Positions 1-64,000 of a stretch of 64,000 nt of DNA are shown piece by piece. The notes beneath the pieces were generated by a model. It had not been told where the DNA came from. It ran no database searches and saw only the letters and a program-made list of their open reading frames with translations. A program made the translations under genes and the position numbers. The stretch lies in NCBI RefSeq assembly GCF_001026695.1, contig NZ_LDNB01000009.1, forward strand, positions 62,001 to 126,000, written 5' to 3'. The first letter of the stretch is position 1. Each line of letters starts with the position of its first letter. The DNA is from Neobacillus vireti (GTDB lineage: Bacteria > Bacillota > Bacilli > Bacillales > Cytobacillaceae).

Positions 1-1
1 T

Positions 2-298
2 GATGGACATGGAGTGAAAGAACTTTTAGACCCAATCTTAACGTTCTTCCCTTTAGATACGTACAGTGAAAACTCAGTTTCCCTCATGCAAGTGGTTGAG
101 GGCGATCCTACTAAGCCGCTTATTTGGAAAGATTATTGCTCCGTCATAAAGAAGCACGATCAACATTTTACCTCCTTTGAAATGCTTGATCGATTTAGTT
201 TTTATGAAAGATCGAAAAAGGCTTATGCGATTGTGGCGACAAGTGAAAACGCTCTCTATGCAAATATTATTCTTAAAAAAGGGGTAGTAGTGGAATAA
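2..298 (+). CDS. fucU: L-fucose mutarotase, RbsD/FucU family (5' truncated by window)
   Basis: The visible 98 residues are the C-terminal two thirds of an RbsD/FucU pyranase/mutarotase, which interconverts sugar anomers so that the isomerase receives the right one. The frame is open from base 2, so the start lies outside the window. The tail has the family signature FYERSKKAYAIVATSE followed by LYANIILKKGVV. Position upstream of a ribose-type ABC transporter and fucI points to L-fucose rather than D-ribose; that choice rests on context. Confidence 0.85.
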   Translation, partial: DGHGVKELLDPILTFFPLDTYSENSVSLMQVVEGDPTKPLIWKDYCSVIKKHDQHFTSFEMLDRFSFYERSKKAYAIVATSENALYANIILKKGVVVE

Positions 299-541
299 AT
301 GAAGAACTATGAAAATATTCCTATACTATAGGAATAAATGATTAGAAATTTTAAACTTTTTCAAGAATTCAATTGATTTATTTTTGATTTTTTATTAAAA
401 TCAAAATAAATAAACAAATATAAAGAATATTTCTTCGTTTTTTATTTGTGTTTATATTGTTTTTTAGTATATAGGTGAACGTTTTTTTTTACTTTGATGA
501 TGATAACGGTTTCAAAAAATGATGAGGTAGTAGGTGGTATG
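299..541 (+). promoter_or_regulatory. Control region of the fucose transport operon with two AT-rich sugar-operator boxes
   Basis: This AT-rich gap separates fucU from the transporter genes. It holds a perfect 10+1+10 palindrome at 316-336 (TATTCCTATA/TATAGGAATA) with no T-run after it. It also holds two related boxes in opposite orientation: AAATAAACAAATATAAA near 408-424, and TTTATTTGTGTTTATATT at 441-458, which reads as AATATAAACACAAATAAA on the minus strand. The same AAATAAACA core occurs upstream of rhaEW and of the deoR-type gene at 12329, so these are candidate operators for that repressor. No convincing -35/-10 pair was picked out. Confidence 0.5.
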
Positions 542-2044
542 ATGGGTGAAATTATACTTGAAATGAAGGGAATCAGTAAGGCCTTCCCAGGAGTACAAGC
601 GCTATCAAATGTCGATTTGGAATTGAGATCAGGAGAAGTTCTTGCTCTCTTAGGAGAAAATGGGGCTGGGAAATCTACCTTAATGAAGGTTTTGACCGGT
701 ATCTATCAAAAGGATGAAGGCTCAATTGTTTATCAAGGCAAAGAAATAGAAATCCCTGATACAAAAACAGCACAAAGTCTGGGAATTAGTATTATCCACC
801 AGGAACTGAATCTAGCTCCAGATCTTACGATCGCTCAAAATATTTTTATCGGAAGGGAACCAAAAAAAGGCTTCAATCTTTTTTTAGATGAGAAGCAACT
901 GAATAAAATGACCCAAAAGTTGTTTGATCGGTTAAATATAAACTTAAATCCGCGCGAGAAGGTTGAAAATCTTACAGTGGCCAAGCAGCAAATGGTTGAA
1001 ATCGCCAAAGCACTTTCCTTTGATTCAAAGGTATTGGTGATGGATGAACCAACAGCGGCTTTAACTGATTCTGAAATTGATTCTCTATTTACGATGATTC
1101 GAAAATTACGCAGTGATGGGGTTGGGATTATCTATATCTCTCACAGAATGGAAGAATTAAAGAAAATTACCGACCGAGTTTCTGTCATGCGTGATGGGAC
1201 TTATGTAGGTACAGTGGGAACGAAAGAAACCACAATCGACCAAATCATTGCCATGATGGTTGGCCGTCAAATCTATCATAATCAAAAACCGGAGATCAAA
1301 AATCGAAGTCATGAAAAAGTGTTAGAAGTAAAGAATCTCAACAGGGGTAAAACGATTAAGAATGTAAGCTTTGAACTGAATAAGGGTGAAATTCTTGGTT
1401 TTGCCGGTCTAATGGGAGCTGGAAGAACAGAAGTAGCCCGAGCGATTTTCGGTGCAGACCCCTTCGATTCAGGTGAAATTAGTATTAAAGGGAAAAAGGT
1501 TCAAATCAAAAGCCCGTACGATGCGGTACAAAATGGTATCGGTTATCTCTCGGAGGATCGAAAGCAGTACGGTGTAATGGTTGAGATGGATGTAAAATCA
1601 AATGTGGCCATTGCCTCGATGGACGATTTCTTAAATTTAGGATTTATGAATGGCACAAAAATAAATCATCAAGCGAATGAAATGGTGGAATCATTAAAAA
1701 TTAAAACACCATCCGTACACCAGCTCGTTAAAAATCTTTCGGGCGGAAATCAACAAAAAGTGGTCATCGGTAAGTGGTTAACAAGGAATTCAGATATATT
1801 AATTTTTGATGAACCAACCCGAGGAATTGATATTGGTGCCAAAGATGAAATTTATAAATTACTCATTAATTTAGCGGAACAAGGAAAATCCATTATCATG
1901 ATTTCCTCAGAGCTTCCTGAAATACTTCGATTAAGTCATAGAGTCATTGTCATGTGTGAGGGCATGATTACAGGTGAACTACAAAATGATGACAATATTA
2001 GCCAAGAATCAATTATGGCTTTGGCCACAAAACGAGTAGGATAA
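542..2044 (+). CDS. Sugar ABC transporter ATP-binding protein (RbsA-like, two ATPase domains)
   Basis: This 500-residue protein has two fused ATPase domains, as in ribose/galactose-type importers. The first domain has a full Walker A (GENGAGKST, about residues 38-46) and the Walker B region VMDEPTAAL. The second has the degenerate P-loop GLMGAGRTE usual for this family, the signature LSGGNQQK and IFDEPTRGIDIG. I chose the ATG at 542 because an AGGTGG ribosome site sits just upstream and the family homology begins at MGEIILEMKG. The frame is open back to a TTG at 494. It forms an operon with the permease (2076) and binding protein (3122), and probably imports L-fucose given the downstream genes. 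Confidence 0.9.
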   Translation: MGEIILEMKGISKAFPGVQALSNVDLELRSGEVLALLGENGAGKSTLMKVLTGIYQKDEGSIVYQGKEIEIPDTKTAQSLGISIIHQELNLAPDLTIAQNIFIGREPKKGFNLFLDEKQLNKMTQKLFDRLNINLNPREKVENLTVAKQQMVEIAKALSFDSKVLVMDEPTAALTDSEIDSLFTMIRKLRSDGVGIIYISHRMEELKKITDRVSVMRDGTYVGTVGTKETTIDQIIAMMVGRQIYHNQKPEIKNRSHEKVLEVKNLNRGKTIKNVSFELNKGEILGFAGLMGAGRTEVARAIFGADPFDSGEISIKGKKVQIKSPYDAVQNGIGYLSEDRKQYGVMVEMDVKSNVAIASMDDFLNLGFMNGTKINHQANEMVESLKIKTPSVHQLVKNLSGGNQQKVVIGKWLTRNSDILIFDEPTRGIDIGAKDEIYKLLINLAEQGKSIIMISSELPEILRLSHRVIVMCEGMITGELQNDDNISQESIMALATKRVG

Positions 2045-2075
2045 ACAACATTGAATTTCTGAAGGAGTGTAGCTT

Positions 2076-3062
2076 ATGGAGTCACAGGTGGTTTTAAATG
2101 AAAAGAAAAAAGTCCAATTGAAATCATCACAGGCAATTCAGCAATTTTTAGCTTTTGCGAGTTTAATCGTTTTAGTTCTTTTCTTTTCATTGGCTTCACC
2201 GAATTTCTTTAAATTTGATAACATTGTTGGGATTCTCCTTTCTACATCCGTAATTGGAATCCTTGCTTTAGGCGCAACATTTATCATTATTACTAGTGGA
2301 ATTGATTTATCAGTTGGGACCGTGATGACGCTTTGCTCTGTCATGGCAGGTATTTTCATCTCAAGTATGGGATTACCTATTATTGTTGGGGTTCTTGGGG
2401 GAATTTTAACTGGGGCGACTGCAGGAATGCTCGCCGGTTTAGCAATTGCAAAAATGCGGATTCCGCCATTTATTGCAACGCTTGCAATGATGATGATTGC
2501 CAAAGGGTTGGCCCTTGTCATATCAGGCGCTGCACCTATCTATTTTACTTCTTATCCTGCCTTTACAAAAATAGCAATGGGTCAAATGATTCCGGGGATT
2601 CCAAATGCGATATTTATCTTTTTCCTTATGGCAATCATTGGAGGAATTCTATTAAATAAAACCATTATTGGCCGCTATACATTTGCAATTGGAAGCAATG
2701 AGGAAGCAACTCGCCTATCTGGTGTTAATGTGAATAAGTGGAAAATGATTATTTATATTATTGCCGGGATTTTTACAGGTGTCGCTGGGATTGTGATGGC
2801 ATCACGCTTAAATTCAGCTCAACCCGCTTTAGGACAAGGCTATGAATTGGAAGCGATTGCAGCGGTTGTAATTGGTGGAACTTCGCTAAGTGGCGGGAAG
2901 GGGACCATCTTAGGTACAGTAATTGGAGCTTTAATTATGAGTGTCTTAACGAATGGGTTACGGATTTTATCCGTTCCACAAGAATGGCAGACGGTTGTCG
3001 TTGGTGCTGTCATTTTGTTCGCTGTGTATGCAGATGTTTTGCGTAATAAAAAGTCAAAATAA
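2076..3062 (+). CDS. Sugar ABC transporter permease (RbsC-like)
   Basis: A 328-residue, strongly hydrophobic integral membrane protein of the ribose-type permease family (BPD_transp_2), with about eight to ten membrane segments after a short charged N-terminus. The motifs GIDLSVG (after the third segment) and AAVVIGGTSLSGGKGT near the C-terminus are typical. It pairs with the ATPase 31 bases upstream and the lipoprotein downstream, and a good AAGGAG site precedes the ATG. Substrate is inferred from context as L-fucose or a related sugar. Confidence 0.9.
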   Translation: MESQVVLNEKKKVQLKSSQAIQQFLAFASLIVLVLFFSLASPNFFKFDNIVGILLSTSVIGILALGATFIIITSGIDLSVGTVMTLCSVMAGIFISSMGLPIIVGVLGGILTGATAGMLAGLAIAKMRIPPFIATLAMMMIAKGLALVISGAAPIYFTSYPAFTKIAMGQMIPGIPNAIFIFFLMAIIGGILLNKTIIGRYTFAIGSNEEATRLSGVNVNKWKMIIYIIAGIFTGVAGIVMASRLNSAQPALGQGYELEAIAAVVIGGTSLSGGKGTILGTVIGALIMSVLTNGLRILSVPQEWQTVVVGAVILFAVYADVLRNKKSK

Positions 3063-3121
3063 TTAGAAGATATTACTCTCGTTTAAGAGACTAATATAAA
3101 AAAACTTAGGGGGAATCTCAA

Positions 3122-4108
3122 TTGAAGAAGATAAGCGGTATATTTTTGGGAGCAATGCTACTATTCTCCATCATTTTAAGTGCCTGTTCTTCAGACGAAA
3201 CAAGCTCTGGCAATTCCGATGGTGGCAAAAAGCAAGATGGGAAACCGTACATTGCAATTATTTCAAAAGGGTTCCAGCACCAGTTCTGGCAAGCTGTAAA
3301 GCAAGGTGCGGATAAGGCGGCAAAAGAGTTTGATGTAACGATTACATTTGAAGGTCCTGAAAGTGAATCGCAAGTTGATAAACAAATTGAAATGCTCCGT
3401 GCGGTTCTTGATAAAAAGCCAGCAGCTCTTGGTTTTGCTGCTTTAGACAGTCAGGCATCTGTCCCACTTCTGCAAGAAGCAAAGGATAAAAAAATTCCGG
3501 TTATTGCGTTTGACTCAGGGGTAGAGGGAGATATTCCGTTAGCAACTGCTGCAACCGATAGCCGAGCAGCTGCAGCGCTTGCAGCTGATAAGATGGCAGA
3601 ATTAATTGGTCAAAAAGGTGAAATTGCAGTCGTAGCTCACGACCAAGTAAGTAAAACTGGGATTGAACGCCGTGATGGTTTCGTAGATCGAATCAAAGAA
3701 AAATACCCTGACATCAAAATTGTTGACATTCAATATGGCGGCGGCGACCATCTGAAATCGACGGATGCTGCAAAAGCCATTATGCAAGCCCATCCAAACC
3801 TAAAGGGAATCTTTGGAACAAACGAAGGTTCGGCCATTGGAGTGGTAAATGCTGTATCGGAACTTAATAAAAAGGACATCGTTGTCATTGGGTTTGACTC
3901 TGGAAAACAACAAATTGATGCCATTAAAAGCGGTCTAATGGCAGGTGCTATCACGCAGAACCCAATCGGAATTGGTTACGAAACGGTAAAGGCTGCAGTT
4001 GATGCACTTAATGGGAAAAAAGTGGAGAAAAACATCGACACTGGGTTCTTCTATTACGATAAATCCAATATTGATGACGAAGAAATCAAGGCTGTTCTTT
4101 ACGAATAA
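3122..4108 (+). CDS. Sugar-binding lipoprotein (RbsB-like periplasmic-binding fold)
   Basis: A 328-residue extracellular solute-binding lipoprotein. The signal peptide ends in the lipobox LSAC with Cys22 as the lipidation site, followed by a Ser/Gly/Lys-rich linker and a type I periplasmic-binding domain (opening PYIAIISKGFQHQFWQAV, hinge region near VVIGFDSG). It starts with TTG, preceded by AGGGGGA. It captures sugar for the ABC transporter encoded by the two upstream genes. The sequence is distinct from the other two binding lipoproteins in this window, so a different ligand is likely; L-fucose is the contextual guess. Confidence 0.88.
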   Translation: MKKISGIFLGAMLLFSIILSACSSDETSSGNSDGGKKQDGKPYIAIISKGFQHQFWQAVKQGADKAAKEFDVTITFEGPESESQVDKQIEMLRAVLDKKPAALGFAALDSQASVPLLQEAKDKKIPVIAFDSGVEGDIPLATAATDSRAAAALAADKMAELIGQKGEIAVVAHDQVSKTGIERRDGFVDRIKEKYPDIKIVDIQYGGGDHLKSTDAAKAIMQAHPNLKGIFGTNEGSAIGVVNAVSELNKKDIVVIGFDSGKQQIDAIKSGLMAGAITQNPIGIGYETVKAAVDALNGKKVEKNIDTGFFYYDKSNIDDEEIKAVLYE

Positions 4109-4114
4109 GTTATA

Positions 4115-4152
4115 GGGAGGGTGCTCTAAAGCAAGGAGTATCCTCTTTTTTT
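4115..4152 (+). terminator. Hairpin with T-run after the binding-protein gene
   Basis: GAGGGTGCTC (4117-4126) pairs with GAGTATCCTC (4136-4145), using two G-U pairs, and is followed by a run of seven T. It lies between the transporter genes and the enzyme genes, so it may act as a partial terminator that keeps transporter expression above enzyme expression. Confidence 0.55.
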
Positions 4153-4185
4153 AAAAGCCATCATTTAGTGGGAGGAGAATTTTAG

Positions 4186-4923
4186 ATGAGCCTTAAAGGT
4201 AGAGTTGCTGTTGTCACTGGTGCAGGAAAAGGAGTGGGAAAAGCGCTTAGTAGGAGGTTGCTTTCAGAAGGTGTTACTGTTATAGCGGTCTCGAGAAATG
4301 TGGAGGATTTAAACGAATTAGAGAATGAAACAAAAGAAATTCAGGACTCCGCTGAATCAAAATTAATTCCACTTTCAGGCGATGTATCTATAGAAGAAAC
4401 AGCTGAAGAGGCAGTACATATGATCAAGGAGCAATTTGGTAAAGTTGACATCCTTGTAAACAATGCGGGAATAGGAAAATATGGATTACTAGATGACCTG
4501 AGTATTGAGGATTATGATTTGATGATGAATAGCAATATGAGAAGCACGTTCCTTTTTACTAAAGCAGTTCTGCCCTTTATGAAGGAACATCAATACGGAC
4601 ATATTGTCAATGTGGCTTCAGTTGCGGGCAAGAAAGGGCTTCCGAATGAAACGATTTATTGTGCGACAAAATTTGCTCAAGTTGGATTTGCTCAGGCGCT
4701 AGATCATGAAGTTCGTCCGTTTGGTATTAAAGTTAGCAGCATTTGTCCAGGAGGGATTAACACTAACTTTGCCATCGGTACAGGAAGGACATTGAATGAC
4801 CCGGCACTAGAGGAATTTCTCGATGCCGAAGATGTTGTGAAGGCGATTTTATTTATTTTAGAGCAATCACCAAAAAGTAGAATTATAGAATTGTTTATGA
4901 GACCGATTTCAGAACCACTGTAA
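4186..4923 (+). CDS. Short-chain dehydrogenase/reductase
   Basis: This 245-residue classical SDR has the nucleotide-binding motif TGAGKGVG near residues 11-18, the NNAG motif, and the catalytic Tyr and Lys in YCATK, so it should be an active NAD(P)-dependent oxidoreductase. It follows a GGAGGAG ribosome site and sits between the fucose transporter and the Gfo/Idh gene. Its substrate cannot be read from sequence. An oxidation of fucose, or reduction/oxidation of lactaldehyde or another hydroxy-carbonyl intermediate, fits the operon. Confidence 0.8.
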   Translation: MSLKGRVAVVTGAGKGVGKALSRRLLSEGVTVIAVSRNVEDLNELENETKEIQDSAESKLIPLSGDVSIEETAEEAVHMIKEQFGKVDILVNNAGIGKYGLLDDLSIEDYDLMMNSNMRSTFLFTKAVLPFMKEHQYGHIVNVASVAGKKGLPNETIYCATKFAQVGFAQALDHEVRPFGIKVSSICPGGINTNFAIGTGRTLNDPALEEFLDAEDVVKAILFILEQSPKSRIIELFMRPISEPL

Positions 4924-4935
4924 GGGGGATTGACA

Positions 4936-5919
4936 ATGAGTAAGAACATTAAATGGGGGATTCTAAGTACAGCAAATATTGCCGTTGAACAAGTAATTCC
5001 AGCTATTCAAAGATCAGCGAATGGCGAAGTTCATGCCATTGCCAGCAGCAGCGGAAAAGCGGCTGCCGTAGCTGCTAAATTTAACATTCCGTCAGTCTAT
5101 GAAAGTTATGAACAATTACTAGCGGATCCATCAATTGACGCAGTCTACATCCCCTTGCCAAATCATTTGCATTATGAATGGACACTAAAAGCAGCCCGTG
5201 CGAAAAAACATGTGTTATGTGAAAAGCCGGCTGCACTGAATCCTGAGAAGGTTGCGGAAATGATTTCCGTTTGCAAGACCAATGGGGTTCACTTCATGGA
5301 AGGGTTCATGTACCGTTTTCATCCCCAGCATGAAAAGGTGAAGGAATTAATCGCCAATCATGAAATTGGCGAGATCAAAATGATGCGTGCTGTTTTTTCC
5401 TTCTACATGGAAAATCGGGGCGGCAATATCCGTCTAAATCCTGATTTAGGTGGCGGCGCTCTTTATGATATTGGTTGTTATTGTGTAAATTCGATTTGTT
5501 ATTTATTAGGGAAAGAACCTTTAACAACAAAAATCATTGGTGAGGTCAATCATGATGGGGTGGATACGTCAAGTGTAGCAGTGATGACTTTTCCCAATCA
5601 TGTGTATACCTCTTTTATGTGCAGTTTTGATGCCACATTAAAAAATGAATATGAAATTATTGGGACGAAAGGAACCATTCGTGTTCCACATGCCTACCGG
5701 CCAGATTTAAATTCCGGTAACGGAGTGGTGCAGCTTTTTCAAGAACATGGTTCCAAAGAATTTGTCATTTATGGCGATCAGTATTTATTAGAAGTGGAGC
5801 ATTTTGCCGATTGTATCCTTAAGGATCGTCAGCCCGTATACACAGGTGAACAAATGCTGGTAAATAGTCAGGTTATTCATTCTCTATTAGGAGAATTGTC
5901 CAAGCAAACCGCTAACTAA
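4936..5919 (+). CDS. Gfo/Idh/MocA-family oxidoreductase
   Basis: This 327-residue NAD(P)-dependent sugar oxidoreductase has an N-terminal Rossmann fold (opening KWGILSTANIA), the conserved CEKP motif in the cofactor domain, and a C-terminal alpha/beta domain with GGGALYDIGCYCVN. I chose the ATG at 4936, seven bases after GGGGGA, over an in-frame TTG at 4930. Such enzymes oxidise or reduce ring or linear sugars. Together with the adjacent SDR it suggests a redox side route in the fucose operon beside the isomerase-kinase-aldolase route. Confidence 0.82.
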   Translation: MSKNIKWGILSTANIAVEQVIPAIQRSANGEVHAIASSSGKAAAVAAKFNIPSVYESYEQLLADPSIDAVYIPLPNHLHYEWTLKAARAKKHVLCEKPAALNPEKVAEMISVCKTNGVHFMEGFMYRFHPQHEKVKELIANHEIGEIKMMRAVFSFYMENRGGNIRLNPDLGGGALYDIGCYCVNSICYLLGKEPLTTKIIGEVNHDGVDTSSVAVMTFPNHVYTSFMCSFDATLKNEYEIIGTKGTIRVPHAYRPDLNSGNGVVQLFQEHGSKEFVIYGDQYLLEVEHFADCILKDRQPVYTGEQMLVNSQVIHSLLGELSKQTAN

Positions 5920-5938
5920 TTTTATTGGGGTGAGAACG

Positions 5939-6589
5939 ATGTCAAAGGTAATCAATGATTTAAGATTGTATGCAGATAAAATTGTCAGATCCGGACTTGT
6001 TGTCGGAGCAGGTGGAAACTTAAGTATGAGAGATGGAAAGATTATGTATATTTCTCCAAGTGGCTACGACCTTCAGGAAATTGAAGATCATCAATGGGTA
6101 CGGGTAGATATTGAATCGGGCGAAGTATTAGATCCTATCAAGCCTTCTTCTGAAGTGCTAATGCATCTTGAATGTTTTCGAAAACGCCCTGACATAGAAG
6201 CAGTCCTACATGCCCATCCCAGCTATTCTGTCGGTGTTTCATCTGCTGGTCAAACTATTCCGCACTTATTTCCTGACTTTCCAGCCATGATTCGAAATGT
6301 TACTTATCTTGAGTATTTGATTCCTACAACAGAAGTGTTGGCAAATGCGGTTGCAGAGGTCATTCAAGATACGGATGTTGTTGTGATGAGGAATCACGGG
6401 GTGCTGACAGTTGGAAAAACAATGAAAGAGGCCTACTTCTTTATGCAGATTATCGAAGAAGCAGCTAAAGTTTATTCTATTGCCTCCACAGTTGGCGTAC
6501 CGAGAATTCTCACGGAAGAGGAATGTGAGGATTTAAGGAATCTATCATCTGAGAAATTTCGCTCAGAGTTATTAAAGGATTCCAGGTGA
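5939..6589 (+). CDS. fucA: Class II aldolase, probable L-fuculose-1-phosphate aldolase
   Basis: This 216-residue member of the class II aldolase/adducin family probably cleaves L-fuculose 1-phosphate to dihydroxyacetone phosphate and L-lactaldehyde. It shows the GGNLS motif, PSGYDL, KPSSEVLMH with the catalytic Glu, zinc ligands in HAHP, and RNHGVL near the C-terminus. Length matches E. coli FucA. ATG 5939 is preferred because TTGGGGTGAG lies eight bases upstream; an in-frame GTG at 5930 also exists. It sits directly before the kinase and fucI. Confidence 0.82.
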   Translation: MSKVINDLRLYADKIVRSGLVVGAGGNLSMRDGKIMYISPSGYDLQEIEDHQWVRVDIESGEVLDPIKPSSEVLMHLECFRKRPDIEAVLHAHPSYSVGVSSAGQTIPHLFPDFPAMIRNVTYLEYLIPTTEVLANAVAEVIQDTDVVVMRNHGVLTVGKTMKEAYFFMQIIEEAAKVYSIASTVGVPRILTEEECEDLRNLSSEKFRSELLKDSR

Positions 6590-6612
6590 ATGAAACATAA
6601 GGGTGTGAATAA

Positions 6613-8085
6613 ATGAAATACGCATGGGCTTTCGATTTAGGTGCATCAAATGGGCGTTTAATGGTCAGTGGATTTGATGGAAAAAAACTACATTTGGAAG
6701 AAATCCATCGATTTTCTAATCATCCTGTTCACTTAACGGGTCACTATTATTGGGACATCCTTAGAATCTACCAGGAAATGAAGAATGGGATGCTTAAAAG
6801 TATTCAAAAGGGATATAAGAAGATGGAAAGTTTATCAATTGATACTTGGGGCGTTGATTTTGGATTCATTTCTGCTAATGGTGAGCTCCTTGGTAATCCG
6901 TATTCGTATCGAGATCCCCAGACGATCGAAAGTTTTAAAAAAATAATAGAAATTGTTCCAAAGGAAGAACTGTTTCGGCGGACTGGAGTAGAGCCGGCAG
7001 CCATTAACACGATTTGTCAATTGTATGCCATAAAGGAGCAAAACCAGCGATTACTTGAAAATGCCGATACCCTTTTGCTTACCCCCAATTTAATTGGCTA
7101 TTTATTGTCTGGCGTGAAGGCCAATGAATATACGATTAGCACAACAACATCGTTATATCATTTCCATCACCGTCAGTGGGATCACACGCTCATGGAGAAA
7201 TTAAATCTTCCCTCGAATTTAATGGCGGATATAGTTGAGACCGGAACGGTGCTTGGACCAACTCTTGACTCGATTAATCGTGAAGTTGGAATTTCACCTG
7301 TAAAAGTAATTGCTGGAGCGGGTCATGATACTGCTTGTGCGCTGGCGGCATTACCGGTGAAAAAAGAGAATGCTGCGTTTATGAGCTGTGGGACGTGGAT
7401 ACTAATCGGAGTTCAGGTGAGTGAGCCAGTCGTAACGGCAGAAGCATTGGATTGGGGATTCACGAATGAAGGAACGGCAGATGGAGAATATCGACTGCTC
7501 AAAAACACGATGGGCTTATGGCTTATTCAGGAATGTCGATCGGCTTGGTTGAAAGAAGGAAAGCCAATTTCCTACGAACAAGAAGATCAATTAATCAGAA
7601 AGACAAAACCGTTTCAAACGTTAATCGATCCTGATGATCCTGTTTTCTTTAACCCGGAACACATGCCAAGACAAATTAGGGATTACTGTGTAAAAACAAA
7701 ACAAAAAACACCAGAGTCAGACGGTGACTTTCTACGTTGTATTTTGGAAAGCTTAGCGCTTAAATACCGGTGGGTCATTGAGAAATTAGAAAAGCTGACA
7801 GGTAAGCCAATCGAGAGGATCCATATGGGCGGGGGCGGTATTCAAAACCGTTTTCTCTGCCAATTTACTGCTAATGCGACACAGCGCATGGTCACTGCAG
7901 GTCCCATTGAGGCAAGTGCAATTGGAAATTCCTTAACTCAATGGATTGCACTCGGAGAAATGAAGGATTTGCAGGAAGGACGGGAAATCGTTGAACAATC
8001 TTTTCCTATGAAGGCGTATGAACCCGAAAATCAATTGGAGTGGCAAGACGCTTATGGAAAGTTTCTTCAATTATTTCGCCATTAA
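6613..8085 (+). CDS. FGGY-family kinase, rhamnulokinase-like; probable L-fuculokinase
   Basis: A 490-residue FGGY carbohydrate kinase that opens with AFDLGASNGRLM (phosphate-binding loop 1) and carries GAGHDTACA and MGGGGIQN in the C-terminal ATP-binding half. By overall sequence it resembles rhamnulokinases, but a separate rhaB lies at 29228, and this copy stands between the aldolase and fucI. It is therefore most likely the L-fuculose kinase of this operon. Overlap of specificity between L-fuculose and L-rhamnulose is plausible. Confidence 0.8.
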   Translation: MKYAWAFDLGASNGRLMVSGFDGKKLHLEEIHRFSNHPVHLTGHYYWDILRIYQEMKNGMLKSIQKGYKKMESLSIDTWGVDFGFISANGELLGNPYSYRDPQTIESFKKIIEIVPKEELFRRTGVEPAAINTICQLYAIKEQNQRLLENADTLLLTPNLIGYLLSGVKANEYTISTTTSLYHFHHRQWDHTLMEKLNLPSNLMADIVETGTVLGPTLDSINREVGISPVKVIAGAGHDTACALAALPVKKENAAFMSCGTWILIGVQVSEPVVTAEALDWGFTNEGTADGEYRLLKNTMGLWLIQECRSAWLKEGKPISYEQEDQLIRKTKPFQTLIDPDDPVFFNPEHMPRQIRDYCVKTKQKTPESDGDFLRCILESLALKYRWVIEKLEKLTGKPIERIHMGGGGIQNRFLCQFTANATQRMVTAGPIEASAIGNSLTQWIALGEMKDLQEGREIVEQSFPMKAYEPENQLEWQDAYGKFLQLFRH

Positions 8086-8112
8086 ATATAACTGACAAGG
8101 AGATTATTGAAT

Positions 8113-9903
8113 ATGACTACGTTTGAAAACAGATATTATGGGCAATTACCAAAAATCGGTATCAGACCAACGATTGATGGAAGAAGAAATGGTGTTCGTG
8201 AATCGTTAGAAGAAACAACTATGAACCTAGCAAAATTAGTTTCTGGATTTCTGTCGGAGAATTTAAAACATTACAATGGAGAACCTGTTGAATGTGTGAT
8301 CGCTGATACGTGTATTGGTGGTGTAGCCGAAGCGGCCCAAACCGCGGAAAAATTTGCTCGTGAAGGGGTTGGGGTGTCGATTACGGTGACTCCATGTTGG
8401 TGCTATGGTTCCGAGACAATGGATATGACTCCTGATATCCCGAAAGCGGTTTGGGGATTTAATGGGACGGAACGGCCTGGAGCGGTTTATCTTGCGGCTG
8501 TACTTGCCGCTCATAATCAAAAGGGAATCCCGGCATTTGGCATTTACGGAAAGGATGTTCAAGATGTGGGCGATACAACCATTCCGGAGGATGTAAAAGA
8601 AAAGCTCCTGCAATTTGCCAAAGCTGGACTTGTCGTTGCAGCAATGAAAGGGAAATCATACTTATCAATGGGCAGTGTCTCAATGGGAATTGCGGGCAGT
8701 ATGGTTCAAGAAAGTTTCTTCCAAGACTATCTTGGCATGAGAAATGAATACATCGACAGCTCAGAATTTATTAGAAGAATGGACCGCGAAATTTACGATA
8801 AAGAAGAATATGAAAGAGCATTAAGCTGGGTGAAAGAAAATTGTAAGGAAGGTCCAGATAACAATCCGGAGGATATGCAAAGGTCGAGGGAAGAAAAGGA
8901 TCGTGATTGGGAAATCAGTGTTAAAATGGCGTTAATTGCGAGGGATCTGATGGTCGGCAATCCGAAATTAGCCGAAATCGGTTTTGGGGAAGAAGCCTTA
9001 GGTCATAATGCGATTGTGGCAGGATTTCAGGGGCAGCGCCAATGGACGGACCATTTCCCAAATGGCGACTTTATGGAGGCAATCTTAAATTCCTCTTTTG
9101 ACTGGAATGGCATTCGCTCTCCGTACCTTCTTGCGACAGAAAATGACAGCTTGAACGGTGTTACGATGCTTTTTGGTCACTTATTAACGAATACGGCCCA
9201 AGTGTTCGCGGACGTGAGAACCTATTGGAGTCCGGATGCAGTGGAGCGGGTAACAGGTTACAAACCAGAAGGTTTAGCAGAAAATGGATTCATTCATTTG
9301 ATTAACTCTGGCCCAGCCGCACTTGATGGAACAGGACAACAAACAAGAGACGGGAAACCAGTCATGAAACCATTCTGGGAAATTAGTGAGGAAGAAGCGC
9401 AAAAATGTTTGGATGCGACAAGTTGGAGACCATCGTCAACTGGATACTTCCGTGGCGGCGGCTATTCCAGTGACTTCTTAACAAAGGGCACTATGCCTGT
9501 CACAATTGCCCGAGTTAATCTTGTTAAAGGGCTTGGTCCAGTTCTTCAAATTGCTGAAGGGTATACAGTAGAACTTCCTGAAGAGGTTCATGATACGCTT
9601 GATAAACGTACGGACCCAACTTGGCCGACAACGTGGTTTGTGCCAAACATAACAGGTGAAGGTGTATTTAAAGATGTGTATTCCGTGATGAATAATTGGG
9701 GGGCGAACCATTGTGCCATGAGTTACGGCCATATCGGCGGCGAATTGATTACACTTGCTTCCATGCTTCGAATCCCAGTAAATATGCACAATGTCGATGA
9801 GAAGGAACTATTTAGACCAAGCGCATGGGGAATGTTCGGTACGAACGATCCAGAAGGCGCGGATTTTAGGGCGTGCCATAATTTCGGCCCTTTATATCGC
9901 TAA
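8113..9903 (+). CDS. fucI: L-fucose isomerase
   Basis: A 596-residue L-fucose isomerase, close to the usual length of about 590, which converts L-fucose to L-fuculose with a manganese ion. The N-terminal [12 protein letters not shown], the central [13 protein letters not shown], the metal-ligand region [10 protein letters not shown], and the C-terminal CHNFGPLY are all family signatures. ATG 8113 follows AAGGAG by ten bases; an in-frame TTG at 8107 is the alternative. It is the last gene of the operon and is followed by a strong terminator. Confidence 0.93.
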
Positions 9904-9920
9904 TAGCATATTTGTATTGA

Positions 9921-9946
9921 AACCCCTGGGTTCCAGGGGTTTTTTA
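9921..9946 (+). terminator. Intrinsic terminator of the fucose operon
   Basis: AACCCCTGG and CCAGGGGTT form a tight GC-rich hairpin just after fucI, followed by a T-run. Confidence 0.85.
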
Positions 9947-9989
9947 TAAAGCCTTTTATAAGAGAATGAGGATTTCATTTAAACCAAAG

Positions 9990-10060
9990 GTAAATAAACA
10001 TAAATAAAATATTAAATTGTTTATATTCAAAAATAAACAGAAATACATTATAATGAAACA
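9990..10060 (+). promoter_or_regulatory. rhaEW promoter with flanking AAATAAACA boxes
   Basis: A SigA-like promoter can be read as TTCAAA (10026-10031), 17 bases, TATAAT (10049-10054). Around it lie TAAATAAACATAAATAAA (9991-10008), its inverted partner TTGTTTATATTC (10018-10029) and AAAATAAACAGAAATAC downstream, so a repressor bound there would cover the -35 region. The same core precedes the deoR-type gene (12268-12282) and the fucose transporter genes. Confidence 0.6.
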
Positions 10061-10093
10061 GAAGATAATAAACATAAGAGCGGAGGATTTTGT

Positions 10094-12163
10094 ATGGTAA
10101 ACAATAATTGGAATCATGAAAAAGCTTCATCCCTTCCAAAAGGTGTTGAAGAATTAGTATATCGTTCGAATTTAATCGGGTCTGACCGTGCGGTTTGTAA
10201 TTGGGGCGGGGGCAATACGTCTATGAAGACGATGGAGAAAGATTTCCGCGGTCAGGACATTGAGGTGATGTGGGTGAAGGGAAGTGGTTCTGATTTAGCC
10301 ACAATGAAATCACATAACTTTACAGGGCTTAAATTAGAAGATATCCGCCCGCTAGTTGAAAGAAATGAAATGTCAGATGAAGAAATGGTGAGCTACCTTT
10401 CACATTGTATGATTGACAGCAAGCATCCACGAGCTTCCATTGAAACATTACTTCATGCTTTCTTACCTTATAAGCATGTGGATCACACACATCCTGATGC
10501 CATTATTAGCCTTTGCTGTGCAGACAATGGTAAGCAACTTGCTGAGGAAATTTTCGGTAATCGTTTTGTTTGGGTTCCATATATTCGCCCTGGCTTTACC
10601 CTATCAAAAATGATTGCAGAAGGGGTAAAGAACAACCCACATGCAGAACTAGTCTTAATGGAGAAACATGGGCTCGTAACATGGGGAGAAACGTCGGAAG
10701 AGTCCTATGCAAAGACGATTGAAGTTATTAATGAAGCGGAACAGTTTATTCATACAAGAATCAATGTTGAAACCCTATTTGGCGGGCAAAAATATGAATC
10801 TCTCACGAATGAAGAGGCTAATCGTATATTAGCAAAAGTGCTGCCGATTATCCGCGGGGCAGTCAGTGAAGAAAAGAAAATGCTCTTAACATATGACTGC
10901 GGTGGGGATGTTTTACAATTTGTGAATAGCCATAAGGCATCCGAGCTTTCACAAGTAGGTGCAGCATGCCCAGACCATCTTGTTCATACAAAACGTGTAC
11001 CGCTATATATAAATTGGGATCCACAAACAAAGGATGTAGAAGCATTAGTAGCAAGTGTAAAAGAAGGAATTTCCAGCTATAAAGCTGAATACAAGGAATA
11101 CTTTGAGCGCAACAAACATGAGGGTGACAAAATGTTTGAATCCGCACCTCGTGTGATCCTTATTCCGGGTATCGGGATGGTGAATACAGGTAAGGATGCC
11201 GCCAATTCAAGAGTAAGCGGTGCGTTATATCATCGGGCGATTGCAGTTATGAAGGGCGCTACTACTCTAGGAAACTTTGTTTCTTTAAGCGAAAACGAAT
11301 CTTACAATGTGGAATATTGGCCACTGGAATTATATAAATTAAGTCTAGCTCCGGCTGAAGCTGAATTTTCTCGAAAAGTTGCTTTTATCACGGGTGGTGC
11401 AGGCGGAATTGGCAGTGCAACAGCCCGTCGACTTGTATCTGAAGGAGCCCATGTTGTACTGGCCGACTTAAATCTTGAAGGGGCAGAAAAAGTAGCAGCT
11501 GAAATTAATGAAACATATGGTGCAGGTCGTGCGATTGCGGTAAAAATGGATGTAACGAAAGAGGAACAGGTTCAAGCTGCCTTTGATCATTCAGCCCTTA
11601 CATTCGGAGGCATAGACACAATTGTTAACAATGCAGGTCTTGCTACATCAAGTCCAATTGATGAAACCACCCTGCAAGAATGGAATTTAAATATGAACGT
11701 TTTAGGAACCGGTTACTTCTTGGTAGCGCGTGAAGCATTCAAGCAAATGAAACAGCAAGGAATGGGTGGTAATATGGTTTTTGTTGGTTCTAAAAACTCC
11801 GTTTACGCCGGCAAAAACGCTGCTGCTTATAGCTCTGTTAAGGCGCTTGAAACTCATCTTGCAAGATGTATCGCTTCGGAAGGCGGGGAATATGGAATTC
11901 GTGTGAATTCTGTTTTACCAGATGCTGTCCTGCAAGGCTCAGCGATTTGGGGTTCAAGCTGGCGCGAAGAACGTGCAGCGGCATATGGAATTCATCCAGA
12001 TCAATTAGAAGAGCATTACCGAAAACGGACAACATTGCTGGTCAATATTTACCCTGTGGATATTGCTGAAACGATTGCCTTCTTTGCTTCATCCAAATCA
12101 GCTAAAACAACTGGATGTATGGTAACGGTTGATGGTGGCGTTCCTGCTGCATTTACAAGATAA
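10094..12163 (+). CDS. rhaEW: Bifunctional rhamnulose-1-phosphate aldolase / lactaldehyde dehydrogenase
   Basis: This 689-residue fusion matches the Bacillus RhaEW layout. Residues 1 to about 420 form a class II aldolase domain with KHPRASIETLLHAF, zinc ligands in DHTHPD and EKHGLVTWG. Residues from about 430 form an SDR domain with TGGAGGIG, NNAG and the catalytic YSSVK. The first half should cleave L-rhamnulose 1-phosphate, and the second should oxidise the L-lactaldehyde product to lactate. Since L-fuculose 1-phosphate also yields L-lactaldehyde, the dehydrogenase may serve both pathways. A GGAGG site precedes the ATG, and operator-like boxes precede the promoter. Confidence 0.9.
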   Translation: MVNNNWNHEKASSLPKGVEELVYRSNLIGSDRAVCNWGGGNTSMKTMEKDFRGQDIEVMWVKGSGSDLATMKSHNFTGLKLEDIRPLVERNEMSDEEMVSYLSHCMIDSKHPRASIETLLHAFLPYKHVDHTHPDAIISLCCADNGKQLAEEIFGNRFVWVPYIRPGFTLSKMIAEGVKNNPHAELVLMEKHGLVTWGETSEESYAKTIEVINEAEQFIHTRINVETLFGGQKYESLTNEEANRILAKVLPIIRGAVSEEKKMLLTYDCGGDVLQFVNSHKASELSQVGAACPDHLVHTKRVPLYINWDPQTKDVEALVASVKEGISSYKAEYKEYFERNKHEGDKMFESAPRVILIPGIGMVNTGKDAANSRVSGALYHRAIAVMKGATTLGNFVSLSENESYNVEYWPLELYKLSLAPAEAEFSRKVAFITGGAGGIGSATARRLVSEGAHVVLADLNLEGAEKVAAEINETYGAGRAIAVKMDVTKEEQVQAAFDHSALTFGGIDTIVNNAGLATSSPIDETTLQEWNLNMNVLGTGYFLVAREAFKQMKQQGMGGNMVFVGSKNSVYAGKNAAAYSSVKALETHLARCIASEGGEYGIRVNSVLPDAVLQGSAIWGSSWREERAAAYGIHPDQLEEHYRKRTTLLVNIYPVDIAETIAFFASSKSAKTTGCMVTVDGGVPAAFTR

Positions 12164-12267
12164 AGCGTTTGGAGGACGTCCGAAATTGTCGGAGTCTTCC
12201 AGCTCTTTACGATAAATGCCTTTTTGCCTTTCAAAAATTATGATATATTATTTTTGAATTAAAAAAG

Positions 12268-12282
12268 CAAATAAACATAAAT
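12268..12282 (+). promoter_or_regulatory. Candidate DeoR operator upstream of its own gene
   Basis: CAAATAAACATAAAT lies about 45 bases before the GTG of the deoR-type gene and matches the boxes upstream of rhaEW and of the fucose transporter. This suggests autoregulation. Confidence 0.5.
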
Positions 12283-12328
12283 CAATATGAATCCACAATT
12301 GTTTTAGTTAGGGAAGGGTGCAGGATAC

Positions 12329-13090
12329 GTGCTCGTAGCGGAAAGGCAAAGAAAAATAGTTGAATTAGTGAATGAACGGTTAAGCATTCGGGTCTCTGAG
12401 CTTAGCAGAATTTTCTCTGTTACTGAAGAGACAATCCGTCGTGACCTAGAAAAGCTGGAAAAAGAACATCTTTTGCAGCGAAGTCACGGTGGTGCCGTCA
12501 GTACGGAAAAAGAGGAACAAGAGACTTCCTATGTGGAGCGGGAAATTACAAATGCTGCTGAAAAAAACGCAATTGCAATTGAGGCTATAAATTTAATCAA
12601 TCAAGGTGACCAAATTATATTGGATGCAAGTACGACAGCGTGGTATGTCGCAAAAGAATTACCTGATATGCCTTTAACCGTTGTGACTAACTCGATAAAG
12701 GTAGCGATCGAACTAAGCAAAAAGGAACAAATAAAAGTTATTTCTACTGGTGGGATCTTATTATCCAATTCTCTCTCCTATGTAGGACCACTTGCAGAGC
12801 GATCTCTCAGTATGTATCACGTTAATAAAGCGTTTCTCTCTTGTAAAGGTATTCATCTTGAAAATGGTTTAAGTGATTTTAATGAGTCGCAGGCATTATT
12901 AAAGTCGAAAATGATGGATATAGCAGATGAAACGATCCTAATGGTTGATTCGAGTAAATTTGGAGTGCGCGCTTTTTCACAAATTTCGCCACTATCTACG
13001 ATTGACTTAATTATTACTGATTCACAAATTGGAGAGTCGACAACAAAACAACTGGACGAAAAAGGAATAATACTGAAAGTAGTTGATTGA
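12329..13090 (+). CDS. DeoR-family transcriptional regulator (rhamnose/fucose repressor)
   Basis: This 253-residue DeoR-family repressor has an N-terminal winged HTH (VSELSRIFSVTEETIRRDLEKLE, about residues 20-42) and a C-terminal sugar-phosphate sensor domain with NSIKVA, STGG and the Lys-rich effector site region. It starts with GTG, with a modest ribosome site. In B. subtilis the rhaEW neighbour is the DeoR repressor RhaR, and position and size match here. The AAATAAACA boxes before rhaEW, before this gene and before the fucose genes suggest it controls both pathways. The inducer is probably a phosphorylated deoxyketose (inference). Confidence 0.85.
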   Translation: MLVAERQRKIVELVNERLSIRVSELSRIFSVTEETIRRDLEKLEKEHLLQRSHGGAVSTEKEEQETSYVEREITNAAEKNAIAIEAINLINQGDQIILDASTTAWYVAKELPDMPLTVVTNSIKVAIELSKKEQIKVISTGGILLSNSLSYVGPLAERSLSMYHVNKAFLSCKGIHLENGLSDFNESQALLKSKMMDIADETILMVDSSKFGVRAFSQISPLSTIDLIITDSQIGESTTKQLDEKGIILKVVD

Positions 13091-13132
13091 TTATACAATT
13101 AGCACCATTGCTGCTAAGTCGAATGTCAATAG

Positions 13133-13166
13133 AACCGCGTACAATTTAATGTAGGCGGTTTTATTT
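13133..13166 (+). terminator. Intrinsic terminator after the deoR-type gene
   Basis: AACCGC plus TACA pairs with TGTA plus GCGGTT around an AT-rich loop, followed by TTATTTATTT. Confidence 0.65.
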
Positions 13167-13213
13167 ATTTAATAATAAAAAATTATCTGTAAAATGAAAG
13201 GGGAATACAAGTT

Positions 13214-14512
13214 ATGAATCGTAATTTCATCCACCCGGCCGATCAGCTTGTTATGATCATGAACCGAATTTATCAAAATGGGATGACGACCATTTCTGGC
13301 GGAAATCTCTCCATTAAAGATGAAAATGGTGACCTTTGGATTACTCCTTCAGGCGTGGATAAAGGGGCGTTGAAACGAGCCGATATCATGTGCTTGAAAA
13401 AGGATGGCAGCATCGAAGGGATTCATAAACCGTCAGTCGAGCTGCCATTCCATCTGGGGATTTATGAAGTTCGTCCGGATATTAAAGCGATTGTTCACGC
13501 TCATCCGCCGGCGCTGGTGTCATTTAGCATGGCTCGAAAAGGGCCAAATTACAAATTAACGCCAAATGCGTATACAAACATAGCGGGCCAATTAGAAATA
13601 GCTGCTTATGCTGTTCCGGGCAGTGAAAAACTAAAGGAGAATATTGCGAAAGAATTTGCCAAGGGTGGCGACGCAGTTATTCTTGAAAATCACGGTATAG
13701 TTGTGGGGAAAAGCACTATTTTTGATGCCTTTTCGCTTTTTGAAACATTAGAGGATGTTGCTTATCTAGATATTCATGCGCGAACATTGGGTACTCCACA
13801 AGAATTGTCCGAAGAAAATTTACAAAAGATTAAAATGTATCGTCCAACCGAATTAAAGGAATTTACTCTTACGAACCATACAAGTGAAGAGAATGCAGCA
13901 AGAGCAGCGATGTGTCATTTAATTCAACGTTTATATGCGCGTCAACTTTTTACAAGTACATCGGGCAGTCTCTCTACACGGTTGAGTGATGGGTCGATCT
14001 TGATTACTCCAAACAAAAAAGATCGCCACTATATTGAAGCAGATGATTTGGTTCTGTTAAAAAATCACTGTCGTGAACAAAATAAGATCCCGTGTGATTT
14101 GTATGAATTGCATCAAAAAATTTATGAAAAGCAACCGGATGTGACATCTATTATCGTGGCAAATCCACGTTATTTAATGGCATTTGCCGTGACCGATGTT
14201 GAATATAATACTCATATTATTCCGGAAGCCTATATTGTTCTTCGTGACATTCACAAAGTTCCATTTGGCATTGGTGAAGATCATGACGAAATGATCGCTA
14301 GTAAATTAGCAAAAGATAATCCTGTGTTATTAGTGGAAAATGGGTATGCAGTCGTCACGGCTACTAGTTTACTAGGTTCATTTGATATGATAGAAGTAGC
14401 AGAATACAGTGCTAAGGCATTAGTATATTCAAAGAATGTGGGAAAAGTTATCAATATTAGTAAAGAAGAAATAACTGAAATTATTGACGGATTTAATTTA
14501 GTCTCACATTAA
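13214..14512 (+). CDS. Two-domain class II aldolase/adducin-family protein with degenerate second domain
   Basis: At 432 residues this is twice the length of FucA/AraD-type aldolases and consists of two class II aldolase domains in tandem. Domain 1 (about residues 1-205) keeps GGNLSI, TPSGVDKG, the catalytic Glu in KPSVELPFH, zinc ligands in HAHPP and ENHGIVV. Domain 2 (about 225-425) keeps the outline (SGSLSTRLSDG, ITPNKKD, VENGYAVV), but the HxH zinc motif is replaced by VANPR and the catalytic Glu region is altered, so it should be inactive and structural. The gene stands alone between terminators and the sensor cluster. Substrate is unknown; a deoxyketose 1-phosphate is a reasonable guess. 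Confidence 0.82.
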   Translation: MNRNFIHPADQLVMIMNRIYQNGMTTISGGNLSIKDENGDLWITPSGVDKGALKRADIMCLKKDGSIEGIHKPSVELPFHLGIYEVRPDIKAIVHAHPPALVSFSMARKGPNYKLTPNAYTNIAGQLEIAAYAVPGSEKLKENIAKEFAKGGDAVILENHGIVVGKSTIFDAFSLFETLEDVAYLDIHARTLGTPQELSEENLQKIKMYRPTELKEFTLTNHTSEENAARAAMCHLIQRLYARQLFTSTSGSLSTRLSDGSILITPNKKDRHYIEADDLVLLKNHCREQNKIPCDLYELHQKIYEKQPDVTSIIVANPRYLMAFAVTDVEYNTHIIPEAYIVLRDIHKVPFGIGEDHDEMIASKLAKDNPVLLVENGYAVVTATSLLGSFDMIEVAEYSAKALVYSKNVGKVINISKEEITEIIDGFNLVSH

Positions 14513-14637
14513 TATCTTTCTCCATTTAGGAGATCTATACATTCATAGAGAATGCAGGTTTCTGGAATAGTATGTTTAATGGGGAAACCGTTCCGATCTA
14601 ATGCTTTTACGCGGCAAATATGCTGGGGGGAAACAGC

Positions 14638-15693
14638 GTGAGAATGAAATACTTACTTTTTCTATTCATACTGATCATTTTAGCTGGATGCGGAGTAATT
14701 GGGAATAAATCATCGAAGTATGAAATTGTTTATAACGGAGAAGTAAATGGAGCAAAGAAGCCAATGGACATTAAGGAACATAGAAAAGATGGACCTTACA
14801 CGATTGCATTAGTCCCTAAAATCGAGGGAATACCTTACTTTAACGCTGTAAGAGATGGTGCATTAGAAGCGGGAGAAGATCTTGGTATAAATGTCCTGTA
14901 TAAAGGACCTTCAACAGCCACCTGGGAACAGCAGGAGCAAATAATAGAGGAATTGATTGAGCAGAATGTAGATGTGATCGCGGTTGCAGCCAATGATCCG
15001 ATAAAATTAGGCACAGTATTGCAAAAAGCAAAAGAAATTGGAATAGAAGTGATCACGTGGGATTCAGATACGAATCCAGAATTCCGAAGCTTCTTTATTA
15101 ATATGGTGAATCCAGAAATATTAGGGAGACATATTTTGGATACGCTCGCATGGGAAGTCAAAGAACAGGGGAACTATGCGATTATGACCGGTTCGTCCAC
15201 TGCAGCCAATTTAAATGAGTGGATTAAGTGGATTAAAATCCATAATATGGAGTATTACCCCGATATGAAGCTGGTTGAAATCGTACCAACAAATGAAGAT
15301 CAAAACAATGCGTATTTGGCTGCGCGAAATCTATTAAAAAAGTACCCGGATTTAAAAGGTATTATTGGTGTCTCTACTCTTAACCCTCCTGCAGCTGCAT
15401 ATGCTGTAAAAGATGCAGGAAGGACCAGTGAAATAAAAGTGGTAGGGGTATCATCACCTCGTTTAATGAAATCTTACTTAAAGGAAGGAGCTGCCCAAAC
15501 GGCCACACTGTGGAGCCCGCAAAAATTGGGGTATTTAACGGTCAGCTTAGCGAAAAATTTACTGAATGGTGAAAAACCTAAAGACGGCCAAAAGATTCGG
15601 AATATTGGATCGATAGAGTTTGATGACGATATGGTTATCATGGGTCAGCCAATTGATTTTACAAAGGAAAATGTAGACCAATATGATTTTTAA
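14638..15693 (+). CDS. Sugar-sensing binding lipoprotein, partner of the LytS/YesN pair
   Basis: This 351-residue lipoprotein has lipobox LAGC (Cys18) and a RhaS-type binding domain opening IALVPKIEGIPYFNAV. It is clearly paralogous to the transport binding protein at 24589 (shared IPYFNA, QNVDVIAVA, LGFLTV/LGYLTV and a common PIDFTKEN/PTDFTKEN C-terminus). No permease is adjacent; instead its end overlaps the histidine kinase start by 11 bases. That matches three-component systems such as XylFII-LytS-YesN, in which a lipoprotein binds sugar outside and signals to the kinase. GTG 14638 follows GGGGGG by seven bases; an in-frame ATG at 14620 is less likely. Confidence 0.82.
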   Translation: MRMKYLLFLFILIILAGCGVIGNKSSKYEIVYNGEVNGAKKPMDIKEHRKDGPYTIALVPKIEGIPYFNAVRDGALEAGEDLGINVLYKGPSTATWEQQEQIIEELIEQNVDVIAVAANDPIKLGTVLQKAKEIGIEVITWDSDTNPEFRSFFINMVNPEILGRHILDTLAWEVKEQGNYAIMTGSSTAANLNEWIKWIKIHNMEYYPDMKLVEIVPTNEDQNNAYLAARNLLKKYPDLKGIIGVSTLNPPAAAYAVKDAGRTSEIKVVGVSSPRLMKSYLKEGAAQTATLWSPQKLGYLTVSLAKNLLNGEKPKDGQKIRNIGSIEFDDDMVIMGQPIDFTKENVDQYDF

Positions 15694-17473
15694 ACATAAC
15701 AAGCTGCCCTTTAATAATATTAGATTATCTACCAAACTGATTATCACGTATGTTTTATTAACCTGTATTCCGATGGCCCTATTAGGGTCTGTCATGTATA
15801 ACCAATATTCCAAATCCATCGAGGTTCAGGTTGGCGAATATATTCCACAATTATTAAGTCAGGCCAATGCAAACATAGAAAACGAGATTAAGAAACTTGA
15901 AAACATACCCGAATTAATCTATAGCTCTGGAGAAGTTATGGAAGTGCTGAGGTATAATTATGATCAAAATAAATCGACACTTCTTCAAGGACAGTATATT
16001 GTTCAAAGTTATTTGACAAACATTTACCTTAATTCAAATAATCCTGATGTTTTGGGCGCTTTTATACTCTCAAAGAACCGATTATTTGCCAGTACTAGAA
16101 CTCCTTTTGAAGGATTTGGCTTTAAAGACGGTTCTTTCCCATACAAAAAAGACATTGCTGAAGTTGGAAATATGGAGATCCTTCTTCCAGACCAAATCAA
16201 TTTAACGTTTAAAAACAAACCACCGTATATTTTACTTGTTAAACAACTGACAGACCTTGATAATCGAAAAAATTTAGGCACCTTATATGTAGCTGTTAAT
16301 GTTACTTTTTTTGAAAAATATTTGGAAGACCTACTTCGTAAAGAAAATACGACGATGTGGCTTATGGATAAACAAGGGAAGGTCATCTATCACACAAATG
16401 ATGAGGAAATAGGGAAAAAGGTGGAAGAAATAAATGAATATCCGTTATTGAATGGCAGCTTTAGTGCAACGATTAATGGTAAAAGTACGCTAATTAGTTT
16501 AAATGAAGCAAAGGAGCTTCCATGGATTCTAGGTCATAGTATTCCAATAAAAAATTTAACTGAACAGACGGATCATGTACGGAATGTTGCCATCTTTATC
16601 TTTATTGTTGTGATTTGTATTACAACAATCATTTCTATTTTTGTAGCCTGGACAGTAACAAGGCCGATTAAACAATTAAGTAGCCTCATGAAGGATGTCG
16701 AGATGGGAAATTTCGACGTAGAAGTACCAATTCATTCAAGTGATGAGGTAGGTATGCTTGCACTTAGCTTTCGTACGATGCTGATCAAAATAAGAGAGTT
16801 GATCCAAAAAAACTATCTTATTAAACTTCGCCAAAGGAATGCGGAATTATATGCACTCCAGTCACAAATTAATCCGCACTTTATGTACAATACATTGGAA
16901 ACAATTGGGATGGCTGTGGAGGAAGGGGAACAGGACCAGGCAGTTCGAATGATTACTGTTCTTGGGAGAATGATGAGGTTCTCGATTAGTAATAAAGACA
17001 GCCTCGTTTCGATTTCTAGTGAAGTGCAGCATATTCATGACTATTTGAATATCCAAAAGTTCAGGTTTGAAGACCGGTTATCTTTTAGGATTCATGAGGG
17101 TGTTGATAGCAGCAAGTACTATACCCCAAAATTTATCTTACAACCTATTATCGAAAATGCAATCAAATATGGATTAGAAAAAAGAAAAGAAATTATGATT
17201 GAGATCGAAGTGGTGGAAGAGGAGGGAGCTATTCTTTTTATTATTAGAGACAATGGACCAGGAATTGACGAACAAACGATGGTTACTTTAAGGAAGTCAT
17301 TGTCATCAGACCCAATGAATAGTAGGGATTCCGGCTTTGGTATGATTAATGTAGATGCCAGGATTGCTATGATATTTGGAGAAAATTATGGATTAGAACT
17401 TAAGAGCGAAGTAAATAAAGGAACGGAAGTTGTTCTACGAATTCCTAATACGTTGGAACCTAAAGAACGTTAA
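15683..17473 (+). CDS. Sensor histidine kinase, LytS/YesM family
   Basis: This 596-residue kinase has one membrane helix near residues 18-38, an extracytoplasmic sensor region of about 260 residues, a second helix at about 301-324, a HAMP domain, and a His_kinase domain with the phosphoacceptor His399 in NPHFMYNTLE. A C-terminal HATPase_c domain contains RDNGPGID. It overlaps the end of the lipoprotein gene, so the two are translationally linked and the lipoprotein probably docks on the sensor region. The partner regulator begins 21 bases downstream. Confidence 0.9.
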   Translation: MIFKHNKLPFNNIRLSTKLIITYVLLTCIPMALLGSVMYNQYSKSIEVQVGEYIPQLLSQANANIENEIKKLENIPELIYSSGEVMEVLRYNYDQNKSTLLQGQYIVQSYLTNIYLNSNNPDVLGAFILSKNRLFASTRTPFEGFGFKDGSFPYKKDIAEVGNMEILLPDQINLTFKNKPPYILLVKQLTDLDNRKNLGTLYVAVNVTFFEKYLEDLLRKENTTMWLMDKQGKVIYHTNDEEIGKKVEEINEYPLLNGSFSATINGKSTLISLNEAKELPWILGHSIPIKNLTEQTDHVRNVAIFIFIVVICITTIISIFVAWTVTRPIKQLSSLMKDVEMGNFDVEVPIHSSDEVGMLALSFRTMLIKIRELIQKNYLIKLRQRNAELYALQSQINPHFMYNTLETIGMAVEEGEQDQAVRMITVLGRMMRFSISNKDSLVSISSEVQHIHDYLNIQKFRFEDRLSFRIHEGVDSSKYYTPKFILQPIIENAIKYGLEKRKEIMIEIEVVEEEGAILFIIRDNGPGIDEQTMVTLRKSLSSDPMNSRDSGFGMINVDARIAMIFGENYGLELKSEVNKGTEVVLRIPNTLEPKER

Positions 17474-17494
17474 TATCGTAAGGGGGAGAAAACA

Positions 17495-19129
17495 GTGAGG
17501 CCGATAAGAACGGTAATCGTAGATGACGAGCCAAGAATTAGAAAGGGAATTGAAAGGTTAGTTCAGGCAAATGGGGAAGAGTGGGAAATTATCGGTGTAT
17601 TTTCGGATGGCCAGGAAGCATATGAAGCGATAATCAATCAATTTAAATCGATTGATCTGTTAATCACGGATGTTCAAATGCCGATTATGGATGGTTTAAC
17701 ATTGATCAAGAAATTAAACCATCAGTTACTTGATTTTTTTAGCATGATTATTAGCGGCTATGATGACTTCAAGTATTTACAAGATGCCATCCGTGAAGGG
17801 GCGATTGATTATATTTTAAAACCCATTGATCGGGAGAAATTTCAATTACAATTAAATGAAGCAAAAGAAAGAATTAGGAAGAAACAAACAGAAGAAGTTA
17901 GAAGGCGAGACATTGAAGATAGGGCACTGCAGCTCACGTATGCGAAACAAATTCACTTTTTAAGTGAGTTGACATGGAATGATGAGACAGATTTATCGTT
18001 ATTGGATTGGGCTTCCCAGTTTCCAAAAGGTCATTATAAACTCATGCATATCGATATTGACGAAATGTTAACAAAAATGAAAGGGGTTTCATCACTAGAG
18101 TTAAGGGACTGGCATTTAGCAGTTGAAAAGATGATGGGAGAGTTGCTGAATGAAGAATCCAGTCTTCAAGGAGTAAAGCATTGGATCTGGAAAAAAGGCA
18201 ATTTAAGTTTTTGGCTGTTAATGTTACAGGAACAAGCGGAGAAAGGCCCAGCGATTGAACAATACTTATTAAAGGTAAAAAAGAGGGTTCAGCATACCTT
18301 CCCATTTACAGTTTCCATCGCATATGGAAATGAATTTGAAGACCTTTCCCTCTTACCTGCGATGAGAGATAAACTACTTTCATTAATGCAATTTCGACTT
18401 ATTGAAGGTGGGAACAAAGTCTTTCATCTAAGTACCTTGGATGATCTTTCAAATGAAAAAACGTCAATGATGCCATCCTCTGTATACAAACTTACGGAGC
18501 AGATTGTCTATGCACTTCGTGAAAAAAATCAATTGGAAGTAACCAAGCTTTTATCACACTTTTTCCGTGAAATCGAGACATTCCGGTCACCTTTACTGAT
18601 ACAAGAGTCGATTCAATATTTATGTATTCGGATCGTGAAATGGTGGATGGAGAACGACGGATTCGGTGAAGAGATGAATTTGCTCATGAAAGCAATTCAA
18701 CTAACAAAAAAGGCAGCAAACTTCTATCAATTAAAAGATGGGATAAAAGATTGGGTCACAAGCCTCGTAACCAAGCAGAAGGAAATGGATTCTAGTCAAT
18801 CTGACCCAATTCAAAAAGCAAAGGAATGGATCCATGATAATCTTGGTAAGAGTATCACGATAAAGAAGTTGGCCAATCATGTGTATTTAAACCCTACTTA
18901 TTTTTGTGAGTACTTTAAAGCAGAGACGGGCGAAACCGTTTTAAATTATGTGACGATCACCCGATTGAAAAAAGCAAAGGAACTGCTAGAAAAAACCGAC
19001 TTGAAAATTTATGATGTGTCAGTAGGAGTTGGATATCAAGATACAAAATATTTCAGCCGACTATTTAAACAGTGGACAAATCAATCTCCATCACAATATC
19101 GGGAGAAGCACAATCAACTAAATGTATAG
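17495..19129 (+). CDS. Response regulator with AraC-type DNA-binding domain (YesN-like)
   Basis: This 544-residue protein has an N-terminal receiver domain (acidic pocket VDDE, phosphoacceptor Asp59 in LITDVQMP, conserved Lys in YILKPI), a long middle region, and a C-terminal AraC HTH domain (about residues 440-540, with YFSRLFKQWTNQSPSQYR). It starts with GTG after AAGGGGGAG. It most likely activates the operon beginning at 19317, in front of which lies a 20-bp-spaced direct repeat suited to an AraC-type domain. Confidence 0.9.
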   Translation: MRPIRTVIVDDEPRIRKGIERLVQANGEEWEIIGVFSDGQEAYEAIINQFKSIDLLITDVQMPIMDGLTLIKKLNHQLLDFFSMIISGYDDFKYLQDAIREGAIDYILKPIDREKFQLQLNEAKERIRKKQTEEVRRRDIEDRALQLTYAKQIHFLSELTWNDETDLSLLDWASQFPKGHYKLMHIDIDEMLTKMKGVSSLELRDWHLAVEKMMGELLNEESSLQGVKHWIWKKGNLSFWLLMLQEQAEKGPAIEQYLLKVKKRVQHTFPFTVSIAYGNEFEDLSLLPAMRDKLLSLMQFRLIEGGNKVFHLSTLDDLSNEKTSMMPSSVYKLTEQIVYALREKNQLEVTKLLSHFFREIETFRSPLLIQESIQYLCIRIVKWWMENDGFGEEMNLLMKAIQLTKKAANFYQLKDGIKDWVTSLVTKQKEMDSSQSDPIQKAKEWIHDNLGKSITIKKLANHVYLNPTYFCEYFKAETGETVLNYVTITRLKKAKELLEKTDLKIYDVSVGVGYQDTKYFSRLFKQWTNQSPSQYREKHNQLNV

Positions 19130-19144
19130 TGAATGATTCCAATG

Positions 19145-19173
19145 AGATTCCAGATGATGTGGAATCTTTTTTT
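19145..19173 (+). terminator. Intrinsic terminator of the sensor operon
   Basis: AGATTCCA and TGGAATCT form a hairpin with a seven-base loop, followed by a T-run. Confidence 0.8.
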
Positions 19174-19194
19174 GTCCGTTTAATTCTTAACATT

Positions 19195-19230
19195 CCGAAT
19201 ATTATCACCCCAATCTGAATATTACCTCCT
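19195..19230 (+). promoter_or_regulatory. Direct-repeat candidate site for the YesN-like regulator
   Basis: GAATATTATCACC (19197) and GAATATTACCTCC (19217) repeat with starts exactly 20 bases apart, about two helical turns. This is the arrangement used by AraC-type activators upstream of weak promoters, and it sits about 90 bases before the first gene of the sugar operon. Confidence 0.55.
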
Positions 19231-19273
19231 ATGAACATGAACCTATTCCATATATGATTATATTAACAATAGA

Positions 19274-19287
19274 TGAAAGCGCTAACA
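19274..19287 (+). promoter_or_regulatory. CcpA cre site
   Basis: TGAAAGCGCTAACA matches the Bacillus cre consensus TGWAANCGNTNNCA at every fixed position and lies 29 bases before the start codon of the first gene. This predicts carbon catabolite repression of the operon. Confidence 0.75.
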
Positions 19288-19316
19288 ATCAATGGCGATA
19301 GGAAGGTAGTGTAAAC

Positions 19317-20009
19317 ATGGCGTTGATAGGTCCTTCACTTATGTGTGCGGATATGGGAAATCTTCAAGAGGCGGTTATTGAACTTGATCGAGCAGGGGTG
19401 GACTTTTTCCACCTTGATGTGATGGACGGAAAGTTTGTACCCAATTTTACATTGGGTCCCGATCTTATTAAGCGATTACGAGGGTTTACACAGAAACCGT
19501 TCGATGTCCATCTCATGGTCGAAAAGCCGGAAGACTTCTTACATTTATTTATCGAGTCGGGAGCAGATATGATATCTGTTCATACAGAAGCCACGAATCA
19601 CTTGCAAAGAACATTGCAAACCATTAAAGACAAAGGTCTGAAAGCAGGAGTAGCGATCAACCCTGCAACCCCGCTTCAAAATATTGAGTATGTTCTGGAT
19701 GTTGTTGATTATATTACCGTCATGACGGTCAATCCAGGTTTCGCGGGGCAACGATTTGTCCCACTCATGAACAAAAAGCTACAACTATTAAACGAGATGA
19801 TTCACGAACAAGGATACACAATTGACATTCAAGTCGATGGAAATATTGGCTACTCAACGATACCGGATGTCTTAGAAAATGGTGCAAACATGCTGGTTTG
19901 TGGGACATCGAGTTTGTTTAAACCGGAACTGAAGCTAGATGAAGCGGTAGCAAAGCTGCGCAGGTTTATTCATGAACTAGAGTTTACCAACGTAAAGGGT
20001 GAGGGGTAA
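19317..20009 (+). CDS. Ribulose-phosphate 3-epimerase family protein (D-allulose-6-phosphate 3-epimerase-like)
   Basis: A 230-residue (beta/alpha)8 barrel of the ribulose-phosphate 3-epimerase family, with the metal-binding FHLDVMDGKFVPNFTLG, the catalytic DVHLMV, MTVNPGFAGQ and QVDGNI. A housekeeping rpe would normally sit near rsgA/prpC; this copy leads a sugar-transport operon and is followed two bases later by a PfkB kinase. It is therefore more likely an AlsE-type enzyme acting on a ketohexose 6-phosphate such as D-allulose 6-phosphate, though pentulose phosphates cannot be excluded. Confidence 0.8.
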   Translation: MALIGPSLMCADMGNLQEAVIELDRAGVDFFHLDVMDGKFVPNFTLGPDLIKRLRGFTQKPFDVHLMVEKPEDFLHLFIESGADMISVHTEATNHLQRTLQTIKDKGLKAGVAINPATPLQNIEYVLDVVDYITVMTVNPGFAGQRFVPLMNKKLQLLNEMIHEQGYTIDIQVDGNIGYSTIPDVLENGANMLVCGTSSLFKPELKLDEAVAKLRRFIHELEFTNVKGEG

Positions 20010-20011
20010 TT

Positions 20012-20962
20012 ATGGCTGAAATTACTGTTATCGGAAGCATTAACATCGATATCGTTGCTCTCACGGAGCGGTACCCCAGTCATAGTGAAACCCTTTTTGG
20101 AAATAGTGTCAAAATGCTATGCGGCGGAAAAGGGGCAAATCAAGCAGTTGCCTGTGCCCGACTCGGAAAATCAGTAGAGATAATTGGAGCCATTGGATTG
20201 GATCCATATGGAGAAGTAATTGAGGAAAATTTCATAAATAACCAAGTTGGTACCCATTTTTTAAAACGCGTTGAACAGGAGTCCACAGGGTGTGCAATTA
20301 TTACTGTGGATGCTTCGGCGGAAAATACAATGTTGGTCGTTAAAGGAGCAAATGACTCGTTAACGGAACAAGATATTCATCATGCTTTTTCGCAAATTGA
20401 AAGCAGTAAAGTTTTACTTGTTCAAATGGAAATTCCTGAAGAAACAGTGATTCGCGCGATGATTGAAGCGAAAAACAAAGGGATGTTTATTCTCTTAGAC
20501 CCGGCACCGGCTGAGGGGGTTACAAAGCAGGCATTAAGATATGCGGATCTCATCACACCGAATCTTCAAGAAACAAAACAGTTAACAGGGATTGAGGTAA
20601 CTTCCATTGAAACAGCAATTGAAGCAGCCATCTATTTCGATCAATCACTCGGCGTAAAAAATAGTGTGATAAAAATGGCGGAAAAAGGGGCCTTGATTTA
20701 CGAATGTGGTACGTCCAAATTTATCGAGGCAGTCAAAGTAAAAGCGGTAGATACGGTTGGGGCTGGTGATTCCTATGCGGGGGCATTGGCGTGTGCACTT
20801 GCAGATGAAGTAGATCTTGAACAAGCTGCCAGGTTTGCAGCGATTGTGGCGGCAATGAAGGTATCCAAACTGGGAGCACAAACAGGTTTGCCAACCATCG
20901 CTGAAGTAAATGAGTATTGCAAGGAGAATAATCTTAACTACTATGGTCTCCGAACATGTTAA
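20012..20962 (+). CDS. PfkB-family sugar kinase, ribokinase-like
   Basis: This 316-residue ribokinase-fold kinase has the N-terminal GSINIDIV, the substrate motif GGKGANQAVACARLG, LLDPAPA, TPNLQET and the catalytic DTVGAGDSYAGALACAL. It follows the 3-epimerase almost without a gap. Its substrate could be D-ribose, but beside an AlsE-like epimerase a ketohexose such as D-allulose is equally attractive. Confidence 0.85.
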   Translation: MAEITVIGSINIDIVALTERYPSHSETLFGNSVKMLCGGKGANQAVACARLGKSVEIIGAIGLDPYGEVIEENFINNQVGTHFLKRVEQESTGCAIITVDASAENTMLVVKGANDSLTEQDIHHAFSQIESSKVLLVQMEIPEETVIRAMIEAKNKGMFILLDPAPAEGVTKQALRYADLITPNLQETKQLTGIEVTSIETAIEAAIYFDQSLGVKNSVIKMAEKGALIYECGTSKFIEAVKVKAVDTVGAGDSYAGALACALADEVDLEQAARFAAIVAAMKVSKLGAQTGLPTIAEVNEYCKENNLNYYGLRTC

Positions 20963-21004
20963 TCAACATAAGACTTGAAGGAGATAGAATGGAGGGGAAC
21001 GAAG

Positions 21005-22555
21005 GTGTCCGACTATTTACTACAAATGACCCAAATTAGTAAAACATTTCCCGGTGTGAAAGCATTAGATGATGTTCGTTTTGAAGTCAAAAAAGGAGAA
21101 GTCCATGCTCTAATCGGTGAAAATGGCGCAGGGAAATCGACATTAATCAAAATATTGGCGGGAATGTACGAACCTGACCAAGGGGCTACCTTTCTCTTTG
21201 AAGGAAAAGATGCGCAAATTAACAAGCCAATCGATGCGACATTAAAAGGAATTTCGATTATTTATCAAGACTTAAGCTTATTCTCTAATTTATCCGTTGC
21301 TGAAAATATTTATATCGGGCGAGATAGCGGCAAAAAGCCATGGAAAAAAGTGAATTGGAATGAAATGGAGAATGTTGCTAAAAAGGCTTTGCAAGAACTT
21401 GAATTCGAGATTGATGTTCAAACACCGGTTGAAAAGCTTAGTATTGCACAGCAGCAGCTCATTGAAATTGCTCGTGCACTCGCCTTTGATTCAAAATTAA
21501 TTGTGATGGATGAACCAACATCATCACTCTCGGCCGGAGAAGTTGAAAAACTATATAGAGTCATCAATAAGTTAAAGCAACGAGGAATTTCGATTATATT
21601 CGTCAGCCATAAACTAAAGGAGTTATTTGCAGTTTCCGACCGCTTTACCGTTTTACGCGATGGGAAATATGTTGGTACGTATGATGCAAAAGAGCTTGAT
21701 GAAGATCAATTAATCACCTTAATGGTCGGTCGGAAAGTGCTTTACGAAAAAAATACGGAAAAAGGTTTGGCCGGACAGACGTTACTGGAACTGAAAGGGT
21801 TGACCAAGGCTGGTAACTTCAAAGACATTTCGTTTGAATTAAAAGCCGGAGAGATCGTAGGAATTACTGGACTAGTAGGCTCGGGACGCACAGAGTTGGC
21901 ACAAGCGATTTTTGGTGTCAATAAACCTGATAGCGGAGAAATGACGTTAAATGGCGAAAGCATTCAGATTAAGTCATCTGAGCATGCAGTTAAAAAAGGG
22001 ATTGCTTACATCCCTGAAAGTAGAAAAACACAAGGCTTGATTTTAAGGCAGTCGCTTACTAATAATATTTCTCTTCCCATATTGAAGGAATTACGGAATG
22101 GATTCGGGCTAATCAAGCGTAAAAAAGAAGTGGATTTAGCCAAGCATTATATCGATACACTCGATGTCAGACCCGCTCATCCGCATCGCGCGGCAGGCGA
22201 TCTTTCCGGGGGCAATCAACAAAAAGTGGTTATTGGAAAATGGCTGTCGACGAAGCCGCAAATTTTGATCATTGATGAACCGACAAATGGGATTGATATT
22301 GGGGCAAAAACGGAAATCCATAAATTGCTTCGAAAGCTAGCTGCAGAGGGACTGGGGATTATCGTCATTTCATCGGAATTGCCTGAGGTGCTTGCTGTCA
22401 GTGATCGTATTTTAGTTATGCGCCATGGGAAGATTGCCGGTGAATTGGATATTGCAGAAGCAACGCAAGAAAATATTATGAATTACGCATTGCTTGGCTC
22501 CAAAGCCTCCACTTTAAAAAAGAATGTGCAGGCGAGTAAGGAGGTTTCCGTATGA
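21005..22555 (+). CDS. Sugar ABC transporter ATP-binding protein (RhaT-type, two ATPase domains)
   Basis: This 516-residue double ATPase has Walker [10 protein letters not shown] (about 38-46), [13 protein letters not shown], the second-half P-loop GLVGSGRTE and the signature [11 protein letters not shown] 21005 is preferred because GGAGGGG lies nine bases upstream; an in-frame TTG at 20975 is possible. Its stop overlaps the start of the first permease by four bases. Two different permeases plus a RhaS-type binding protein make this the RhaSTPQ architecture known for L-rhamnose uptake, which is also shared by AI-2 importers. Confidence 0.9.
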
Positions 22556-23535
22556 AATCAATATTAAAGTCAAAAGAAATGAGTATTGCCGCGATTGTGA
22601 TAGCACTCTGTATTACCTTAACATTTGTCAGCCCTGTTTTTCTTACGGCGGATAACTTGCTCGATGTGTTGAAAGCAAATTCAGTCATTGGAATATTAGC
22701 AGTTGGAATGACGTTAGTGATTATTACGGGCGGGATTGACGTGTCGGTTGCAGCTGTCACAAGCGCTGTCTGTGTGATTATCGGTAAACTGATGCAGGTC
22801 ATGCCGGACCACTTTTCATCTTTGCTTTTATTATTCTTAATTGCTCCTTTATTAGGGATCCTTCTTGGGGCCATTAATGGCGTGCTTGTGGCAAAGATTC
22901 GAATTCCGGCCATCGTTGTCACACTAGGGATGATGAGCATTATCAATGGGTTAGTACTCTATATTACGAATGGTGTCTATTTAAATAGCACGAATTTCCC
23001 GAAAGTATTTATTCAGTTTGCTAATATTAAAGTTTTTGGGGTATCAGTTATTATTCTCATCTTCATGGCTGTGGCTTTGTTCACATGGTACATCTTAAAA
23101 TACACCTTAATCGGTCGAGAAGTATTAGCAATTGGCGGAAATAAAGAATCTGCCTTACGAGTAGGAATTAACTTTGATAAAGTGCAAGTTTTTGTGTTTT
23201 CCTATATGGGACTTTTAGCAGGAATTGCGGCAATTGCCCAAACGGCATATACAAAATCAGTCGATCCGAATGGAATGCTCGGCCTCGAGCTTTTAGTTAT
23301 TGCTGGTGTTGTCCTTGGCGGCGCGAATATTATGGGTGGTCGTGGAACAATCATGGGAACAGTTCTAGGGGTGTTATTGTTAGGGATTGTTCAAAATGGT
23401 CTCATTTTAGCGAAAATCGATACATTTTGGCAAAAAGTATTCACAGGTTGCATTATTTTATTAGCAGTATCGTATGACCATATTCAATACAAACGCTCAC
23501 AAGAGAAATTGGCCAAGATTGAAGTAGAAGCGTAA
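22552..23535 (+). CDS. Sugar ABC transporter permease 1 (RhaP/RhaQ-type)
   Basis: A 327-residue hydrophobic permease of the BPD_transp_2 family, with GIDVSVAAV near residue 62 and GVVLGGANIMGGRGT in the C-terminal part. It overlaps the ATPase gene by ATGA and is followed by a second, non-identical permease. Together they probably form a heterodimeric channel. Confidence 0.9.
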   Translation: MKSILKSKEMSIAAIVIALCITLTFVSPVFLTADNLLDVLKANSVIGILAVGMTLVIITGGIDVSVAAVTSAVCVIIGKLMQVMPDHFSSLLLLFLIAPLLGILLGAINGVLVAKIRIPAIVVTLGMMSIINGLVLYITNGVYLNSTNFPKVFIQFANIKVFGVSVIILIFMAVALFTWYILKYTLIGREVLAIGGNKESALRVGINFDKVQVFVFSYMGLLAGIAAIAQTAYTKSVDPNGMLGLELLVIAGVVLGGANIMGGRGTIMGTVLGVLLLGIVQNGLILAKIDTFWQKVFTGCIILLAVSYDHIQYKRSQEKLAKIEVEA

Positions 23536-23551
23536 ATAAAGAGGTGAAAAA

Positions 23552-24514
23552 ATGAAGGCGGTCTCATTTTCCAAAGAAAGTATTCTAGGGTTGATTGCGC
23601 TAATTGTATTTATTCTCATGAGTCTTTTTATCCCCGGTTTTTTTGAACAGAATAATTTAAACAATATGATGTTCCAGCTGCCGGAGTTTGGTTTGCTTGC
23701 CCTTGCGATGATGATTGTGATTGTCACTGGCGGGATTGATCTGTCAATCACATACATTGCGGCCATGTCCGGTGTAGCTATTGCATTAATGCAAAGTCAC
23801 GGGTATCCGATGCTTACAGCCATTATTGTTGGGATAATCGTTGGGCTGGCATGCGGATTAATCAATGGAACGATCATTTCAAAGATTGGTGTTTCACCGA
23901 TCCTTGTCACTTTAGGAACAATGGTCTTGTTTGAGGGGGTTATCCTTAGTATTACAAAAGGAAGTTCAATTTCCGGGTTTTCTGAATCGTATAGTTTGAT
24001 AGGAAATGGTTATTATATGGGCATTGTCCCCCTTTCTATCATTATCTTTATTTTCTTTGCGATCCTGACAGGAGTGCTTTTAGCAAAAACAAAATGGGGT
24101 CGAAGCGTATATATGATTGGCAGTAACCCGGTGGCAACCCTTTTTTCTGGAGTAAATAACAGTAGAGTATTAATGAGGGTTTACCTATATGCGGCTATGC
24201 TTGCAGCCATTGCTTCCATCATCATGACTTCTCGTTATAATTCCGCGAAAGTCGATTTAGGATCCTCCTATCTATTACAAAGTGTTTCCGCAGCTGTATT
24301 AGGCGGAACTGAGATTCAAGGTGGTTATGGGAAAGTCATTGGCACAATCTATGCGGTCATTATTTTTCAAATGCTTTCGAGCGGATTGAACTTAATGGGT
24401 GTTTCGCGTCCAATCGTCAATGTGATGATGGGGGTTATTCTCATCACTGTTTTAGTACTGAATTTTGTCAAAGGCAAAATTGAAGAGAAGAACCAAAAAA
24501 CAGCAGCAGCTTAA
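23552..24514 (+). CDS. Sugar ABC transporter permease 2 (RhaP/RhaQ-type)
   Basis: The second permease of the system, 320 residues, with TGGIDLSITYIAAM and SAAVLGGTEIQGGYG motifs and about eight to ten membrane segments. It begins 16 bases after permease 1 with an AAAGAGGTG ribosome site. Two unequal permeases in one operon is what separates rhamnose-type systems from the single-permease ribose type at 2076. Confidence 0.9.
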   Translation: MKAVSFSKESILGLIALIVFILMSLFIPGFFEQNNLNNMMFQLPEFGLLALAMMIVIVTGGIDLSITYIAAMSGVAIALMQSHGYPMLTAIIVGIIVGLACGLINGTIISKIGVSPILVTLGTMVLFEGVILSITKGSSISGFSESYSLIGNGYYMGIVPLSIIIFIFFAILTGVLLAKTKWGRSVYMIGSNPVATLFSGVNNSRVLMRVYLYAAMLAAIASIIMTSRYNSAKVDLGSSYLLQSVSAAVLGGTEIQGGYGKVIGTIYAVIIFQMLSSGLNLMGVSRPIVNVMMGVILITVLVLNFVKGKIEEKNQKTAAA

Positions 24515-24588
24515 TCAATCATCCGTATATTATCTGGTTTTCAGATAAATATAAATATTTTTTAATTATCACTTAAGGGGGAAAAGTT

Positions 24589-25623
24589 ATGAAGAAATTT
24601 CTTGGTTTACTTGCATCAGTAGTACTCGTAATCAGTATGTTAGCTGGATGCGTATCACAGGAGAGCGCAACTGGGGGCAGTAAAGGGAAAAAAGAGGGAA
24701 GCGGAAATGACAAAATTAAAATTGCCGTTGTTCCGAAATTAATTGGTATCCCTTACTTTAACGCTTCTGAAAAGGGAGTAATTGAAGCTGGAAAAGAGTT
24801 AGGTGTCGATGTTATTTATACGGGTCCAACAGAAGCGGATGCGGCACAACAAGTAAAAGTAATTGAAGACCTCATTAGTCAGAATGTGGATGTCATTGCT
24901 GTAGCGCCAAATGATGCAGCATCATTAACACCTGTGCTTAAAAAAGCAAAAGATAAAGGAATTATCGTTATGGACTGGGACACGCCAGCAGATCAATCAC
25001 TAGTAGAACTATCTGTTCACCAAATTGATGATGAGGCGTATGGCCGCCATATTGCAAAAAGCTTAATTGAAAAAATGGGGGCTGAAGAAGGGGAAATTGC
25101 CATTTTAACAGGCGGACTTTCTGCTGCGAACTTAAATACATGGATTGATGCGGCTAAGAAAGAGCTTGCTGAAAAATACCCTGGAATCAAATTAGTAACA
25201 GATAAAATTGCAACCGATGAGAAACAACAAGTAGCATACCAAAAAACATTGGATCTAGTAAAATCTTATCCAAATCTAAAGGGAATTATGGCTTTTTCAA
25301 CTCCAGCACCACTAGGAGCAGCCCAAGCGATTCAAGAAAAGGGCTTGCAGGATAAAATTGCTGTTGTAGGAACTGCCCTGCCAACAGACTCAGCTCCATA
25401 TTTAGAAGATGGTTCTTTAGACGTAGCCATTTTGTGGGAACCAGATAAACTAGGATTTTTGACCGTCGCACTTGCAAAAGCTTTGGCTGAAGGCAAAAAA
25501 CCAGAGAATGGACAAGACATTGCGAAGGTTGGAAAAATTGAGCTATGGGAAGACGGAAAAACCGTTATCATGGGTCCTCCAACTGACTTCACAAAAGAAA
25601 ATGCGAAAGACTTCAATTTCTAA
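24589..25623 (+). CDS. rhaS: Sugar-binding lipoprotein of the RhaS type
   Basis: This 344-residue lipoprotein has lipobox LAGC (Cys21), a charged linker, and a type I binding domain opening IAVVPKLIGIPYFNAS. It is a close paralogue of the sensor lipoprotein at 14638, including the FTKEN ending. It delivers sugar to the transporter encoded immediately upstream. L-rhamnose is the best guess from family and from rhaB/rhaA downstream. AAGGGGGAAAAG precedes the ATG. Confidence 0.85.
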   Translation: MKKFLGLLASVVLVISMLAGCVSQESATGGSKGKKEGSGNDKIKIAVVPKLIGIPYFNASEKGVIEAGKELGVDVIYTGPTEADAAQQVKVIEDLISQNVDVIAVAPNDAASLTPVLKKAKDKGIIVMDWDTPADQSLVELSVHQIDDEAYGRHIAKSLIEKMGAEEGEIAILTGGLSAANLNTWIDAAKKELAEKYPGIKLVTDKIATDEKQQVAYQKTLDLVKSYPNLKGIMAFSTPAPLGAAQAIQEKGLQDKIAVVGTALPTDSAPYLEDGSLDVAILWEPDKLGFLTVALAKALAEGKKPENGQDIAKVGKIELWEDGKTVIMGPPTDFTKENAKDFNF

Positions 25624-25638
25624 CGGATAACGAATTTT

Positions 25639-25679
25639 TCCCCCTTAATTGAATCATACTCAGTCGAGGGGGATTTTTC
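25639..25679 (+). terminator. Hairpin with T-run inside the sugar operon
   Basis: TTCCCCCTT pairs with GAGGGGGA across a long loop and is followed by TTTTTCT. It may terminate part of the transcripts after the abundant binding protein. Confidence 0.6.
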
Positions 25680-25716
25680 TTTATAAGAAGTAATGTTTCG
25701 TAAAAAAAGGGAGTGA

Positions 25717-26679
25717 ATGACTACCATGTACGAACAGAATTATATAATTAAGAATCATAAAATTAAAGAAGCTTTTTACCAATTAAAAAGGGAGCAGCCG
25801 GAACGATTTAAAAGAAAATTGAATTTATCATGGAGTAACTGGGGATTCGGACTGGAACCATTGGAGAACTCGGTTAAACGATTAAAAGAGAATGGAATCA
25901 ACTTTATTGAGCTTCACGGGAATCATTATGGACCTGACCTTGGATATCGAGTAGAGGAAACGTTAGAAATCCTTAAGAAATACGAAATGAAAGTATCTGG
26001 CGTTTGTGGAATGTTTTCAGCTGAGAATGATCTTTCTAGCAATATTCCAAGTAAAAGACAGGCTGCGATTGATTATATTAAGAGAGAGCTTGAATTTACT
26101 AGTAAAGTAGGCGGCCAATATTTATTAGTCGTCCCAGGTGCTGTTGGCAGACCACATGCATATGACGATACGGAATTTGAAAGAAGTGTTGAAACGCTCA
26201 AAATTGTTGCTGATCACTTTGAAAACTATAACGTTCACGGGGCGATTGAGCCAATTCGTTCGGCGGAAGTAAGTTTCATTCATACAATAGCTGATGCGAA
26301 AAAATATATTGAAGCAGTCGGGCATCCTGGAATTCAACATATTAACGGGGATGTTTATCATATGCAATCAGAAGAACTGCATATAGGTGAAGCGATCATT
26401 CATGCCGGGAATCAGCTTGTTAATCTTCATATGGCTGATAGTAACCGGAGAGCACTTGGTCATGGTGTGATGGATTTAGATACGATTATTATGGCACTGT
26501 ATTTAATTGGATACAATCAGGATGGTCGATTTGTAACCCCTGAGCCGCTAGGGCCAGGTGGAGATCCGTATCCAGCAATGAACTCACTGCCTGATACAAA
26601 GGAACTTGATGAACTTGTTTCACAGACAGCTTCGTATTTCAGAGAGCGGGAAACTCGTCTGTTAGAAAGAGACGAGTAA
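25717..26679 (+). CDS. Sugar epimerase/isomerase-like TIM-barrel protein (D-tagatose 3-epimerase superfamily)
   Basis: A 320-residue AP-endonuclease-2-fold (xylose-isomerase-like) protein. Visible metal-site features of the ketose 3-epimerase group are Glu in GAIEPI, the HINGDVYHM stretch, His in VNLHMADSN and the C-terminal PEPLGPGGDPYPA. The likely reaction is C3-epimerisation of a free ketose, for example L-xylulose to L-ribulose, which would feed the araB-encoded kinase directly downstream. This substrate is inferred from context. A second in-frame ATG at 25726 has better ribosome-site spacing. Confidence 0.75.
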   Translation: MTTMYEQNYIIKNHKIKEAFYQLKREQPERFKRKLNLSWSNWGFGLEPLENSVKRLKENGINFIELHGNHYGPDLGYRVEETLEILKKYEMKVSGVCGMFSAENDLSSNIPSKRQAAIDYIKRELEFTSKVGGQYLLVVPGAVGRPHAYDDTEFERSVETLKIVADHFENYNVHGAIEPIRSAEVSFIHTIADAKKYIEAVGHPGIQHINGDVYHMQSEELHIGEAIIHAGNQLVNLHMADSNRRALGHGVMDLDTIIMALYLIGYNQDGRFVTPEPLGPGGDPYPAMNSLPDTKELDELVSQTASYFRERETRLLERDE

Positions 26680-26706
26680 AAATATGGTTAATAGAAGGTG
26701 AGAAAA

Positions 26707-28392
26707 TTGACGAAATATACGATTGGTCTTGATTATGGAAGTCAATCCGGCCGTGCTGTGCTTGTTGAGGTTCATTCCGGGAAAGAAGTGGCAACGGCGG
26801 TAAAAGCATATACTCACGGGGTCATGGACGAGTTTTTGCCTGATGGAAAAACAAAACTAGAACACGACTGGGCTTTACAACACCCGAACGACTATTTGGA
26901 AGTTTTGCAGATTACGATTCCACAAGTTTTAGAGGAATCCGGTGTGTCGGCGGATGATGTGATCGGTGTAGGCATTGACTTTACTGCTTGTACAGTTCTT
27001 CCAATCAAAGAGGATGGAACTCCGCTTTGTTTGATGGATGAATTTGTCCATCATCCGCATAGTTATGTAAAGCTCTGGAAACATCATGCAGCACAGGATG
27101 AGGCAAACAGACTGAATGAAATTGCTGAGGAACGCGGAGAAGAATTTCTTAAGCGTTACGGGGGGAAGATTTCCTCTGAATGGATGATTCCGAAAGTGTG
27201 GCAAATTTTAAATGAAGCACCTGAGATTTATCAGGCTGCAGATCAAATCATTGAAGCGGCCGACTGGGTGACCTCCCAACTCACAGGCAAGATTGTTAGA
27301 AATAGCTGTACAGCGGGATATAAGGCAATTTGGCATAAAAAAGAAGGATATCCTTCGAAGGAATTTTTCAAAGCACTTGACCCAAGGCTGGAAAATGTCG
27401 TAGAAGAGAAATTATCAAAAGAAATTATTTCGATTGGTTCTAACGCAGGGGAAATCTCTGAAAATGGCGCCAAGCTGACGGGGTTGAAGCCAGGCACAGC
27501 TGTTGCAGTAGGAAATGTCGATGCGCACGTATCGATTCCGGCAGTTGGTATTACAGAACCTGGTAAATTACTGATGATCATGGGAACCTCCACCTGTCAC
27601 ATTTTACTCGGGGAAGAAGAAAAGATTGTTCCGGGTATGTGCGGAGTTGTAGAAGATGGCGTGATTCCGGGCTATATGGGTTACGAGGCAGGACAATCGT
27701 GTGTAGGTGACCATTTTGAGTGGTTTACGGAAAACTGTGTATCGGCAAGCTACTATGAAGAAGCAAGGGAAAAAGGTATGAACATTCACGCCCTTCTTAC
27801 GGAAAAAGCATCCAAGCTACAGGTGGGTGAGAGTGGTCTCTTAGCACTTGATTGGTGGAATGGAAACCGATCGACACTAGTGGATGCTGACTTAACGGGG
27901 CTTCTGCTTGGTGCAACGCTGTCAACGAAACCGGAAGAAATTTATCGGGCCTTGATTGAAGCAACGGCATATGGAACGAGGACAATTGTCGAAGCGTTCC
28001 GGGAAAATGGTGTTCCCGTCAATGAGGTGTATGCTTGTGGCGGTATTGCAGAGAAAAATGCGCTCATGATGCAAATTTATGCGGATGTATTGAATATGGA
28101 AATCAAAATTTCCGCCTCATCCCAAACACCAGCCCTTGGATCTGCCATGTTTGGTGCAGTCGCAGCGGGAAAAGAACGTGGCGGCTATGACAGCATTACA
28201 GAGGCTGCTAAAGTTATGAGCTGGCTGAAAGATGAGACGTATGTACCGACTTTAAAAAATGCAAAAATATATGAACAACTATATACAGAATACGAAAAGC
28301 TGTATAACTATTTTGGTCGTGGCCAGAACAATGTCATGAAAACACTGAAGCATATTAAGAAAAACTCTCAGAACAGGGAGGAAGACCTATGA
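26707..28392 (+). CDS. araB: Ribulokinase
   Basis: This 561-residue FGGY kinase matches B. subtilis AraB closely: [14 protein letters not shown] at the start, [61 protein letters not shown] and [11 protein letters not shown]. It phosphorylates L-ribulose (and other 2-ketopentoses) with ATP. TTG 26707 is eight bases from AGAAGG; GTG 26698 is the alternative. It overlaps araD by four bases. There is no araA in the window, so L-ribulose must come from another reaction. Confidence 0.9.
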
Positions 28393-29084
28393 TTGAGAGG
28401 CTGAAACAAGAAGTATTAGAAGCGAATTTAAAGCTGCCGGAACATGGACTGGTGACTTTTACCTGGGGCAACGTAAGTGGGATTGACCGAGAAAAAGGAC
28501 TCGTTGTGATTAAACCTAGCGGTGTCGCTTATGATGAACTGAAAATCGAAGATCTTGTCGTTGTCGATTTGGATGGGAATATCGTGGAAGGGGAATTGCG
28601 TCCATCTTCTGATACGGTAACACATCTTGTCCTCTACAAAGCATTTAAAGACATTGGCGGTGTCGTTCATACTCATTCATCATGGGCAACTTCTTGGTCA
28701 CAGGCTGGCAGGCCGATACCGGCGCTTGGAACCACCCATGCAGATTATTATTATGGCGAAATTCCGGTTACACGTCAATTGACCAATCATGAGATTGAAG
28801 ATGCCTATGAACTAGAGACAGGCAATGTCATTATTGAGACTTTTCAAAAACTGGACCTTGATCCCAAGGCGGTGCCGGGTGTGCTTGTTGCTGGACATGC
28901 TCCTTTTTGTTGGGGGAAAAATGCGAGTGAGGCTGTCCATAATGCGGTCGTTCTTGATGAAGTGGCAAAAATGGCCTATCATACTGTTCAATTGAATCCC
29001 CAGGTGAGCGCAATGGATCAGTTTCTTTTAGACAAGCACTATTTTAGAAAGCATGGACCTATGGCATATTACGGACAGAAATAA
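28389..29084 (+). CDS. araD: L-ribulose-5-phosphate 4-epimerase
   Basis: A 231-residue class II aldolase-fold epimerase that converts L-ribulose 5-phosphate to D-xylulose 5-phosphate. It shows [26 protein letters not shown], zinc ligands in [22 protein letters not shown] and AGHAPFCWG, all AraD hallmarks, and the family length. Its start overlaps the araB stop (ATGA), so the two are translationally coupled. Confidence 0.92.
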
Positions 29085-29107
29085 TAGCTGAATATTCTTT
29101 TATAAAA

Positions 29108-29152
29108 AAAGTAATTGGTTTTTATCTATGAAATCAATTGCTTTTTTAAAAG
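29108..29152 (+). terminator. Hairpin between araD and rhaB
   Basis: AGTAATTGGTTT pairs with AAATCAATTGCT and is followed by six T. It separates araBD from rhaBA, so rhaBA may have its own promoter or depend on readthrough. Confidence 0.6.
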
Positions 29153-29227
29153 GTAGTGATTTCTTGCAAACGACGGAGATTCAGCATCAGTTGAATTTTT
29201 GCTCCACTTTTAAAAGGGGGGATCGAA

Positions 29228-30667
29228 TTGTTACATATCGCGGTTGACATCGGGGCATCGAGCGGCAGATTAGTTGCCGGAGAACGTAAAGAAAACAAAC
29301 TAGAAATTAAAGAAATTCATAGATTCGCTAATGGTTTTATGGAAAGAGAAGGAACTTCATATTGGGATATTGATCATTTATTAATGGAAATTGTCAAAGG
29401 CCTTGCAACTGTAAAGAAACTCGGATATGAAACATGTACAGTTGGTATTGATACATGGGCAGTTGATTATGTCCTGATCGATGAAAAAGGTAACCGTTTA
29501 CAAGAGGCAGTCTCCTATCGTGATAAGCGAACAGAAAAAACAATTGAAAAACTGACAAAGAAGATCTCTAAGGGATTCATCTATGAAAAAACAGGCATTC
29601 AGTTTTTACCATTCAATACAATTTATCAACTGTTTGAAGAAGCTCCCGAGCTGATTCGAAAAACGGATAAGATTTTAATGGTGCCGGACTATTTAGGTTT
29701 TCGGCTTACGGGAAATGCAGTGCTTGAAGTAACAAATGCTTCGACAATGCAACTTCTTAATGTAAAGAAACGCGATTTTGATGACGACCTTCTCGAGCTG
29801 ATTTCAGTAAAAAAAGAGCAGTTTCCTTATTTTTCTGAACCGGGACAGGAATTGGGCAGGCTTAAAAAGGAATGGTTTCCTTCCTATGATCTGCCAGATT
29901 GCAAAATTGTCACGGTTGCTTCTCATGATACAGCATCGGCGGTTGCGGGAACCCCTGGAATCGGAGAGGGCTGGGCATACTTAAGCAGCGGCACATGGTC
30001 TTTGCTTGGCATTGAAACGAGCGAGCCGGTAATCACCGACTTGTCGCTTGAAAATAATTACACAAATGAATGGGGAACTTTTCAGTCCTTCCGCTTTTTG
30101 AAAAATATTATCGGCATGTGGATTATTCAAGAAGTTCGCAAAAGTTTACCGCAGGACTATAATTATTCGCAATTTGTGGAAGAAGCGAAAAAAGTGGAAC
30201 GATTCCAGCGGTTTATCAACTTTAACGATGACCGGTTTATCAATCCGATAGATATGGCTGTGGAAATTCAAGCTTATTGCCGGGAAACAAATCAACCGAT
30301 TCCCGAAACAGCAGGTGAGCTCGCAGGTTGTATTTATGACAATCTTGCCATTATTTACACAATGGTTATCAAAGAGCTTGAAGAAATTACGGGGCAATCG
30401 ATTGATTGTCTGCATATCGTTGGAGGCGGCGCACAAAACGAGCTTTTAAATCAATTAACTGCCGATGTTAGCGGAAAAACAGTTTATGCCGGACCATCGG
30501 AAGCGACGGCGATTGGCAATTTACTGCTTCAGATGATTGCTGCAGGTGAGTTGGCTGACTTACATGAAGGTCGGCAGTTAATCCGGAAATCATTTGATAT
30601 TAAAGAATTTATACCAGCAGCTGTTCAGACAGAAACACTCATCAATCGATTTAATCAGTATGGTTGA
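29228..30667 (+). CDS. rhaB: Rhamnulokinase
   Basis: This 479-residue FGGY kinase has [50 protein letters not shown] and [12 protein letters not shown], the usual RhaB pattern and length. It phosphorylates L-rhamnulose at O1 for the RhaEW aldolase encoded 18 kb upstream. TTG start after AAAAGGGGGGA. It is followed by rhaA. Confidence 0.9.
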
Positions 30668-30692
30668 ATACGAAACGAAAGGGAGATTTTTT

Positions 30693-31949
30693 ATGACAAT
30701 TGTAAAAGCTCAATATGAAGTAGCGAAACAAGCATATGGAACATGGGGAATTGATGTTGATGAAGCACTGGAAACATTGAAGCGTGTGCCGATTTCGATT
30801 CATTGCTGGCAAGGCGATGATATCGGCGGGTTCGAAGTAAACAAAAGCGAGCTGTCGGGCGGAATCAGTGTTTCCGGAAACTACCCTGGGAAGGCAAGGA
30901 ATGTGTATGAGCTTCGAATGGATTTGGAAAAAGCACTAACGTTGATTCCAGGATACCACCGCGTCAATCTCCATGCAATGTACGCCGAAACGAATGGAGA
31001 AGCCGTTGAGCGTGATGAGCTCGAGCCAAAACACTTTGAGAATTGGGTGAATTGGGCAAAAGAAAAGGGTCTCGGTCTTGATTTTAACCCAACCATGTTT
31101 TCTCATGAGAAAGCAGAAGGCGGCTTGACTCTGTCTCACCCGGATCCGGAGATCAGGGAGTTTTGGATAAACCACTGTATGAAGAGCCGGAAAATTGGCG
31201 AATATTTTGGTCGTGAACTTGGAACGCCATGCTTGACCAACCTCTGGATTCCAGATGGCTATAAAGATATCCCAAGCGATCGTCTCACTCCAAGAAAGCG
31301 CCTAAAAGAGTCGCTTGATCGGATTTTCGCGGAAGAGATTGATGAGCAGTACAATATTGACGCGATCGAAAGCAAACTATTTGGGATTGGTTCGGAATCA
31401 TTTGTTGTCGGCTCCCATGAGTTTTATTACGGCTATGCGCTAAAGAACAATAAACTTTGTTTGGTTGATACTGGTCATTTCCATCCGACAGAAACAGTTT
31501 CCAATAAAATTTCTTCTATGCTGTTATTTAGCGATAAACTAGCGCTTCACGTATCACGTCCGGTACGCTGGGATAGCGATCATGTCGTCTCCCTTGACGA
31601 CGAGCTGCGTGAAATCGGTCTTGAAATTGTCCGGAATGGAGCGCTCGATAAAGTAAAGATTGGCCTCGACTTCTTTGATGCAAGTATTAATCGTGTTGCT
31701 GCCTGGACGATTGGCACGCGCAACATGATTAAAGCACTTTTATACGCGTTATTGATGCCGAACGAGCATTTAAAACAACTGCAAGAGGAAGGTAATTTTA
31801 CTGAAAGACTGGCCTTGATGGAAGAATTCAAAACCTACCCATTTGGCGCCGTGTGGGATTATTATTGTGAACAAATGGGTGTGCCAGTAAGAGAAGATTG
31901 GCTGACTGAAGTAAAAAGCTATGAAGAAGAAGTATTATTAAAGAGATAA
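30693..31949 (+). CDS. rhaA: L-rhamnose isomerase
   Basis: This 418-residue L-rhamnose isomerase (B. subtilis RhaA is 424) interconverts L-rhamnose and L-rhamnulose. Family features include [50 protein letters not shown] and [12 protein letters not shown] 30693 lies just after GGGAG and 25 bases beyond the rhaB stop. The frame is open upstream but the homology begins here. Isomerases of this family often also act on L-lyxose and D-allose, which matters for the neighbouring epimerases and kinases. Confidence 0.92.
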
Positions 31950-33630
<1,681 letters not shown>

Positions 33631-33637
33631 GGTTTAG

Positions 33638-33676
33638 TAAATAGACATGGGGCGAACCCCTATGTCTATTTTTCAT
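33638..33676 (+). terminator. Intrinsic terminator of frlA
   Basis: AATAGACAT-GGGG and CCCCTATGTCTATT form a long hairpin followed by T5. Confidence 0.8.
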
Positions 33677-33690
33677 TAAAATGCTATTAA

Positions 33691-33736
33691 AAAGACCTGC
33701 TTCACTCCGGTTTCCGCGGGAGTGGAGCAGGTCTTC
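33691..33736 (-). terminator. Terminator of the minus-strand amidohydrolase gene
   Basis: AAGACCTGCTTCACTCC pairs with GAGTGGAGCAGGTCTT around a short loop, and a T-run follows on the minus strand. Confidence 0.7.
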
Positions 33737-33738
33737 TA

Positions 33739-35286
33739 TTAGTTTGTATAGACGATTTTCCCGTTTACGATCGTCATGCTTACCTTTACATCGCGCATGT
33801 GTTTCATATCGGTATGAAACACATTACTGTCGAGAATGGTGATATCAGCGGCTTTTCCTTCTTCCAATGTCCCTAGGTAGTCTTCAAGATGCAGGTTATA
33901 AGCACCGCCGGCAGTCCATGCGGTTAATAATTCGGCGATCGATAAGGTATTTTCCGGATTAAAGGGCATGTCCCCCTGGTTAAAATAACCGCCGCAGCTG
34001 TTGTAAATCGATTCTGGGATATCATCGAATAATAACGGCAGGTCTGTGGCACATGAAATTTTCACATTCTCATCCGCCATTTTCCTTCTGTTCCAATAGT
34101 TTCTGGCCCGGTTTTTCCCAACTAATCGTTCGGTGAGTTCCACTTTTTCGTCATAAGGATATAACGAACTGATTTGCGGATAGACCTCTGCTACAATTCC
34201 CAATGTCCCCATTCGGGTGAGGTCTTCAGGATCGGTTAGTTCTAAGTCGGTGATGCAATGGCGGTTGACCAGTTTGCCGTCTGGGGTGCGCTGGCATTTT
34301 TCAAAGATATTGATCGTTTGTGCTACAGCTCGGTCGCCTTGTGCATGCAGCGAGAATCGAAACCCGTTACGGTCGGCTTCCCATACCTTCTCGGCAATGC
34401 CATCATAGTTGACTGGTTCCAGGCAATGGATATCGGGATTCGACAGGTAGGGCTCTTTTAAATCCCCCATTAATTGACTAATTGATCCATCGGTCATCAT
34501 GTTATAGCCTGAGAACCGGACAAAATCCCCGGTTGTTTGGACGAGCATTCTTTTGCCAAATTCAAGATTAAAGGGTTCGCCCACCGGTTGACTCATGAAG
34601 TTGACCCGAAGTGTTAATTCATGGTCGTCCTCAAGTTGTTTAAGAATATCGACAAAGCCGTAATAGTCATCAAACCCCATTTCCTTAACGGATGTAATCC
34701 CTCTGCTGTTCATGAAGTTCATATATTGTTTAAATTGTGCTGTCATGAAAGTATGGTCTTTAAAAATATCCTTCATCAATCGCCAATAAGCCTCCGGGTA
34801 GCAATGATGCTCGTCAAATTGGTATTGTTTCTTGGCTGCATCATTTAGCCAGCAATCCTCTACCCCTTCGGAAAATAAAATCACCGGTTTATTTGCGAAT
34901 TTCTCGTTGATATGGTCCCATTTATCCGTTTGGATTAATTTTGCGTCTATACCGTGGCCCAAAATGGGCTTGTCCCCATCCGCAGTCGCCTCATAATCGA
35001 TAAGAGCGGTGTAAATCTCTTGGGAAGTTTGTCTGCCGCTTAGGTCCGTACCGACGAAATTCATCGCATATCCAGAAAAGAAACAATGAACATCGATGAA
35101 TCCTGGAGAAATGAATTGATCACCTAAATCTATGATTCTTGTTTCCGGCCCCACCAAACTTTCATCCCATTCCTGCCCGATGGAGAGGATGATCCCTTCA
35201 GATATGGCAATATACCCTGAGAAGACATCTGTTTTTGTTGCGGTGAAAATATGCGCTGACTTTAAAATAGTTTCTGCATACTTCAT
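33739..35286 (-). CDS. YtcJ-like metal-dependent amidohydrolase
   Basis: A 515-residue amidohydrolase-superfamily protein of the YtcJ/Amidohydro_3 group. Visible features are PGFIDVHCF (HxH site altered to VHC at its end), a SLHAQGDRAVAQTIN metal-ligand stretch, SCATDLP and a C-terminal GTLEEGKAADITILDSN beta sandwich. No signal peptide is seen, so it acts in the cytoplasm. It faces away from frlB and shares the TTGGTATTAA box in the intergenic region. It may therefore remove an acyl or peptide group from frl substrates, but the reaction is unknown. Confidence 0.8.
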   Translation of the reverse strand: MKYAETILKSAHIFTATKTDVFSGYIAISEGIILSIGQEWDESLVGPETRIIDLGDQFISPGFIDVHCFFSGYAMNFVGTDLSGRQTSQEIYTALIDYEATADGDKPILGHGIDAKLIQTDKWDHINEKFANKPVILFSEGVEDCWLNDAAKKQYQFDEHHCYPEAYWRLMKDIFKDHTFMTAQFKQYMNFMNSRGITSVKEMGFDDYYGFVDILKQLEDDHELTLRVNFMSQPVGEPFNLEFGKRMLVQTTGDFVRFSGYNMMTDGSISQLMGDLKEPYLSNPDIHCLEPVNYDGIAEKVWEADRNGFRFSLHAQGDRAVAQTINIFEKCQRTPDGKLVNRHCITDLELTDPEDLTRMGTLGIVAEVYPQISSLYPYDEKVELTERLVGKNRARNYWNRRKMADENVKISCATDLPLLFDDIPESIYNSCGGYFNQGDMPFNPENTLSIAELLTAWTAGGAYNLHLEDYLGTLEEGKAADITILDSNVFHTDMKHMRDVKVSMTIVNGKIVYTN

Positions 35287-35330
35287 TCATTTCTTCCTCC
35301 TTTAATCGTAATAAATAATAACTGTACTTT

Positions 35331-35500
35331 TTAATACCAATTTAAACATTTGTTCATTCAACATTCTATCAAACGAAAAAAACGTTTACAATCCTAATCT
35401 ATCTATGTATCTAGAATTATTAAAATATTTAAATTGACGTTGATTTGGAACTGGTGCTATAATCCAGTTATCAACGGGAGCAAATTGGTATTAAATTATC
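35331..35500 (+). promoter_or_regulatory. Divergent frl control region: promoter, inverted repeat and GGTATT boxes
   Basis: A SigA promoter TTGACG (35434-35439), 18 bases, TATAAT (35458-35463) points toward frlB. Its -10 is enclosed by the inverted repeat AACTGG/CCAGTT (35449-35469). TTGGTATTAA occurs at 35485-35494 on the plus strand and at 35331-35340 on the minus strand, once per divergent gene. AACGTTTACA (35381-35390) resembles the 3' half of a cre site. Confidence 0.6.
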
Positions 35501-35592
35501 ATTATCATATCTAGTTTTATGATGGCGGATGCGGCACATCTTTATAAACCACATGGCTGCTAGTGTGATGACGATAACCTTAGGAAAGGCAG

Positions 35593-36597
35593 ATGTATGT
35601 GATGTTAAAGTTTAACGAAACCAATCAAATGGATAGTGTGAATGGAGCGCTTCAATTACGGGGAGAGATTGAGCGAATAGTAGACGAGATCTATTCCGAA
35701 GGTTTTGACCATATTTTTTATTTGGGAATTGGCGGCACCTATGCCTCCAGTATGCAGGCCGTGACCTATATTACCGGAAAAAGCGCCTTGCCTGTTTACG
35801 TAGAAAATGCTGCTGAATATTTAACGACTGGGAACCGTAAGTTAACCGAACAATCTGTTGTGATTATTTCTTCGGTGACAGGAAGCACGGAGGAGATGGT
35901 AAGAGCTGTTTCCCAAGTAAAAGAAGTTGGGGCACGCATTGTCGGTTTCATTGATGTTAAAGAAGCTCCGCTTGCTCAAAGTGTGGATTACCTGATTTCT
36001 TATCCGGCTAATGAACAGATCAAATTCTTCATGGTTGCTGATCGCTTCATGTTCAATAACGGCGATTTCCCGCAATATGAGCAATTCTATAAGGAGCTTG
36101 ATGGGCATTTGGCCAAAGGGTTAGTTGAAGTCGAGAAGGCAGCTGATTCGTTTGGGGAACAATTTGCACATGAACATAAGGATGATTCGATGCACTATTT
36201 TGTTGGGGCAGGAAATCATTGGGGCGCTGTTTACTCCTATGCGATGTGTTATTGGGAAGAACAGCATTGGCTCCGTTCAAAATCAATTCATTCCTCCGAA
36301 CTTTTCCATGGAACATTAGAGGTTATCGACCGCGATACCGCGGTGACCGTTTTTGTAGGTGAGGATGAACAACGTCCATTATCGGAACGTGTGGCCAAGT
36401 TCCTGCCAAGAATTTGTTCAAGGTATACCATCATTGATACAAAGGATTATGAATTGGAAGGAATCAGTCCTGAATTTAGAGGGCGAATCTCGCATCTGTT
36501 ATTGCGTGCCATCACGCAGCGAATTGATGCCCATCTCGAAAAAATCAATTGCCATCCGATGGAAATCAGACGCTATTACCGTCAGCTCGATTACTAG
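35593..36597 (+). CDS. frlB: SIS-domain fructosamine-6-phosphate deglycase
   Basis: A 334-residue two-SIS-domain protein (about residues 30-160 and 190-320) of the GlmS-isomerase/FrlB type. The phospho-sugar loops are visible as GIGGTYASS and SSVTGSTEE. The C-terminal RRYYRQLDY resembles the E. coli FrlB ending RRYYGGLVEY. It should split phosphorylated fructoselysine into glucose 6-phosphate and lysine. ATG 35593 is close to AGGAAAGG; ATG 35602 is an alternative. The control region upstream carries the shared operator-like boxes. Confidence 0.82.
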   Translation: MYVMLKFNETNQMDSVNGALQLRGEIERIVDEIYSEGFDHIFYLGIGGTYASSMQAVTYITGKSALPVYVENAAEYLTTGNRKLTEQSVVIISSVTGSTEEMVRAVSQVKEVGARIVGFIDVKEAPLAQSVDYLISYPANEQIKFFMVADRFMFNNGDFPQYEQFYKELDGHLAKGLVEVEKAADSFGEQFAHEHKDDSMHYFVGAGNHWGAVYSYAMCYWEEQHWLRSKSIHSSELFHGTLEVIDRDTAVTVFVGEDEQRPLSERVAKFLPRICSRYTIIDTKDYELEGISPEFRGRISHLLLRAITQRIDAHLEKINCHPMEIRRYYRQLDY

Positions 36598-36623
36598 AGT
36601 CACCAGAGTGAACATGACATGTA

Positions 36624-36668
36624 ATCAAGATTAGTGCCTATTAATCTTTGATTACATGTATTTTTTTA
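36624..36668 (+). terminator. Intrinsic terminator after frlB
   Basis: ACATGTAATCAAGATTA and TAATCTTTGATTACATGT form a long hairpin followed by seven T. Confidence 0.75.
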
Positions 36669-36676
36669 AAAAAGGT

Positions 36677-36692
36677 TGAAAACGCTTTATCA
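36677..36692 (+). promoter_or_regulatory. cre-like site before frlC
   Basis: TGAAAACGCTTTATCA resembles a cre site, but the closing CA is displaced by two bases. It lies 30 bases before the frlC start and may give carbon repression. Confidence 0.35.
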
Positions 36693-36721
36693 GATAGAAT
36701 AAAGGAATAGGGGGTTGAAGC

Positions 36722-37540
36722 ATGAAGATTGGGTTATTTACATCGGGTTATCAGAGAAACCCGTTGGAACATGCTTTTGAGGACGCAAAAAGATTTGGCT
36801 ATGACTATATAGAACTTTGGGGCGGCCGTCCGCATGCGTTTGCCCCTGACTTGAAGAATGGCGATATTAATCTGGTGAAACGGCTGATTGAAGAGTATGA
36901 GATGCCAGTTAGGGTCTATACACCTGAGCACAATGCCTATCCCTATAATTTTATGATTGGTACAGAACAGATGCGAAGTGATGCCATTGATTATTTGAAG
37001 CTAGCAATGGAGATGGGGAAGGAAATGGGTGCCGAGTTTACTTTAATGTCTCCAGCCCATGCCGGCTATCTGACGACAGAAGAGGAAATTTGGCATAGAT
37101 TGATAGAATCGATGAAGGAATTAACCGATTATGCTGAAAAAATAAATCATAAAATCATCCTCGAGGCACTGACGCCGATGGAATCCAATGTTTGTACAAC
37201 TGCCAATGATTTGGCCAGGGTATTTGCCCAAGTAGAGTCTGACCATTTAGTGGGTATGTGCGATCTTGTTCCACCGTTCGTACAGCATGAAAGTATCATG
37301 GCCTATTTTGATAAATTGCAGGATAAAATGCAGCACCTCCATGTTATTGATAGTGATGGAACCTCTGATACGCATGTGATTCCGGGTGAGGGTATGCTGC
37401 CGCTGAAAGAATTAGTGCAGGAATTAAACTACATCGGATACGTTGGCACAGCAACGATTGAATTAGTTACCGCTTACTTAAATGAGCCGCGCTTCTATGC
37501 TCGACGGGCAATCAACAACTTAAAAGCATTAATGGACTAG
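36722..37540 (+). CDS. frlC: Fructoselysine 3-epimerase
   Basis: This 272-residue TIM-barrel epimerase lines up along its whole length with E. coli FrlC: IELWGGRPHAFAPDLK, YTPEHNAYPYNFM, LMSPAHAGYLT, LEALTPMESNV, HLHVIDSDGTSDTHVIPGEG and TIELVTAYLNEPRFYARRA. It interconverts fructoselysine and psicoselysine so that both diastereomers reach the kinase. It follows a good AGGGGG ribosome site and has its own likely promoter region after the frlB terminator. Confidence 0.92.
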   Translation: MKIGLFTSGYQRNPLEHAFEDAKRFGYDYIELWGGRPHAFAPDLKNGDINLVKRLIEEYEMPVRVYTPEHNAYPYNFMIGTEQMRSDAIDYLKLAMEMGKEMGAEFTLMSPAHAGYLTTEEEIWHRLIESMKELTDYAEKINHKIILEALTPMESNVCTTANDLARVFAQVESDHLVGMCDLVPPFVQHESIMAYFDKLQDKMQHLHVIDSDGTSDTHVIPGEGMLPLKELVQELNYIGYVGTATIELVTAYLNEPRFYARRAINNLKALMD

Positions 37541-37541
37541 C

Positions 37542-37559
37542 CCTATCTATATAGATAGG
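37542..37559 (+). repeat. Perfect palindrome after frlC
   Basis: CCTATCTATATAGATAGG is an 18-base perfect palindrome immediately after the frlC stop, with a T9 tract some 13 bases downstream. It could be a weak terminator or a protein site. Confidence 0.45.
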
Positions 37560-37579
37560 AAGAAAAGAGTGATTTTTTT

Positions 37580-37729
37580 TTGTTTATTGATATGCATGTT
37601 CACCCGGACTTTTATCGTTGTATTAATGAGGATGTGGAGCGGTTGGATTTGACTATTTTCAAAGTTTACTTCTGTGAGTTCGATGGTCCGTCTGAGAGAA
37701 CGGTTTTGGTTTATATTCAAGAGAGATAA
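37580..37729 (+). pseudogene. Truncated amidohydrolase N-terminus (gene remnant)
   Basis: A short frame opens with FIDMHVHPDFYRCINEDVER, which has the HxH metal motif and flanks of a TIM-barrel metal-dependent amidohydrolase. After about 20 residues the resemblance ends, and a stop comes after 49 codons. No continuation was seen before the next gene. It reads as the leftover start of a deleted hydrolase gene inside the frl locus. Confidence 0.5.
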
Positions 37730-37786
37730 GGTTTCCGTCCTCATTCCGTGTTGTATTCCCCCTCCGCTCTTTATGATATATTTTAA

Positions 37787-37797
37787 GTATCAGATAC
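37787..37797 (+). promoter_or_regulatory. Palindrome upstream of the first frl GntR gene
   Basis: GTATCAGATAC, preceded by TGATATATTTTAAGTATCA, lies about 40 bases before the regulator gene and is a plausible autoregulatory GntR site. Confidence 0.35.
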
Positions 37798-37832
37798 GAT
37801 ATAAGGATCAATGGTGGAGGGGTATTATTTAC

Positions 37833-38552
37833 ATGGACAACAATCATTTAAAACCACGCGAAGAAGTGGTGGAAAAAATAGAATATTTTATCGATCAGAA
37901 TCAATTGCGTCCACATGATAAACTTCCCTCGGAACGGCAGCTTTGTGAGGAATTGGGGACAAGCAGAACGACTTTGCGCGGTGCAATCAAGCGGCTGATT
38001 ATGGATGGAATCATCTATAGCAAGCGCGGAGCTGGAACCTTTGTTGCTCCGCAAAAATTGGTGCGTAACCTGCAGGATATGGAGTCCTTGGCAAAAAGTG
38101 CATTGGCAGTTAATAAGGTATTATCAACTGAGGTTTTATACACAGATATTATCGAATGCAATAAAGAGTTGTCCAAACGGATGAAATTAACGCTAGGAAG
38201 TAAAATTTACTGTTTACAACGATTAAGAATGATAGATGGAATTCCAGCGATGATGGAGCTGGCCTATATTGACTACTCCTTGTTCAAGGGCATTGAACAG
38301 TATGATTTTTCACAGGAGTCTCTTTATCGGATTATGGAAGAAGTCTATCATGTGAAAATCGACCATGGCTCGGAATCATTAAGTGTTACCTATGTAAGTG
38401 AACAGGAAGCTGAACGATTGGACGTTGAGAATGGGACGCCTGTTTTCTATATTACTGGTCATGTATTTACCGAGGATGAAAAGACAATTGAATTTTATAA
38501 ATCCATCGTAAGAGCAGATCAAATCCGTTTTTCTTCCGTTCTTAAACACTAA
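37833..38552 (+). CDS. GntR-family regulator with UTRA domain (frl locus, first copy)
   Basis: This 239-residue HutC-type regulator has a winged HTH (LPSERQLCEELGTSRTTLRGAIKRL, residues about 30-55, then GAGTFVA) and a UTRA effector domain from about residue 85 (YCLQRLRMIDGIPAMME). ATG 37833 follows GGAGGGG by ten bases; the open frame runs further upstream but without homology. It lies between frlC and frlD. A second GntR gene follows frlD, so the locus has two such regulators that are clearly different in sequence. Confidence 0.85.
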   Translation: MDNNHLKPREEVVEKIEYFIDQNQLRPHDKLPSERQLCEELGTSRTTLRGAIKRLIMDGIIYSKRGAGTFVAPQKLVRNLQDMESLAKSALAVNKVLSTEVLYTDIIECNKELSKRMKLTLGSKIYCLQRLRMIDGIPAMMELAYIDYSLFKGIEQYDFSQESLYRIMEEVYHVKIDHGSESLSVTYVSEQEAERLDVENGTPVFYITGHVFTEDEKTIEFYKSIVRADQIRFSSVLKH

Positions 38553-38579
38553 CATTTCGCATTAGAGGAGGAAAATAAT

Positions 38580-39365
38580 ATGAGAATCGGGGCAGTCGGC
38601 GATAATTGTATCGATGTCTATAAGCAGACAGGGGAAGCGTTCCCTGGAGGTAACCCTGTCAATGTGGCCGTGTATTGCGTAAGGCTGGGGGAAGAGGCCT
38701 CTTATACCGGTGTGGTTGGAAATGATGAATATGGAAGGCTATTGAAGGATGCCCTAAAGGCCAAACGTGTCGATGTGTCACATGTCAGAGAAGTACCTGG
38801 ACAGACTGCTATTACAGAGGTAGAGGTCATTGATAACGACAGGGTATTTGGTGATTATTATGAAGGCGTTCTTGAAGAGTTTTCATTGACCGATAGCGAT
38901 ATTGATTTTTTGGCCTCGCATGATATAGTAGTATCAGGAATTTGGGGGAAAATTGAAAAAAGCTTAGGCGACATTAAAAGTAAAGGGGTTCCGATTGCTT
39001 TTGACTTTGCCGACAAGCTGGAGCATCCTCTTGTGGAGGAAATTATCCCTCATGTTGATTATGCGTTCTTTTCCTATGATGAGGGAGAGGATGCGTTTAT
39101 TCAGGACTACATGAAAAATATGCAGGCAAAAGGCCCACAATTGATTGTTGTAACCATGGGTGAAAAGGGCAGCTTGGTGTATGATGGTGCGAACTTTTAC
39201 CGTTATGGTATTGTCCCGTGTGAGGTCGTTGATACAATGGGTGCCGGAGATAGTTATATTGCCGCTTTTATTTGCGGAATCCTCCAGCAAAAATCAATTG
39301 AAGCATGCATGGAGATGGGCGCTAAAAACAGCTGTATCACGATTCAATATAAGGGTGCATGGTAG
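38580..39365 (+). CDS. frlD: Fructoselysine 6-kinase
   Basis: A 261-residue PfkB-family kinase that matches E. coli FrlD in pattern and length: IGAVGDNCIDVY, GGNPVNVAVYC, VIDNDRVFGDYYEGV, FDFADK, DTMGAGDSYIAAFICG and the C-terminal IQYKGAW. It phosphorylates fructoselysine at O6 before FrlB cleaves it. GAGGAGG precedes the ATG. Confidence 0.92.
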   Translation: MRIGAVGDNCIDVYKQTGEAFPGGNPVNVAVYCVRLGEEASYTGVVGNDEYGRLLKDALKAKRVDVSHVREVPGQTAITEVEVIDNDRVFGDYYEGVLEEFSLTDSDIDFLASHDIVVSGIWGKIEKSLGDIKSKGVPIAFDFADKLEHPLVEEIIPHVDYAFFSYDEGEDAFIQDYMKNMQAKGPQLIVVTMGEKGSLVYDGANFYRYGIVPCEVVDTMGAGDSYIAAFICGILQQKSIEACMEMGAKNSCITIQYKGAW

Positions 39366-39385
39366 TGAATTTTAGTGGAAAGTGA

Positions 39386-40126
39386 GTGAATTCGACCTTG
39401 TCCAATATAGATTATCAATCTCCGATGTATTTACAATTGCGGGAGATTATCAGAACCAAGATTGAAGATGGTGATTTTCCACCCGGGACGGCGATCCCCA
39501 CGGAGCACGAATTGGCAAAAACCTATGGAATTAATAGATTGACTGTTCGAAATGGTATTGCCGCGCTTGTGAATGAGGGATTGCTCAAAAGAATACAAGG
39601 GAAGGGCGTTTACGTTCTTGGAGAGAAAAGAGAGCAGGATTTGGAAACCCTGGAAGGATTCTCGCAAATGGTCAGGAAGAAAAATGCTAATCCCTCATCT
39701 CAAATATTGGCGAAGTCTTTGCGTCCGGCAGGGCATAAGTATGGCAAGATTTTCACTATTGATCCCGCTGATCAGATTTTTTATATTAAGCGGGTTAACT
39801 ATATTGATCGTGAGCCCTACTCACTGGAAGAAATCTATATACCGCACGCTGTTGTTCCTGAATTAGAGGATATCGATTTATCGGTATTCTCGGTTTATGA
39901 GATTTATGATTTTTATAATATTGACATTGCCTATTCTCGGCAGACCCTTGATCTGACGCAGTTAGACCAATCAGATGCCAGGTTCCTGGACGTTGATTCT
40001 TCCACCCCATTGCTGCTATTTACAAACACAAGCTATAACGCCGCAGAAGCAGTCATGGAATACTCCCGAAGCTGCACCCGTCCGGACAAGGCGAACTATA
40101 AAGTAAATTTCTCAACCAAAGGTTAG
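39386..40126 (+). CDS. frlR: GntR-family regulator with UTRA domain (FrlR-like, second copy)
   Basis: A 246-residue HutC-type regulator with a winged HTH (IPTEHELAKTYGINRLTVRNGIAAL, about residues 40-65, then GKGVYV) and a UTRA domain from about residue 100 (IFYIKRVNYIDREPYSLEEIYIP). It occupies the frlR position after frlD, as in E. coli. GTG 39386 is taken; TTG 39398 has similar support. It may bind the TTGGTATTAA boxes upstream of frlA and frlB (inference). Confidence 0.82.
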   Translation: MNSTLSNIDYQSPMYLQLREIIRTKIEDGDFPPGTAIPTEHELAKTYGINRLTVRNGIAALVNEGLLKRIQGKGVYVLGEKREQDLETLEGFSQMVRKKNANPSSQILAKSLRPAGHKYGKIFTIDPADQIFYIKRVNYIDREPYSLEEIYIPHAVVPELEDIDLSVFSVYEIYDFYNIDIAYSRQTLDLTQLDQSDARFLDVDSSTPLLLFTNTSYNAAEAVMEYSRSCTRPDKANYKVNFSTKG

Positions 40127-40529
40127 ACGTGAGGTCGTTCCTATAGTGAACATCATGTAGAAGCGAATTAGGTGGATTCTTCCATCAATTTAATACCCCC
40201 TTTTTCGCATATAGTGAACAATCGGATGTTTTGCATGTAAAAGAAGGCACAACAAGTGGAAAGTAGCTAGTTGTGTCGTTTCAAAAAATCCTATAACAAT
40301 ATTTTTAATGGTAAGGGGGAACAGAGGTTTATCTATCAAGCTTAAGGGCATTTTTAATCAAATGTTTGATGGGTATTTTTTGTGGGAAAATGGGTCGGAA
40401 TTTGTCTGCGGTGCCGCATAAAGGTCCATCTATCATATAAGAGCGGGGAAGGCACCTTATAAAACCACCCTGCGCCGATATGAGCAGGGCAGTCCACCTT
40501 TAATCGCAGCGAAATGACTGTTTCTATAT
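40127..40529. other. Gene-free stretch with one copy of a dispersed palindromic repeat
   Basis: No credible coding frame was found. TTTAATCAAATGTTTGAT at 40353-40370 matches the repeats at 45320-45670, and the sequence ATCCTATAACA near 40290 also recurs there, so this is an outlying repeat copy. Confidence 0.5.
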
Positions 40530-40667
40530 TCATGCCTTCATCCGGTTGGGCAGTTCCTGTATCGATTGGACCACTGCATCTAGCTTGGATTCAATCCGAT
40601 AGAGCAGATAGAGGGTCACAACGATCGGGAATCCGACCTGGCTGATGAATGAAATGATTTCTTCCAC
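40530..40667 (-). CDS. YvrJ family protein
   Basis: This 45-residue protein starts with GTG and has one hydrophobic segment (GFPIVVTLYLLYRIESKL) followed by an amphipathic charged tail, the pattern of the YvrJ family of small Bacillaceae membrane proteins. AAAGGAG stands nine bases before the start. It is the third gene of a minus-strand trio with DUF2922 and DUF1659 proteins, a common arrangement in Bacillus. Function is unknown. Confidence 0.8.
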   Translation of the reverse strand: MEEIISFISQVGFPIVVTLYLLYRIESKLDAVVQSIQELPNRMKA

Positions 40668-40704
40668 GAGTACTCGCTCCTTTCTACCTTAAATGTGTTG
40701 TGAA

Positions 40705-40740
40705 GAAAGGCCGGCTTCGTTTGTTGCGAATCCGGCCTCT
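40705..40740 (-). terminator. GC-rich hairpin between the DUF2922 and YvrJ genes
   Basis: AAAGGCCGG(C)TTCG and its partner CGAAT(C)CCGGCCT form a stable hairpin on the minus strand, followed by TTTC. It probably attenuates transcription before yvrJ. Confidence 0.55.
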
Positions 40741-40746
40741 ACCTTA

Positions 40747-40965
40747 TTAAACAAGTTCGTAATCCGTTACATTGCGTTCGATGACTCGTGCTCCTTTAGC
40801 AGCCGCTAGCTTTCCGCTGGCTGTTGTGAAAACTCCCGATGCAATTATCTGTTCCATCGATTGTTTCACGAGAACTTCATTAATCGGTTCTCTTGGATTA
40901 TCTACCGAAATGCTAGCCGTCTTTCCAAACTCCGTGTCAAATTGTAATACCAATGTTTTCGCCAT
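40747..40965 (-). CDS. DUF2922 family protein
   Basis: A 72-residue soluble small protein with the DUF2922 pattern (AKTLVLQFDTEFGKTASISVDNPREP and VNQ-type middle, ending VIERNVTDYELV). ATG 40965 is preferred, seven bases after GGAGGT. It lies downstream of the DUF1659 gene with the same spacing. Function is unknown. Confidence 0.8.
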   Translation of the reverse strand: MAKTLVLQFDTEFGKTASISVDNPREPINEVLVKQSMEQIIASGVFTTASGKLAAAKGARVIERNVTDYELV

Positions 40966-41007
40966 TTCCTTCACCTCCGATCATCAAAATTCCACCAAGC
41001 CAAACAG

Positions 41008-41226
41008 TTAAGCTAGAATCTCAGTGCTGTCATTGCGTTCCACTTTGTTTAGCGTGTCTTTGCACAAAACAGAGATTGCCTGTGCAGCTTGAAACAACTG
41101 GTCAACCGTTGCTTCTTGTTTCACATTGCTAAACGTTTTAGCTTTGTAAACTGGTTTTCCTTCGTCATTAATCCCCGCTTCAAATACCAAGCGAAGCTTT
41201 GTCCCTAGTAATAATTCCATTGCCAT
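41008..41226 (-). CDS. DUF1659 family protein
   Basis: A 72-residue protein with the DUF1659 pattern: TKLRLVFEAGINDEGKPVYK, KTFSNVKQEAT and a C-terminal helix AAQAISVLCKDTL. ATG 41226 follows GGAGGT by seven bases. It heads the minus-strand trio with the DUF2922 and YvrJ genes. Function is unknown. Confidence 0.8.
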   Translation of the reverse strand: MAMELLLGTKLRLVFEAGINDEGKPVYKAKTFSNVKQEATVDQLFQAAQAISVLCKDTLNKVERNDSTEILA

Positions 41227-41361
41227 TGTCGCCACCTCCTTTCACCTTCTATTTATAGTTTTAGAGTGAAAAAGGACAGGGTGGGGGAAAAATAAATTCC
41301 CGAATAATCTTGTTTCACAACATTGTTCCGCGGAATAGCTCTTAAGGGCTACCAAAAAAAT

Positions 41362-41412
41362 TAAACCAGAAATAACCCAGGGAACTTACCTAGGTTATTT
41401 CTGGTCTTTTCT
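41362..41412. terminator. Bidirectional terminator
   Basis: ACCAGAAATAACC and GGTTATTTCTGGT form a 13-base stem with A-rich sequence before and T-rich sequence after, between the acyltransferase gene and the DUF1659 gene. Confidence 0.7.
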
Positions 41413-41585
41413 GTTTATAAATCCCAACTTTATTCCCCGTTAGCTGCACTTTTGGAGTGGCTGCTACAGAATTTGAGCTGAATGTGACTAACCACATGAT
41501 TTTTCGATCAAACGACCACAGTACCCCGCCGATGTGCCCGCCTACGCGATTTTTTCGAAGGAACGGTCACAATAACCAACCCCAG

Positions 41586-42575
41586 TTAAATTTTTAATTC
41601 AATCAATGGACGAGTATATTTTTGGATGACATAATTTCCTAATAATATACAAAGGCCTAAAGAAAAAACAATTAGCGTTAAGTATTGATTAGATAATCCA
41701 TCTAAAATATCGTCAGAGACGATTGCTTGGATCGATTTAATAATAAATCCGTGTAAGAGATACACATATAAGGTCCGTTGACCAATTATTGTCATTTTAA
41801 ATCCATTGGACGGGACAATGGCCAAAAACCCGTAAATAACTATTACTGTTACAAAATATTGGGAGGCACGAATGAAACCATCCGTCAATCCCTTCATACC
41901 TAAATCAGCATATGGAGTATCACCAAGCAGCCATGGTATGGCATCCTTTGGAAAGAATGCTCCAAATATCAAAATTGTAATAAGGAGAACTGCATATCCA
42001 ATGAATGTTGAATATTTTACTTTCTTAACCCATTTTAAATGTTTGGAATCTAATAAGAACCCTAATAGAAAATAGGGGAAAAATACAAAAGTTCTTGATA
42101 ATGATAAATAACTTCCCACATGATCGAAATAACCAATTCCAATGCCAACTACAACTGCCATAATTAATCCAACCCATTTTAGCCTTGCAAATACATGAAG
42201 GAGAATATTCCAACAGAACAGGCTCAATAAAAACCATAAAGTCCAGTGTGGCTGTAAAAGGTCAATTTTAAGTGCTGATTCTTTTCCGTCCAAATAGTAA
42301 TAAAAAATCGAATAAACTATTTGAAAAATGATGTATGGTAATAAAATCTTCTTTACGGTTTTTAAGAAATAACCTTTCTTATGAAATCCCTTTGAAAAAT
42401 ATCCAGAAATAAGTATAAAGGCTGGCATATGGAAAAGGAATACGACGGAATATAGAGTGAAAAGAATGTTATTGTTACCTTTTAAAGGACTGATAACATG
42501 ACCGAAAACGACTAAAAATATCAAAATGAATTTTGCGTTGTCAAAGTAAAGACTCCTTTTTTTAGAGGAATCCAT
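41586..42575 (-). CDS. Membrane acyltransferase (acyltransferase 3 family)
   Basis: A 329-residue polytopic membrane protein of the Acyl_transf_3 group, with about ten helices. Near the N-terminus are YFDNAKFILIFLVVFGHVISP (catalytic-type His in the first helix) and FHMPAFILISGYFSKG, both family signatures. It probably moves an acetyl or other acyl group onto a cell-surface polysaccharide or lipid. ATG 42575 lies ten bases after GGAGGT; an in-frame TTG at 42593 is less likely. It stands alone. Confidence 0.82.
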   Translation of the reverse strand: MDSSKKRSLYFDNAKFILIFLVVFGHVISPLKGNNNILFTLYSVVFLFHMPAFILISGYFSKGFHKKGYFLKTVKKILLPYIIFQIVYSIFYYYLDGKESALKIDLLQPHWTLWFLLSLFCWNILLHVFARLKWVGLIMAVVVGIGIGYFDHVGSYLSLSRTFVFFPYFLLGFLLDSKHLKWVKKVKYSTFIGYAVLLITILIFGAFFPKDAIPWLLGDTPYADLGMKGLTDGFIRASQYFVTVIVIYGFLAIVPSNGFKMTIIGQRTLYVYLLHGFIIKSIQAIVSDDILDGLSNQYLTLIVFSLGLCILLGNYVIQKYTRPLIELKI

Positions 42576-43056
42576 AATATCGAACACCTCCAAAAAATTT
42601 TCTTAATCCTTTTTTTAAAATCTTAAAAAAATCATATATGAGTATAACTTTTTCCTACCACCTTACAAGGAAAAAGTTATGTAGAAAAGCAAACTAACTC
42701 ATCTTTAAACGCCCTCTTATACTTTACTAAAAGTATGTTACCAAAATATGAAATAAAGGTTAAAAAACCTTAATAAATAATTTGGAGAGAAGATAAAGAA
42801 GAAATAATATAAATTCTTGTCTTAGAATTCATTTTATGTATGTTTCTACTTAAACAAACAGGGCTTGAGTTGAAGATGTGTCCTTTTACCTTTATTCCTT
42901 TGATATACCCTGTTTTTACTGACTTACACCATAAATAAAAAAGGCACCCATAAGGTACCTAAGGAGAGCATGTAACAGGAACTTTAATAGTATATGAAAT
43001 GGTTTAGTATTTGGTAACGGAAATACAAAACCCCCTAAAAGGGGGCTTAGAGAAAA
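42576..43056. other. AT-rich intergenic stretch with the cotD terminator
   Basis: No coding frame is supported. Near the right end CCCCCT (43031-43036) and AGGGGG (43040-43045) form a hairpin that, read on the minus strand, is followed by TTTTG and terminates the cotD-type gene. Confidence 0.5.
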
Positions 43057-43455
43057 TTAATATCCAAATGGACCTGATGGACAACATGGGTTGACTGGAC
43101 ATCCACACATTGTATGTGTTTCACAGCATTCATTTACACATGATTCTGTGTGGGGAAAATAATGTTGATGATTAACATGAAGCTTGTTGACTGTTGTCGT
43201 ATGAGAAGGATGGACATGAGAGACTACTTTATTAAATAAGTTTGTTTTTACATATTGTTGCGCAGGGTCAACTAGTCCTGGGTCATACTGTGTTGGAAAC
43301 ACTTGTGGCGGACAGTATGTTGGCGGACAAGGTGGTGGCGGGCAACATTGGGCTGGCATTGGTTGTACTGGTGCTATCATATTTGGCATCATGTTTGGCA
43401 TCATATTGGGCATCATGTTTGGCATCATGTTTGATGGTGGAAAATTTCTATTCAT
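43057..43455 (-). CDS. cotD: CotD-family spore coat protein
   Basis: This 132-residue protein is rich in Pro, His, Cys and Met. It has an N-terminal stretch of MMPN repeats, a Cys/Pro-rich segment (QCCPPPPCPP), the CotD core VSHVHPSHTTTVNKLHVNHQHYFPHTES and a Cys-rich tail. Such proteins are cross-linked in the inner spore coat. GGAGG precedes the ATG. The MMPN repeat and the length (B. subtilis CotD is about 75) mark an extended variant. Confidence 0.85.
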   Translation of the reverse strand: MNRNFPPSNMMPNMMPNMMPNMMPNMIAPVQPMPAQCCPPPPCPPTYCPPQVFPTQYDPGLVDPAQQYVKTNLFNKVVSHVHPSHTTTVNKLHVNHQHYFPHTESCVNECCETHTMCGCPVNPCCPSGPFGY

Positions 43456-43899
43456 CGGTAAATAACCTCCTTGTGAATTTGTCTTGTGTCACCATTAGTC
43501 TATGTGAACTTTTGTTTGTACGGACTAGTCGTATACCTAATTTAGAAATTTTCAATGAAGCACTCAACGAAGTTTTTGGACACAAAGATATGCAGTAAAG
43601 GGTCGAGATAATTCTAACAAAAGACACCAAATGCAAAGTCCCTTTTTTCGTCTTCAAGTAAAGGGGCTGGATAGTTGATGAAGGTTTGGAAAACTTTGTG
43701 TGGTAAAAAGAGACTAATTAAACTGGATAGTATGGTTTTTTCACAATAAAAAACAGCTCCGTTGAATCATTAACGAAACTTCTTTTTTATATGGGATAGG
43801 GTCGGGAAAATGCGAATTTACACCAACTAGGAAGAAAACAACTCACATTGTTTCAATTTCTTGAATATATTTACATTAGAGAAAGGGTGGGACAATGGT
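43456..43899. other. Gene-free stretch
   Basis: Upstream region of cotD and of a small plus-strand gene. I see no supported coding frame and no clear repeat. A SigK-type promoter for cotD is expected here but was not identified with confidence. Confidence 0.4.
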
Positions 43900-44055
43900 A
43901 TGGACTTAATAATAAAAACTTTGGTTTTTGCAGCTCTGGTTAGGTCTGTAACCAACGATAAAATGACAAGATACCTGTTTATTTTATTAATAATTGTCTT
44001 GCGTATCATAAATTCAAGTGAGAATTTTATTGAAACCAATGAGGCAACTTCATAA
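43900..44055 (+). CDS. Small hypothetical membrane protein
   Basis: A 51-residue frame starting MDLIIKTLVFAALVRSV with one hydrophobic helix near residues 23-35 (RYLFILLIIVLRII) and an acidic tail. AAAGGGTGGG precedes the ATG by about eight bases, which is the main support. No family is recognised. Confidence 0.4.
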   Translation: MDLIIKTLVFAALVRSVTNDKMTRYLFILLIIVLRIINSSENFIETNEATS

Positions 44056-44308
44056 TGTCTTATAAGACTTTTATCAAACTGCTTAGCATTAAATCTTTAA
44101 TCCAACACCTTTCGGAAAGTCATCTCCTTTTTATTACAAAAAAGATTGTGAAAAAGTGTACTGAAACAAAAGGGTGCAAGAGTTTTAGAAGGATGGTAAC
44201 GGCTGCGGTCATTTTTTCATGTTGAAGTAATGGGCTGTTAGTCCAAGAAGGATTTTTCTAGGATATATAGAATTTAATTACTCTAAGTATATTACGAGGA
44301 GGAATATT

Positions 44309-44659
44309 ATGAAAAAGAAATTTGTAATATTGATAACAATTATTTTTTGGTTAATCATAATTCTTCCTTTTGGGGTTTATTTTGGGATTGATGGCTATAT
44401 ACAATATCAACTTAATTCTTTAAAGGATGATACTTATGCCTATTTATTAAAAGAATATAATAAGGACCAAATTCAAAAAATAGAAACTCAACTAACAATA
44501 GGTAGTTATCATTATGCAGCTTTTGTTACGTTTAAAGATGAACCTAAACATGTTTATGAATATAGACGGATTGAAGGTAAGATTAGACAAGGAACTCCTT
44601 TACCTAGTGAAGAAGACGCTCCAAAATATAACCATTTAGAGCCAGATAAAGATAAATAG
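44309..44659 (+). CDS. DUF3139-like membrane-anchored protein
   Basis: This 116-residue protein has an N-terminal membrane helix (residues about 5-28) and a small extracytoplasmic domain of mixed charge with YAYLLKEYNKDQIQKIE and FVTFKDEPKHVYEYRR, a pattern seen in DUF3139 proteins of Bacillus. A strong GAGGAGG site precedes the ATG. Function is unknown. Confidence 0.65.
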   Translation: MKKKFVILITIIFWLIIILPFGVYFGIDGYIQYQLNSLKDDTYAYLLKEYNKDQIQKIETQLTIGSYHYAAFVTFKDEPKHVYEYRRIEGKIRQGTPLPSEEDAPKYNHLEPDKDK

Positions 44660-44689
44660 GCAATAGAGATCCGGTTTAAAAGGCTGCTA

Positions 44690-44722
44690 GATAGCCCCCC
44701 GGTATGTTGCCTGGGGGCTATC
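44690..44722 (+). terminator. GC-rich hairpin after the DUF3139-like gene
   Basis: GATAGCCCCC and GGGGGCTATC pair perfectly across a 13-base loop; no T-run follows. Confidence 0.45.
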
Positions 44723-44732
44723 CACCTGGTAT

Positions 44733-44846
44733 AATCTAACCAATACAGGTAATATCCCTTTAAAACTTTATTCTATATATGCTCCTCCGCAACATCCATC
44801 TGGTACGGTTCATTTAACTAAAGCACAGGCTTTAGCGGCGGAATAA
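44733..44846 (+). pseudogene. C-terminal remnant of a cupin-domain protein
   Basis: The frame reads NLTNTGNIPLKLYSIYAPP followed by QHPSGTVHLTKAQALAAE and a stop, which is the characteristic tail of single-domain cupin proteins (…NTGxxPLKLYxIYxPPxHPxGTVHxTKAEA…). The frame is closed shortly upstream, and no metal-binding cupin motif 1 or start codon is present. The first three quarters of the gene are missing. Confidence 0.65.
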
Positions 44847-44879
44847 TAGAATTCTAATTAATACCTTCTTTTACGAATA

Positions 44880-44915
44880 GGGGCTATACTTCAAAGAGGA
44901 GTATAGCCTTTTTGT
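44880..44915. terminator. Terminator between convergent genes
   Basis: GGGCTATACT and AGTATAGCC pair across a short loop, followed by T5, between the cupin remnant and the minus-strand coat-like gene. Confidence 0.7.
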
Positions 44916-44922
44916 TGTTCCG

Positions 44923-45150
44923 CTAACGGACAGTTGGCGGTCCCCAATATGGAATACCATAAGGAACAAAACCTGTAGTTGGTTGCTGAATATATGGTAT
45001 TAAGTGATTCTGATTTGGAAAATGATGATTGGAATGATGATGATTGGAATGGTAGCTAGAAGGAGTGTGACTGAGAACTTTATGATTATATTGAGCAATA
45101 CAAGCTTCAGGATGTCCAGGCATTGGACCAGTTGTGATATGATGAGTCAA
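44923..45150 (-). CDS. His/Pro-rich small protein, possible spore coat component
   Basis: This 75-residue frame starts with TTG 45150 (GTG 45159 possible) after AGAGGTG. It is rich in His, Ser, Asn and Pro (SSYHSNHHHSNHHFPNQ) and ends in PYGIPYWGPPTVR, a composition typical of small coat or exosporium-associated proteins. No named family is recognised. Confidence 0.5.
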   Translation of the reverse strand: MTHHITTGPMPGHPEACIAQYNHKVLSHTPSSYHSNHHHSNHHFPNQNHLIPYIQQPTTGFVPYGIPYWGPPTVR

Positions 45151-45244
45151 TTCCCACACCTCTAAAAATTAGTTTTACTTTATATTATGAGTGTCAATTA
45201 ACTTGGTTTGTATTATCAAATAAATTCCCAAAAAAATAAACGAA

Positions 45245-45690
45245 TTCATCATTGTTTAACTGACAAAAATTTTGGACGTTAATTTGAATTAATCCTATAA
45301 CAGTGGGCTTTTCGGCGTATTTAATCAAATGTTTATTTAACTGACAAAATTTTTACCAGCCAAAGCCGTTGAATCTCAAAATAGCGGGTTTCGTGACCAA
45401 TTTAATCAAACGTTTGATTTGTTTTTCTGAAGGCAATTGTATCGAGAGGTGTCAATTCCTGAAGAGAGAAGATAATAATGCTGGAATGGATTCAGACAAT
45501 AAACCAACTTTCGCTAATTTTTTTTCAAATTATAGCGTGAAATCGATGATCTCACTGGCTTTCGCAGCAATTTAAATAAACGTTTGATTAACTGACAAAA
45601 TTTTTGTCCGCTAAACTGCAATAATCCCAATGTATCACGGTTCCTAGCAAATTTAAATAAACGTTTGTATGGTTTAACCCATGTAGAAAA
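45245..45690. repeat. Cluster of degenerate palindromic repeats
   Basis: About five copies of a unit with core TTTAATCAAACGTTTGATTA followed by ACTGACAAAATTTTT occur at 45253, 45320-45357, 45401-45420, 45571-45611 and 45652-45670. The spacers of about 45 bases also resemble each other (AATC…GGGTTTCG…CAA). The core AATCAAACGTTTGATT at 45404-45419 is a perfect 16-base palindrome. Another copy lies at 40353-40370. The span codes for nothing convincing. Confidence 0.65.
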
Positions 45691-45787
45691 TTGGTGAATG
45701 AACACAAACTTGAAGGTTTTGCATTTTTTCCAGTTAACGTTTGAGAATTATGGTGGCACTGTCATCGCCCGGTTTTTTCAGGAAAAA

Positions 45788-45830
45788 AGGGTCAGTCCTC
45801 CGCCGCTTTAACACATCGGGCGACTGACCC
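45788..45830. repeat. Inverted repeat GGGTCAGTC/GACTGACCC
   Basis: A perfect 9-base inverted repeat (45789-45797 and 45822-45830) with a 24-base loop. It is of the GGTCAGACC-like type often seen as dispersed repeats in Bacillus intergenic DNA. Confidence 0.45.
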
Positions 45831-45936
45831 CACATTTAGGGGCTGTTTCATCGTCCTCTAGCCATCTTTAACATCCCTTTAACATCCCAAATCCTGAAGT
45901 TCTCGATAAACTCTATGATAATGTTGCTCTTCATGT

Positions 45937-46089
45937 CTACCCTCTAATCATCGGTATCAAATAACTTATAATAAACCACATTATTCCGAAAAAAATAATT
46001 AGATAAGCAGCATATTTTATAAAAGTAGAAGCTACTTTACTGGAATCGGACTTCCTTTCAGTCCTTTCGACTTCCTTATGTTCGTCCAT
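45937..46089 (-). CDS. Small single-helix membrane protein
   Basis: A 50-residue protein with a charged N-terminus (MDEHKEVERTERKSDSSK) and one long membrane helix (YAAYLIIFFGIMWFIISYLIP). A good AAGGAGATG site precedes the ATG, and the frame is clean from start to stop. It resembles small conserved Bacillaceae membrane proteins with a charged head and one helix. Function is unknown. Confidence 0.65.
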   Translation of the reverse strand: MDEHKEVERTERKSDSSKVASTFIKYAAYLIIFFGIMWFIISYLIPMIRG

Positions 46090-46224
46090 TATTAACATCT
46101 CCTTCGTAAGAGTTTTTTACTTAAATACCCTTCCGTAGGAAAAATAAACTAGGTGCCTGTCACAACCGGAATTTTGTCGAAGAATGATAGGTTTTTAGAA
46201 GGTTAGAAAATGATAAAATAAGAT

Positions 46225-46360
46225 TGCAACTAGAAAACAAGAAAACCACCCAGCGCCGTCGCAAGCATAAGAGTGGTTCTCAAAAATAAATAACTCCACA
46301 ACGACCACCCTGACGGTAGAAGTTGCGGGGAGAAGTGTTACCGGCACTTCTCTTTTTTAA
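46225..46360 (+). ncRNA. Structured leader or small RNA ending in a terminator
   Basis: Three stacked inverted pairs are visible: AACCAC (about 46243) with GTGGTT (about 46273); CTCCACAAC (about 46291) with GTTGCGGGGAG (about 46321); and a closing terminator GAGAAGTG/CACTTCTC followed by six T (46329-46357). The terminator ends 56 bases before the LURP-one-like gene. This could be a cis-acting attenuator or riboswitch-like element, or an independent small RNA. No known RNA family was recognised. Confidence 0.45.
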
Positions 46361-46412
46361 TATATATCCATTATACACAAAAAAATTCCCTTTGTATCAA
46401 AGGAGGCATAGT

Positions 46413-46907
46413 ATGAAAGAATTTTATATAAAGCAGAAGGTTTTCAGTCTAGGCGGAAAATTTACAGTAAAGGATCAGCAGGAGAAGGATGTTTATTATG
46501 TGGAGGGCAGTTTTATGCAAATTCCAAAGACATTCTCCATTATGAATACAGCAAGAGATGAAGTTGCGCTCATTACCAAAAAGGTGTTTAGTTTTCTGCC
46601 GAAGTTTTTTGTTGAGGTGAATGGTCGAGAGGTGTTAACGATTAAGAAGGAGTTTTCTTTCTTAAAAGCACGCTATACGATTGATGCGGCAGGCATTGAA
46701 GTACATGGTAATTGGTGGGATATGGATTTTCAGGTATTACAGTATGGCGAAGTCGTCGGTAACGTGAGCAAGAAGTGGTTCACTTGGGGCGATAGCTACA
46801 AGGTTCAAATATTGAATGAAGAGAGGGAAGCCATCATTATTGCGCTCGTTGTCGCAATAGATTGTGTGAAGGCTGACCACGCAGCTGCTTCTTCAGCAGC
46901 GACTTAA
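46413..46907 (+). CDS. LURP-one-related (YxjI-like) protein
   Basis: A 164-residue protein of the LURP-one-related/tubby-like fold: repeated short beta strands such as FYIKQKVFSLGGKFTVKD, ITKKVFSFLPKFFVEVNG and VSKKWFTWGDSYKVQI, then a terminal helix IIIALVVAIDCVKAD. ATG 46413 follows AGGAGG. Family members may bind membranes or phospholipids, but the bacterial role is unknown. It lies directly after the structured leader. Confidence 0.82.
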   Translation: MKEFYIKQKVFSLGGKFTVKDQQEKDVYYVEGSFMQIPKTFSIMNTARDEVALITKKVFSFLPKFFVEVNGREVLTIKKEFSFLKARYTIDAAGIEVHGNWWDMDFQVLQYGEVVGNVSKKWFTWGDSYKVQILNEEREAIIIALVVAIDCVKADHAAASSAAT

Positions 46908-46975
46908 CGTAGGGGCCGTCCAATATAAAAGGCTGACGGGTTTTCTATAGGAATTCAAAATTAATAATAACATTA

Positions 46976-47013
46976 AGGCCCGACTAGCTCCTATCCACTA
47001 GTCGGGCCTGTTT
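46976..47013 (+). terminator. Intrinsic terminator
   Basis: AGGCCCGACTAG and CTAGTCGGGCCT form a perfect 12-base stem followed by GTTT, after the LURP-one-like gene. Confidence 0.7.
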
Positions 47014-47106
47014 CACACAAAACTTCCGATTGTCCCCTTAGAGAACCGTCCCCGTGGTACCTTGCATTCTTTAGGAGAAAGTGATATAGTTATCTTCGGT
47101 AATCAT

Positions 47107-47127
47107 TTAGTTACTCTGGGTAACTAA
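47107..47127 (+). promoter_or_regulatory. Inverted-repeat operator of the MarR gene
   Basis: TTAGTTAC and GTAACTAA form a perfect 8+5+8 inverted repeat ending 15 bases before the MarR start codon, as expected for an autoregulatory MarR site. Confidence 0.65.
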
Positions 47128-47142
47128 AAAGGAGGATTTAGT

Positions 47143-47568
47143 TTGGAAGGTTATTTACAGCGTTTTTTAGCTTTATATAGACCGGTAATTACGAGATTGA
47201 ACGAGCTGATGAGTAACTATGGCATCACGTATTCACAATGGATTGTCATTTATCATTTGAAACATCGCGGTGCTTCTACATTGGTCGAAATTGCAGTTCA
47301 ACATGAGGTTGAAAAACCAACCATTACAAGACGTGTCAAGAAATTAATGGATCTTGGCATTGTTGAACAAATTTTAGGTAATGATAAACGGGAAAAAATT
47401 ATTCAATTAACGGATATCGGCGAGAACATTTATCGCGATATTCGTAAAGACATCACAGAACTGGAATTTCGTATTATGGAGAACATTCCAGAGCATGAAC
47501 GTAAAATCGCGTACGAAATTTTTCCGAAAATCAATGATAATCTTAAGAAAGAAAGGGAGCTTCATTAA
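47143..47568 (+). CDS. MarR-family transcriptional regulator
   Basis: A 141-residue MarR regulator with a central winged HTH (LVEIAVQHEVEKPTITRRVKKLMDLGIVEQ, then the wing NDKREKIIQLT). TTG start after AGGAGG. Its stop overlaps the start of the MFS gene by one base (TAATG), so both are co-transcribed and probably co-repressed through the inverted repeat just upstream. Confidence 0.88.
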   Translation: MEGYLQRFLALYRPVITRLNELMSNYGITYSQWIVIYHLKHRGASTLVEIAVQHEVEKPTITRRVKKLMDLGIVEQILGNDKREKIIQLTDIGENIYRDIRKDITELEFRIMENIPEHERKIAYEIFPKINDNLKKERELH

Positions 47569-48764
47569 TGCAACATACGAAATTATGGACAAAGGATTTT
47601 ATTATTGTCTCACTTATTAACTTTCTTCTCACTTTAGTTTTCTATTTACTCGTTGTAACCATTGCGACATTTGCGATTGATGAATATCATGCAACGGTTA
47701 GTCAATCTGGGCTTGTCAGTGGTGTATTCATCATCGGTGCACTGATTGGCCGCTTCGTCTGCGGCAGCATTATCGATAAAATTGGGCGCAAACGACTACT
47801 AATTATCGGTACTATTTTATTTATTGCGATGACAGCACTATATTCCGTGCCTCTTGGCATCGGTTTTTTAATTTTATTGCGTCTCCTTCACGGAATTACA
47901 CATGGGATGGCAAGTACAGCTGCTGGTACAGTCGTGGCACAAATTATTCCGGCGCCGCGCAGAGCAGAAGGAATCAGCTATTATAGCATGAGTACAACGC
48001 TTGCTACAGCGCTCGGACCATTTATTGGTCTTTATATGCTGCATAGTACAACCTTCCCTGTTATCTTTACATTATGCTTAATTTTAGGTGTCATTTGTTT
48101 TATTATCGGTCTCATTTTAAAAGTGCCTGTTGCGATCCAAAAAACACCTGTACAACAAAATGAGAAAAAATCAGGCATCTCAATTAAAAACTTTATCGAA
48201 CCAAAAGCGGTACCAATTGGAATTATTATCTTACTTCTTGGTTTTGGTTATTCAAGTGTTTTAACTTACATTAATTTTTACGCAACGGAAATTAATCTTG
48301 TTACTGCCGCAAGCTTCTTCTTCCTTGTATATTCCATTATCGCGCTTGTTTCGCGTCCGTTCTCAGGACCTTTAATGGACAACAAGGGCGCCAATATCAT
48401 TATGTATCCAGCGTTTATTTTATATGCGATTAGTATGTATATGTTAAGTGTTGCGGGTAGTAGTTGGGTACTTCTTCTTGCCGGCGCCGTTATGGGTCTA
48501 GGATTTGGAAACATGCAATCTGCTACACAAGCAATTGCGATTAAAGAAACGCCGCCAGCTCGAATGGGACTTGCAACGTCAACATACTTCATCTTCTACG
48601 ATGCAGGACTGGGTCTTTCACCATATTTACTCGGTTACATCACGCCATATACAGGCTATGCGAAAATGTATGCTATTATGGCCGTGGTCATTCTTGTAAC
48701 TGGAGTGCTTTATTTCTTCCTACATGGCTTAAAAGAAACCCATCTCCGGAAATTAGCACACTAA
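47568..48764 (+). CDS. MFS transporter (probable drug or small-molecule efflux)
   Basis: A 398-residue, 12-helix major facilitator with the loop 2-3 motif GRFVCGSIIDKIGRKRLLI and a central cytoplasmic loop of about 20 residues. Pairing with a MarR repressor in one operon suggests export of a toxic compound. The substrate is not readable. Confidence 0.88.
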   Translation: MQHTKLWTKDFIIVSLINFLLTLVFYLLVVTIATFAIDEYHATVSQSGLVSGVFIIGALIGRFVCGSIIDKIGRKRLLIIGTILFIAMTALYSVPLGIGFLILLRLLHGITHGMASTAAGTVVAQIIPAPRRAEGISYYSMSTTLATALGPFIGLYMLHSTTFPVIFTLCLILGVICFIIGLILKVPVAIQKTPVQQNEKKSGISIKNFIEPKAVPIGIIILLLGFGYSSVLTYINFYATEINLVTAASFFFLVYSIIALVSRPFSGPLMDNKGANIIMYPAFILYAISMYMLSVAGSSWVLLLAGAVMGLGFGNMQSATQAIAIKETPPARMGLATSTYFIFYDAGLGLSPYLLGYITPYTGYAKMYAIMAVVILVTGVLYFFLHGLKETHLRKLAH

Positions 48765-48808
48765 AAAAACTCAAATAAATTCTGTCAAATAGACAGGAGA
48801 ATAAAAAA

Positions 48809-48858
48809 ATGATAAACAGCTTGAGCCTTGAATTTTAAGGGCGCAAGCTGTTTATCAT
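48809..48858 (+). terminator. Long hairpin after the MFS gene
   Basis: ATGATAAACAGCTTG and CAAGCTGTTTATCAT are perfect 15-base inverted arms with a 20-base spacer. The T-run is weak (TTTGG). Confidence 0.5.
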
Positions 48859-49040
48859 TTGGATTAGTGGGGTGAGCCCCACGATATGTTTCTCTTTTTC
48901 TTGTTCAATCAGCAAGTTGTATTGCTTGGGCTTAGGGATTAAGAAGGGATTGCTGTGGCTATCTTATTTTAGTCAGTTAAAAAAGGGTTTTTCTATACAT
49001 GTATAGAATAGGTAGTTATATTTGTTAAGGTGGTGTTTTG

Positions 49041-49529
49041 ATGCTTCAACATGAATATGGATGGGTTCGACAAACTAGAAGAACTCTGTTAGATTTTTGT
49101 TGGAAATTAGATCCTAATCATTTTACTAATAAGAATGGATTCGGTTGGCAAAGTGTAAGAGACACATTGGTTCATATAGCAGATTGCTATGTTGCATGGC
49201 TAGGCTCATTTGTTTTATTGAAGACAAAAAAACCACTTACTCCAAGGGAAGAATTACATAATCTTAGTTTAGAGCAAATAATAGCACGTTTTGAACAAGT
49301 GGATTCAATAGTAAATGAATTATTAGAAATACATGGAAATAATTTAAACGTGCTAATTGAGAGAGAAATCCCTTGGAGAGAAGGATCTGAACTATTATCA
49401 ATCACTCCTCGTAAATTGCTAATACACACAATTACTCACGAGTTTCATCACAAGGGACAAATAGTAGCTATGCTCCGTCAGATGGGTTATGAGCCCCCAT
49501 ATACTGATGTATTAGGAACAGAAGATTAA
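49041..49529 (+). CDS. DinB-family protein
   Basis: A 162-residue four-helix-bundle protein of the DinB/YfiT group. The three metal-binding His are visible as VHIADCY (helix 2) and HEFHHKGQ near the C-terminus. Such proteins are thiol-dependent transferases or stress proteins of unclear substrate. ATG 49041 follows AAGGTGG. It stands alone with its own terminator. Confidence 0.88.
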   Translation: MLQHEYGWVRQTRRTLLDFCWKLDPNHFTNKNGFGWQSVRDTLVHIADCYVAWLGSFVLLKTKKPLTPREELHNLSLEQIIARFEQVDSIVNELLEIHGNNLNVLIEREIPWREGSELLSITPRKLLIHTITHEFHHKGQIVAMLRQMGYEPPYTDVLGTED

Positions 49530-49561
49530 TTTATTCAAGTGAATAGAAATTAAACAACTTT

Positions 49562-49606
49562 AAGGAGCCTTACTACAATAAAATCTAGCAAGGCTCCTAT
49601 CTTTTA
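49562..49606 (+). terminator. Intrinsic terminator after the DinB gene
   Basis: AGGAGCCTT and AAGGCTCCT form a 9-base stem followed by ATCTTTT. Confidence 0.7.
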
Positions 49607-49779
49607 CTAACGAATATTGTTTAAACATAATGCTTTCTACTTAGTGCAATTGACAACTTTTTTCATATTGGGGTTGAAGGTTCTGATAGAATAATATTAG
49701 TAAGAACTTTTTTTTTCTTAGCTAATAGGTGTTTGTTTTTTTGTGAAGAAAGAGTGGAGATAGGGGGAACTGGTTCATC

Positions 49780-51501
49780 ATGAGAATTTTTATAAGACTC
49801 TTTTTTATGATTTTGTGTGGAGCTATGATTTTACCGGCTTTTCAGGTTGCGGCCGAGGAAAATAGCTCAGATGCAGCAAAGAATGGCTGGTATGAGGAGC
49901 AAGGTAAGCAATACTATTATAGGGATAATCAAGCCGTAAAGGGCTGGCTTAACATTGACAACAACTGGTACTACTTCAATCAGAACGACGGAGCCGCTAG
50001 CGAGGGCTGGGTCTATGACAAGGGAAAGTGGTATTTTCTTAAAAGCAGTGGTGTCATGCAAACTGGCTGGCTGCTAGATAAAAATCACTGGTACTATTTA
50101 AATTCCTCCGGCGCGATGCAAACTGGCTGGCTACTAGATAAAAATCACTGGTACTATTTAAATTCCTCCGGCGCGATGCAAACTGGCTGGCTACTAGATA
50201 AAAATCACTGGTACTATTTAAATTCCTCCGGCGCGATGCAAACTGGCTGGCTACTAGATAAAAATCACTGGTACTATTTAAATTCCTCCGGCGCGATGCA
50301 AACTGGCTGGCTACTAGATAAAAATCACTGGTACTATTTAAATTCCTCCGGCGCGATGCAAACTGGCTGGCTACTAGATAAAAATCACTGGTACTATTTA
50401 AATTCCTCCGGCGCGATGCAAACTGGCTGGCTACTAGATAAAAATCACTGGTACTATTTAAATTCCTCCGGCGCGATGCAAACTGGCTGGCTACTAGATA
50501 AAAATCACTGGTACTATTTAAATTCCTCCGGCGCGATGCAAACTGGCTGGCTACTAGATAAAAATCACTGGTACTATTTAAATTCCTCCGGCGCGATGCA
50601 AACTGGTTGGCTGTTAGATAAAAATCACTGGTACTATTTAAATTTTTCCGGCGCGATGCAAACTGGTTGGCTGTTAGATAAAAATCACTGGTACTATTTA
50701 AATTCTTCCGGCGCGATGCAGACTGGTTGGCTACTAGATAAAAATCACTGGTACTATTTAAACTCCTCCGGTGCGATGCAAACCGGCTGGCTCTTAGAAA
50801 AAAACCACTGGTATTATTTAAATCCTTCCGGTGCAATGCAGACTGGCTGGGTTTATCTAAACAGCTGGTATTATTTGAACCGAAGTGGGGTCTGGGTACC
50901 GAATACGATTGCAGATGGATTAACAACTGTATCAGATAATAATCAGCTCATCCTGGTGACTTCATTAGGCTATAACACCAATAAGGCAAAAATCCGCACC
51001 TTTGAAAAAGAAGATAATAAGTGGTATGAAAAACTTAATGTCGATGGTTTTATTGGAAAAGAGGGCTTCGCCACTGTTATGAATGAAGGAGCTAAAAAAT
51101 CTCCTAGGGGAAAATATACGATTGGGACAGCGTTTGGAAGATTTCAAAATCCAGGAACAAAGCTGCCTTATCGTCAGATCACTTCTGATGATCTCTGGGT
51201 GGATGATTCTAACTCCTCCTTATATAATACGTGGCAAAAGGCATCTGAAAATCGGGGACGTTGGAACAGTGCTGAAAAAATGGATATTGCAGCGTATAAT
51301 TACGGATTTGTGATCAATTACAATACAGCTGAAAGAATTCCAGGAGCAGGTTCCGCTATCTTTTTCCATGTTTCCAATAGTTATACGCTTGGTTGCACAG
51401 GAACTGCACAAAATTATGTTGTTGGTATTCTTAAATGGCTGGATCCTAGCAAGAGTCCAGTTATCATTCAAACCCCTGAAGGTGAGCTCAATCACTATTA
51501 A
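49780..51501 (+). CDS. Secreted choline-binding-type repeat protein with L,D-transpeptidase domain
   Basis: A 573-residue exported protein. A signal peptide ends near residue 26 (FQVAA-EE). Residues about 35-375 are cell-wall/choline-binding repeats of 20 residues, with consensus GWLLDKNHWYYLNSSGAMQT and 13 GWLL(D/E)KNHWYYLN units plus diverged end units. Residues about 390-573 form a YkuD-like L,D-transpeptidase domain, with the catalytic-type motif HVSNSYTLGC (His530, Cys539). It probably binds the wall and forms or edits peptide cross-links or modifies anchored substrates. The repeats may recognise teichoic acid or another wall polymer, since choline is not typical of Bacillus walls. Confidence 0.83.
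   Translation: MRIFIRLFFMILCGAMILPAFQVAAEENSSDAAKNGWYEEQGKQYYYRDNQAVKGWLNIDNNWYYFNQNDGAASEGWVYDKGKWYFLKSSGVMQTGWLLDKNHWYYLNSSGAMQTGWLLDKNHWYYLNSSGAMQTGWLLDKNHWYYLNSSGAMQTGWLLDKNHWYYLNSSGAMQTGWLLDKNHWYYLNSSGAMQTGWLLDKNHWYYLNSSGAMQTGWLLDKNHWYYLNSSGAMQTGWLLDKNHWYYLNSSGAMQTGWLLDKNHWYYLNSSGAMQTGWLLDKNHWYYLNFSGAMQTGWLLDKNHWYYLNSSGAMQTGWLLDKNHWYYLNSSGAMQTGWLLEKNHWYYLNPSGAMQTGWVYLNSWYYLNRSGVWVPNTIADGLTTVSDNNQLILVTSLGYNTNKAKIRTFEKEDNKWYEKLNVDGFIGKEGFATVMNEGAKKSPRGKYTIGTAFGRFQNPGTKLPYRQITSDDLWVDDSNSSLYNTWQKASENRGRWNSAEKMDIAAYNYGFVINYNTAERIPGAGSAIFFHVSNSYTLGCTGTAQNYVVGILKWLDPSKSPVIIQTPEGELNHY
50101..50580 (+). repeat. Eight identical 60-bp tandem coding repeats
   Basis: Eight consecutive 60-base units are identical at every base. 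They are flanked by units with a few changes (50041, 50581, 50641, 50701, 50761). Exact identity, including silent positions, implies recent expansion or gene conversion. Confidence 0.95.
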
Positions 51502-52243
51502 TTCAATAAAGAGGTAAACGTTAATAAAGTGTTTGCTTCTTCGTTTTTTTTGTTATCTGAAATAGAAAAAGGTATGTTGATTGAGTGTTCGTAGCACTCA
51601 GTTGATTAAACTTTGGGCCCGAGCTTGTTTGCATTGCTCGGGCCCTTGGGCGAATATGGCATGTGCAAGTAACAGTGCGCGTATTTGTTAGGGGATGTGC
51701 CTAATACCTCAAGCATCGGGGCGAGCGTTTTCTTATCCACTAAAGTGGCAGGTCAGCTGAACAAGAGAAAAAAGCGTTAATCCACATGTAGTAACGGTTT
51801 TTATTGAGCGGATTACCAAATTAAGGATATTCCGTTCTTAATAATCTATCTACTTTGAAAACTATTCCATCAAATAAGACTTCCACTTTCTTAACGAATA
51901 CCGTAGCGTATGTTTCTAATTTTTTCTGGCAAGACATTCTGTTGTTTAACCAACGAGCGCTATCCTTGAGCAAGGATAAGCGCTTTTTTTCCATTTTAGG
52001 GCCATTTTGCAGAATAACCTTTTAAGCGAATCCAATTTCGCGCTCGGTGCCAATGACAAAAAAAGGTGGAGCAGCTACCCCCTGTTTACTTTACCTTAAT
52101 CATTCATTCACCTTCATTTCACATTGTCCTTATCTATTCTAAGCAAAAAAGAGGGCAAATGGCCCCCTGCCCACTACAAAAGCTAATTTTAAGAATAAAT
52201 TAATTAATGTCAGTTCAAATTTATTACAAAAGGAAGGGATATT
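51502..52243. other. Gene-free stretch with two hairpins
   Basis: GGGCCCGAGC (51615-51624) and GCTCGGGCCC (51636-51645) are perfect arms without a T-run. AGCGCTATCCTTG and CAAGGATAAGCGCT (about 51957-51986) form a hairpin followed by T7, a good terminator. No coding frame or Shine-Dalgarno site is convincing in between. Confidence 0.5.
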
Positions 52244-52363
52244 TTGAGTCAGAAATGGATTTATGATCCAAGCGATTCCTTGTATATGTTTTTTCCTGGT
52301 GATTCCATTTGCAACTATAGAACTTTTCCTGAAAGGGAGGAAGATCATGAACCGCCGCGGTAA
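52244..52363 (+). CDS. Short upstream reading frame overlapping the sulfatase start
   Basis: A TTG preceded by AAGGAAGGG opens a 39-codon frame (MSQKWIYDPSDSLYMFFPGD…) that ends 17 bases inside the sulfatase gene. It may be a leader whose translation feeds ribosomes to the sulfatase, or the remnant of a gene start. No family is recognised. Confidence 0.3.
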   Translation: MSQKWIYDPSDSLYMFFPGDSICNYRTFPEREEDHEPPR

Positions 52364-54008
52364 CAATAAGAATTACACCAAAGGACACGACCGAAGGGGA
52401 AGGCCCAATATCCTGGTTATTCTAGTCGACCAACTCCGGTTCCCCCAGGGCAGCTTCGACCAGGCAACTCTGGATCAGGCGGCGCCAAATCTGGCAAAGC
52501 TGCGTAGTGAATCGGTGAGCTTCGATGCACATTACGCCGCGGCAACCGCCTGTTCCCCCTCGCGCTCCACGCTGCTGACTGGACTTTACACCCATCAGAA
52601 TGCCATGTTCCTGACCAATGTCGAAGGATTGGCGGGTGTACCTCCTACCCCGGACCTTAATCCGAATTTTCCTACTTGGGGGTCCATTCTGCAAGGTGAT
52701 TTCGGTTACCGCACCTTCTGGTGGGGAAAATGGCATCTGTCGATTGATTGTCCCTTGGATCGATACGGCTTCCAAAGGGATGCCTTGCCGTGTCCATCCC
52801 CTACCGGAGGCCCAGGAGAGGGGTTGAATGTCGATCCTACTATTGCTGACCTGTTTATCGATTGGCTGGAAGGGTACGACGACGGAAGGCCTTGGTGCAC
52901 GACGGTCAGTCTCGTCAATCCGCACGACATCCAGTGGTTTCCTAAGTATTCGAAACAGACAACGGGAGAGGACTCCCCGCCGCCAATTCCCCAGTTTCAT
53001 GAGGGATTGCCGACTAATTTCGAGCGGTGGCCCGATGCGTTGTTTCAGCAGAATAAACCAAGAGCGCAGGCGGCGTGGGCCCTTATTTGCGATCTACTCT
53101 TTGGTGACATGCCGTACCGTGGTCCTGATTTTGAGGAGCTATGGTATGAGTTCCTCGATCTTTACTATCTCACAACTCAGTACGTCGACGAGCAGATTGG
53201 GCGGGTGCTGCGGGCATTGGAACAAAGTGACTACGCTAAAAACACCATCGTTATTTTCACGGCAGACCACGGTGAGTATGGTGGTGCAAACGGCCTGCGT
53301 GGCAAGGCGTTTGCGGTGTATGAGGGCGGCATCCATGTCCCTCTTTATGTAAAGGATCCTACCGGGCGGTTTGTGCCGCCGGATCAAGCCGGCACGAGCC
53401 GTGATGGGCTTACCTCCCATGTCGATATTCTTCCACTATTGCTTACTCTTGCTTCCGGCAGTAACAAGTGGCGCGACCGATTCCAGTACGCCCAATGGAA
53501 GGGGCGGGCCAACCTGGCAGCGATGCTAAGGAGCCACAGTGCGAAAGGACGAAATTATGTCCTCCACACCAGCGATGAGAACATTCCCGAGGAAGGGCCG
53601 AAAGTCGGTATTCCGTACTGTGATGTGCTCGTCACCAAGGTACCGCCGCCAGAGCCCCTGCCGAACCTGCCCATTCCAACTCACGTGATAGGGTACCGTA
53701 CTAAATATACCAAGCTTGGTGTATACAGCCGCTGGGCGCCTGGTACGATACAGATCACCACAGATGGGCAGGAGTATGAATTGTATGACTATGCGAAGTA
53801 TGGCATGGGTGAGGTGACGAACAACGCCCCTGGTGGATCTATGCCAGAACCGAAGCTGTTTGCCGACTTATATCGGGAGCTGTTTGACCCTCAGAAGGGC
53901 GCACTGGCCACTGAACTGCGCCAGCCCCTGCCGCGCTTCTTGCAACCAGTTCAGCGACAAGCAATAGCGGATTACCTAGCATTCGAGGACGGGGTGCAGA
54001 GGTGTTAA
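52347..54008 (+). CDS. Sulfatase (formylglycine-dependent arylsulfatase family)
   Basis: A 553-residue sulfatase with a metal-binding Asp in ILVILVDQL near residue 28, the formylglycine motif CSPSR (Cys69, in TACSPSRSTLLTG), the GKWHL motif, and FTADHGEYGG in the C-terminal half. No signal peptide is seen, so it is cytoplasmic. It needs a formylglycine-generating enzyme, not present in this window. ATG 52347 follows GGGAGG. Base composition and codon use are clearly more GC-rich than all neighbours, and repeats and a broken intron follow, so recent transfer is likely. Substrate unknown; sulfated fucose- or rhamnose-containing polymers would suit the sugar clusters. Confidence 0.85.
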   Translation: MNRRGNNKNYTKGHDRRGRPNILVILVDQLRFPQGSFDQATLDQAAPNLAKLRSESVSFDAHYAAATACSPSRSTLLTGLYTHQNAMFLTNVEGLAGVPPTPDLNPNFPTWGSILQGDFGYRTFWWGKWHLSIDCPLDRYGFQRDALPCPSPTGGPGEGLNVDPTIADLFIDWLEGYDDGRPWCTTVSLVNPHDIQWFPKYSKQTTGEDSPPPIPQFHEGLPTNFERWPDALFQQNKPRAQAAWALICDLLFGDMPYRGPDFEELWYEFLDLYYLTTQYVDEQIGRVLRALEQSDYAKNTIVIFTADHGEYGGANGLRGKAFAVYEGGIHVPLYVKDPTGRFVPPDQAGTSRDGLTSHVDILPLLLTLASGSNKWRDRFQYAQWKGRANLAAMLRSHSAKGRNYVLHTSDENIPEEGPKVGIPYCDVLVTKVPPPEPLPNLPIPTHVIGYRTKYTKLGVYSRWAPGTIQITTDGQEYELYDYAKYGMGEVTNNAPGGSMPEPKLFADLYRELFDPQKGALATELRQPLPRFLQPVQRQAIADYLAFEDGVQRC

Positions 54009-54018
54009 CTTACGGGGT

Positions 54019-54052
54019 CAGACCCCCACTCGGCTGAAGTTTAATGCGGTAA
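54019..54052. repeat. Dispersed repeat copy shared with 31995-32030
   Basis: CAGACCCCCACTCGGCTGAA and the following AGTTTAATGCGGT differ at only a few bases from the block after rhaA. Two copies 22 kb apart, each just after a gene end, suggest a mobile or recombining small repeat. Confidence 0.6.
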
Positions 54053-54065
54053 AAGTGTGAAAACC

Positions 54066-54092
54066 AAACAGAGAGCTTGTCTCTCTGTTTTT
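54066..54092 (+). terminator. Terminator hairpin forming the likely insertion site of the intron
   Basis: AACAGAGA and TCTCTGTT form a stem with T6 following, immediately 5' of the intron start GTGCGC. Group IIC introns typically insert just after such hairpins. Confidence 0.7.
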
Positions 54093-54093
54093 T

Positions 54094-54870
54094 GGTGCGC
54101 TTGGCAGCGCATCGCTCTAATGGGTGAAAGTCCCTAACATGCCGTTGTGGCGGAAATGTATAGCTGACAGGTAGTGCGAGTATCGTGAGATTTCGTGCGG
54201 AGGACCTGAAGGCAAAACTCGGAACAGGTGGCTGAAACTAGGTTGGCTGGTAAGATGGGATAACCCTGCCAAAAATGGGAATGTCCAATACCACTTGTAT
54301 CTTATTAGTTATGAGGACTGGCTTCGAGTGAAAGGCGATGACGTGACCCAAGGAGATCTCATCATCTCCACCGTAGGTGGTAAATCTTTTTCAAAGCCGC
54401 GATGGACAAGAAATTGACTATGGATGGTGAGAAGTCAGAGCAGGGGATAGTAGTGAATAAACTTGTCGGAAAGGCCGCAAAGACAAGTGACTTACCACGA
54501 AGTTGGTAAGGCAGACATTGACCCAAAAGGCAGTGAACTGATGCGAAGCCCGTCTGTCCATGGAAGAAAAGCAATACGAACTTATTTACTCGTCATGTAC
54601 TAAATGGATTAATTATGGAATTATCAAAACTTAGAACAAGCTTTCTATGACGTAAAGAAAAATCGTGGGGCACATGGTGTGGATAAAGTATCGATTAAAG
54701 ATTATGAAATAGAATTGGAACATAACTTAAGAATGCTCCAAGAATCTTTGCGTTTGAAATCATATCGTGCAAAACCAGTCAGAAGAGTTTTCATTCCAAA
54801 AGCTGATGGTTCGAAACGTCCATTAGGAATTCCAACAGTAGTAGACCGAATCGTCCAAGCCGCAATCCGT
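54094..54870 (+). mobile_element. Group II intron (class C-like), 5' part only
   Basis: The element begins GTGCGCTTGG and contains the conserved GGGTGAAAGTCCCTAAC, AGGTAGTGCGAGTATC and GCTGAAACTAGG regions of bacterial group II intron domain I, followed by the start of a reverse transcriptase frame. The 3' end, with domains V and VI, is missing because the element is joined to xylulokinase sequence near 54870. It should be unable to splice or move by itself. Confidence 0.75.
54631..54870 (+). pseudogene. Truncated group II intron reverse transcriptase
   Basis: The frame LEQAFYDVKKNRGAHGVDKV, then YRAKPVRRVFIPKADGSKRPLGIPTVVDRIVQAAI, is the N-terminal RT0-RT1 region of an intron-encoded reverse transcriptase. 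A stop precedes it in frame (the natural start appears shifted out of frame), and the catalytic YADD region is gone. At about 54870 it runs in frame into xylulokinase sequence. Confidence 0.85.
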
Positions 54871-55308
54871 GGAAGCTTTATTGGCATAGACGCTTCGCAC
54901 AATCGCAAAGATTTTGTTCGAGCGGTTTTGGTGGGTATTACCTTCTCATTGAATGAGTCCATCGAAATCTTTCGTGACTGTGGAAAAAACATTGATACCG
55001 TCGTTTCAATCGGCGGGGGAGCAAAGAATCCGGACTGGCTCCAAATCCAGGCAGACATTTTTAATGCGAAAATCGTAAAACTCTCAAGCGAACAAGGCCC
55101 CGCGATGGGAGCGGCTATGCTTGCCGCATACGGCTGCGGCTGGTTTGAATCGCTAACAGCATGCGCGAACCAATTCTTACAAGAAGACAAAGTGTTCGAA
55201 CCAAACCCGGAAAATGTGGCTGTGTACCGTGAGTTGTTTGATATCTACAAAGAGATTTACAAACAAACGAAGGCTCTAAACCATCGATTGGTGAAGTTTC
55301 GACACTGA
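54865..55308 (+). pseudogene. xylB: C-terminal fragment of xylulokinase fused to the intron reverse transcriptase
   Basis: From IRGSFIGIDASHNRKDFVRA onward the reading frame is the last third of a FGGY xylulokinase, with GITFSLNESIEIFR, SIGGGAKNPDWLQIQADIF, EQGPAMGAAMLAAYGCGW and the usual C-terminus YPQTK-like YKQTKALNHRLVKFR. The N-terminal two thirds, including the substrate site and first phosphate loop, are absent. The joint frame, 54679 (GTG) to 55308, is a chimera of 209 codons and should not be active. Confidence 0.85.
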
Positions 55309-55354
55309 AGAAGTGAGAGAATCTGTTATAACTGAATATTGATTTCACTGTGTT

Positions 55355-55550
55355 TGAAAAAATAAACGGAAAAATTCCGTTTAAATTGGGAAATACCCAT
55401 ATTTCCTTAATAATAAAGGGAGTTTTTCCGTTTATATGATCCAAATCGTTGGATTTTGCCTAATTTAGAGCAGTTAATCGGAAAATCTCCTCTTATATCG
55501 GCTCTTAAGCTTCCTCTATAGACATTAGCCGGAAATTCTCCGCTTATGAA
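55355..55550. repeat. Interspersed CGGAAAATCTCCGCTTAT-type repeats, first cluster
   Basis: Four related units occur near 55361, 55411, 55473 and 55523, with pattern TTAATCGGAAAATCTCCGCTTAT, some inverted in part. The same unit recurs near 59984-60173. The surrounding sequence is gene-free. Confidence 0.65.
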
Positions 55551-55601
55551 TGCTCATACCTACATGAAAATCAACAATGAATAATAACAGAGCCTACCAA
55601 A

Positions 55602-55656
55602 TAAAACCAAAGGAATCCCCTGCTTTAAAAAGCATGGGGATTCCTTTGGTTTTTTC
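55602..55656. terminator. Strong bidirectional terminator
   Basis: AAACCAAAGGAATCCCC and GGGGATTCCTTTGGTTT form a 17-base stem, extended by TGCTTT/AAAGCA in the loop, with A-rich and T-rich flanks. It ends htpX transcription on the minus strand. Confidence 0.85.
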
Positions 55657-55684
55657 GTATTGTGGCGCCTCATCACCTGAAGCG

Positions 55685-56563
55685 TCATCTATTCAATCGA
55701 TTAATTCTCTCGTCAAGATCCGGATGTGTTGAAAATAGCATTGATTTACGTTTTCCGTTAATTTTTAAAGTAGAAATCGCCGTTTGCTCTTCATCTTTCA
55801 TCCGATTTGAATAAGCTTTTAGACATTGTAATGCATGAGTCATTTTATCCTTGCCCGCTAGGTCTGCTCCGCCACTGTCAGCGTGGAATTCACGATGTCT
55901 TGAATAAGCAAATACCACAAGGCTTCCTAAAATCGAGAAGGCTATTTGGAAGACAATAACGGCAATGAAATGAACGATTGGTGCTATGTCTTCTTTTACA
56001 AAGCGTGACACCGCCCAAGCTGCAATCCGAGCAAGGAAAACTACAAATGTATTCACTACACCTTGCAGAAGGGTCATAGTTACCATATCACCATTGGCAA
56101 TATGTGCTACTTCATGGGCAATTACGCCCTCAATAGCTGCATCATCCATTTCATGAAGCAACCCGGTTGAGACTGCAACAAGTGATCGTTTTTTCGAAGG
56201 ACCAGTGGCAAACGCATTTACTTCTGGTGAATTGTAAATTCCCACTTCTGGCATGTGAGTTAACCTAGCGGCCCTTGAAAGGCGATGGACTTTTTCGACA
56301 ATGGTTCTTTCCATTGGTGATAATGATGCGTTAGGGTCTAAAACCTTAACCTTCATCATCATTTTTGCCATCCAGCGTGACATCGCCAAGGATATGAGAG
56401 CCCCTGTAAAACCAACGATAGCACTAAATATTAATAGTGAAATCAGATCAATGCCGCCTTGGGCATTAAAATAATTTCCCGCACCTGTAAGAGATAGCAC
56501 AATACTGATGGTGACTAATACTAAAACATTCGTCAAAAGAAAAAGAAAAATTCGTTTCCCCAT
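55685..56563 (-). CDS. htpX: Membrane zinc metalloprotease HtpX (M48B)
   Basis: A 292-residue membrane protease with two N-terminal helices (about residues 5-27 and 38-60), the zinc motif HEVAH (His150, Glu151, His154) and the third-ligand region [13 protein letters not shown]. Two more hydrophobic segments lie between them ([15 protein letters not shown] and [15 protein letters not shown]). It degrades misfolded membrane proteins under envelope stress. AAGGGTGAG precedes the ATG. It stands alone on the minus strand. Confidence 0.93.
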
Positions 56564-56861
56564 TATCTCACCCTTTTATAAAAATTTTTGAGTTCAAATG
56601 AGCTAATCATATGTGTCTATTATAACTGTTCCAGTAGGGAATACAAATGATGTGATGTGAACAGGTAACACGGGTCCATGCAGATACTTATTTTCTTACA
56701 TCCCATTTCAAGTCGATTATGGGCATTTAGGACAAATTAATTACCAGTATTTTGAAAGATGTACTTAACCGTAAGCAGTTTAGTCGAAGAAGGAAAACTA
56801 ATAATTTTCTAGAATAAATAGCAGTAACGACTTTATACACTGGAATTGAAAGGGGGATGTT

Positions 56862-57107
56862 ATGTATAGGTTATTTGGATTTTTAATAATTAGTTTATCA
56901 TTGCTTACAGCCTCAATTGTATGGCAAGTTGCTATGGTAGCAGGGCAAGGGTTGCATACCATTTCTGTTGGGCTAATTTTAATTGTTTTAATCTTGGGCA
57001 TTTTATTGTTAATTCCTAATAGTAAGAGCCAAAACAAAGAAGATGTATTTGTGTCAGACGAAGAAATAGAGGCAGAATTACTGAATTCTAATCATAAAAA
57101 TAAATGA
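56862..57107 (+). CDS. Small two-helix membrane protein
   Basis: An 81-residue protein with two membrane helices (about residues 4-27 and 33-52) and an acidic cytoplasmic tail (EDVFVSDEEIEAELL). GAAAGGGGGATG-like ribosome site before the ATG. No family is recognised. Confidence 0.6.
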   Translation: MYRLFGFLIISLSLLTASIVWQVAMVAGQGLHTISVGLILIVLILGILLLIPNSKSQNKEDVFVSDEEIEAELLNSNHKNK

Positions 57108-57367
57108 AATCGAAGGCTATACTGTCTGGTGAGGTCAATGCTTTTTTTCATCATTAAACATGTGACAGCATTCCTTCAATCAAGGGAGCAAATTTCGGAG
57201 GTGATTTCCATTCAAATGCGTTTATCTCTTTGATAAAAATAATAAAGAAATCAAACCAATGTAATCAAAGACCAAGGTGGCGGTTCTGGTGGCTTTTTTT
57301 CGATCAACAGAGGAAAGAAGAAGGCCATCAAAACCGTCCCTGTAGTTTCCGTAGAAATTGGCGGTTT

Positions 57368-57859
57368 TTATTTTACAATAAGAACATCCATCTCCGCTTT
57401 TTTCATTACCTTTTCACTGACACTGCCCTCTAGCAGTTTTTTGAGCGCACCTTTTCCGCTGTTACCCACAATAATTAAATCCACATCTTGCTCCGAGGCA
57501 AAATCACATAAGTCATCATTAACAGGTTTGCCGCCTAATGATTCAAATTTGGCAGGTACCCCTTTACTCAGTAAAAATGACTTCGCATGATCCAAAATCT
57601 GACTGTCTCGGATGGTTTCTTGTGTTTCTAGGGGAAGTTCGTTATCAGGAACAGGGATTTGAGTTGGGTAAACCCCTCCAGCTATATTTGGTGCTACTGA
57701 AAAATCATAATTATAAGCCATATCATATATGTGCTGTTGAATAACATGAGCAACCGTAATTTTGCAGTTAGGGTTCAGCATATAGAATTGTGCGGCCCTT
57801 CCCAACGCTTTCATACTATCTTCGGAATCATCAAAACCTATAAGAATATGATTATACAT
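57368..57859 (-). CDS. Universal stress protein, UspA family
   Basis: A 163-residue USP-fold protein that opens YNHILIGFDDSEDSMKAL and ends with the ATP-binding signature VDLIIVGNSGKGALKKLLEGSVSEKVMKKAEMDVLIVK (G-2x-G-9x-G-S type). The second ATG, at 57859, has the better distance from GAAAGGA; ATG 57865 is the alternative. It should bind ATP and act in general stress; no partner gene is adjacent. Confidence 0.9.
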   Translation of the reverse strand: MYNHILIGFDDSEDSMKALGRAAQFYMLNPNCKITVAHVIQQHIYDMAYNYDFSVAPNIAGGVYPTQIPVPDNELPLETQETIRDSQILDHAKSFLLSKGVPAKFESLGGKPVNDDLCDFASEQDVDLIIVGNSGKGALKKLLEGSVSEKVMKKAEMDVLIVK

Positions 57860-58226
57860 GTTCATCTTCCTTTCGTTTTTAAAATTATTATATTTATACC
57901 CTTTTTTCTTTTGAATAAATCACTGCATCGCTGCAGTCTGTTTCTGCTATAAAGTAGGATAAAGTAAATCCTTCGTGAATTTGGGAACCGTTCCCCAGTG
58001 CTATAAGCGGCCGAAAGCGGGAAATTTGCTCAAGGTGGGTAGCTTATAAGGGGTATTGAGAGGCAATAACGTGATAAGAAAAAATTAAAAAAGCAGCCAA
58101 TGCGCTGCTTTTTGCGTCCCTGTACCTTGAGTCTGGCACCAAGCTCTATGGAAAATATACGCACTTGAAAAGTAGAATGCATCGTGGTAAAGTGTTCAAA
58201 GTGCATACTATTAAACTATATAGTAC
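57860..58226. other. Intergenic stretch with a terminator
   Basis: AAAAAGCAGC and GCTGCTTTTT (about 58087-58113) form a compact terminator. Before it lies a GC-richer segment with GGAACCGTTCC (57980s), a small palindrome seen as dispersed fragments in Bacillus. No coding frame is supported. Confidence 0.5.
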
Positions 58227-58289
58227 CTGTATAACCTCAAGAATATGGCTTGAGGGTCTCTACCAGGAACCATAAAATCCTGATTACAG
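58227..58289 (+). promoter_or_regulatory. Purine riboswitch aptamer, adenine-type
   Basis: The three-way junction can be read directly: P1 CTGTA/TACAG, the P2 arm CCTCAAGAATATGGCTTGAGG, the junction TCTCTACCAGGAACC, and the P3 arm with loop CCATAAAATCCTGA. Conserved loop bases ATATGG and the TCTACC junction match the purine class. The base that pairs with the ligand (position 74 in the B. subtilis numbering, here 58284) is T, which specifies adenine. Confidence 0.9.
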
Positions 58290-58329
58290 AAAATGAATTT
58301 ATTCGTTTTTTGTAATCAGGATTTTTTGT
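58274..58329 (+). terminator. Riboswitch expression-platform terminator
   Basis: AAAATCCTGATTACA (58274-58288) can pair with TGTAATCAGGATTTT (58311-58325), followed by T-rich sequence. The left arm includes the P3 and P1 3' strands of the aptamer, so adenine binding would prevent the terminator and turn the gene on. Confidence 0.85.
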
Positions 58330-58410
58330 TATTTTCTGAAAAAAAGAACCCTCTACTTCAAGCCTTTTTCATTTAGAATCATTCTAGTAAGAAAGGAAGA
58401 GAAACCGACA

Positions 58411-59580
58411 ATGAATTTAAAAGTCTTTATACTAGCATTATCGACGGTTGCAGTTGGATTAGTTGAATTAGTCGTAGGCGGGATCTTGCCGTCCATCGCC
58501 GAAGATTTCAGTATTTCCTTAAGCTCTGCGGGACAGCTGATTACAGTGTTTGCGCTTATCTATGCCATTGCCGGGCCGGTTTTGCTTGTGTTAACTAGCA
58601 AGATGGAACGGAAGAAAGTGTATCTTATTTCCTTATTCGTTTTTTTTCTAGGTAATATCATGACCTATTTCAGTCCGAATTTTACCTTTATGATGGTTGC
58701 AAGGGTGTTAACTGCCACGAGTACAGCACTTATCGTTGTGCTTTCGTTGACGATTGCTGCAAAAGTGGTTGCTCCTGCTCACCGGGCAAAGGCTTTGGGC
58801 CTTATTTATATGGGCATTAGTTCGTCGCTGGTGCTGGGTGTGCCATTAGGAATCTTAATTTCCAATACTTTTGGATGGCGTGTAATTTTCCTTGGAATCG
58901 CGGCATTATCAATCGGGTCAATGGTGCTTATTTCATTATTTTTGGAGCGCATTCCTGGGGAAAATACGATTCCACTTTCGCAACAAATAAAAGCAGTAGG
59001 AAGTGCGAAAATAGGCTCTGCCCATCTTGCTACTTTGTTTATGCTCGCAGGACATTATACACTTTATGCCTATTTCACCCCATTTTTGGAAACAAGTCTT
59101 CATTTGAATTCATACTGGATTAGTATCTGTTATTTTGTTTTTGGAGTTGCAGCCGTAACCGGAGGGGCATTCGGTGGAACACTTTCAGATAGAATCGGCG
59201 CGCCAAAAAGCATTATAATCGTCATTAGTGCCTTTGCTATTGTCCTATGTTTATTGCCATTTACGACGTTTTCACTTGTTCTATTCATTCCGGTGATGAT
59301 GGTTTGGGGAGCATTAAGCTGGAGTCTGGCTCCACCGCAGCAAAGCTATTTAATTCAGACAGATCCTGTTACATCAGATATACAGCAAAGCTTTAATAAT
59401 TCCGCCTTGCAAATTGGTATTTCGCTTGGGTCAGCAATTGGCGGTCTAGTGTTAAATCAAACTGGCACAGTAACCAGTACTGCTTGGGTTGGAAGTGTTA
59501 TTGTCATTATAGCCTTAGGATGCGCCGTCTTTTCTTTAACTAGACCGGCCATTGCAAGAGAAAATAGAACGACAGTCTAG
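58411..59580 (+). CDS. pbuE: Adenine/purine efflux MFS transporter PbuE
   Basis: A 389-residue, 12-helix major facilitator that follows B. subtilis PbuE (YdhL) closely in length and sequence: NxKVFxLAxSTxAVGLVEL at the start, [59 protein letters not shown] and [10 protein letters not shown]. It exports adenine, hypoxanthine and guanine base analogues. The adenine riboswitch upstream is the same arrangement as in B. subtilis, where adenine switches the gene on. AAGAAAGGAAGAG precedes the ATG. Confidence 0.93.
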
Positions 59581-59587
59581 TCTCATC

Positions 59588-59653
59588 AAAGTGCTGGTGC
59601 TGGACCCCTGATGGAGTATAGTGTTACTTTTCCGGGGGTCTAGCACTTTAGCG
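59588..59653 (+). terminator. Hairpin after pbuE
   Basis: AAAGTGCT plus GGACCCC pairs with GGGGGTC plus AGCACTTT across a long loop, followed by AGCGTTTAG. Confidence 0.5.
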
Positions 59654-60459
59654 TTTAGCTTAACAAATATTCGTTAAGGTACTTCCTTACAGAATACCTT
59701 TTAAATAAAGAAATTATTGGAATTTTAGTTAGTTCTCATTAGTGAAATTATCGGTAATGAAAAAGGTCTATTGAAGATTCCTTTTCAACAGTACAGTATG
59801 GAAAAAAGACTGCTAAATTAGTAACGGGTTCCGTTTCCTGTCGAAAAACATGAAAATGCAGCTCAATTTGTACTGTATTTTATATCTTCTTTTGTAATGA
59901 AGAATTAGATGGCTCAGTTCACTGAGCCATCTAATTCTTGGTAAAAGGGCGGACCAAGTTGAGGGAATCAGCATGGTTTGATAAATAAGCGAAGAAATTT
60001 CTCTTAATTATGAAATAGCGCTAAAAGTAGCTTAAATAGACGGAGAAATTCCGCTTATTGACCCAAAAAACGCGAAAATCGGTCATTTTGCTTTGCTTAA
60101 TCGGAAAATCTCCGCTTATTTTCCCCAGAACGAGCTCTATTCCGCATTTAGCCGGAAAACCTCCGCTTATTTTAACTATCACTAATAACTAAATTAAGGA
60201 TAGGACCTCTTTTGTTTCAAAAAAACCAAGTGACCACATGTATATAAAGTGACTCGACACCGCAAATGATAAATAGCCGGGAAGGGTATAAGAACGCCGG
60301 CGAACAAGAAGGGTCTCAACATTTTCTTCCAGAATTGGAGGTTAAAAGCGGTCGTTGAAGTGGGATGAAGGGGTTATTAACCGACCCAAATTCGGGTCGT
60401 GCCTGGCAAAGTTTGATACAATTAAGTCATAGTAGCATTTGCTGGAAGGATTGATTTGA
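59654..60459. other. Gene-free 0.8-kb stretch with hairpin and repeats
   Basis: AAGAATTAGATGGCTCAG (59900-59917) and CTGAGCCATCTAATTCTT (59922-59939) are perfect 18-base arms with a four-base loop. A second cluster of CGGAAAATCTCCGCTTAT repeats lies at 59984-60173. CGACCC/GGGTCG (60382-60399) is a small inverted repeat close to the regulator gene. I found no coding frame. Confidence 0.55.
59984..60173. repeat. Interspersed CGGAAAATCTCCGCTTAT-type repeats, second cluster
   Basis: Four units near 59984, 60032, 60096 and 60147 share the pattern TTAAxCGGAAAATCTCCGCTTATT, with starts about 48-64 bases apart, and match those at 55361-55548. Confidence 0.7.
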
Positions 60460-62397
60460 ATGTTATCGTTGACGAAACGCCAAAAAGATATTCTACAGTT
60501 TCTAACAGAGTCCTCTGAACCGATAACGGCTGAATGGATCGCGAAAGAAATAGGTATTAGTGACAGAACCGTCCGTAAAGAGATGAAACTGTTGCAGCAA
60601 GACAGCGGTATGCTGGGGATTGAGATTGAATCCATACGGGGAAAAGGCTATCAAATGAAAGTGCTGAACTCCGAATTTCTTTCAACTAAATCCTCTTTAT
60701 TGTTTGAAGAGAATAACCAGTCTGCCACTTTTATGGAACAGGAAGACAGGGTGCGATATCTATTAAAACGATTGCTGCTGGCTCCGGATTTTATTAGATT
60801 TGAAACGTTAGAAGAAGAAACGTTTGTTTCCAGATCAACGCTGCAGCAAGACCTGAAAATAGTCCGGCAAATGATAAAAAAATATAAATTGAAAATCACG
60901 AACCGCCCTCACTACGGAACAAAGGTAGAAGGGGACGAGTACAAGAAAAGATCCTGTTTATCCAATTTGATCTTAAGGGAAAATGGGGATATTTCCTTGA
61001 AGGGTGGTCCCTTACAACTAGTAGAAGGCGAACTTTTTGAAAAAATAAAAGAGGTTTTGATAAAAAAGGTAAATGATCATCAGATTAACATTTCGGATGT
61101 TGAACTGGAAAACTTAACCATTCATATTGTGATTGCATGTAAAAGAATAAAAGAAGGCTTTATTATCGATCCATTGGGTGTTCAATTAGGGAATGAACAC
61201 GCATTTGAAAAAATGGTTTCACTGGAAGTTATCAAAGAAGTCGAGACGATTACCGGGTTATCTTTTCCGAAATCGGAAATCGATTATATTATGGTCCATT
61301 TATTAGGGACAAAATTATTAACCCGAGAGGAAGTAACCGATTTTGGCGAATTTGATGAAGTAAATACTCTTGTGAATTGCATGATTGAGAAATTAAGGTC
61401 GGAGTTTATTTGGGACTTCCATAATGACATAGAATTTATCAAAGGGATCACCTTACATCTCCGGCCAGCGATGAATCGATTAAGATACGGTTTAAATATG
61501 CGAAATCCGTTATTAAACCAAACGAAGACTAAATTTCCAAGCGCATTTGAAGGCGCTGTTGTGGCAAGTAAATGTATCGAGGATTACTTAAATAAAGAAA
61601 CAGGTGAAAATGAAATCGCCTATATTGCTTTGCATATTGGAGCGGCCCTTGAACGGATGAAGGAAAAACAAAAACAAGCAAAAAGGGTTTTACTTGTGTG
61701 TGCAACCGGTATGGGAAGTGCACAGCTTCTGTTCTATCACTTGCAAAATGTATTTAAAAGTGACATCGAAATAGTGGATACAATCAGTTTCTATAATCTA
61801 ACCACCTATAACTTATCGGGGATAGATTTTATTATTAGCACCATTCCAATTAAGGAAAGCTTAGGTATCCCGGTTCTTGTGGTCCATACATTTTTAGAAG
61901 AGGAAGATATAACAACTATCAAGAAAGAATTAATTTCCTCTAAAAGCGATCAACAGGAATATTTACATCCATCCCGAATTTTTATTCACCACGAATTGGA
62001 TTCCAAGGAAGATACGATTCGATTCTTGTGTCATGAATTATCTAAACAAGGTCTTGTATCAACGGATTATGTAGAGCTTGTATTAGAGCGGGAAAACCTG
62101 GCATCTACTTGTTTTGGCAATTTAGTTGCGATCCCCCATCCCATTAAACCCGTAACAAATAAAACTTTTTGGACAGTGTGTACGTTAAAATCTCCGATCC
62201 AATGGGATGAACAAAAAATGGTTCAATTTGTTTGTTTATTAAATATTAAAGAAGGCGATACCGGTAATTTAAATTACATGTATCAGCAATTAATTCAAAT
62301 TATCGAACATAAATCGATTGTTCAGAAATTAATTAAAAGCAGTTCCAAAGAGGAAATCATCAAAACAATGTATGAACAAATTAGTGACCTGAGCTGA
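60460..62397 (+). CDS. PRD-containing PTS regulator (LicR/MtlR-like transcriptional activator)
   Basis: A 645-residue multidomain regulator. It has an N-terminal HTH (ITAEWIAKEIGISDRTVRKEMKLL), a second Mga-like HTH (about residues 95-150), PRD1 with the His in YIMVHLLGT, PRD2 with IALHIGAALE, an EIIB-like domain with Cys414 in VCATGMGSAQ, and a C-terminal EIIA-like domain with His560 in AIPHPI. Phosphate transfer from the PTS should set its activity, and it most likely activates the PTS genes that follow 182 bases downstream. The DNA-binding first half makes it an activator rather than an RNA antiterminator. Confidence 0.9.
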   Translation: MLSLTKRQKDILQFLTESSEPITAEWIAKEIGISDRTVRKEMKLLQQDSGMLGIEIESIRGKGYQMKVLNSEFLSTKSSLLFEENNQSATFMEQEDRVRYLLKRLLLAPDFIRFETLEEETFVSRSTLQQDLKIVRQMIKKYKLKITNRPHYGTKVEGDEYKKRSCLSNLILRENGDISLKGGPLQLVEGELFEKIKEVLIKKVNDHQINISDVELENLTIHIVIACKRIKEGFIIDPLGVQLGNEHAFEKMVSLEVIKEVETITGLSFPKSEIDYIMVHLLGTKLLTREEVTDFGEFDEVNTLVNCMIEKLRSEFIWDFHNDIEFIKGITLHLRPAMNRLRYGLNMRNPLLNQTKTKFPSAFEGAVVASKCIEDYLNKETGENEIAYIALHIGAALERMKEKQKQAKRVLLVCATGMGSAQLLFYHLQNVFKSDIEIVDTISFYNLTTYNLSGIDFIISTIPIKESLGIPVLVVHTFLEEEDITTIKKELISSKSDQQEYLHPSRIFIHHELDSKEDTIRFLCHELSKQGLVSTDYVELVLERENLASTCFGNLVAIPHPIKPVTNKTFWTVCTLKSPIQWDEQKMVQFVCLLNIKEGDTGNLNYMYQQLIQIIEHKSIVQKLIKSSSKEEIIKTMYEQISDLS

Positions 62398-62508
62398 TTG
62401 CTTACAAAAGCAATTGGCTTTTTTATATTCATTTGCCACTTCAGGAGTCATCATTTCATTCAACGAGTACTTCTTTCCGTTACCCAAAGGAAATATCTCA
62501 ACTTAAAA

Positions 62509-62522
62509 ATAAAGCGGTTACA
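62509..62522 (+). promoter_or_regulatory. cre-like site before the PTS genes
   Basis: ATAAAGCGGTTACA matches the cre consensus except for the first two bases. It lies about 60 bases before the EIIB start. Confidence 0.45.
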
Positions 62523-62579
62523 TCTTATGCTTACAGTGTAAAGTAATTGACATGATAAAAGATGAAGGGGAAATGAAAA

Positions 62580-62909
62580 ATGAGCACTAAGAAAATTCTA
62601 CTTGTCTGTTCTGCGGGAATGAGTACAAGTTTATTAATGACTAGAATGCAAAAAACAGCACAGGAAAAAGGGATCGATGCTGAAGTTAAGGCGCTGTCTT
62701 CTAACGAAGCGACCAAGCTATTAGCAAAGGAAAAAGCAGATGTTATCTTGATTGGTCCGCAAGTCCGTTTCATGAAAAGTAAATTTGAAAAATTAGTGGC
62801 TGATTCCCATATTCCAGTCGCAGTTATTGATATGAAAGATTACGGTAAAATGGATGGCGAAAAAGTGTTAGCCACTGCATTAGAATTGATTGAAAACAAT
62901 GGAAATTAA
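62580..62909 (+). CDS. PTS lactose/cellobiose-family EIIB component
   Basis: A 109-residue cytosolic EIIB with the phosphorylated Cys10 in the P-loop-like VCSAGMSTSLL, and VILIGPQVRFM in the middle, the pattern of ChbB/CelA proteins. It passes phosphate from EIIA to the incoming disaccharide at EIIC. The EIIC gene is not in the window and may lie beyond the right edge. Confidence 0.9.
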   Translation: MSTKKILLVCSAGMSTSLLMTRMQKTAQEKGIDAEVKALSSNEATKLLAKEKADVILIGPQVRFMKSKFEKLVADSHIPVAVIDMKDYGKMDGEKVLATALELIENNGN

Positions 62910-62943
62910 TTGTTAGGGACATCTAACAAGCTAAGAGGAAGGG

Positions 62944-63276
62944 ATGCATCCAGTGGAAGAGCCAAAAAATTTAGAAGCTGTCATGGGTTTAATTATGCAT
63001 AGCGGGAATGCCAAAAGCTTTGGAATGGAGGCCGTCCAGGCTGCTAAAGAAGGGGATTTCGAAAAGGCTGACCAAAAACTTGAAGAAGCAAATGAGGAAT
63101 TAGTAAACGCACACCATGCACAAACTGGTTTGTTAACTCAAGAAGCTTCCGGGGAAAAATTCGAGGTTACGTTATTAATGGTTCATGCACAAGACCACTT
63201 AATGAATGCGATTACATTTTTAGATTTGGTAAAGGAACTAATTGATGTGCATAAAAAAGTGAATGTACGTGATTAA
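62944..63276 (+). CDS. PTS lactose/cellobiose-family EIIA component
   Basis: A 110-residue all-helical EIIA of the lactose/cellobiose family, with GNAKSFGMEAVQAAKEGDF, NAHHAQTGLL and the phosphorylated His81 in LMVHAQDHLMNA. ATG 62944 follows GAGGAAGG; an in-frame GTG at 62953 is the alternative. It partners with the EIIB encoded just upstream. Confidence 0.9.
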   Translation: MHPVEEPKNLEAVMGLIMHSGNAKSFGMEAVQAAKEGDFEKADQKLEEANEELVNAHHAQTGLLTQEASGEKFEVTLLMVHAQDHLMNAITFLDLVKELIDVHKKVNVRD

Positions 63277-63351
63277 TATATATCCAAACCGATTTGGATG
63301 AAAGTGTTGCTTTTTCAAAAGTTCATTGAACGAAACAGGAGGCAAATAGAC

Positions 63352-64000
63352 ATGAAACGTATTGGTGTATCGATTTATCCGGCAAAGAGCAGCTTTGAAC
63401 GTGACAAGGACTATCTGGACCTTGCCAGAAAGTATGGATATACAAGAATTTTTACTAGTTTGTTAGAAATTGACGGCGAACAAGATGAAGTGGTTACTAA
63501 GTTTAAAAACATAATCGAATATGGCAATTCCATTGGTATGGAAACTATCTTGGATATTAATCCCGCATTATTTGAGCAGTTAAATGTCAGTTATAACGAT
63601 CTTGCCTTTTTTAAAGAATTAGGTGCGACAGGAATTCGTCTGGACCTGGGTTTTACCGGAGCAGAGGAAGCGAAAATGACAAAAAATCCATATGGCTTAA
63701 TCATTGAAGTCAATATGAGCAGCGGCACTAGATATATCGATACGATTATGAGTTACCAGCCTAATATGGATTATTTTTATGCTTCACATAACTTTTATCC
63801 GCAAAAGTATTCGGGGATTTCCCAGCGCCATTTTGAACAAACAACAAGTATGTTTAATCAACATCATATCCATACGGGGGCTTTTGTCACCTCTCAAGAG
63901 GGCGATTTGGGACCGTGGCCGGTTCAGACAGGATTATCCACACTGGAACAACATAGAAATCTATCGATTCATACTCAAGTTACCCATTATCGATTAATGG
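63352..64000 (+). CDS. DUF871 / MupG-like TIM-barrel protein (3' truncated by window)
   Basis: The visible 216 codons open with RIGVSIYPAKSSFERDKDYLDLARKYGYTRIFTSLL and carry DINPALFEQL, ELGATGIRLDLGFTG, IEVNMSSGTRYID and ASHNFYPQKYSG, all typical of DUF871 proteins. Some members (MupG) are 6-phospho-N-acetylmuramidases, while others accompany lactose/cellobiose PTS genes with uncharacterised phospho-disaccharide substrates. AGGAGG precedes ATG 63352. Here it follows PTS EIIA/EIIB, so it probably cleaves the phosphorylated disaccharide delivered by that PTS. Confidence 0.85.
   Translation, partial: MKRIGVSIYPAKSSFERDKDYLDLARKYGYTRIFTSLLEIDGEQDEVVTKFKNIIEYGNSIGMETILDINPALFEQLNVSYNDLAFFKELGATGIRLDLGFTGAEEAKMTKNPYGLIIEVNMSSGTRYIDTIMSYQPNMDYFYASHNFYPQKYSGISQRHFEQTTSMFNQHHIHTGAFVTSQEGDLGPWPVQTGLSTLEQHRNLSIHTQVTHYRLM

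Follow-up and report, generated by a model that had tools for sequence, protein, structure and literature searches.

In Geobacillus stearothermophilus, AraPST reportedly senses arabinose by means of a separate sensing sugar-binding protein, a kinase and a regulator, and GanP/GanS (galactose/glucose) is a sensing system of this sort. In a Geobacillus arabinose cluster, the binding-protein gene is followed by those of a histidine kinase, an AraC regulator and an ABC transporter (PMC4428132), and the Geobacillus system is described as sensing with one binding protein and taking up sugar with another (PMC10384115). The latter paper also describes CuaDSR of Ruminiclostridium cellulolyticum, a cellobiose sensor that consists of a lipoprotein binder, a two-TM HAMP kinase and a 538-aa receiver-AraC regulator, controls a transport operon and is accompanied by a second binding protein for transport. 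D-xylose is sensed in Clostridium beijerinckii by XylFII-LytS-YesN. A LytS kinase and response regulator of C. beijerinckii also lie inside a microcompartment gene cluster, with no adjoining binding protein in the portion of PMC6384099 that describes them. For L-rhamnose, Rodionova et al. (2013; PMC3870299) described the Bacillales regulators RhaR and RhgR; the main text of that study contains neither “two-component” nor “three-component,” “histidine kinase” or “sensor,” and describes no sensor acting outside the cell. Among the open-access papers searched on rhamnose together with YesM/YesN, two-component or sensor, we recognized nothing as the system described here.

We analyzed a 64,000-nt stretch of the soil-type bacterium Neobacillus vireti (GCF_001026695.1, NZ_LDNB01000009.1, positions 62,001-126,000, forward strand), hereafter the window, by computation, covering gene and domain content, conservation of gene order, the operator, the geometry of the promoter and evolution. 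Coordinates are those of the window, and every feature given below is on the + strand. The sensor lipoprotein, kinase, response regulator and transport binding lipoprotein are abbreviated SENS, HK, RR and TRANS, respectively.

Results

Composition of the sensor cassette

SENS (14638..15693) is a lipid-anchored relative of RhaS and LsrB with a type-I periplasmic-binding-protein fold (PF13407, 201.6 bits). Its ORF starts with GTG at 14638, just 3' of GGGGGG, and encodes the lipobox LAGC; by a simple pattern, the canonical lipobox was missing in 5 of 45 sensors. The score of 254.7 bits against the RhaS model TIGR02637 is below the cut-off of 342.25, which makes SENS a relative outside the equivalog, and the 193.4 bits obtained with the NCBIfam LsrB model did not reach its cut-off of 384. 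RhaS transport proteins are expected beside their own ABC permease genes, whereas SENS has no permease gene as a neighbor in the window. The single-chain structure model (pLDDT 89.4) had LsrB as its top fold match, with a query-normalized TM of 0.81.

HK (15683..17473) overlaps the SENS ORF by 11 bp; overlap lengths across loci were computed with the earliest possible starts. Domain and fold matches assign it to the YesM type, with a dCache_1 extracellular domain (61.5 bits, cut-off 45), HAMP, His_kinase and HATPase_c. The full-length model was poor (pTM 0.43) and was used for domain-level matches only, which were the GanS kinase domain (6swj/6swk) and a sensor-kinase extracellular domain (8w7p); the GanS kinase domain was also the best PDB sequence match (99.4 bits). 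RR (17495..19129) is of the YesN type, with a receiver domain and an AraC-type helix-turn-helix (PF00072, PF12833, PF00165). Thus, all elements that a preliminary description of this DNA had named, a lipoprotein without permeases overlapping a kinase gene and then a YesN-type regulator, are present at 14638-19129. That description had called the kinase LytS-type; a sensor kinase gene does overlap the lipoprotein gene, but its product has a dCache domain and looks YesM-like, which speaks against a true LytS-type kinase. The absence of a LytS chain among the 50 HK fold matches listed does not by itself prove a different fold.

Comparison with described systems

An exported sugar-binding protein gene adjoining kinase and regulator genes, a separate transport binding protein (TRANS, or other transporters in relatives) and a predicted regulator site in the transport-operon promoter are features of the general kind to which AraPST, CuaDSR and XylFII-LytS-YesN belong. 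The cassette is predicted to work like these systems and to be a further case of this established kind of sensor. AraPST and GanP/GanS resemble it in their separate sensing binder, kinase and regulator, and AraP and GanP structures were among the SENS fold matches. However, SENS matched AraP and GanP with 60.3 and 64.5 bits and the best LsrB-type chain with ~160 bits, which places it in the RhaS/LsrB branch, and the target genes and probable sugar of the window cassette differ from theirs. CuaDSR shares with the cassette the lipoprotein binder, the HAMP kinase, the receiver-AraC regulator and the second binder for transport. CuaD (410 aa mature), however, is a disaccharide binder and probably belongs to another binding-protein family than SENS, and CuaS is described as having no predicted domain in its extracellular part (PMC10384115), whereas HK has dCache. 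The three parts of XylFII-LytS-YesN have the same roles as SENS, HK and RR, and the XylFII fold is common to SENS (5xss, 5xsj), but SENS is not XylF-type (48.9 bits against TIGR02634, cut-off 389.55) and HK has its dCache domain.

The target operon and nearby sugar genes

The operon downstream of RR begins with rpe (19317..20009), of the ribulose-phosphate 3-epimerase family (TIGR01163, 251.1 bits, cut-off 212.6), and rbsK (20012..20962), encoding a ribokinase-like kinase (TIGR02152, 315.4 bits, cut-off 299.65). These are followed by a CUT2-type ABC transporter ATPase (20975..22555) and permease (22552..23535), for which CUT2 sugar models were best, below equivalog cut-offs for the ATPase and below cut-offs for the permease, by a second CUT2-type permease (23552..24514), assigned by reading and homology to other permeases with no family call, and by TRANS (24589..25623). 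The operon may perhaps run on through dte (25717..26679), a xylose-isomerase-like TIM barrel of the sugar 3-epimerase type (PF01261; D-psicose 3-epimerase model below cut-off), AraB-like kinase (26698..28392) and AraD-like epimerase (28389..29084) genes, both named by reading with no family call, and the genes for RhaB rhamnulokinase (29228..30667; TIGR02627, 605.3 bits, cut-off 527.95) and RhaA L-rhamnose isomerase (30615..31949; TIGR01748, 769.7 bits, cut-off 584.95). The rpe-, rbsK-, araB- and araD-like genes are not needed for L-rhamnose breakdown.

Upstream of the cassette is rhaDE (10094..12163), encoding a bifunctional rhamnulose-1-phosphate aldolase/short-chain dehydrogenase of the RhaEW type (TIGR02632, 1023.3 bits, cut-off 567.75). 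RhaEW is described in PMC3870299, whose Bacillales have the same catabolic genes (RhaEW, RhaA) and, in certain members, the MFS transporter RhaY. A DeoR-family regulator gene (12329..13090; no family call) follows, and genes 60-79% identical to it adjoin rhaA or rhaB homologues (L059, L064, L106, L107); its product is perhaps the intracellular rhamnose regulator RhaR.

The intergenic control region

Between the RR gene and the target operon, a terminator-like hairpin with a T-run lies at 19144..19168 (1 found, 0.0 in shuffles), after the sensor genes. Downstream of it are two direct copies, TTCCGAATATTATCACC and ATCTGAATATTACCTCC (19193..19229), which are 20 bp apart from start to start and identical at 13 of 17 positions; taken as 19-nt copies, the repeat has 79% identity at spacing 20 (19191-19209 and 19211-19229). 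The AraC-type sites in PMC3870299 are direct repeats too, with a 21-bp periodicity as compared with 20 bp here. The repeat goes beyond chance: its spaced pattern matched the 5.3-Mb genome exactly at a single site, and with two mismatches it had 3 other genome sites versus 7 for a reversed-pattern control. When the window was scanned on both strands with a motif model made from the sites of 19 loci with other transporter types, which had themselves been located by an initial model built with the window among its loci, 19193 was the only match above score 15.

A -10-like hexamer, TATGAT (19253..19258), lies 23 bp 3' of the second operator copy. Such a box was found at this offset in 28 of 37 loci, compared with a maximum of 9 at any offset in shuffled tails (1000 rounds), and positions 2 and 6 of the hexamer there are A and T, respectively, in all 37. 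A simple promoter scan of 19100-19330 found no sigma-70 site. Because of the single exact genome match, the recurrence before transport operons described below and the -10-like box, the repeat at 19193-19229 is very probably the operator of RR, as had been anticipated for a direct repeat before the target operon; genome uniqueness and recurrence in relatives both support this computationally. The 19317 operon appears to be the one target of RR in this genome. The sequence TGAAAGCGCTAACA (19274..19287) is an exact match to TGWAARCGYTWNCW, which we take to be the cre consensus, and catabolite repression by CcpA may act at this cre-like site. Across the window, the cre count is not clearly above chance (6 with up to 1 mismatch versus 2.4 by chance, sd 1.9; 10 of 100 shuffles reach 6).

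Conservation of the cassette and operator in relatives

Relatives were retrieved via lipoprotein similarity alone, giving 46 non-duplicate loci. The gene following the sensor lipoprotein gene encodes a kinase in all 46, and the next a regulator in 45. To test the operator, a pair of motifs derived from 8 loci was scored on 33 held-out loci against 100 shuffles each; the site after RR beat 100 of 100 shuffles in 27 loci and 99 of 100 in 2 more, while no site was found directly after RR in the other 4 (L012, L017, L068 and L098). In L017, L068 and L098 the operator is elsewhere, with the transport operon where that lies away from the cassette. Left out of this test were L067 (stretch too short) and L101-L104 and L106 (regulator missed by the script); L101-L103 have the operator before the transporter, and L104 showed neither a recognized regulator nor an operator. 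Three of three later loci from another order have it between RR and the transporter gene (scores 14.8, 28.2 and 26.2). By a stricter whole-locus test, the top match was directly after RR in only 24 of 35 loci, and the operator was weak or absent there in L106, L107, L110 and L111; of these, L106 and L107 carry the clearest rhamnose operon of all loci. Genome-wide, no operator site was found in two genomes that have a similar transport operon and no sensor match. The operator was at the cassette in 5 of 5 sensor-bearing genomes, all of which had fed the motif, which leaves the two sensor-less genomes as the sole independent part of this comparison.

The preliminary description had suggested a search for the cassette order next to RhaS-type transport genes, and this order was found in L106 and L107 (rhaDE-rhaB-rhaA-deoR-SENS-HK-RR-RhaS-type ABC), while L052-L055 and others have rhaD-fucO-SENS-HK-RR-MFS. 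CUT1 ABC transporters, guessed from ORF lengths at some loci, were rejected after Pfam/NCBIfam gave MFS sugar permeases, with rhamnulose-1-phosphate aldolase and Fe-alcohol dehydrogenase at the same loci. Overall, the same sensor group is paired with RhaS-type ABC, MFS, rpe-type ABC or hxl-type ABC uptake genes, and the partner changed at least five times on the sensor tree; a sensor 77% identical to SENS, from a same-genus genome, precedes another transporter (hxlAB-alsE type). Judged from gene content, what is predicted to be the same switch thus accompanies no fewer than four kinds of uptake system in relatives. One sensor group with one operator type stands before all four across the 46 loci, which shows that sensing lipoproteins and transport receptors evolve separately.

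Relationship of SENS to the transport receptor

A transport version of the lipoprotein is encoded at 24589-25623, as reported earlier, and is 44% identical to SENS. The proposal that the cell copied this receptor into a sensor did not hold. SENS falls among the sensors of other species, with L050 (77% identical) the closest of known gene context, and TRANS falls among transport proteins (L092, 87% identical). A forced clade of SENS and TRANS costs 448 log-likelihood units (p-AU 2.2e-7), by which a recent local duplication was ruled out. Such an event, with the copy of the receptor at 24589 becoming the sensor, is thus barely credible, even though SENS and TRANS share a Pfam family, stand beside one operon and belong to neighboring clades (weak support in two trees, 89/58 and 80/52). 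Also against it, SENS groups with the sensors of other genera, and in most relatives the sensor-adjacent transporter is an MFS permease or comes with a binder from a different clade. The tree places SENS in an older sensor group, rather than as a copy of the local transport receptor; because the clade of the sensors and that of the window-type transport proteins are neighbors, with weak support, an ancient duplication between them is possible. A clade of 44 of 45 sensors was weakly supported (87/38), with L068 apart on a long branch, and monophyly of all sensor-type sequences was not rejected (p-AU 0.335).

Discussion

Our results indicate that SENS, HK and RR very likely constitute an extracellular three-component sensor of a sugar, likely L-rhamnose, that activates the rpe-rbsK-ABC transporter operon via the operator. 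The earlier suggestion that the cassette is a three-component sugar sensor similar to XylFII-LytS-YesN but equipped with a RhaS-type binder is supported by gene order, operator and promoter geometry. In the mechanism that we propose, lipid-anchored SENS would close on the sugar outside the membrane and dock on the dCache domain of HK, which would autophosphorylate and hand the phosphate to the AraC-type RR. An RR dimer would occupy the two direct repeats 20 bp apart, which span approximately -72 to -36 when the start site is placed from the -10 box, and would recruit RNA polymerase to the promoter, where no full sigma-70 site was found, turning the operon on. It is improbable that the dCache domain senses the sugar directly and that SENS merely sharpens the response. 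Small-ligand binding is common among dCache domains, and, according to PMC10384115, the CuaDSR kinase and regulator still perceive cellobiose without the lipoprotein; however, the same paper reports that the extracellular part of CuaS had no affinity for the three sugars tested, and the fact that SENS and HK genes go together in 46 of 46 loci suggests that SENS is needed. A double role of SENS in signaling and transport, feeding ABC permeases as well as the kinase, is quite improbable. SENS is a complete CUT2-type binding protein with a CUT2-type permease pair in the next operon, and ChvE of Agrobacterium has both functions (PMC13068155), but the operon has its own binding protein, TRANS, and at MFS-type loci the operator-driven permease needs none.

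The ligand of SENS is likely L-rhamnose or a close analogue because rhamnose genes surround the cassette, with rhaDE, rhaB and rhaA flanking it on both sides (all above curated cut-offs), and because in a relative (L058) an alpha-L-rhamnosidase gene has the operator in front of it as well. All 29 aligned sensors, those of plain rhamnose operons included, share the loop residues D142, D144 and R150. Both the flanking genes and these residues argue against a non-rhamnose ligand, e.g. a pentose, pentulose or allulose fitting rpe-rbsK-dte-araB-araD, which we consider a real possibility but not the favored one; the subclade to which the window sensor belongs goes with rpe/rbsK operons that have two different transporters (L051, L092-L094; L050, L063, L065), as this alternative would predict. 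TRANS has P and V where SENS has D144 and R150, and since it lacks these residues and the operon contains genes unneeded for rhamnose, the sensed and transported sugars may differ. It is conceivable, though rather unlikely, that the cassette detects L-rhamnose as a pectin marker and induces the uptake operon of another sugar, in which case sensor and transport receptor would be uncoupled and one sugar would announce another. A quorum sensor for autoinducer-2 is highly improbable and was rejected on contact positions. The best PDB matches of SENS by sequence and by fold are LsrB-type proteins, and dozens of the 120 homologues listed carry the name “autoinducer 2 ABC transporter substrate-binding protein.” However, of what we take to be the six LsrB contact positions for autoinducer-2, only 2 (K and D) are kept in SENS, which has N191, L192, V245 and T247 versus D166, Q167, P220 and A222 in LsrB, and the surrounding genes are for sugar catabolism. 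This comparison suggests that the autoinducer-2 label is often wrong among these homologues.

Altogether, the N. vireti cassette would extend the short list of known three-component sugar sensors by a probable L-rhamnose sensor that acts extracellularly, and its relatives may offer a natural test of how sensor and transport specificity stay together or drift apart.

Organization and conservation of the sensor cassette

The sensor lipoprotein gene, SENS, begins at a GTG start codon (14638-15693, + strand; Pfam Peripla_BP_4) and overlaps by 11 bp the kinase gene HK (15683-17473, +; dCache_1, HAMP, His_kinase and HATPase_c), which is followed by the regulator gene RR (17495-19129, +; receiver and AraC helix-turn-helix). 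Downstream of RR lies a terminator-like hairpin (19144-19168) and, after it, a direct repeat of 19 nt (79% identical, spacing 20) ahead of a transport operon starting at 19317. This operon contains rpe, rbsK, genes for a CUT2-type ATPase and two permeases, the substrate-binding lipoprotein gene TRANS (24589-25623), and sugar epimerase-like, araB-like and araD-like genes; rhaB and then rhaA lie downstream of the araD-like gene. Directly upstream of SENS, a 432-aa protein (13214-14512) carries two tandem class II aldolase stretches, and an 84% identical gene occupies the same position in L092.

Elsewhere in the window, a second sugar cluster (494-9903; names from reading) contains an ABC ATPase, permease, binding protein, short-chain dehydrogenase, Gfo/Idh-like oxidoreductase, class II aldolase, RhaB-like kinase and L-fucose-isomerase-like protein. 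A purine riboswitch (58207-58306, 78.3 bits) and a group II intron D1-D4 match (54179-54343, 58.4 bits) were also found.

Loci of relatives were gathered by similarity to SENS alone, 13 of them from a search of genome contigs. At E <= 1e-60, 29 of 193 genomes in the family sample matched SENS, including two (G106 and G095) that did so solely via a transport-type protein; at E <= 1e-90, the order sample (397 genomes) gave 16 matching genomes and the class sample (398 genomes) gave 7. These samples overlap, and each count includes the window's own genome. Neighborhoods were drawn for 53 loci, from which six (L009, L015, L056, L057, L061 and L096) were removed because each repeats another locus or comes from a near-identical strain, and L069, which lacks a sensor, was excluded, leaving 46 sensor genes. 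HK was next to SENS in all 46, and both HK and RR followed in 45, the exception being L104, which has no recognized regulator. The sensor mechanism of the preliminary description, a lipoprotein acting with a kinase and a regulator, is upheld as a prediction. The SENS and HK reading frames overlap in the 46 loci when the earliest possible start codons are taken, and a simple pattern found a canonical lipobox in 40 of the 45 sensors used for the tree.

The predicted structure of SENS (pLDDT 89.4) is that of a type-I binding protein; the nearest structures were those of LsrB, and XylFII, AraP and GanP were also matched. The full-length HK model was poor (pTM 0.43); in it, the extracellular part matched dCache-type sensor domains, including the sensor-kinase extracellular domain 8w7p, and the kinase part matched GanS.

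A predicted operator ahead of the transport genes

A motif consisting of a pair of 17-base repeats was built from eight loci of the rpe and hxl types, the window among them, and was run, with 100 shuffles each, against the sequence that follows RR in 33 further non-duplicate loci; this set did not include six sensor loci (L067, L101-L104 and L106). The motif pair outscored all 100 shuffles in 27 loci and 99 of 100 in L110 and L111; no site was found after RR in the remaining four: L012 (contig end), L017, L068 and L098. The last three have a site ahead of the transport operon itself, distant from RR; in L101-L103, too, a site precedes the transporter. These results support the earlier suggestion that the direct repeat (19193-19229) is a probable regulator site.

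A stricter scan covered whole loci on both strands; in 24 of the 35 held-out loci, its top match lay on the strand of RR, 0-900 bp downstream of that gene. Among the others, L010 and L064 had a higher-scoring site elsewhere, with the after-RR site second; L017, L068 and L098 had theirs at the transport operon, away from RR; L012 and L067 were cut short; and L106, L107, L110 and L111 had a weak site or none. In three later-fetched loci from another order, RR and the ATPase gene have a site between them (scores 14.8, 28.2 and 26.2), and nowhere else in these loci does the score exceed 14. A second model, made from sites in 19 RhaS-ABC and MFS loci that had themselves been located by the first, window-including model, gave 19193 as its sole match above 15 across the 64-kb window. 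A plain pattern had one exact match in the whole genome (19195-19229) and, with two mismatches allowed, three other sites versus seven control matches. Among seven further genomes searched with at most one mismatch, all five bearing the sensor, each of which had fed the motif, had the site at the cassette, with one additional stray site in G139; the two with window-type transport genes and no sensor had none, and the reversed control gave two matches over the same seven genomes.

The best -10-like hexamer lay exactly 23 bp after the second repeat in 28 of 37 loci, with 3 to 6 of 6 positions matching TATAAT (TATGAT at 19253 in the window), and its A and last T were present at that offset in all 37; in 1000 rounds with shuffled tails, no offset exceeded 9 loci. 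A cre-like sequence is present at 19274-19287; the window-wide count of such sites was not clearly above chance.

Evolutionary origin and transport partners of the sensor

SENS and TRANS are 44% identical, and in a whole-genome search (5.3 Mb) TRANS was the closest other match to SENS, with five more places matching weakly. The preliminary description had proposed that the transport receptor was copied into a sensor. In an 80-row tree, 28 of 29 kinase-adjacent lipoproteins shared one branch (support 99/93), and TRANS fell in a separate branch among transport proteins; a 98-row tree again placed 44 of 45 sensors together, with weaker support (87/38). Constraining SENS and TRANS to group was rejected by 448 log-likelihood units (p-AU 2.2e-7), which rules out a private recent duplication of TRANS into SENS, and this proposal was abandoned. 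A single origin of all 58 sensor-type rows, including L068, was not rejected (p-AU 0.335). An older duplication linking the sensor and window-type transport branches is possible because these branches adjoin, with weak support (89/58 in the 80-row and 80/52 in the 98-row tree).

The same type of cassette adjoins uptake genes of at least four kinds. The 39 classed sensors are accompanied by RhaS-clade ABC transporters (18), MFS sugar permeases (13), window-type rpe-rbsK ABC operons (5) or ABC operons with hxlA, hxlB and an allulose-6-phosphate epimerase gene (3), and the sensor tree requires at least five partner changes. This count omits two near-duplicates that are off the tree (L012 and L020) and six sensors whose partner was not classed (L017, L067, L068, L102, L104 and L105); L017, L102 and L105 have ABC genes whose binding protein is only 24-27% like that at 3122. 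Genes for a rhaD-like aldolase and a fucO-like alcohol dehydrogenase occur in 10 of the 13 MFS-type loci; the aldolase and permease families of this type were checked in L055, and the hxl-type families in L050. The sensors of the window (rpe type) and L050 (hxl type) are 77% identical and have different transporters downstream. Window-type transport genes occur without a sensor match in two genomes, G106 (L069, where rpe and rbsK are in opposite orientation) and G095 (L122).

Candidate ligands

Gene context indicates that L-rhamnose is the setting of the sensor family. L106 and L107 have the order rhaDE-rhaB-rhaA-deoR-SENS-HK-RR-RhaS-type ABC (the operator there is weak or absent), L052-L055 and others have rhaD-fucO-SENS-HK-RR-MFS, and rhaDE adjoins the cassette or transporter in other loci; the window's rhaDE, rhaB and rhaA all scored above curated cut-offs. 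The L058 regulon seems to include a rhamnose-releasing enzyme, because the operator (14654) precedes an alpha-L-rhamnosidase gene (14817-17834). In L064, the operator precedes a gene for a divergent arabinose/fucose-isomerase-like protein. Proteins of ~500 aa are encoded upstream of the cassette in L064 (14467-15963, - strand), L012 (7870-9372) and L014 (7928-9424); the L064 and L012 proteins have weak matches to arabinose/fucose isomerase domains, and these proteins are possibly an unnamed sugar isomerase of the sensor regulon.

Among the 120 listed SENS homologues (P0003-P0120), dozens bear the name 'autoinducer 2 ABC transporter substrate-binding protein'. Despite these names, autoinducer-2 is unlikely to be the ligand, because SENS differs at the positions equivalent to the LsrB contacts D166, Q167, P220 and A222, four of the six autoinducer-2 contact positions. 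The naming is thus likely a widespread misnaming. D142, D144 and R150 are invariant in all 29 sensors picked for alignment, and all eight window-type transport proteins in the alignment have D, P and V at 142, 144 and 150. Since rpe, rbsK, araB and araD genes are present, there is room for another or additional inducer beside L-rhamnose.

Comparison with known systems

Published work describes CuaDSR and mentions Clostridium and Geobacillus systems (PMC10384115), covers ChvE-VirA (PMC13068155) and names araPST (PMC4194401); PMC4428132, PMC8579813 and PMC6384099 were also compared. The words two-component, three-component, histidine kinase and sensor are all absent from the main text of a rhamnose-regulon paper (PMC3870299), and no recognized description of the SENS-HK-RR cassette was found in the open-access literature searched. 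By analogy, SENS-HK-RR would work in a manner like that of AraPST, CuaDSR and XylFII-LytS-YesN, and its gene content and predicted operator place it in the same general kind, although it is not a member of the XylFII family proper. Altogether, SENS-HK-RR stands as a genuine, conserved sensor whose predicted operator is well defined.
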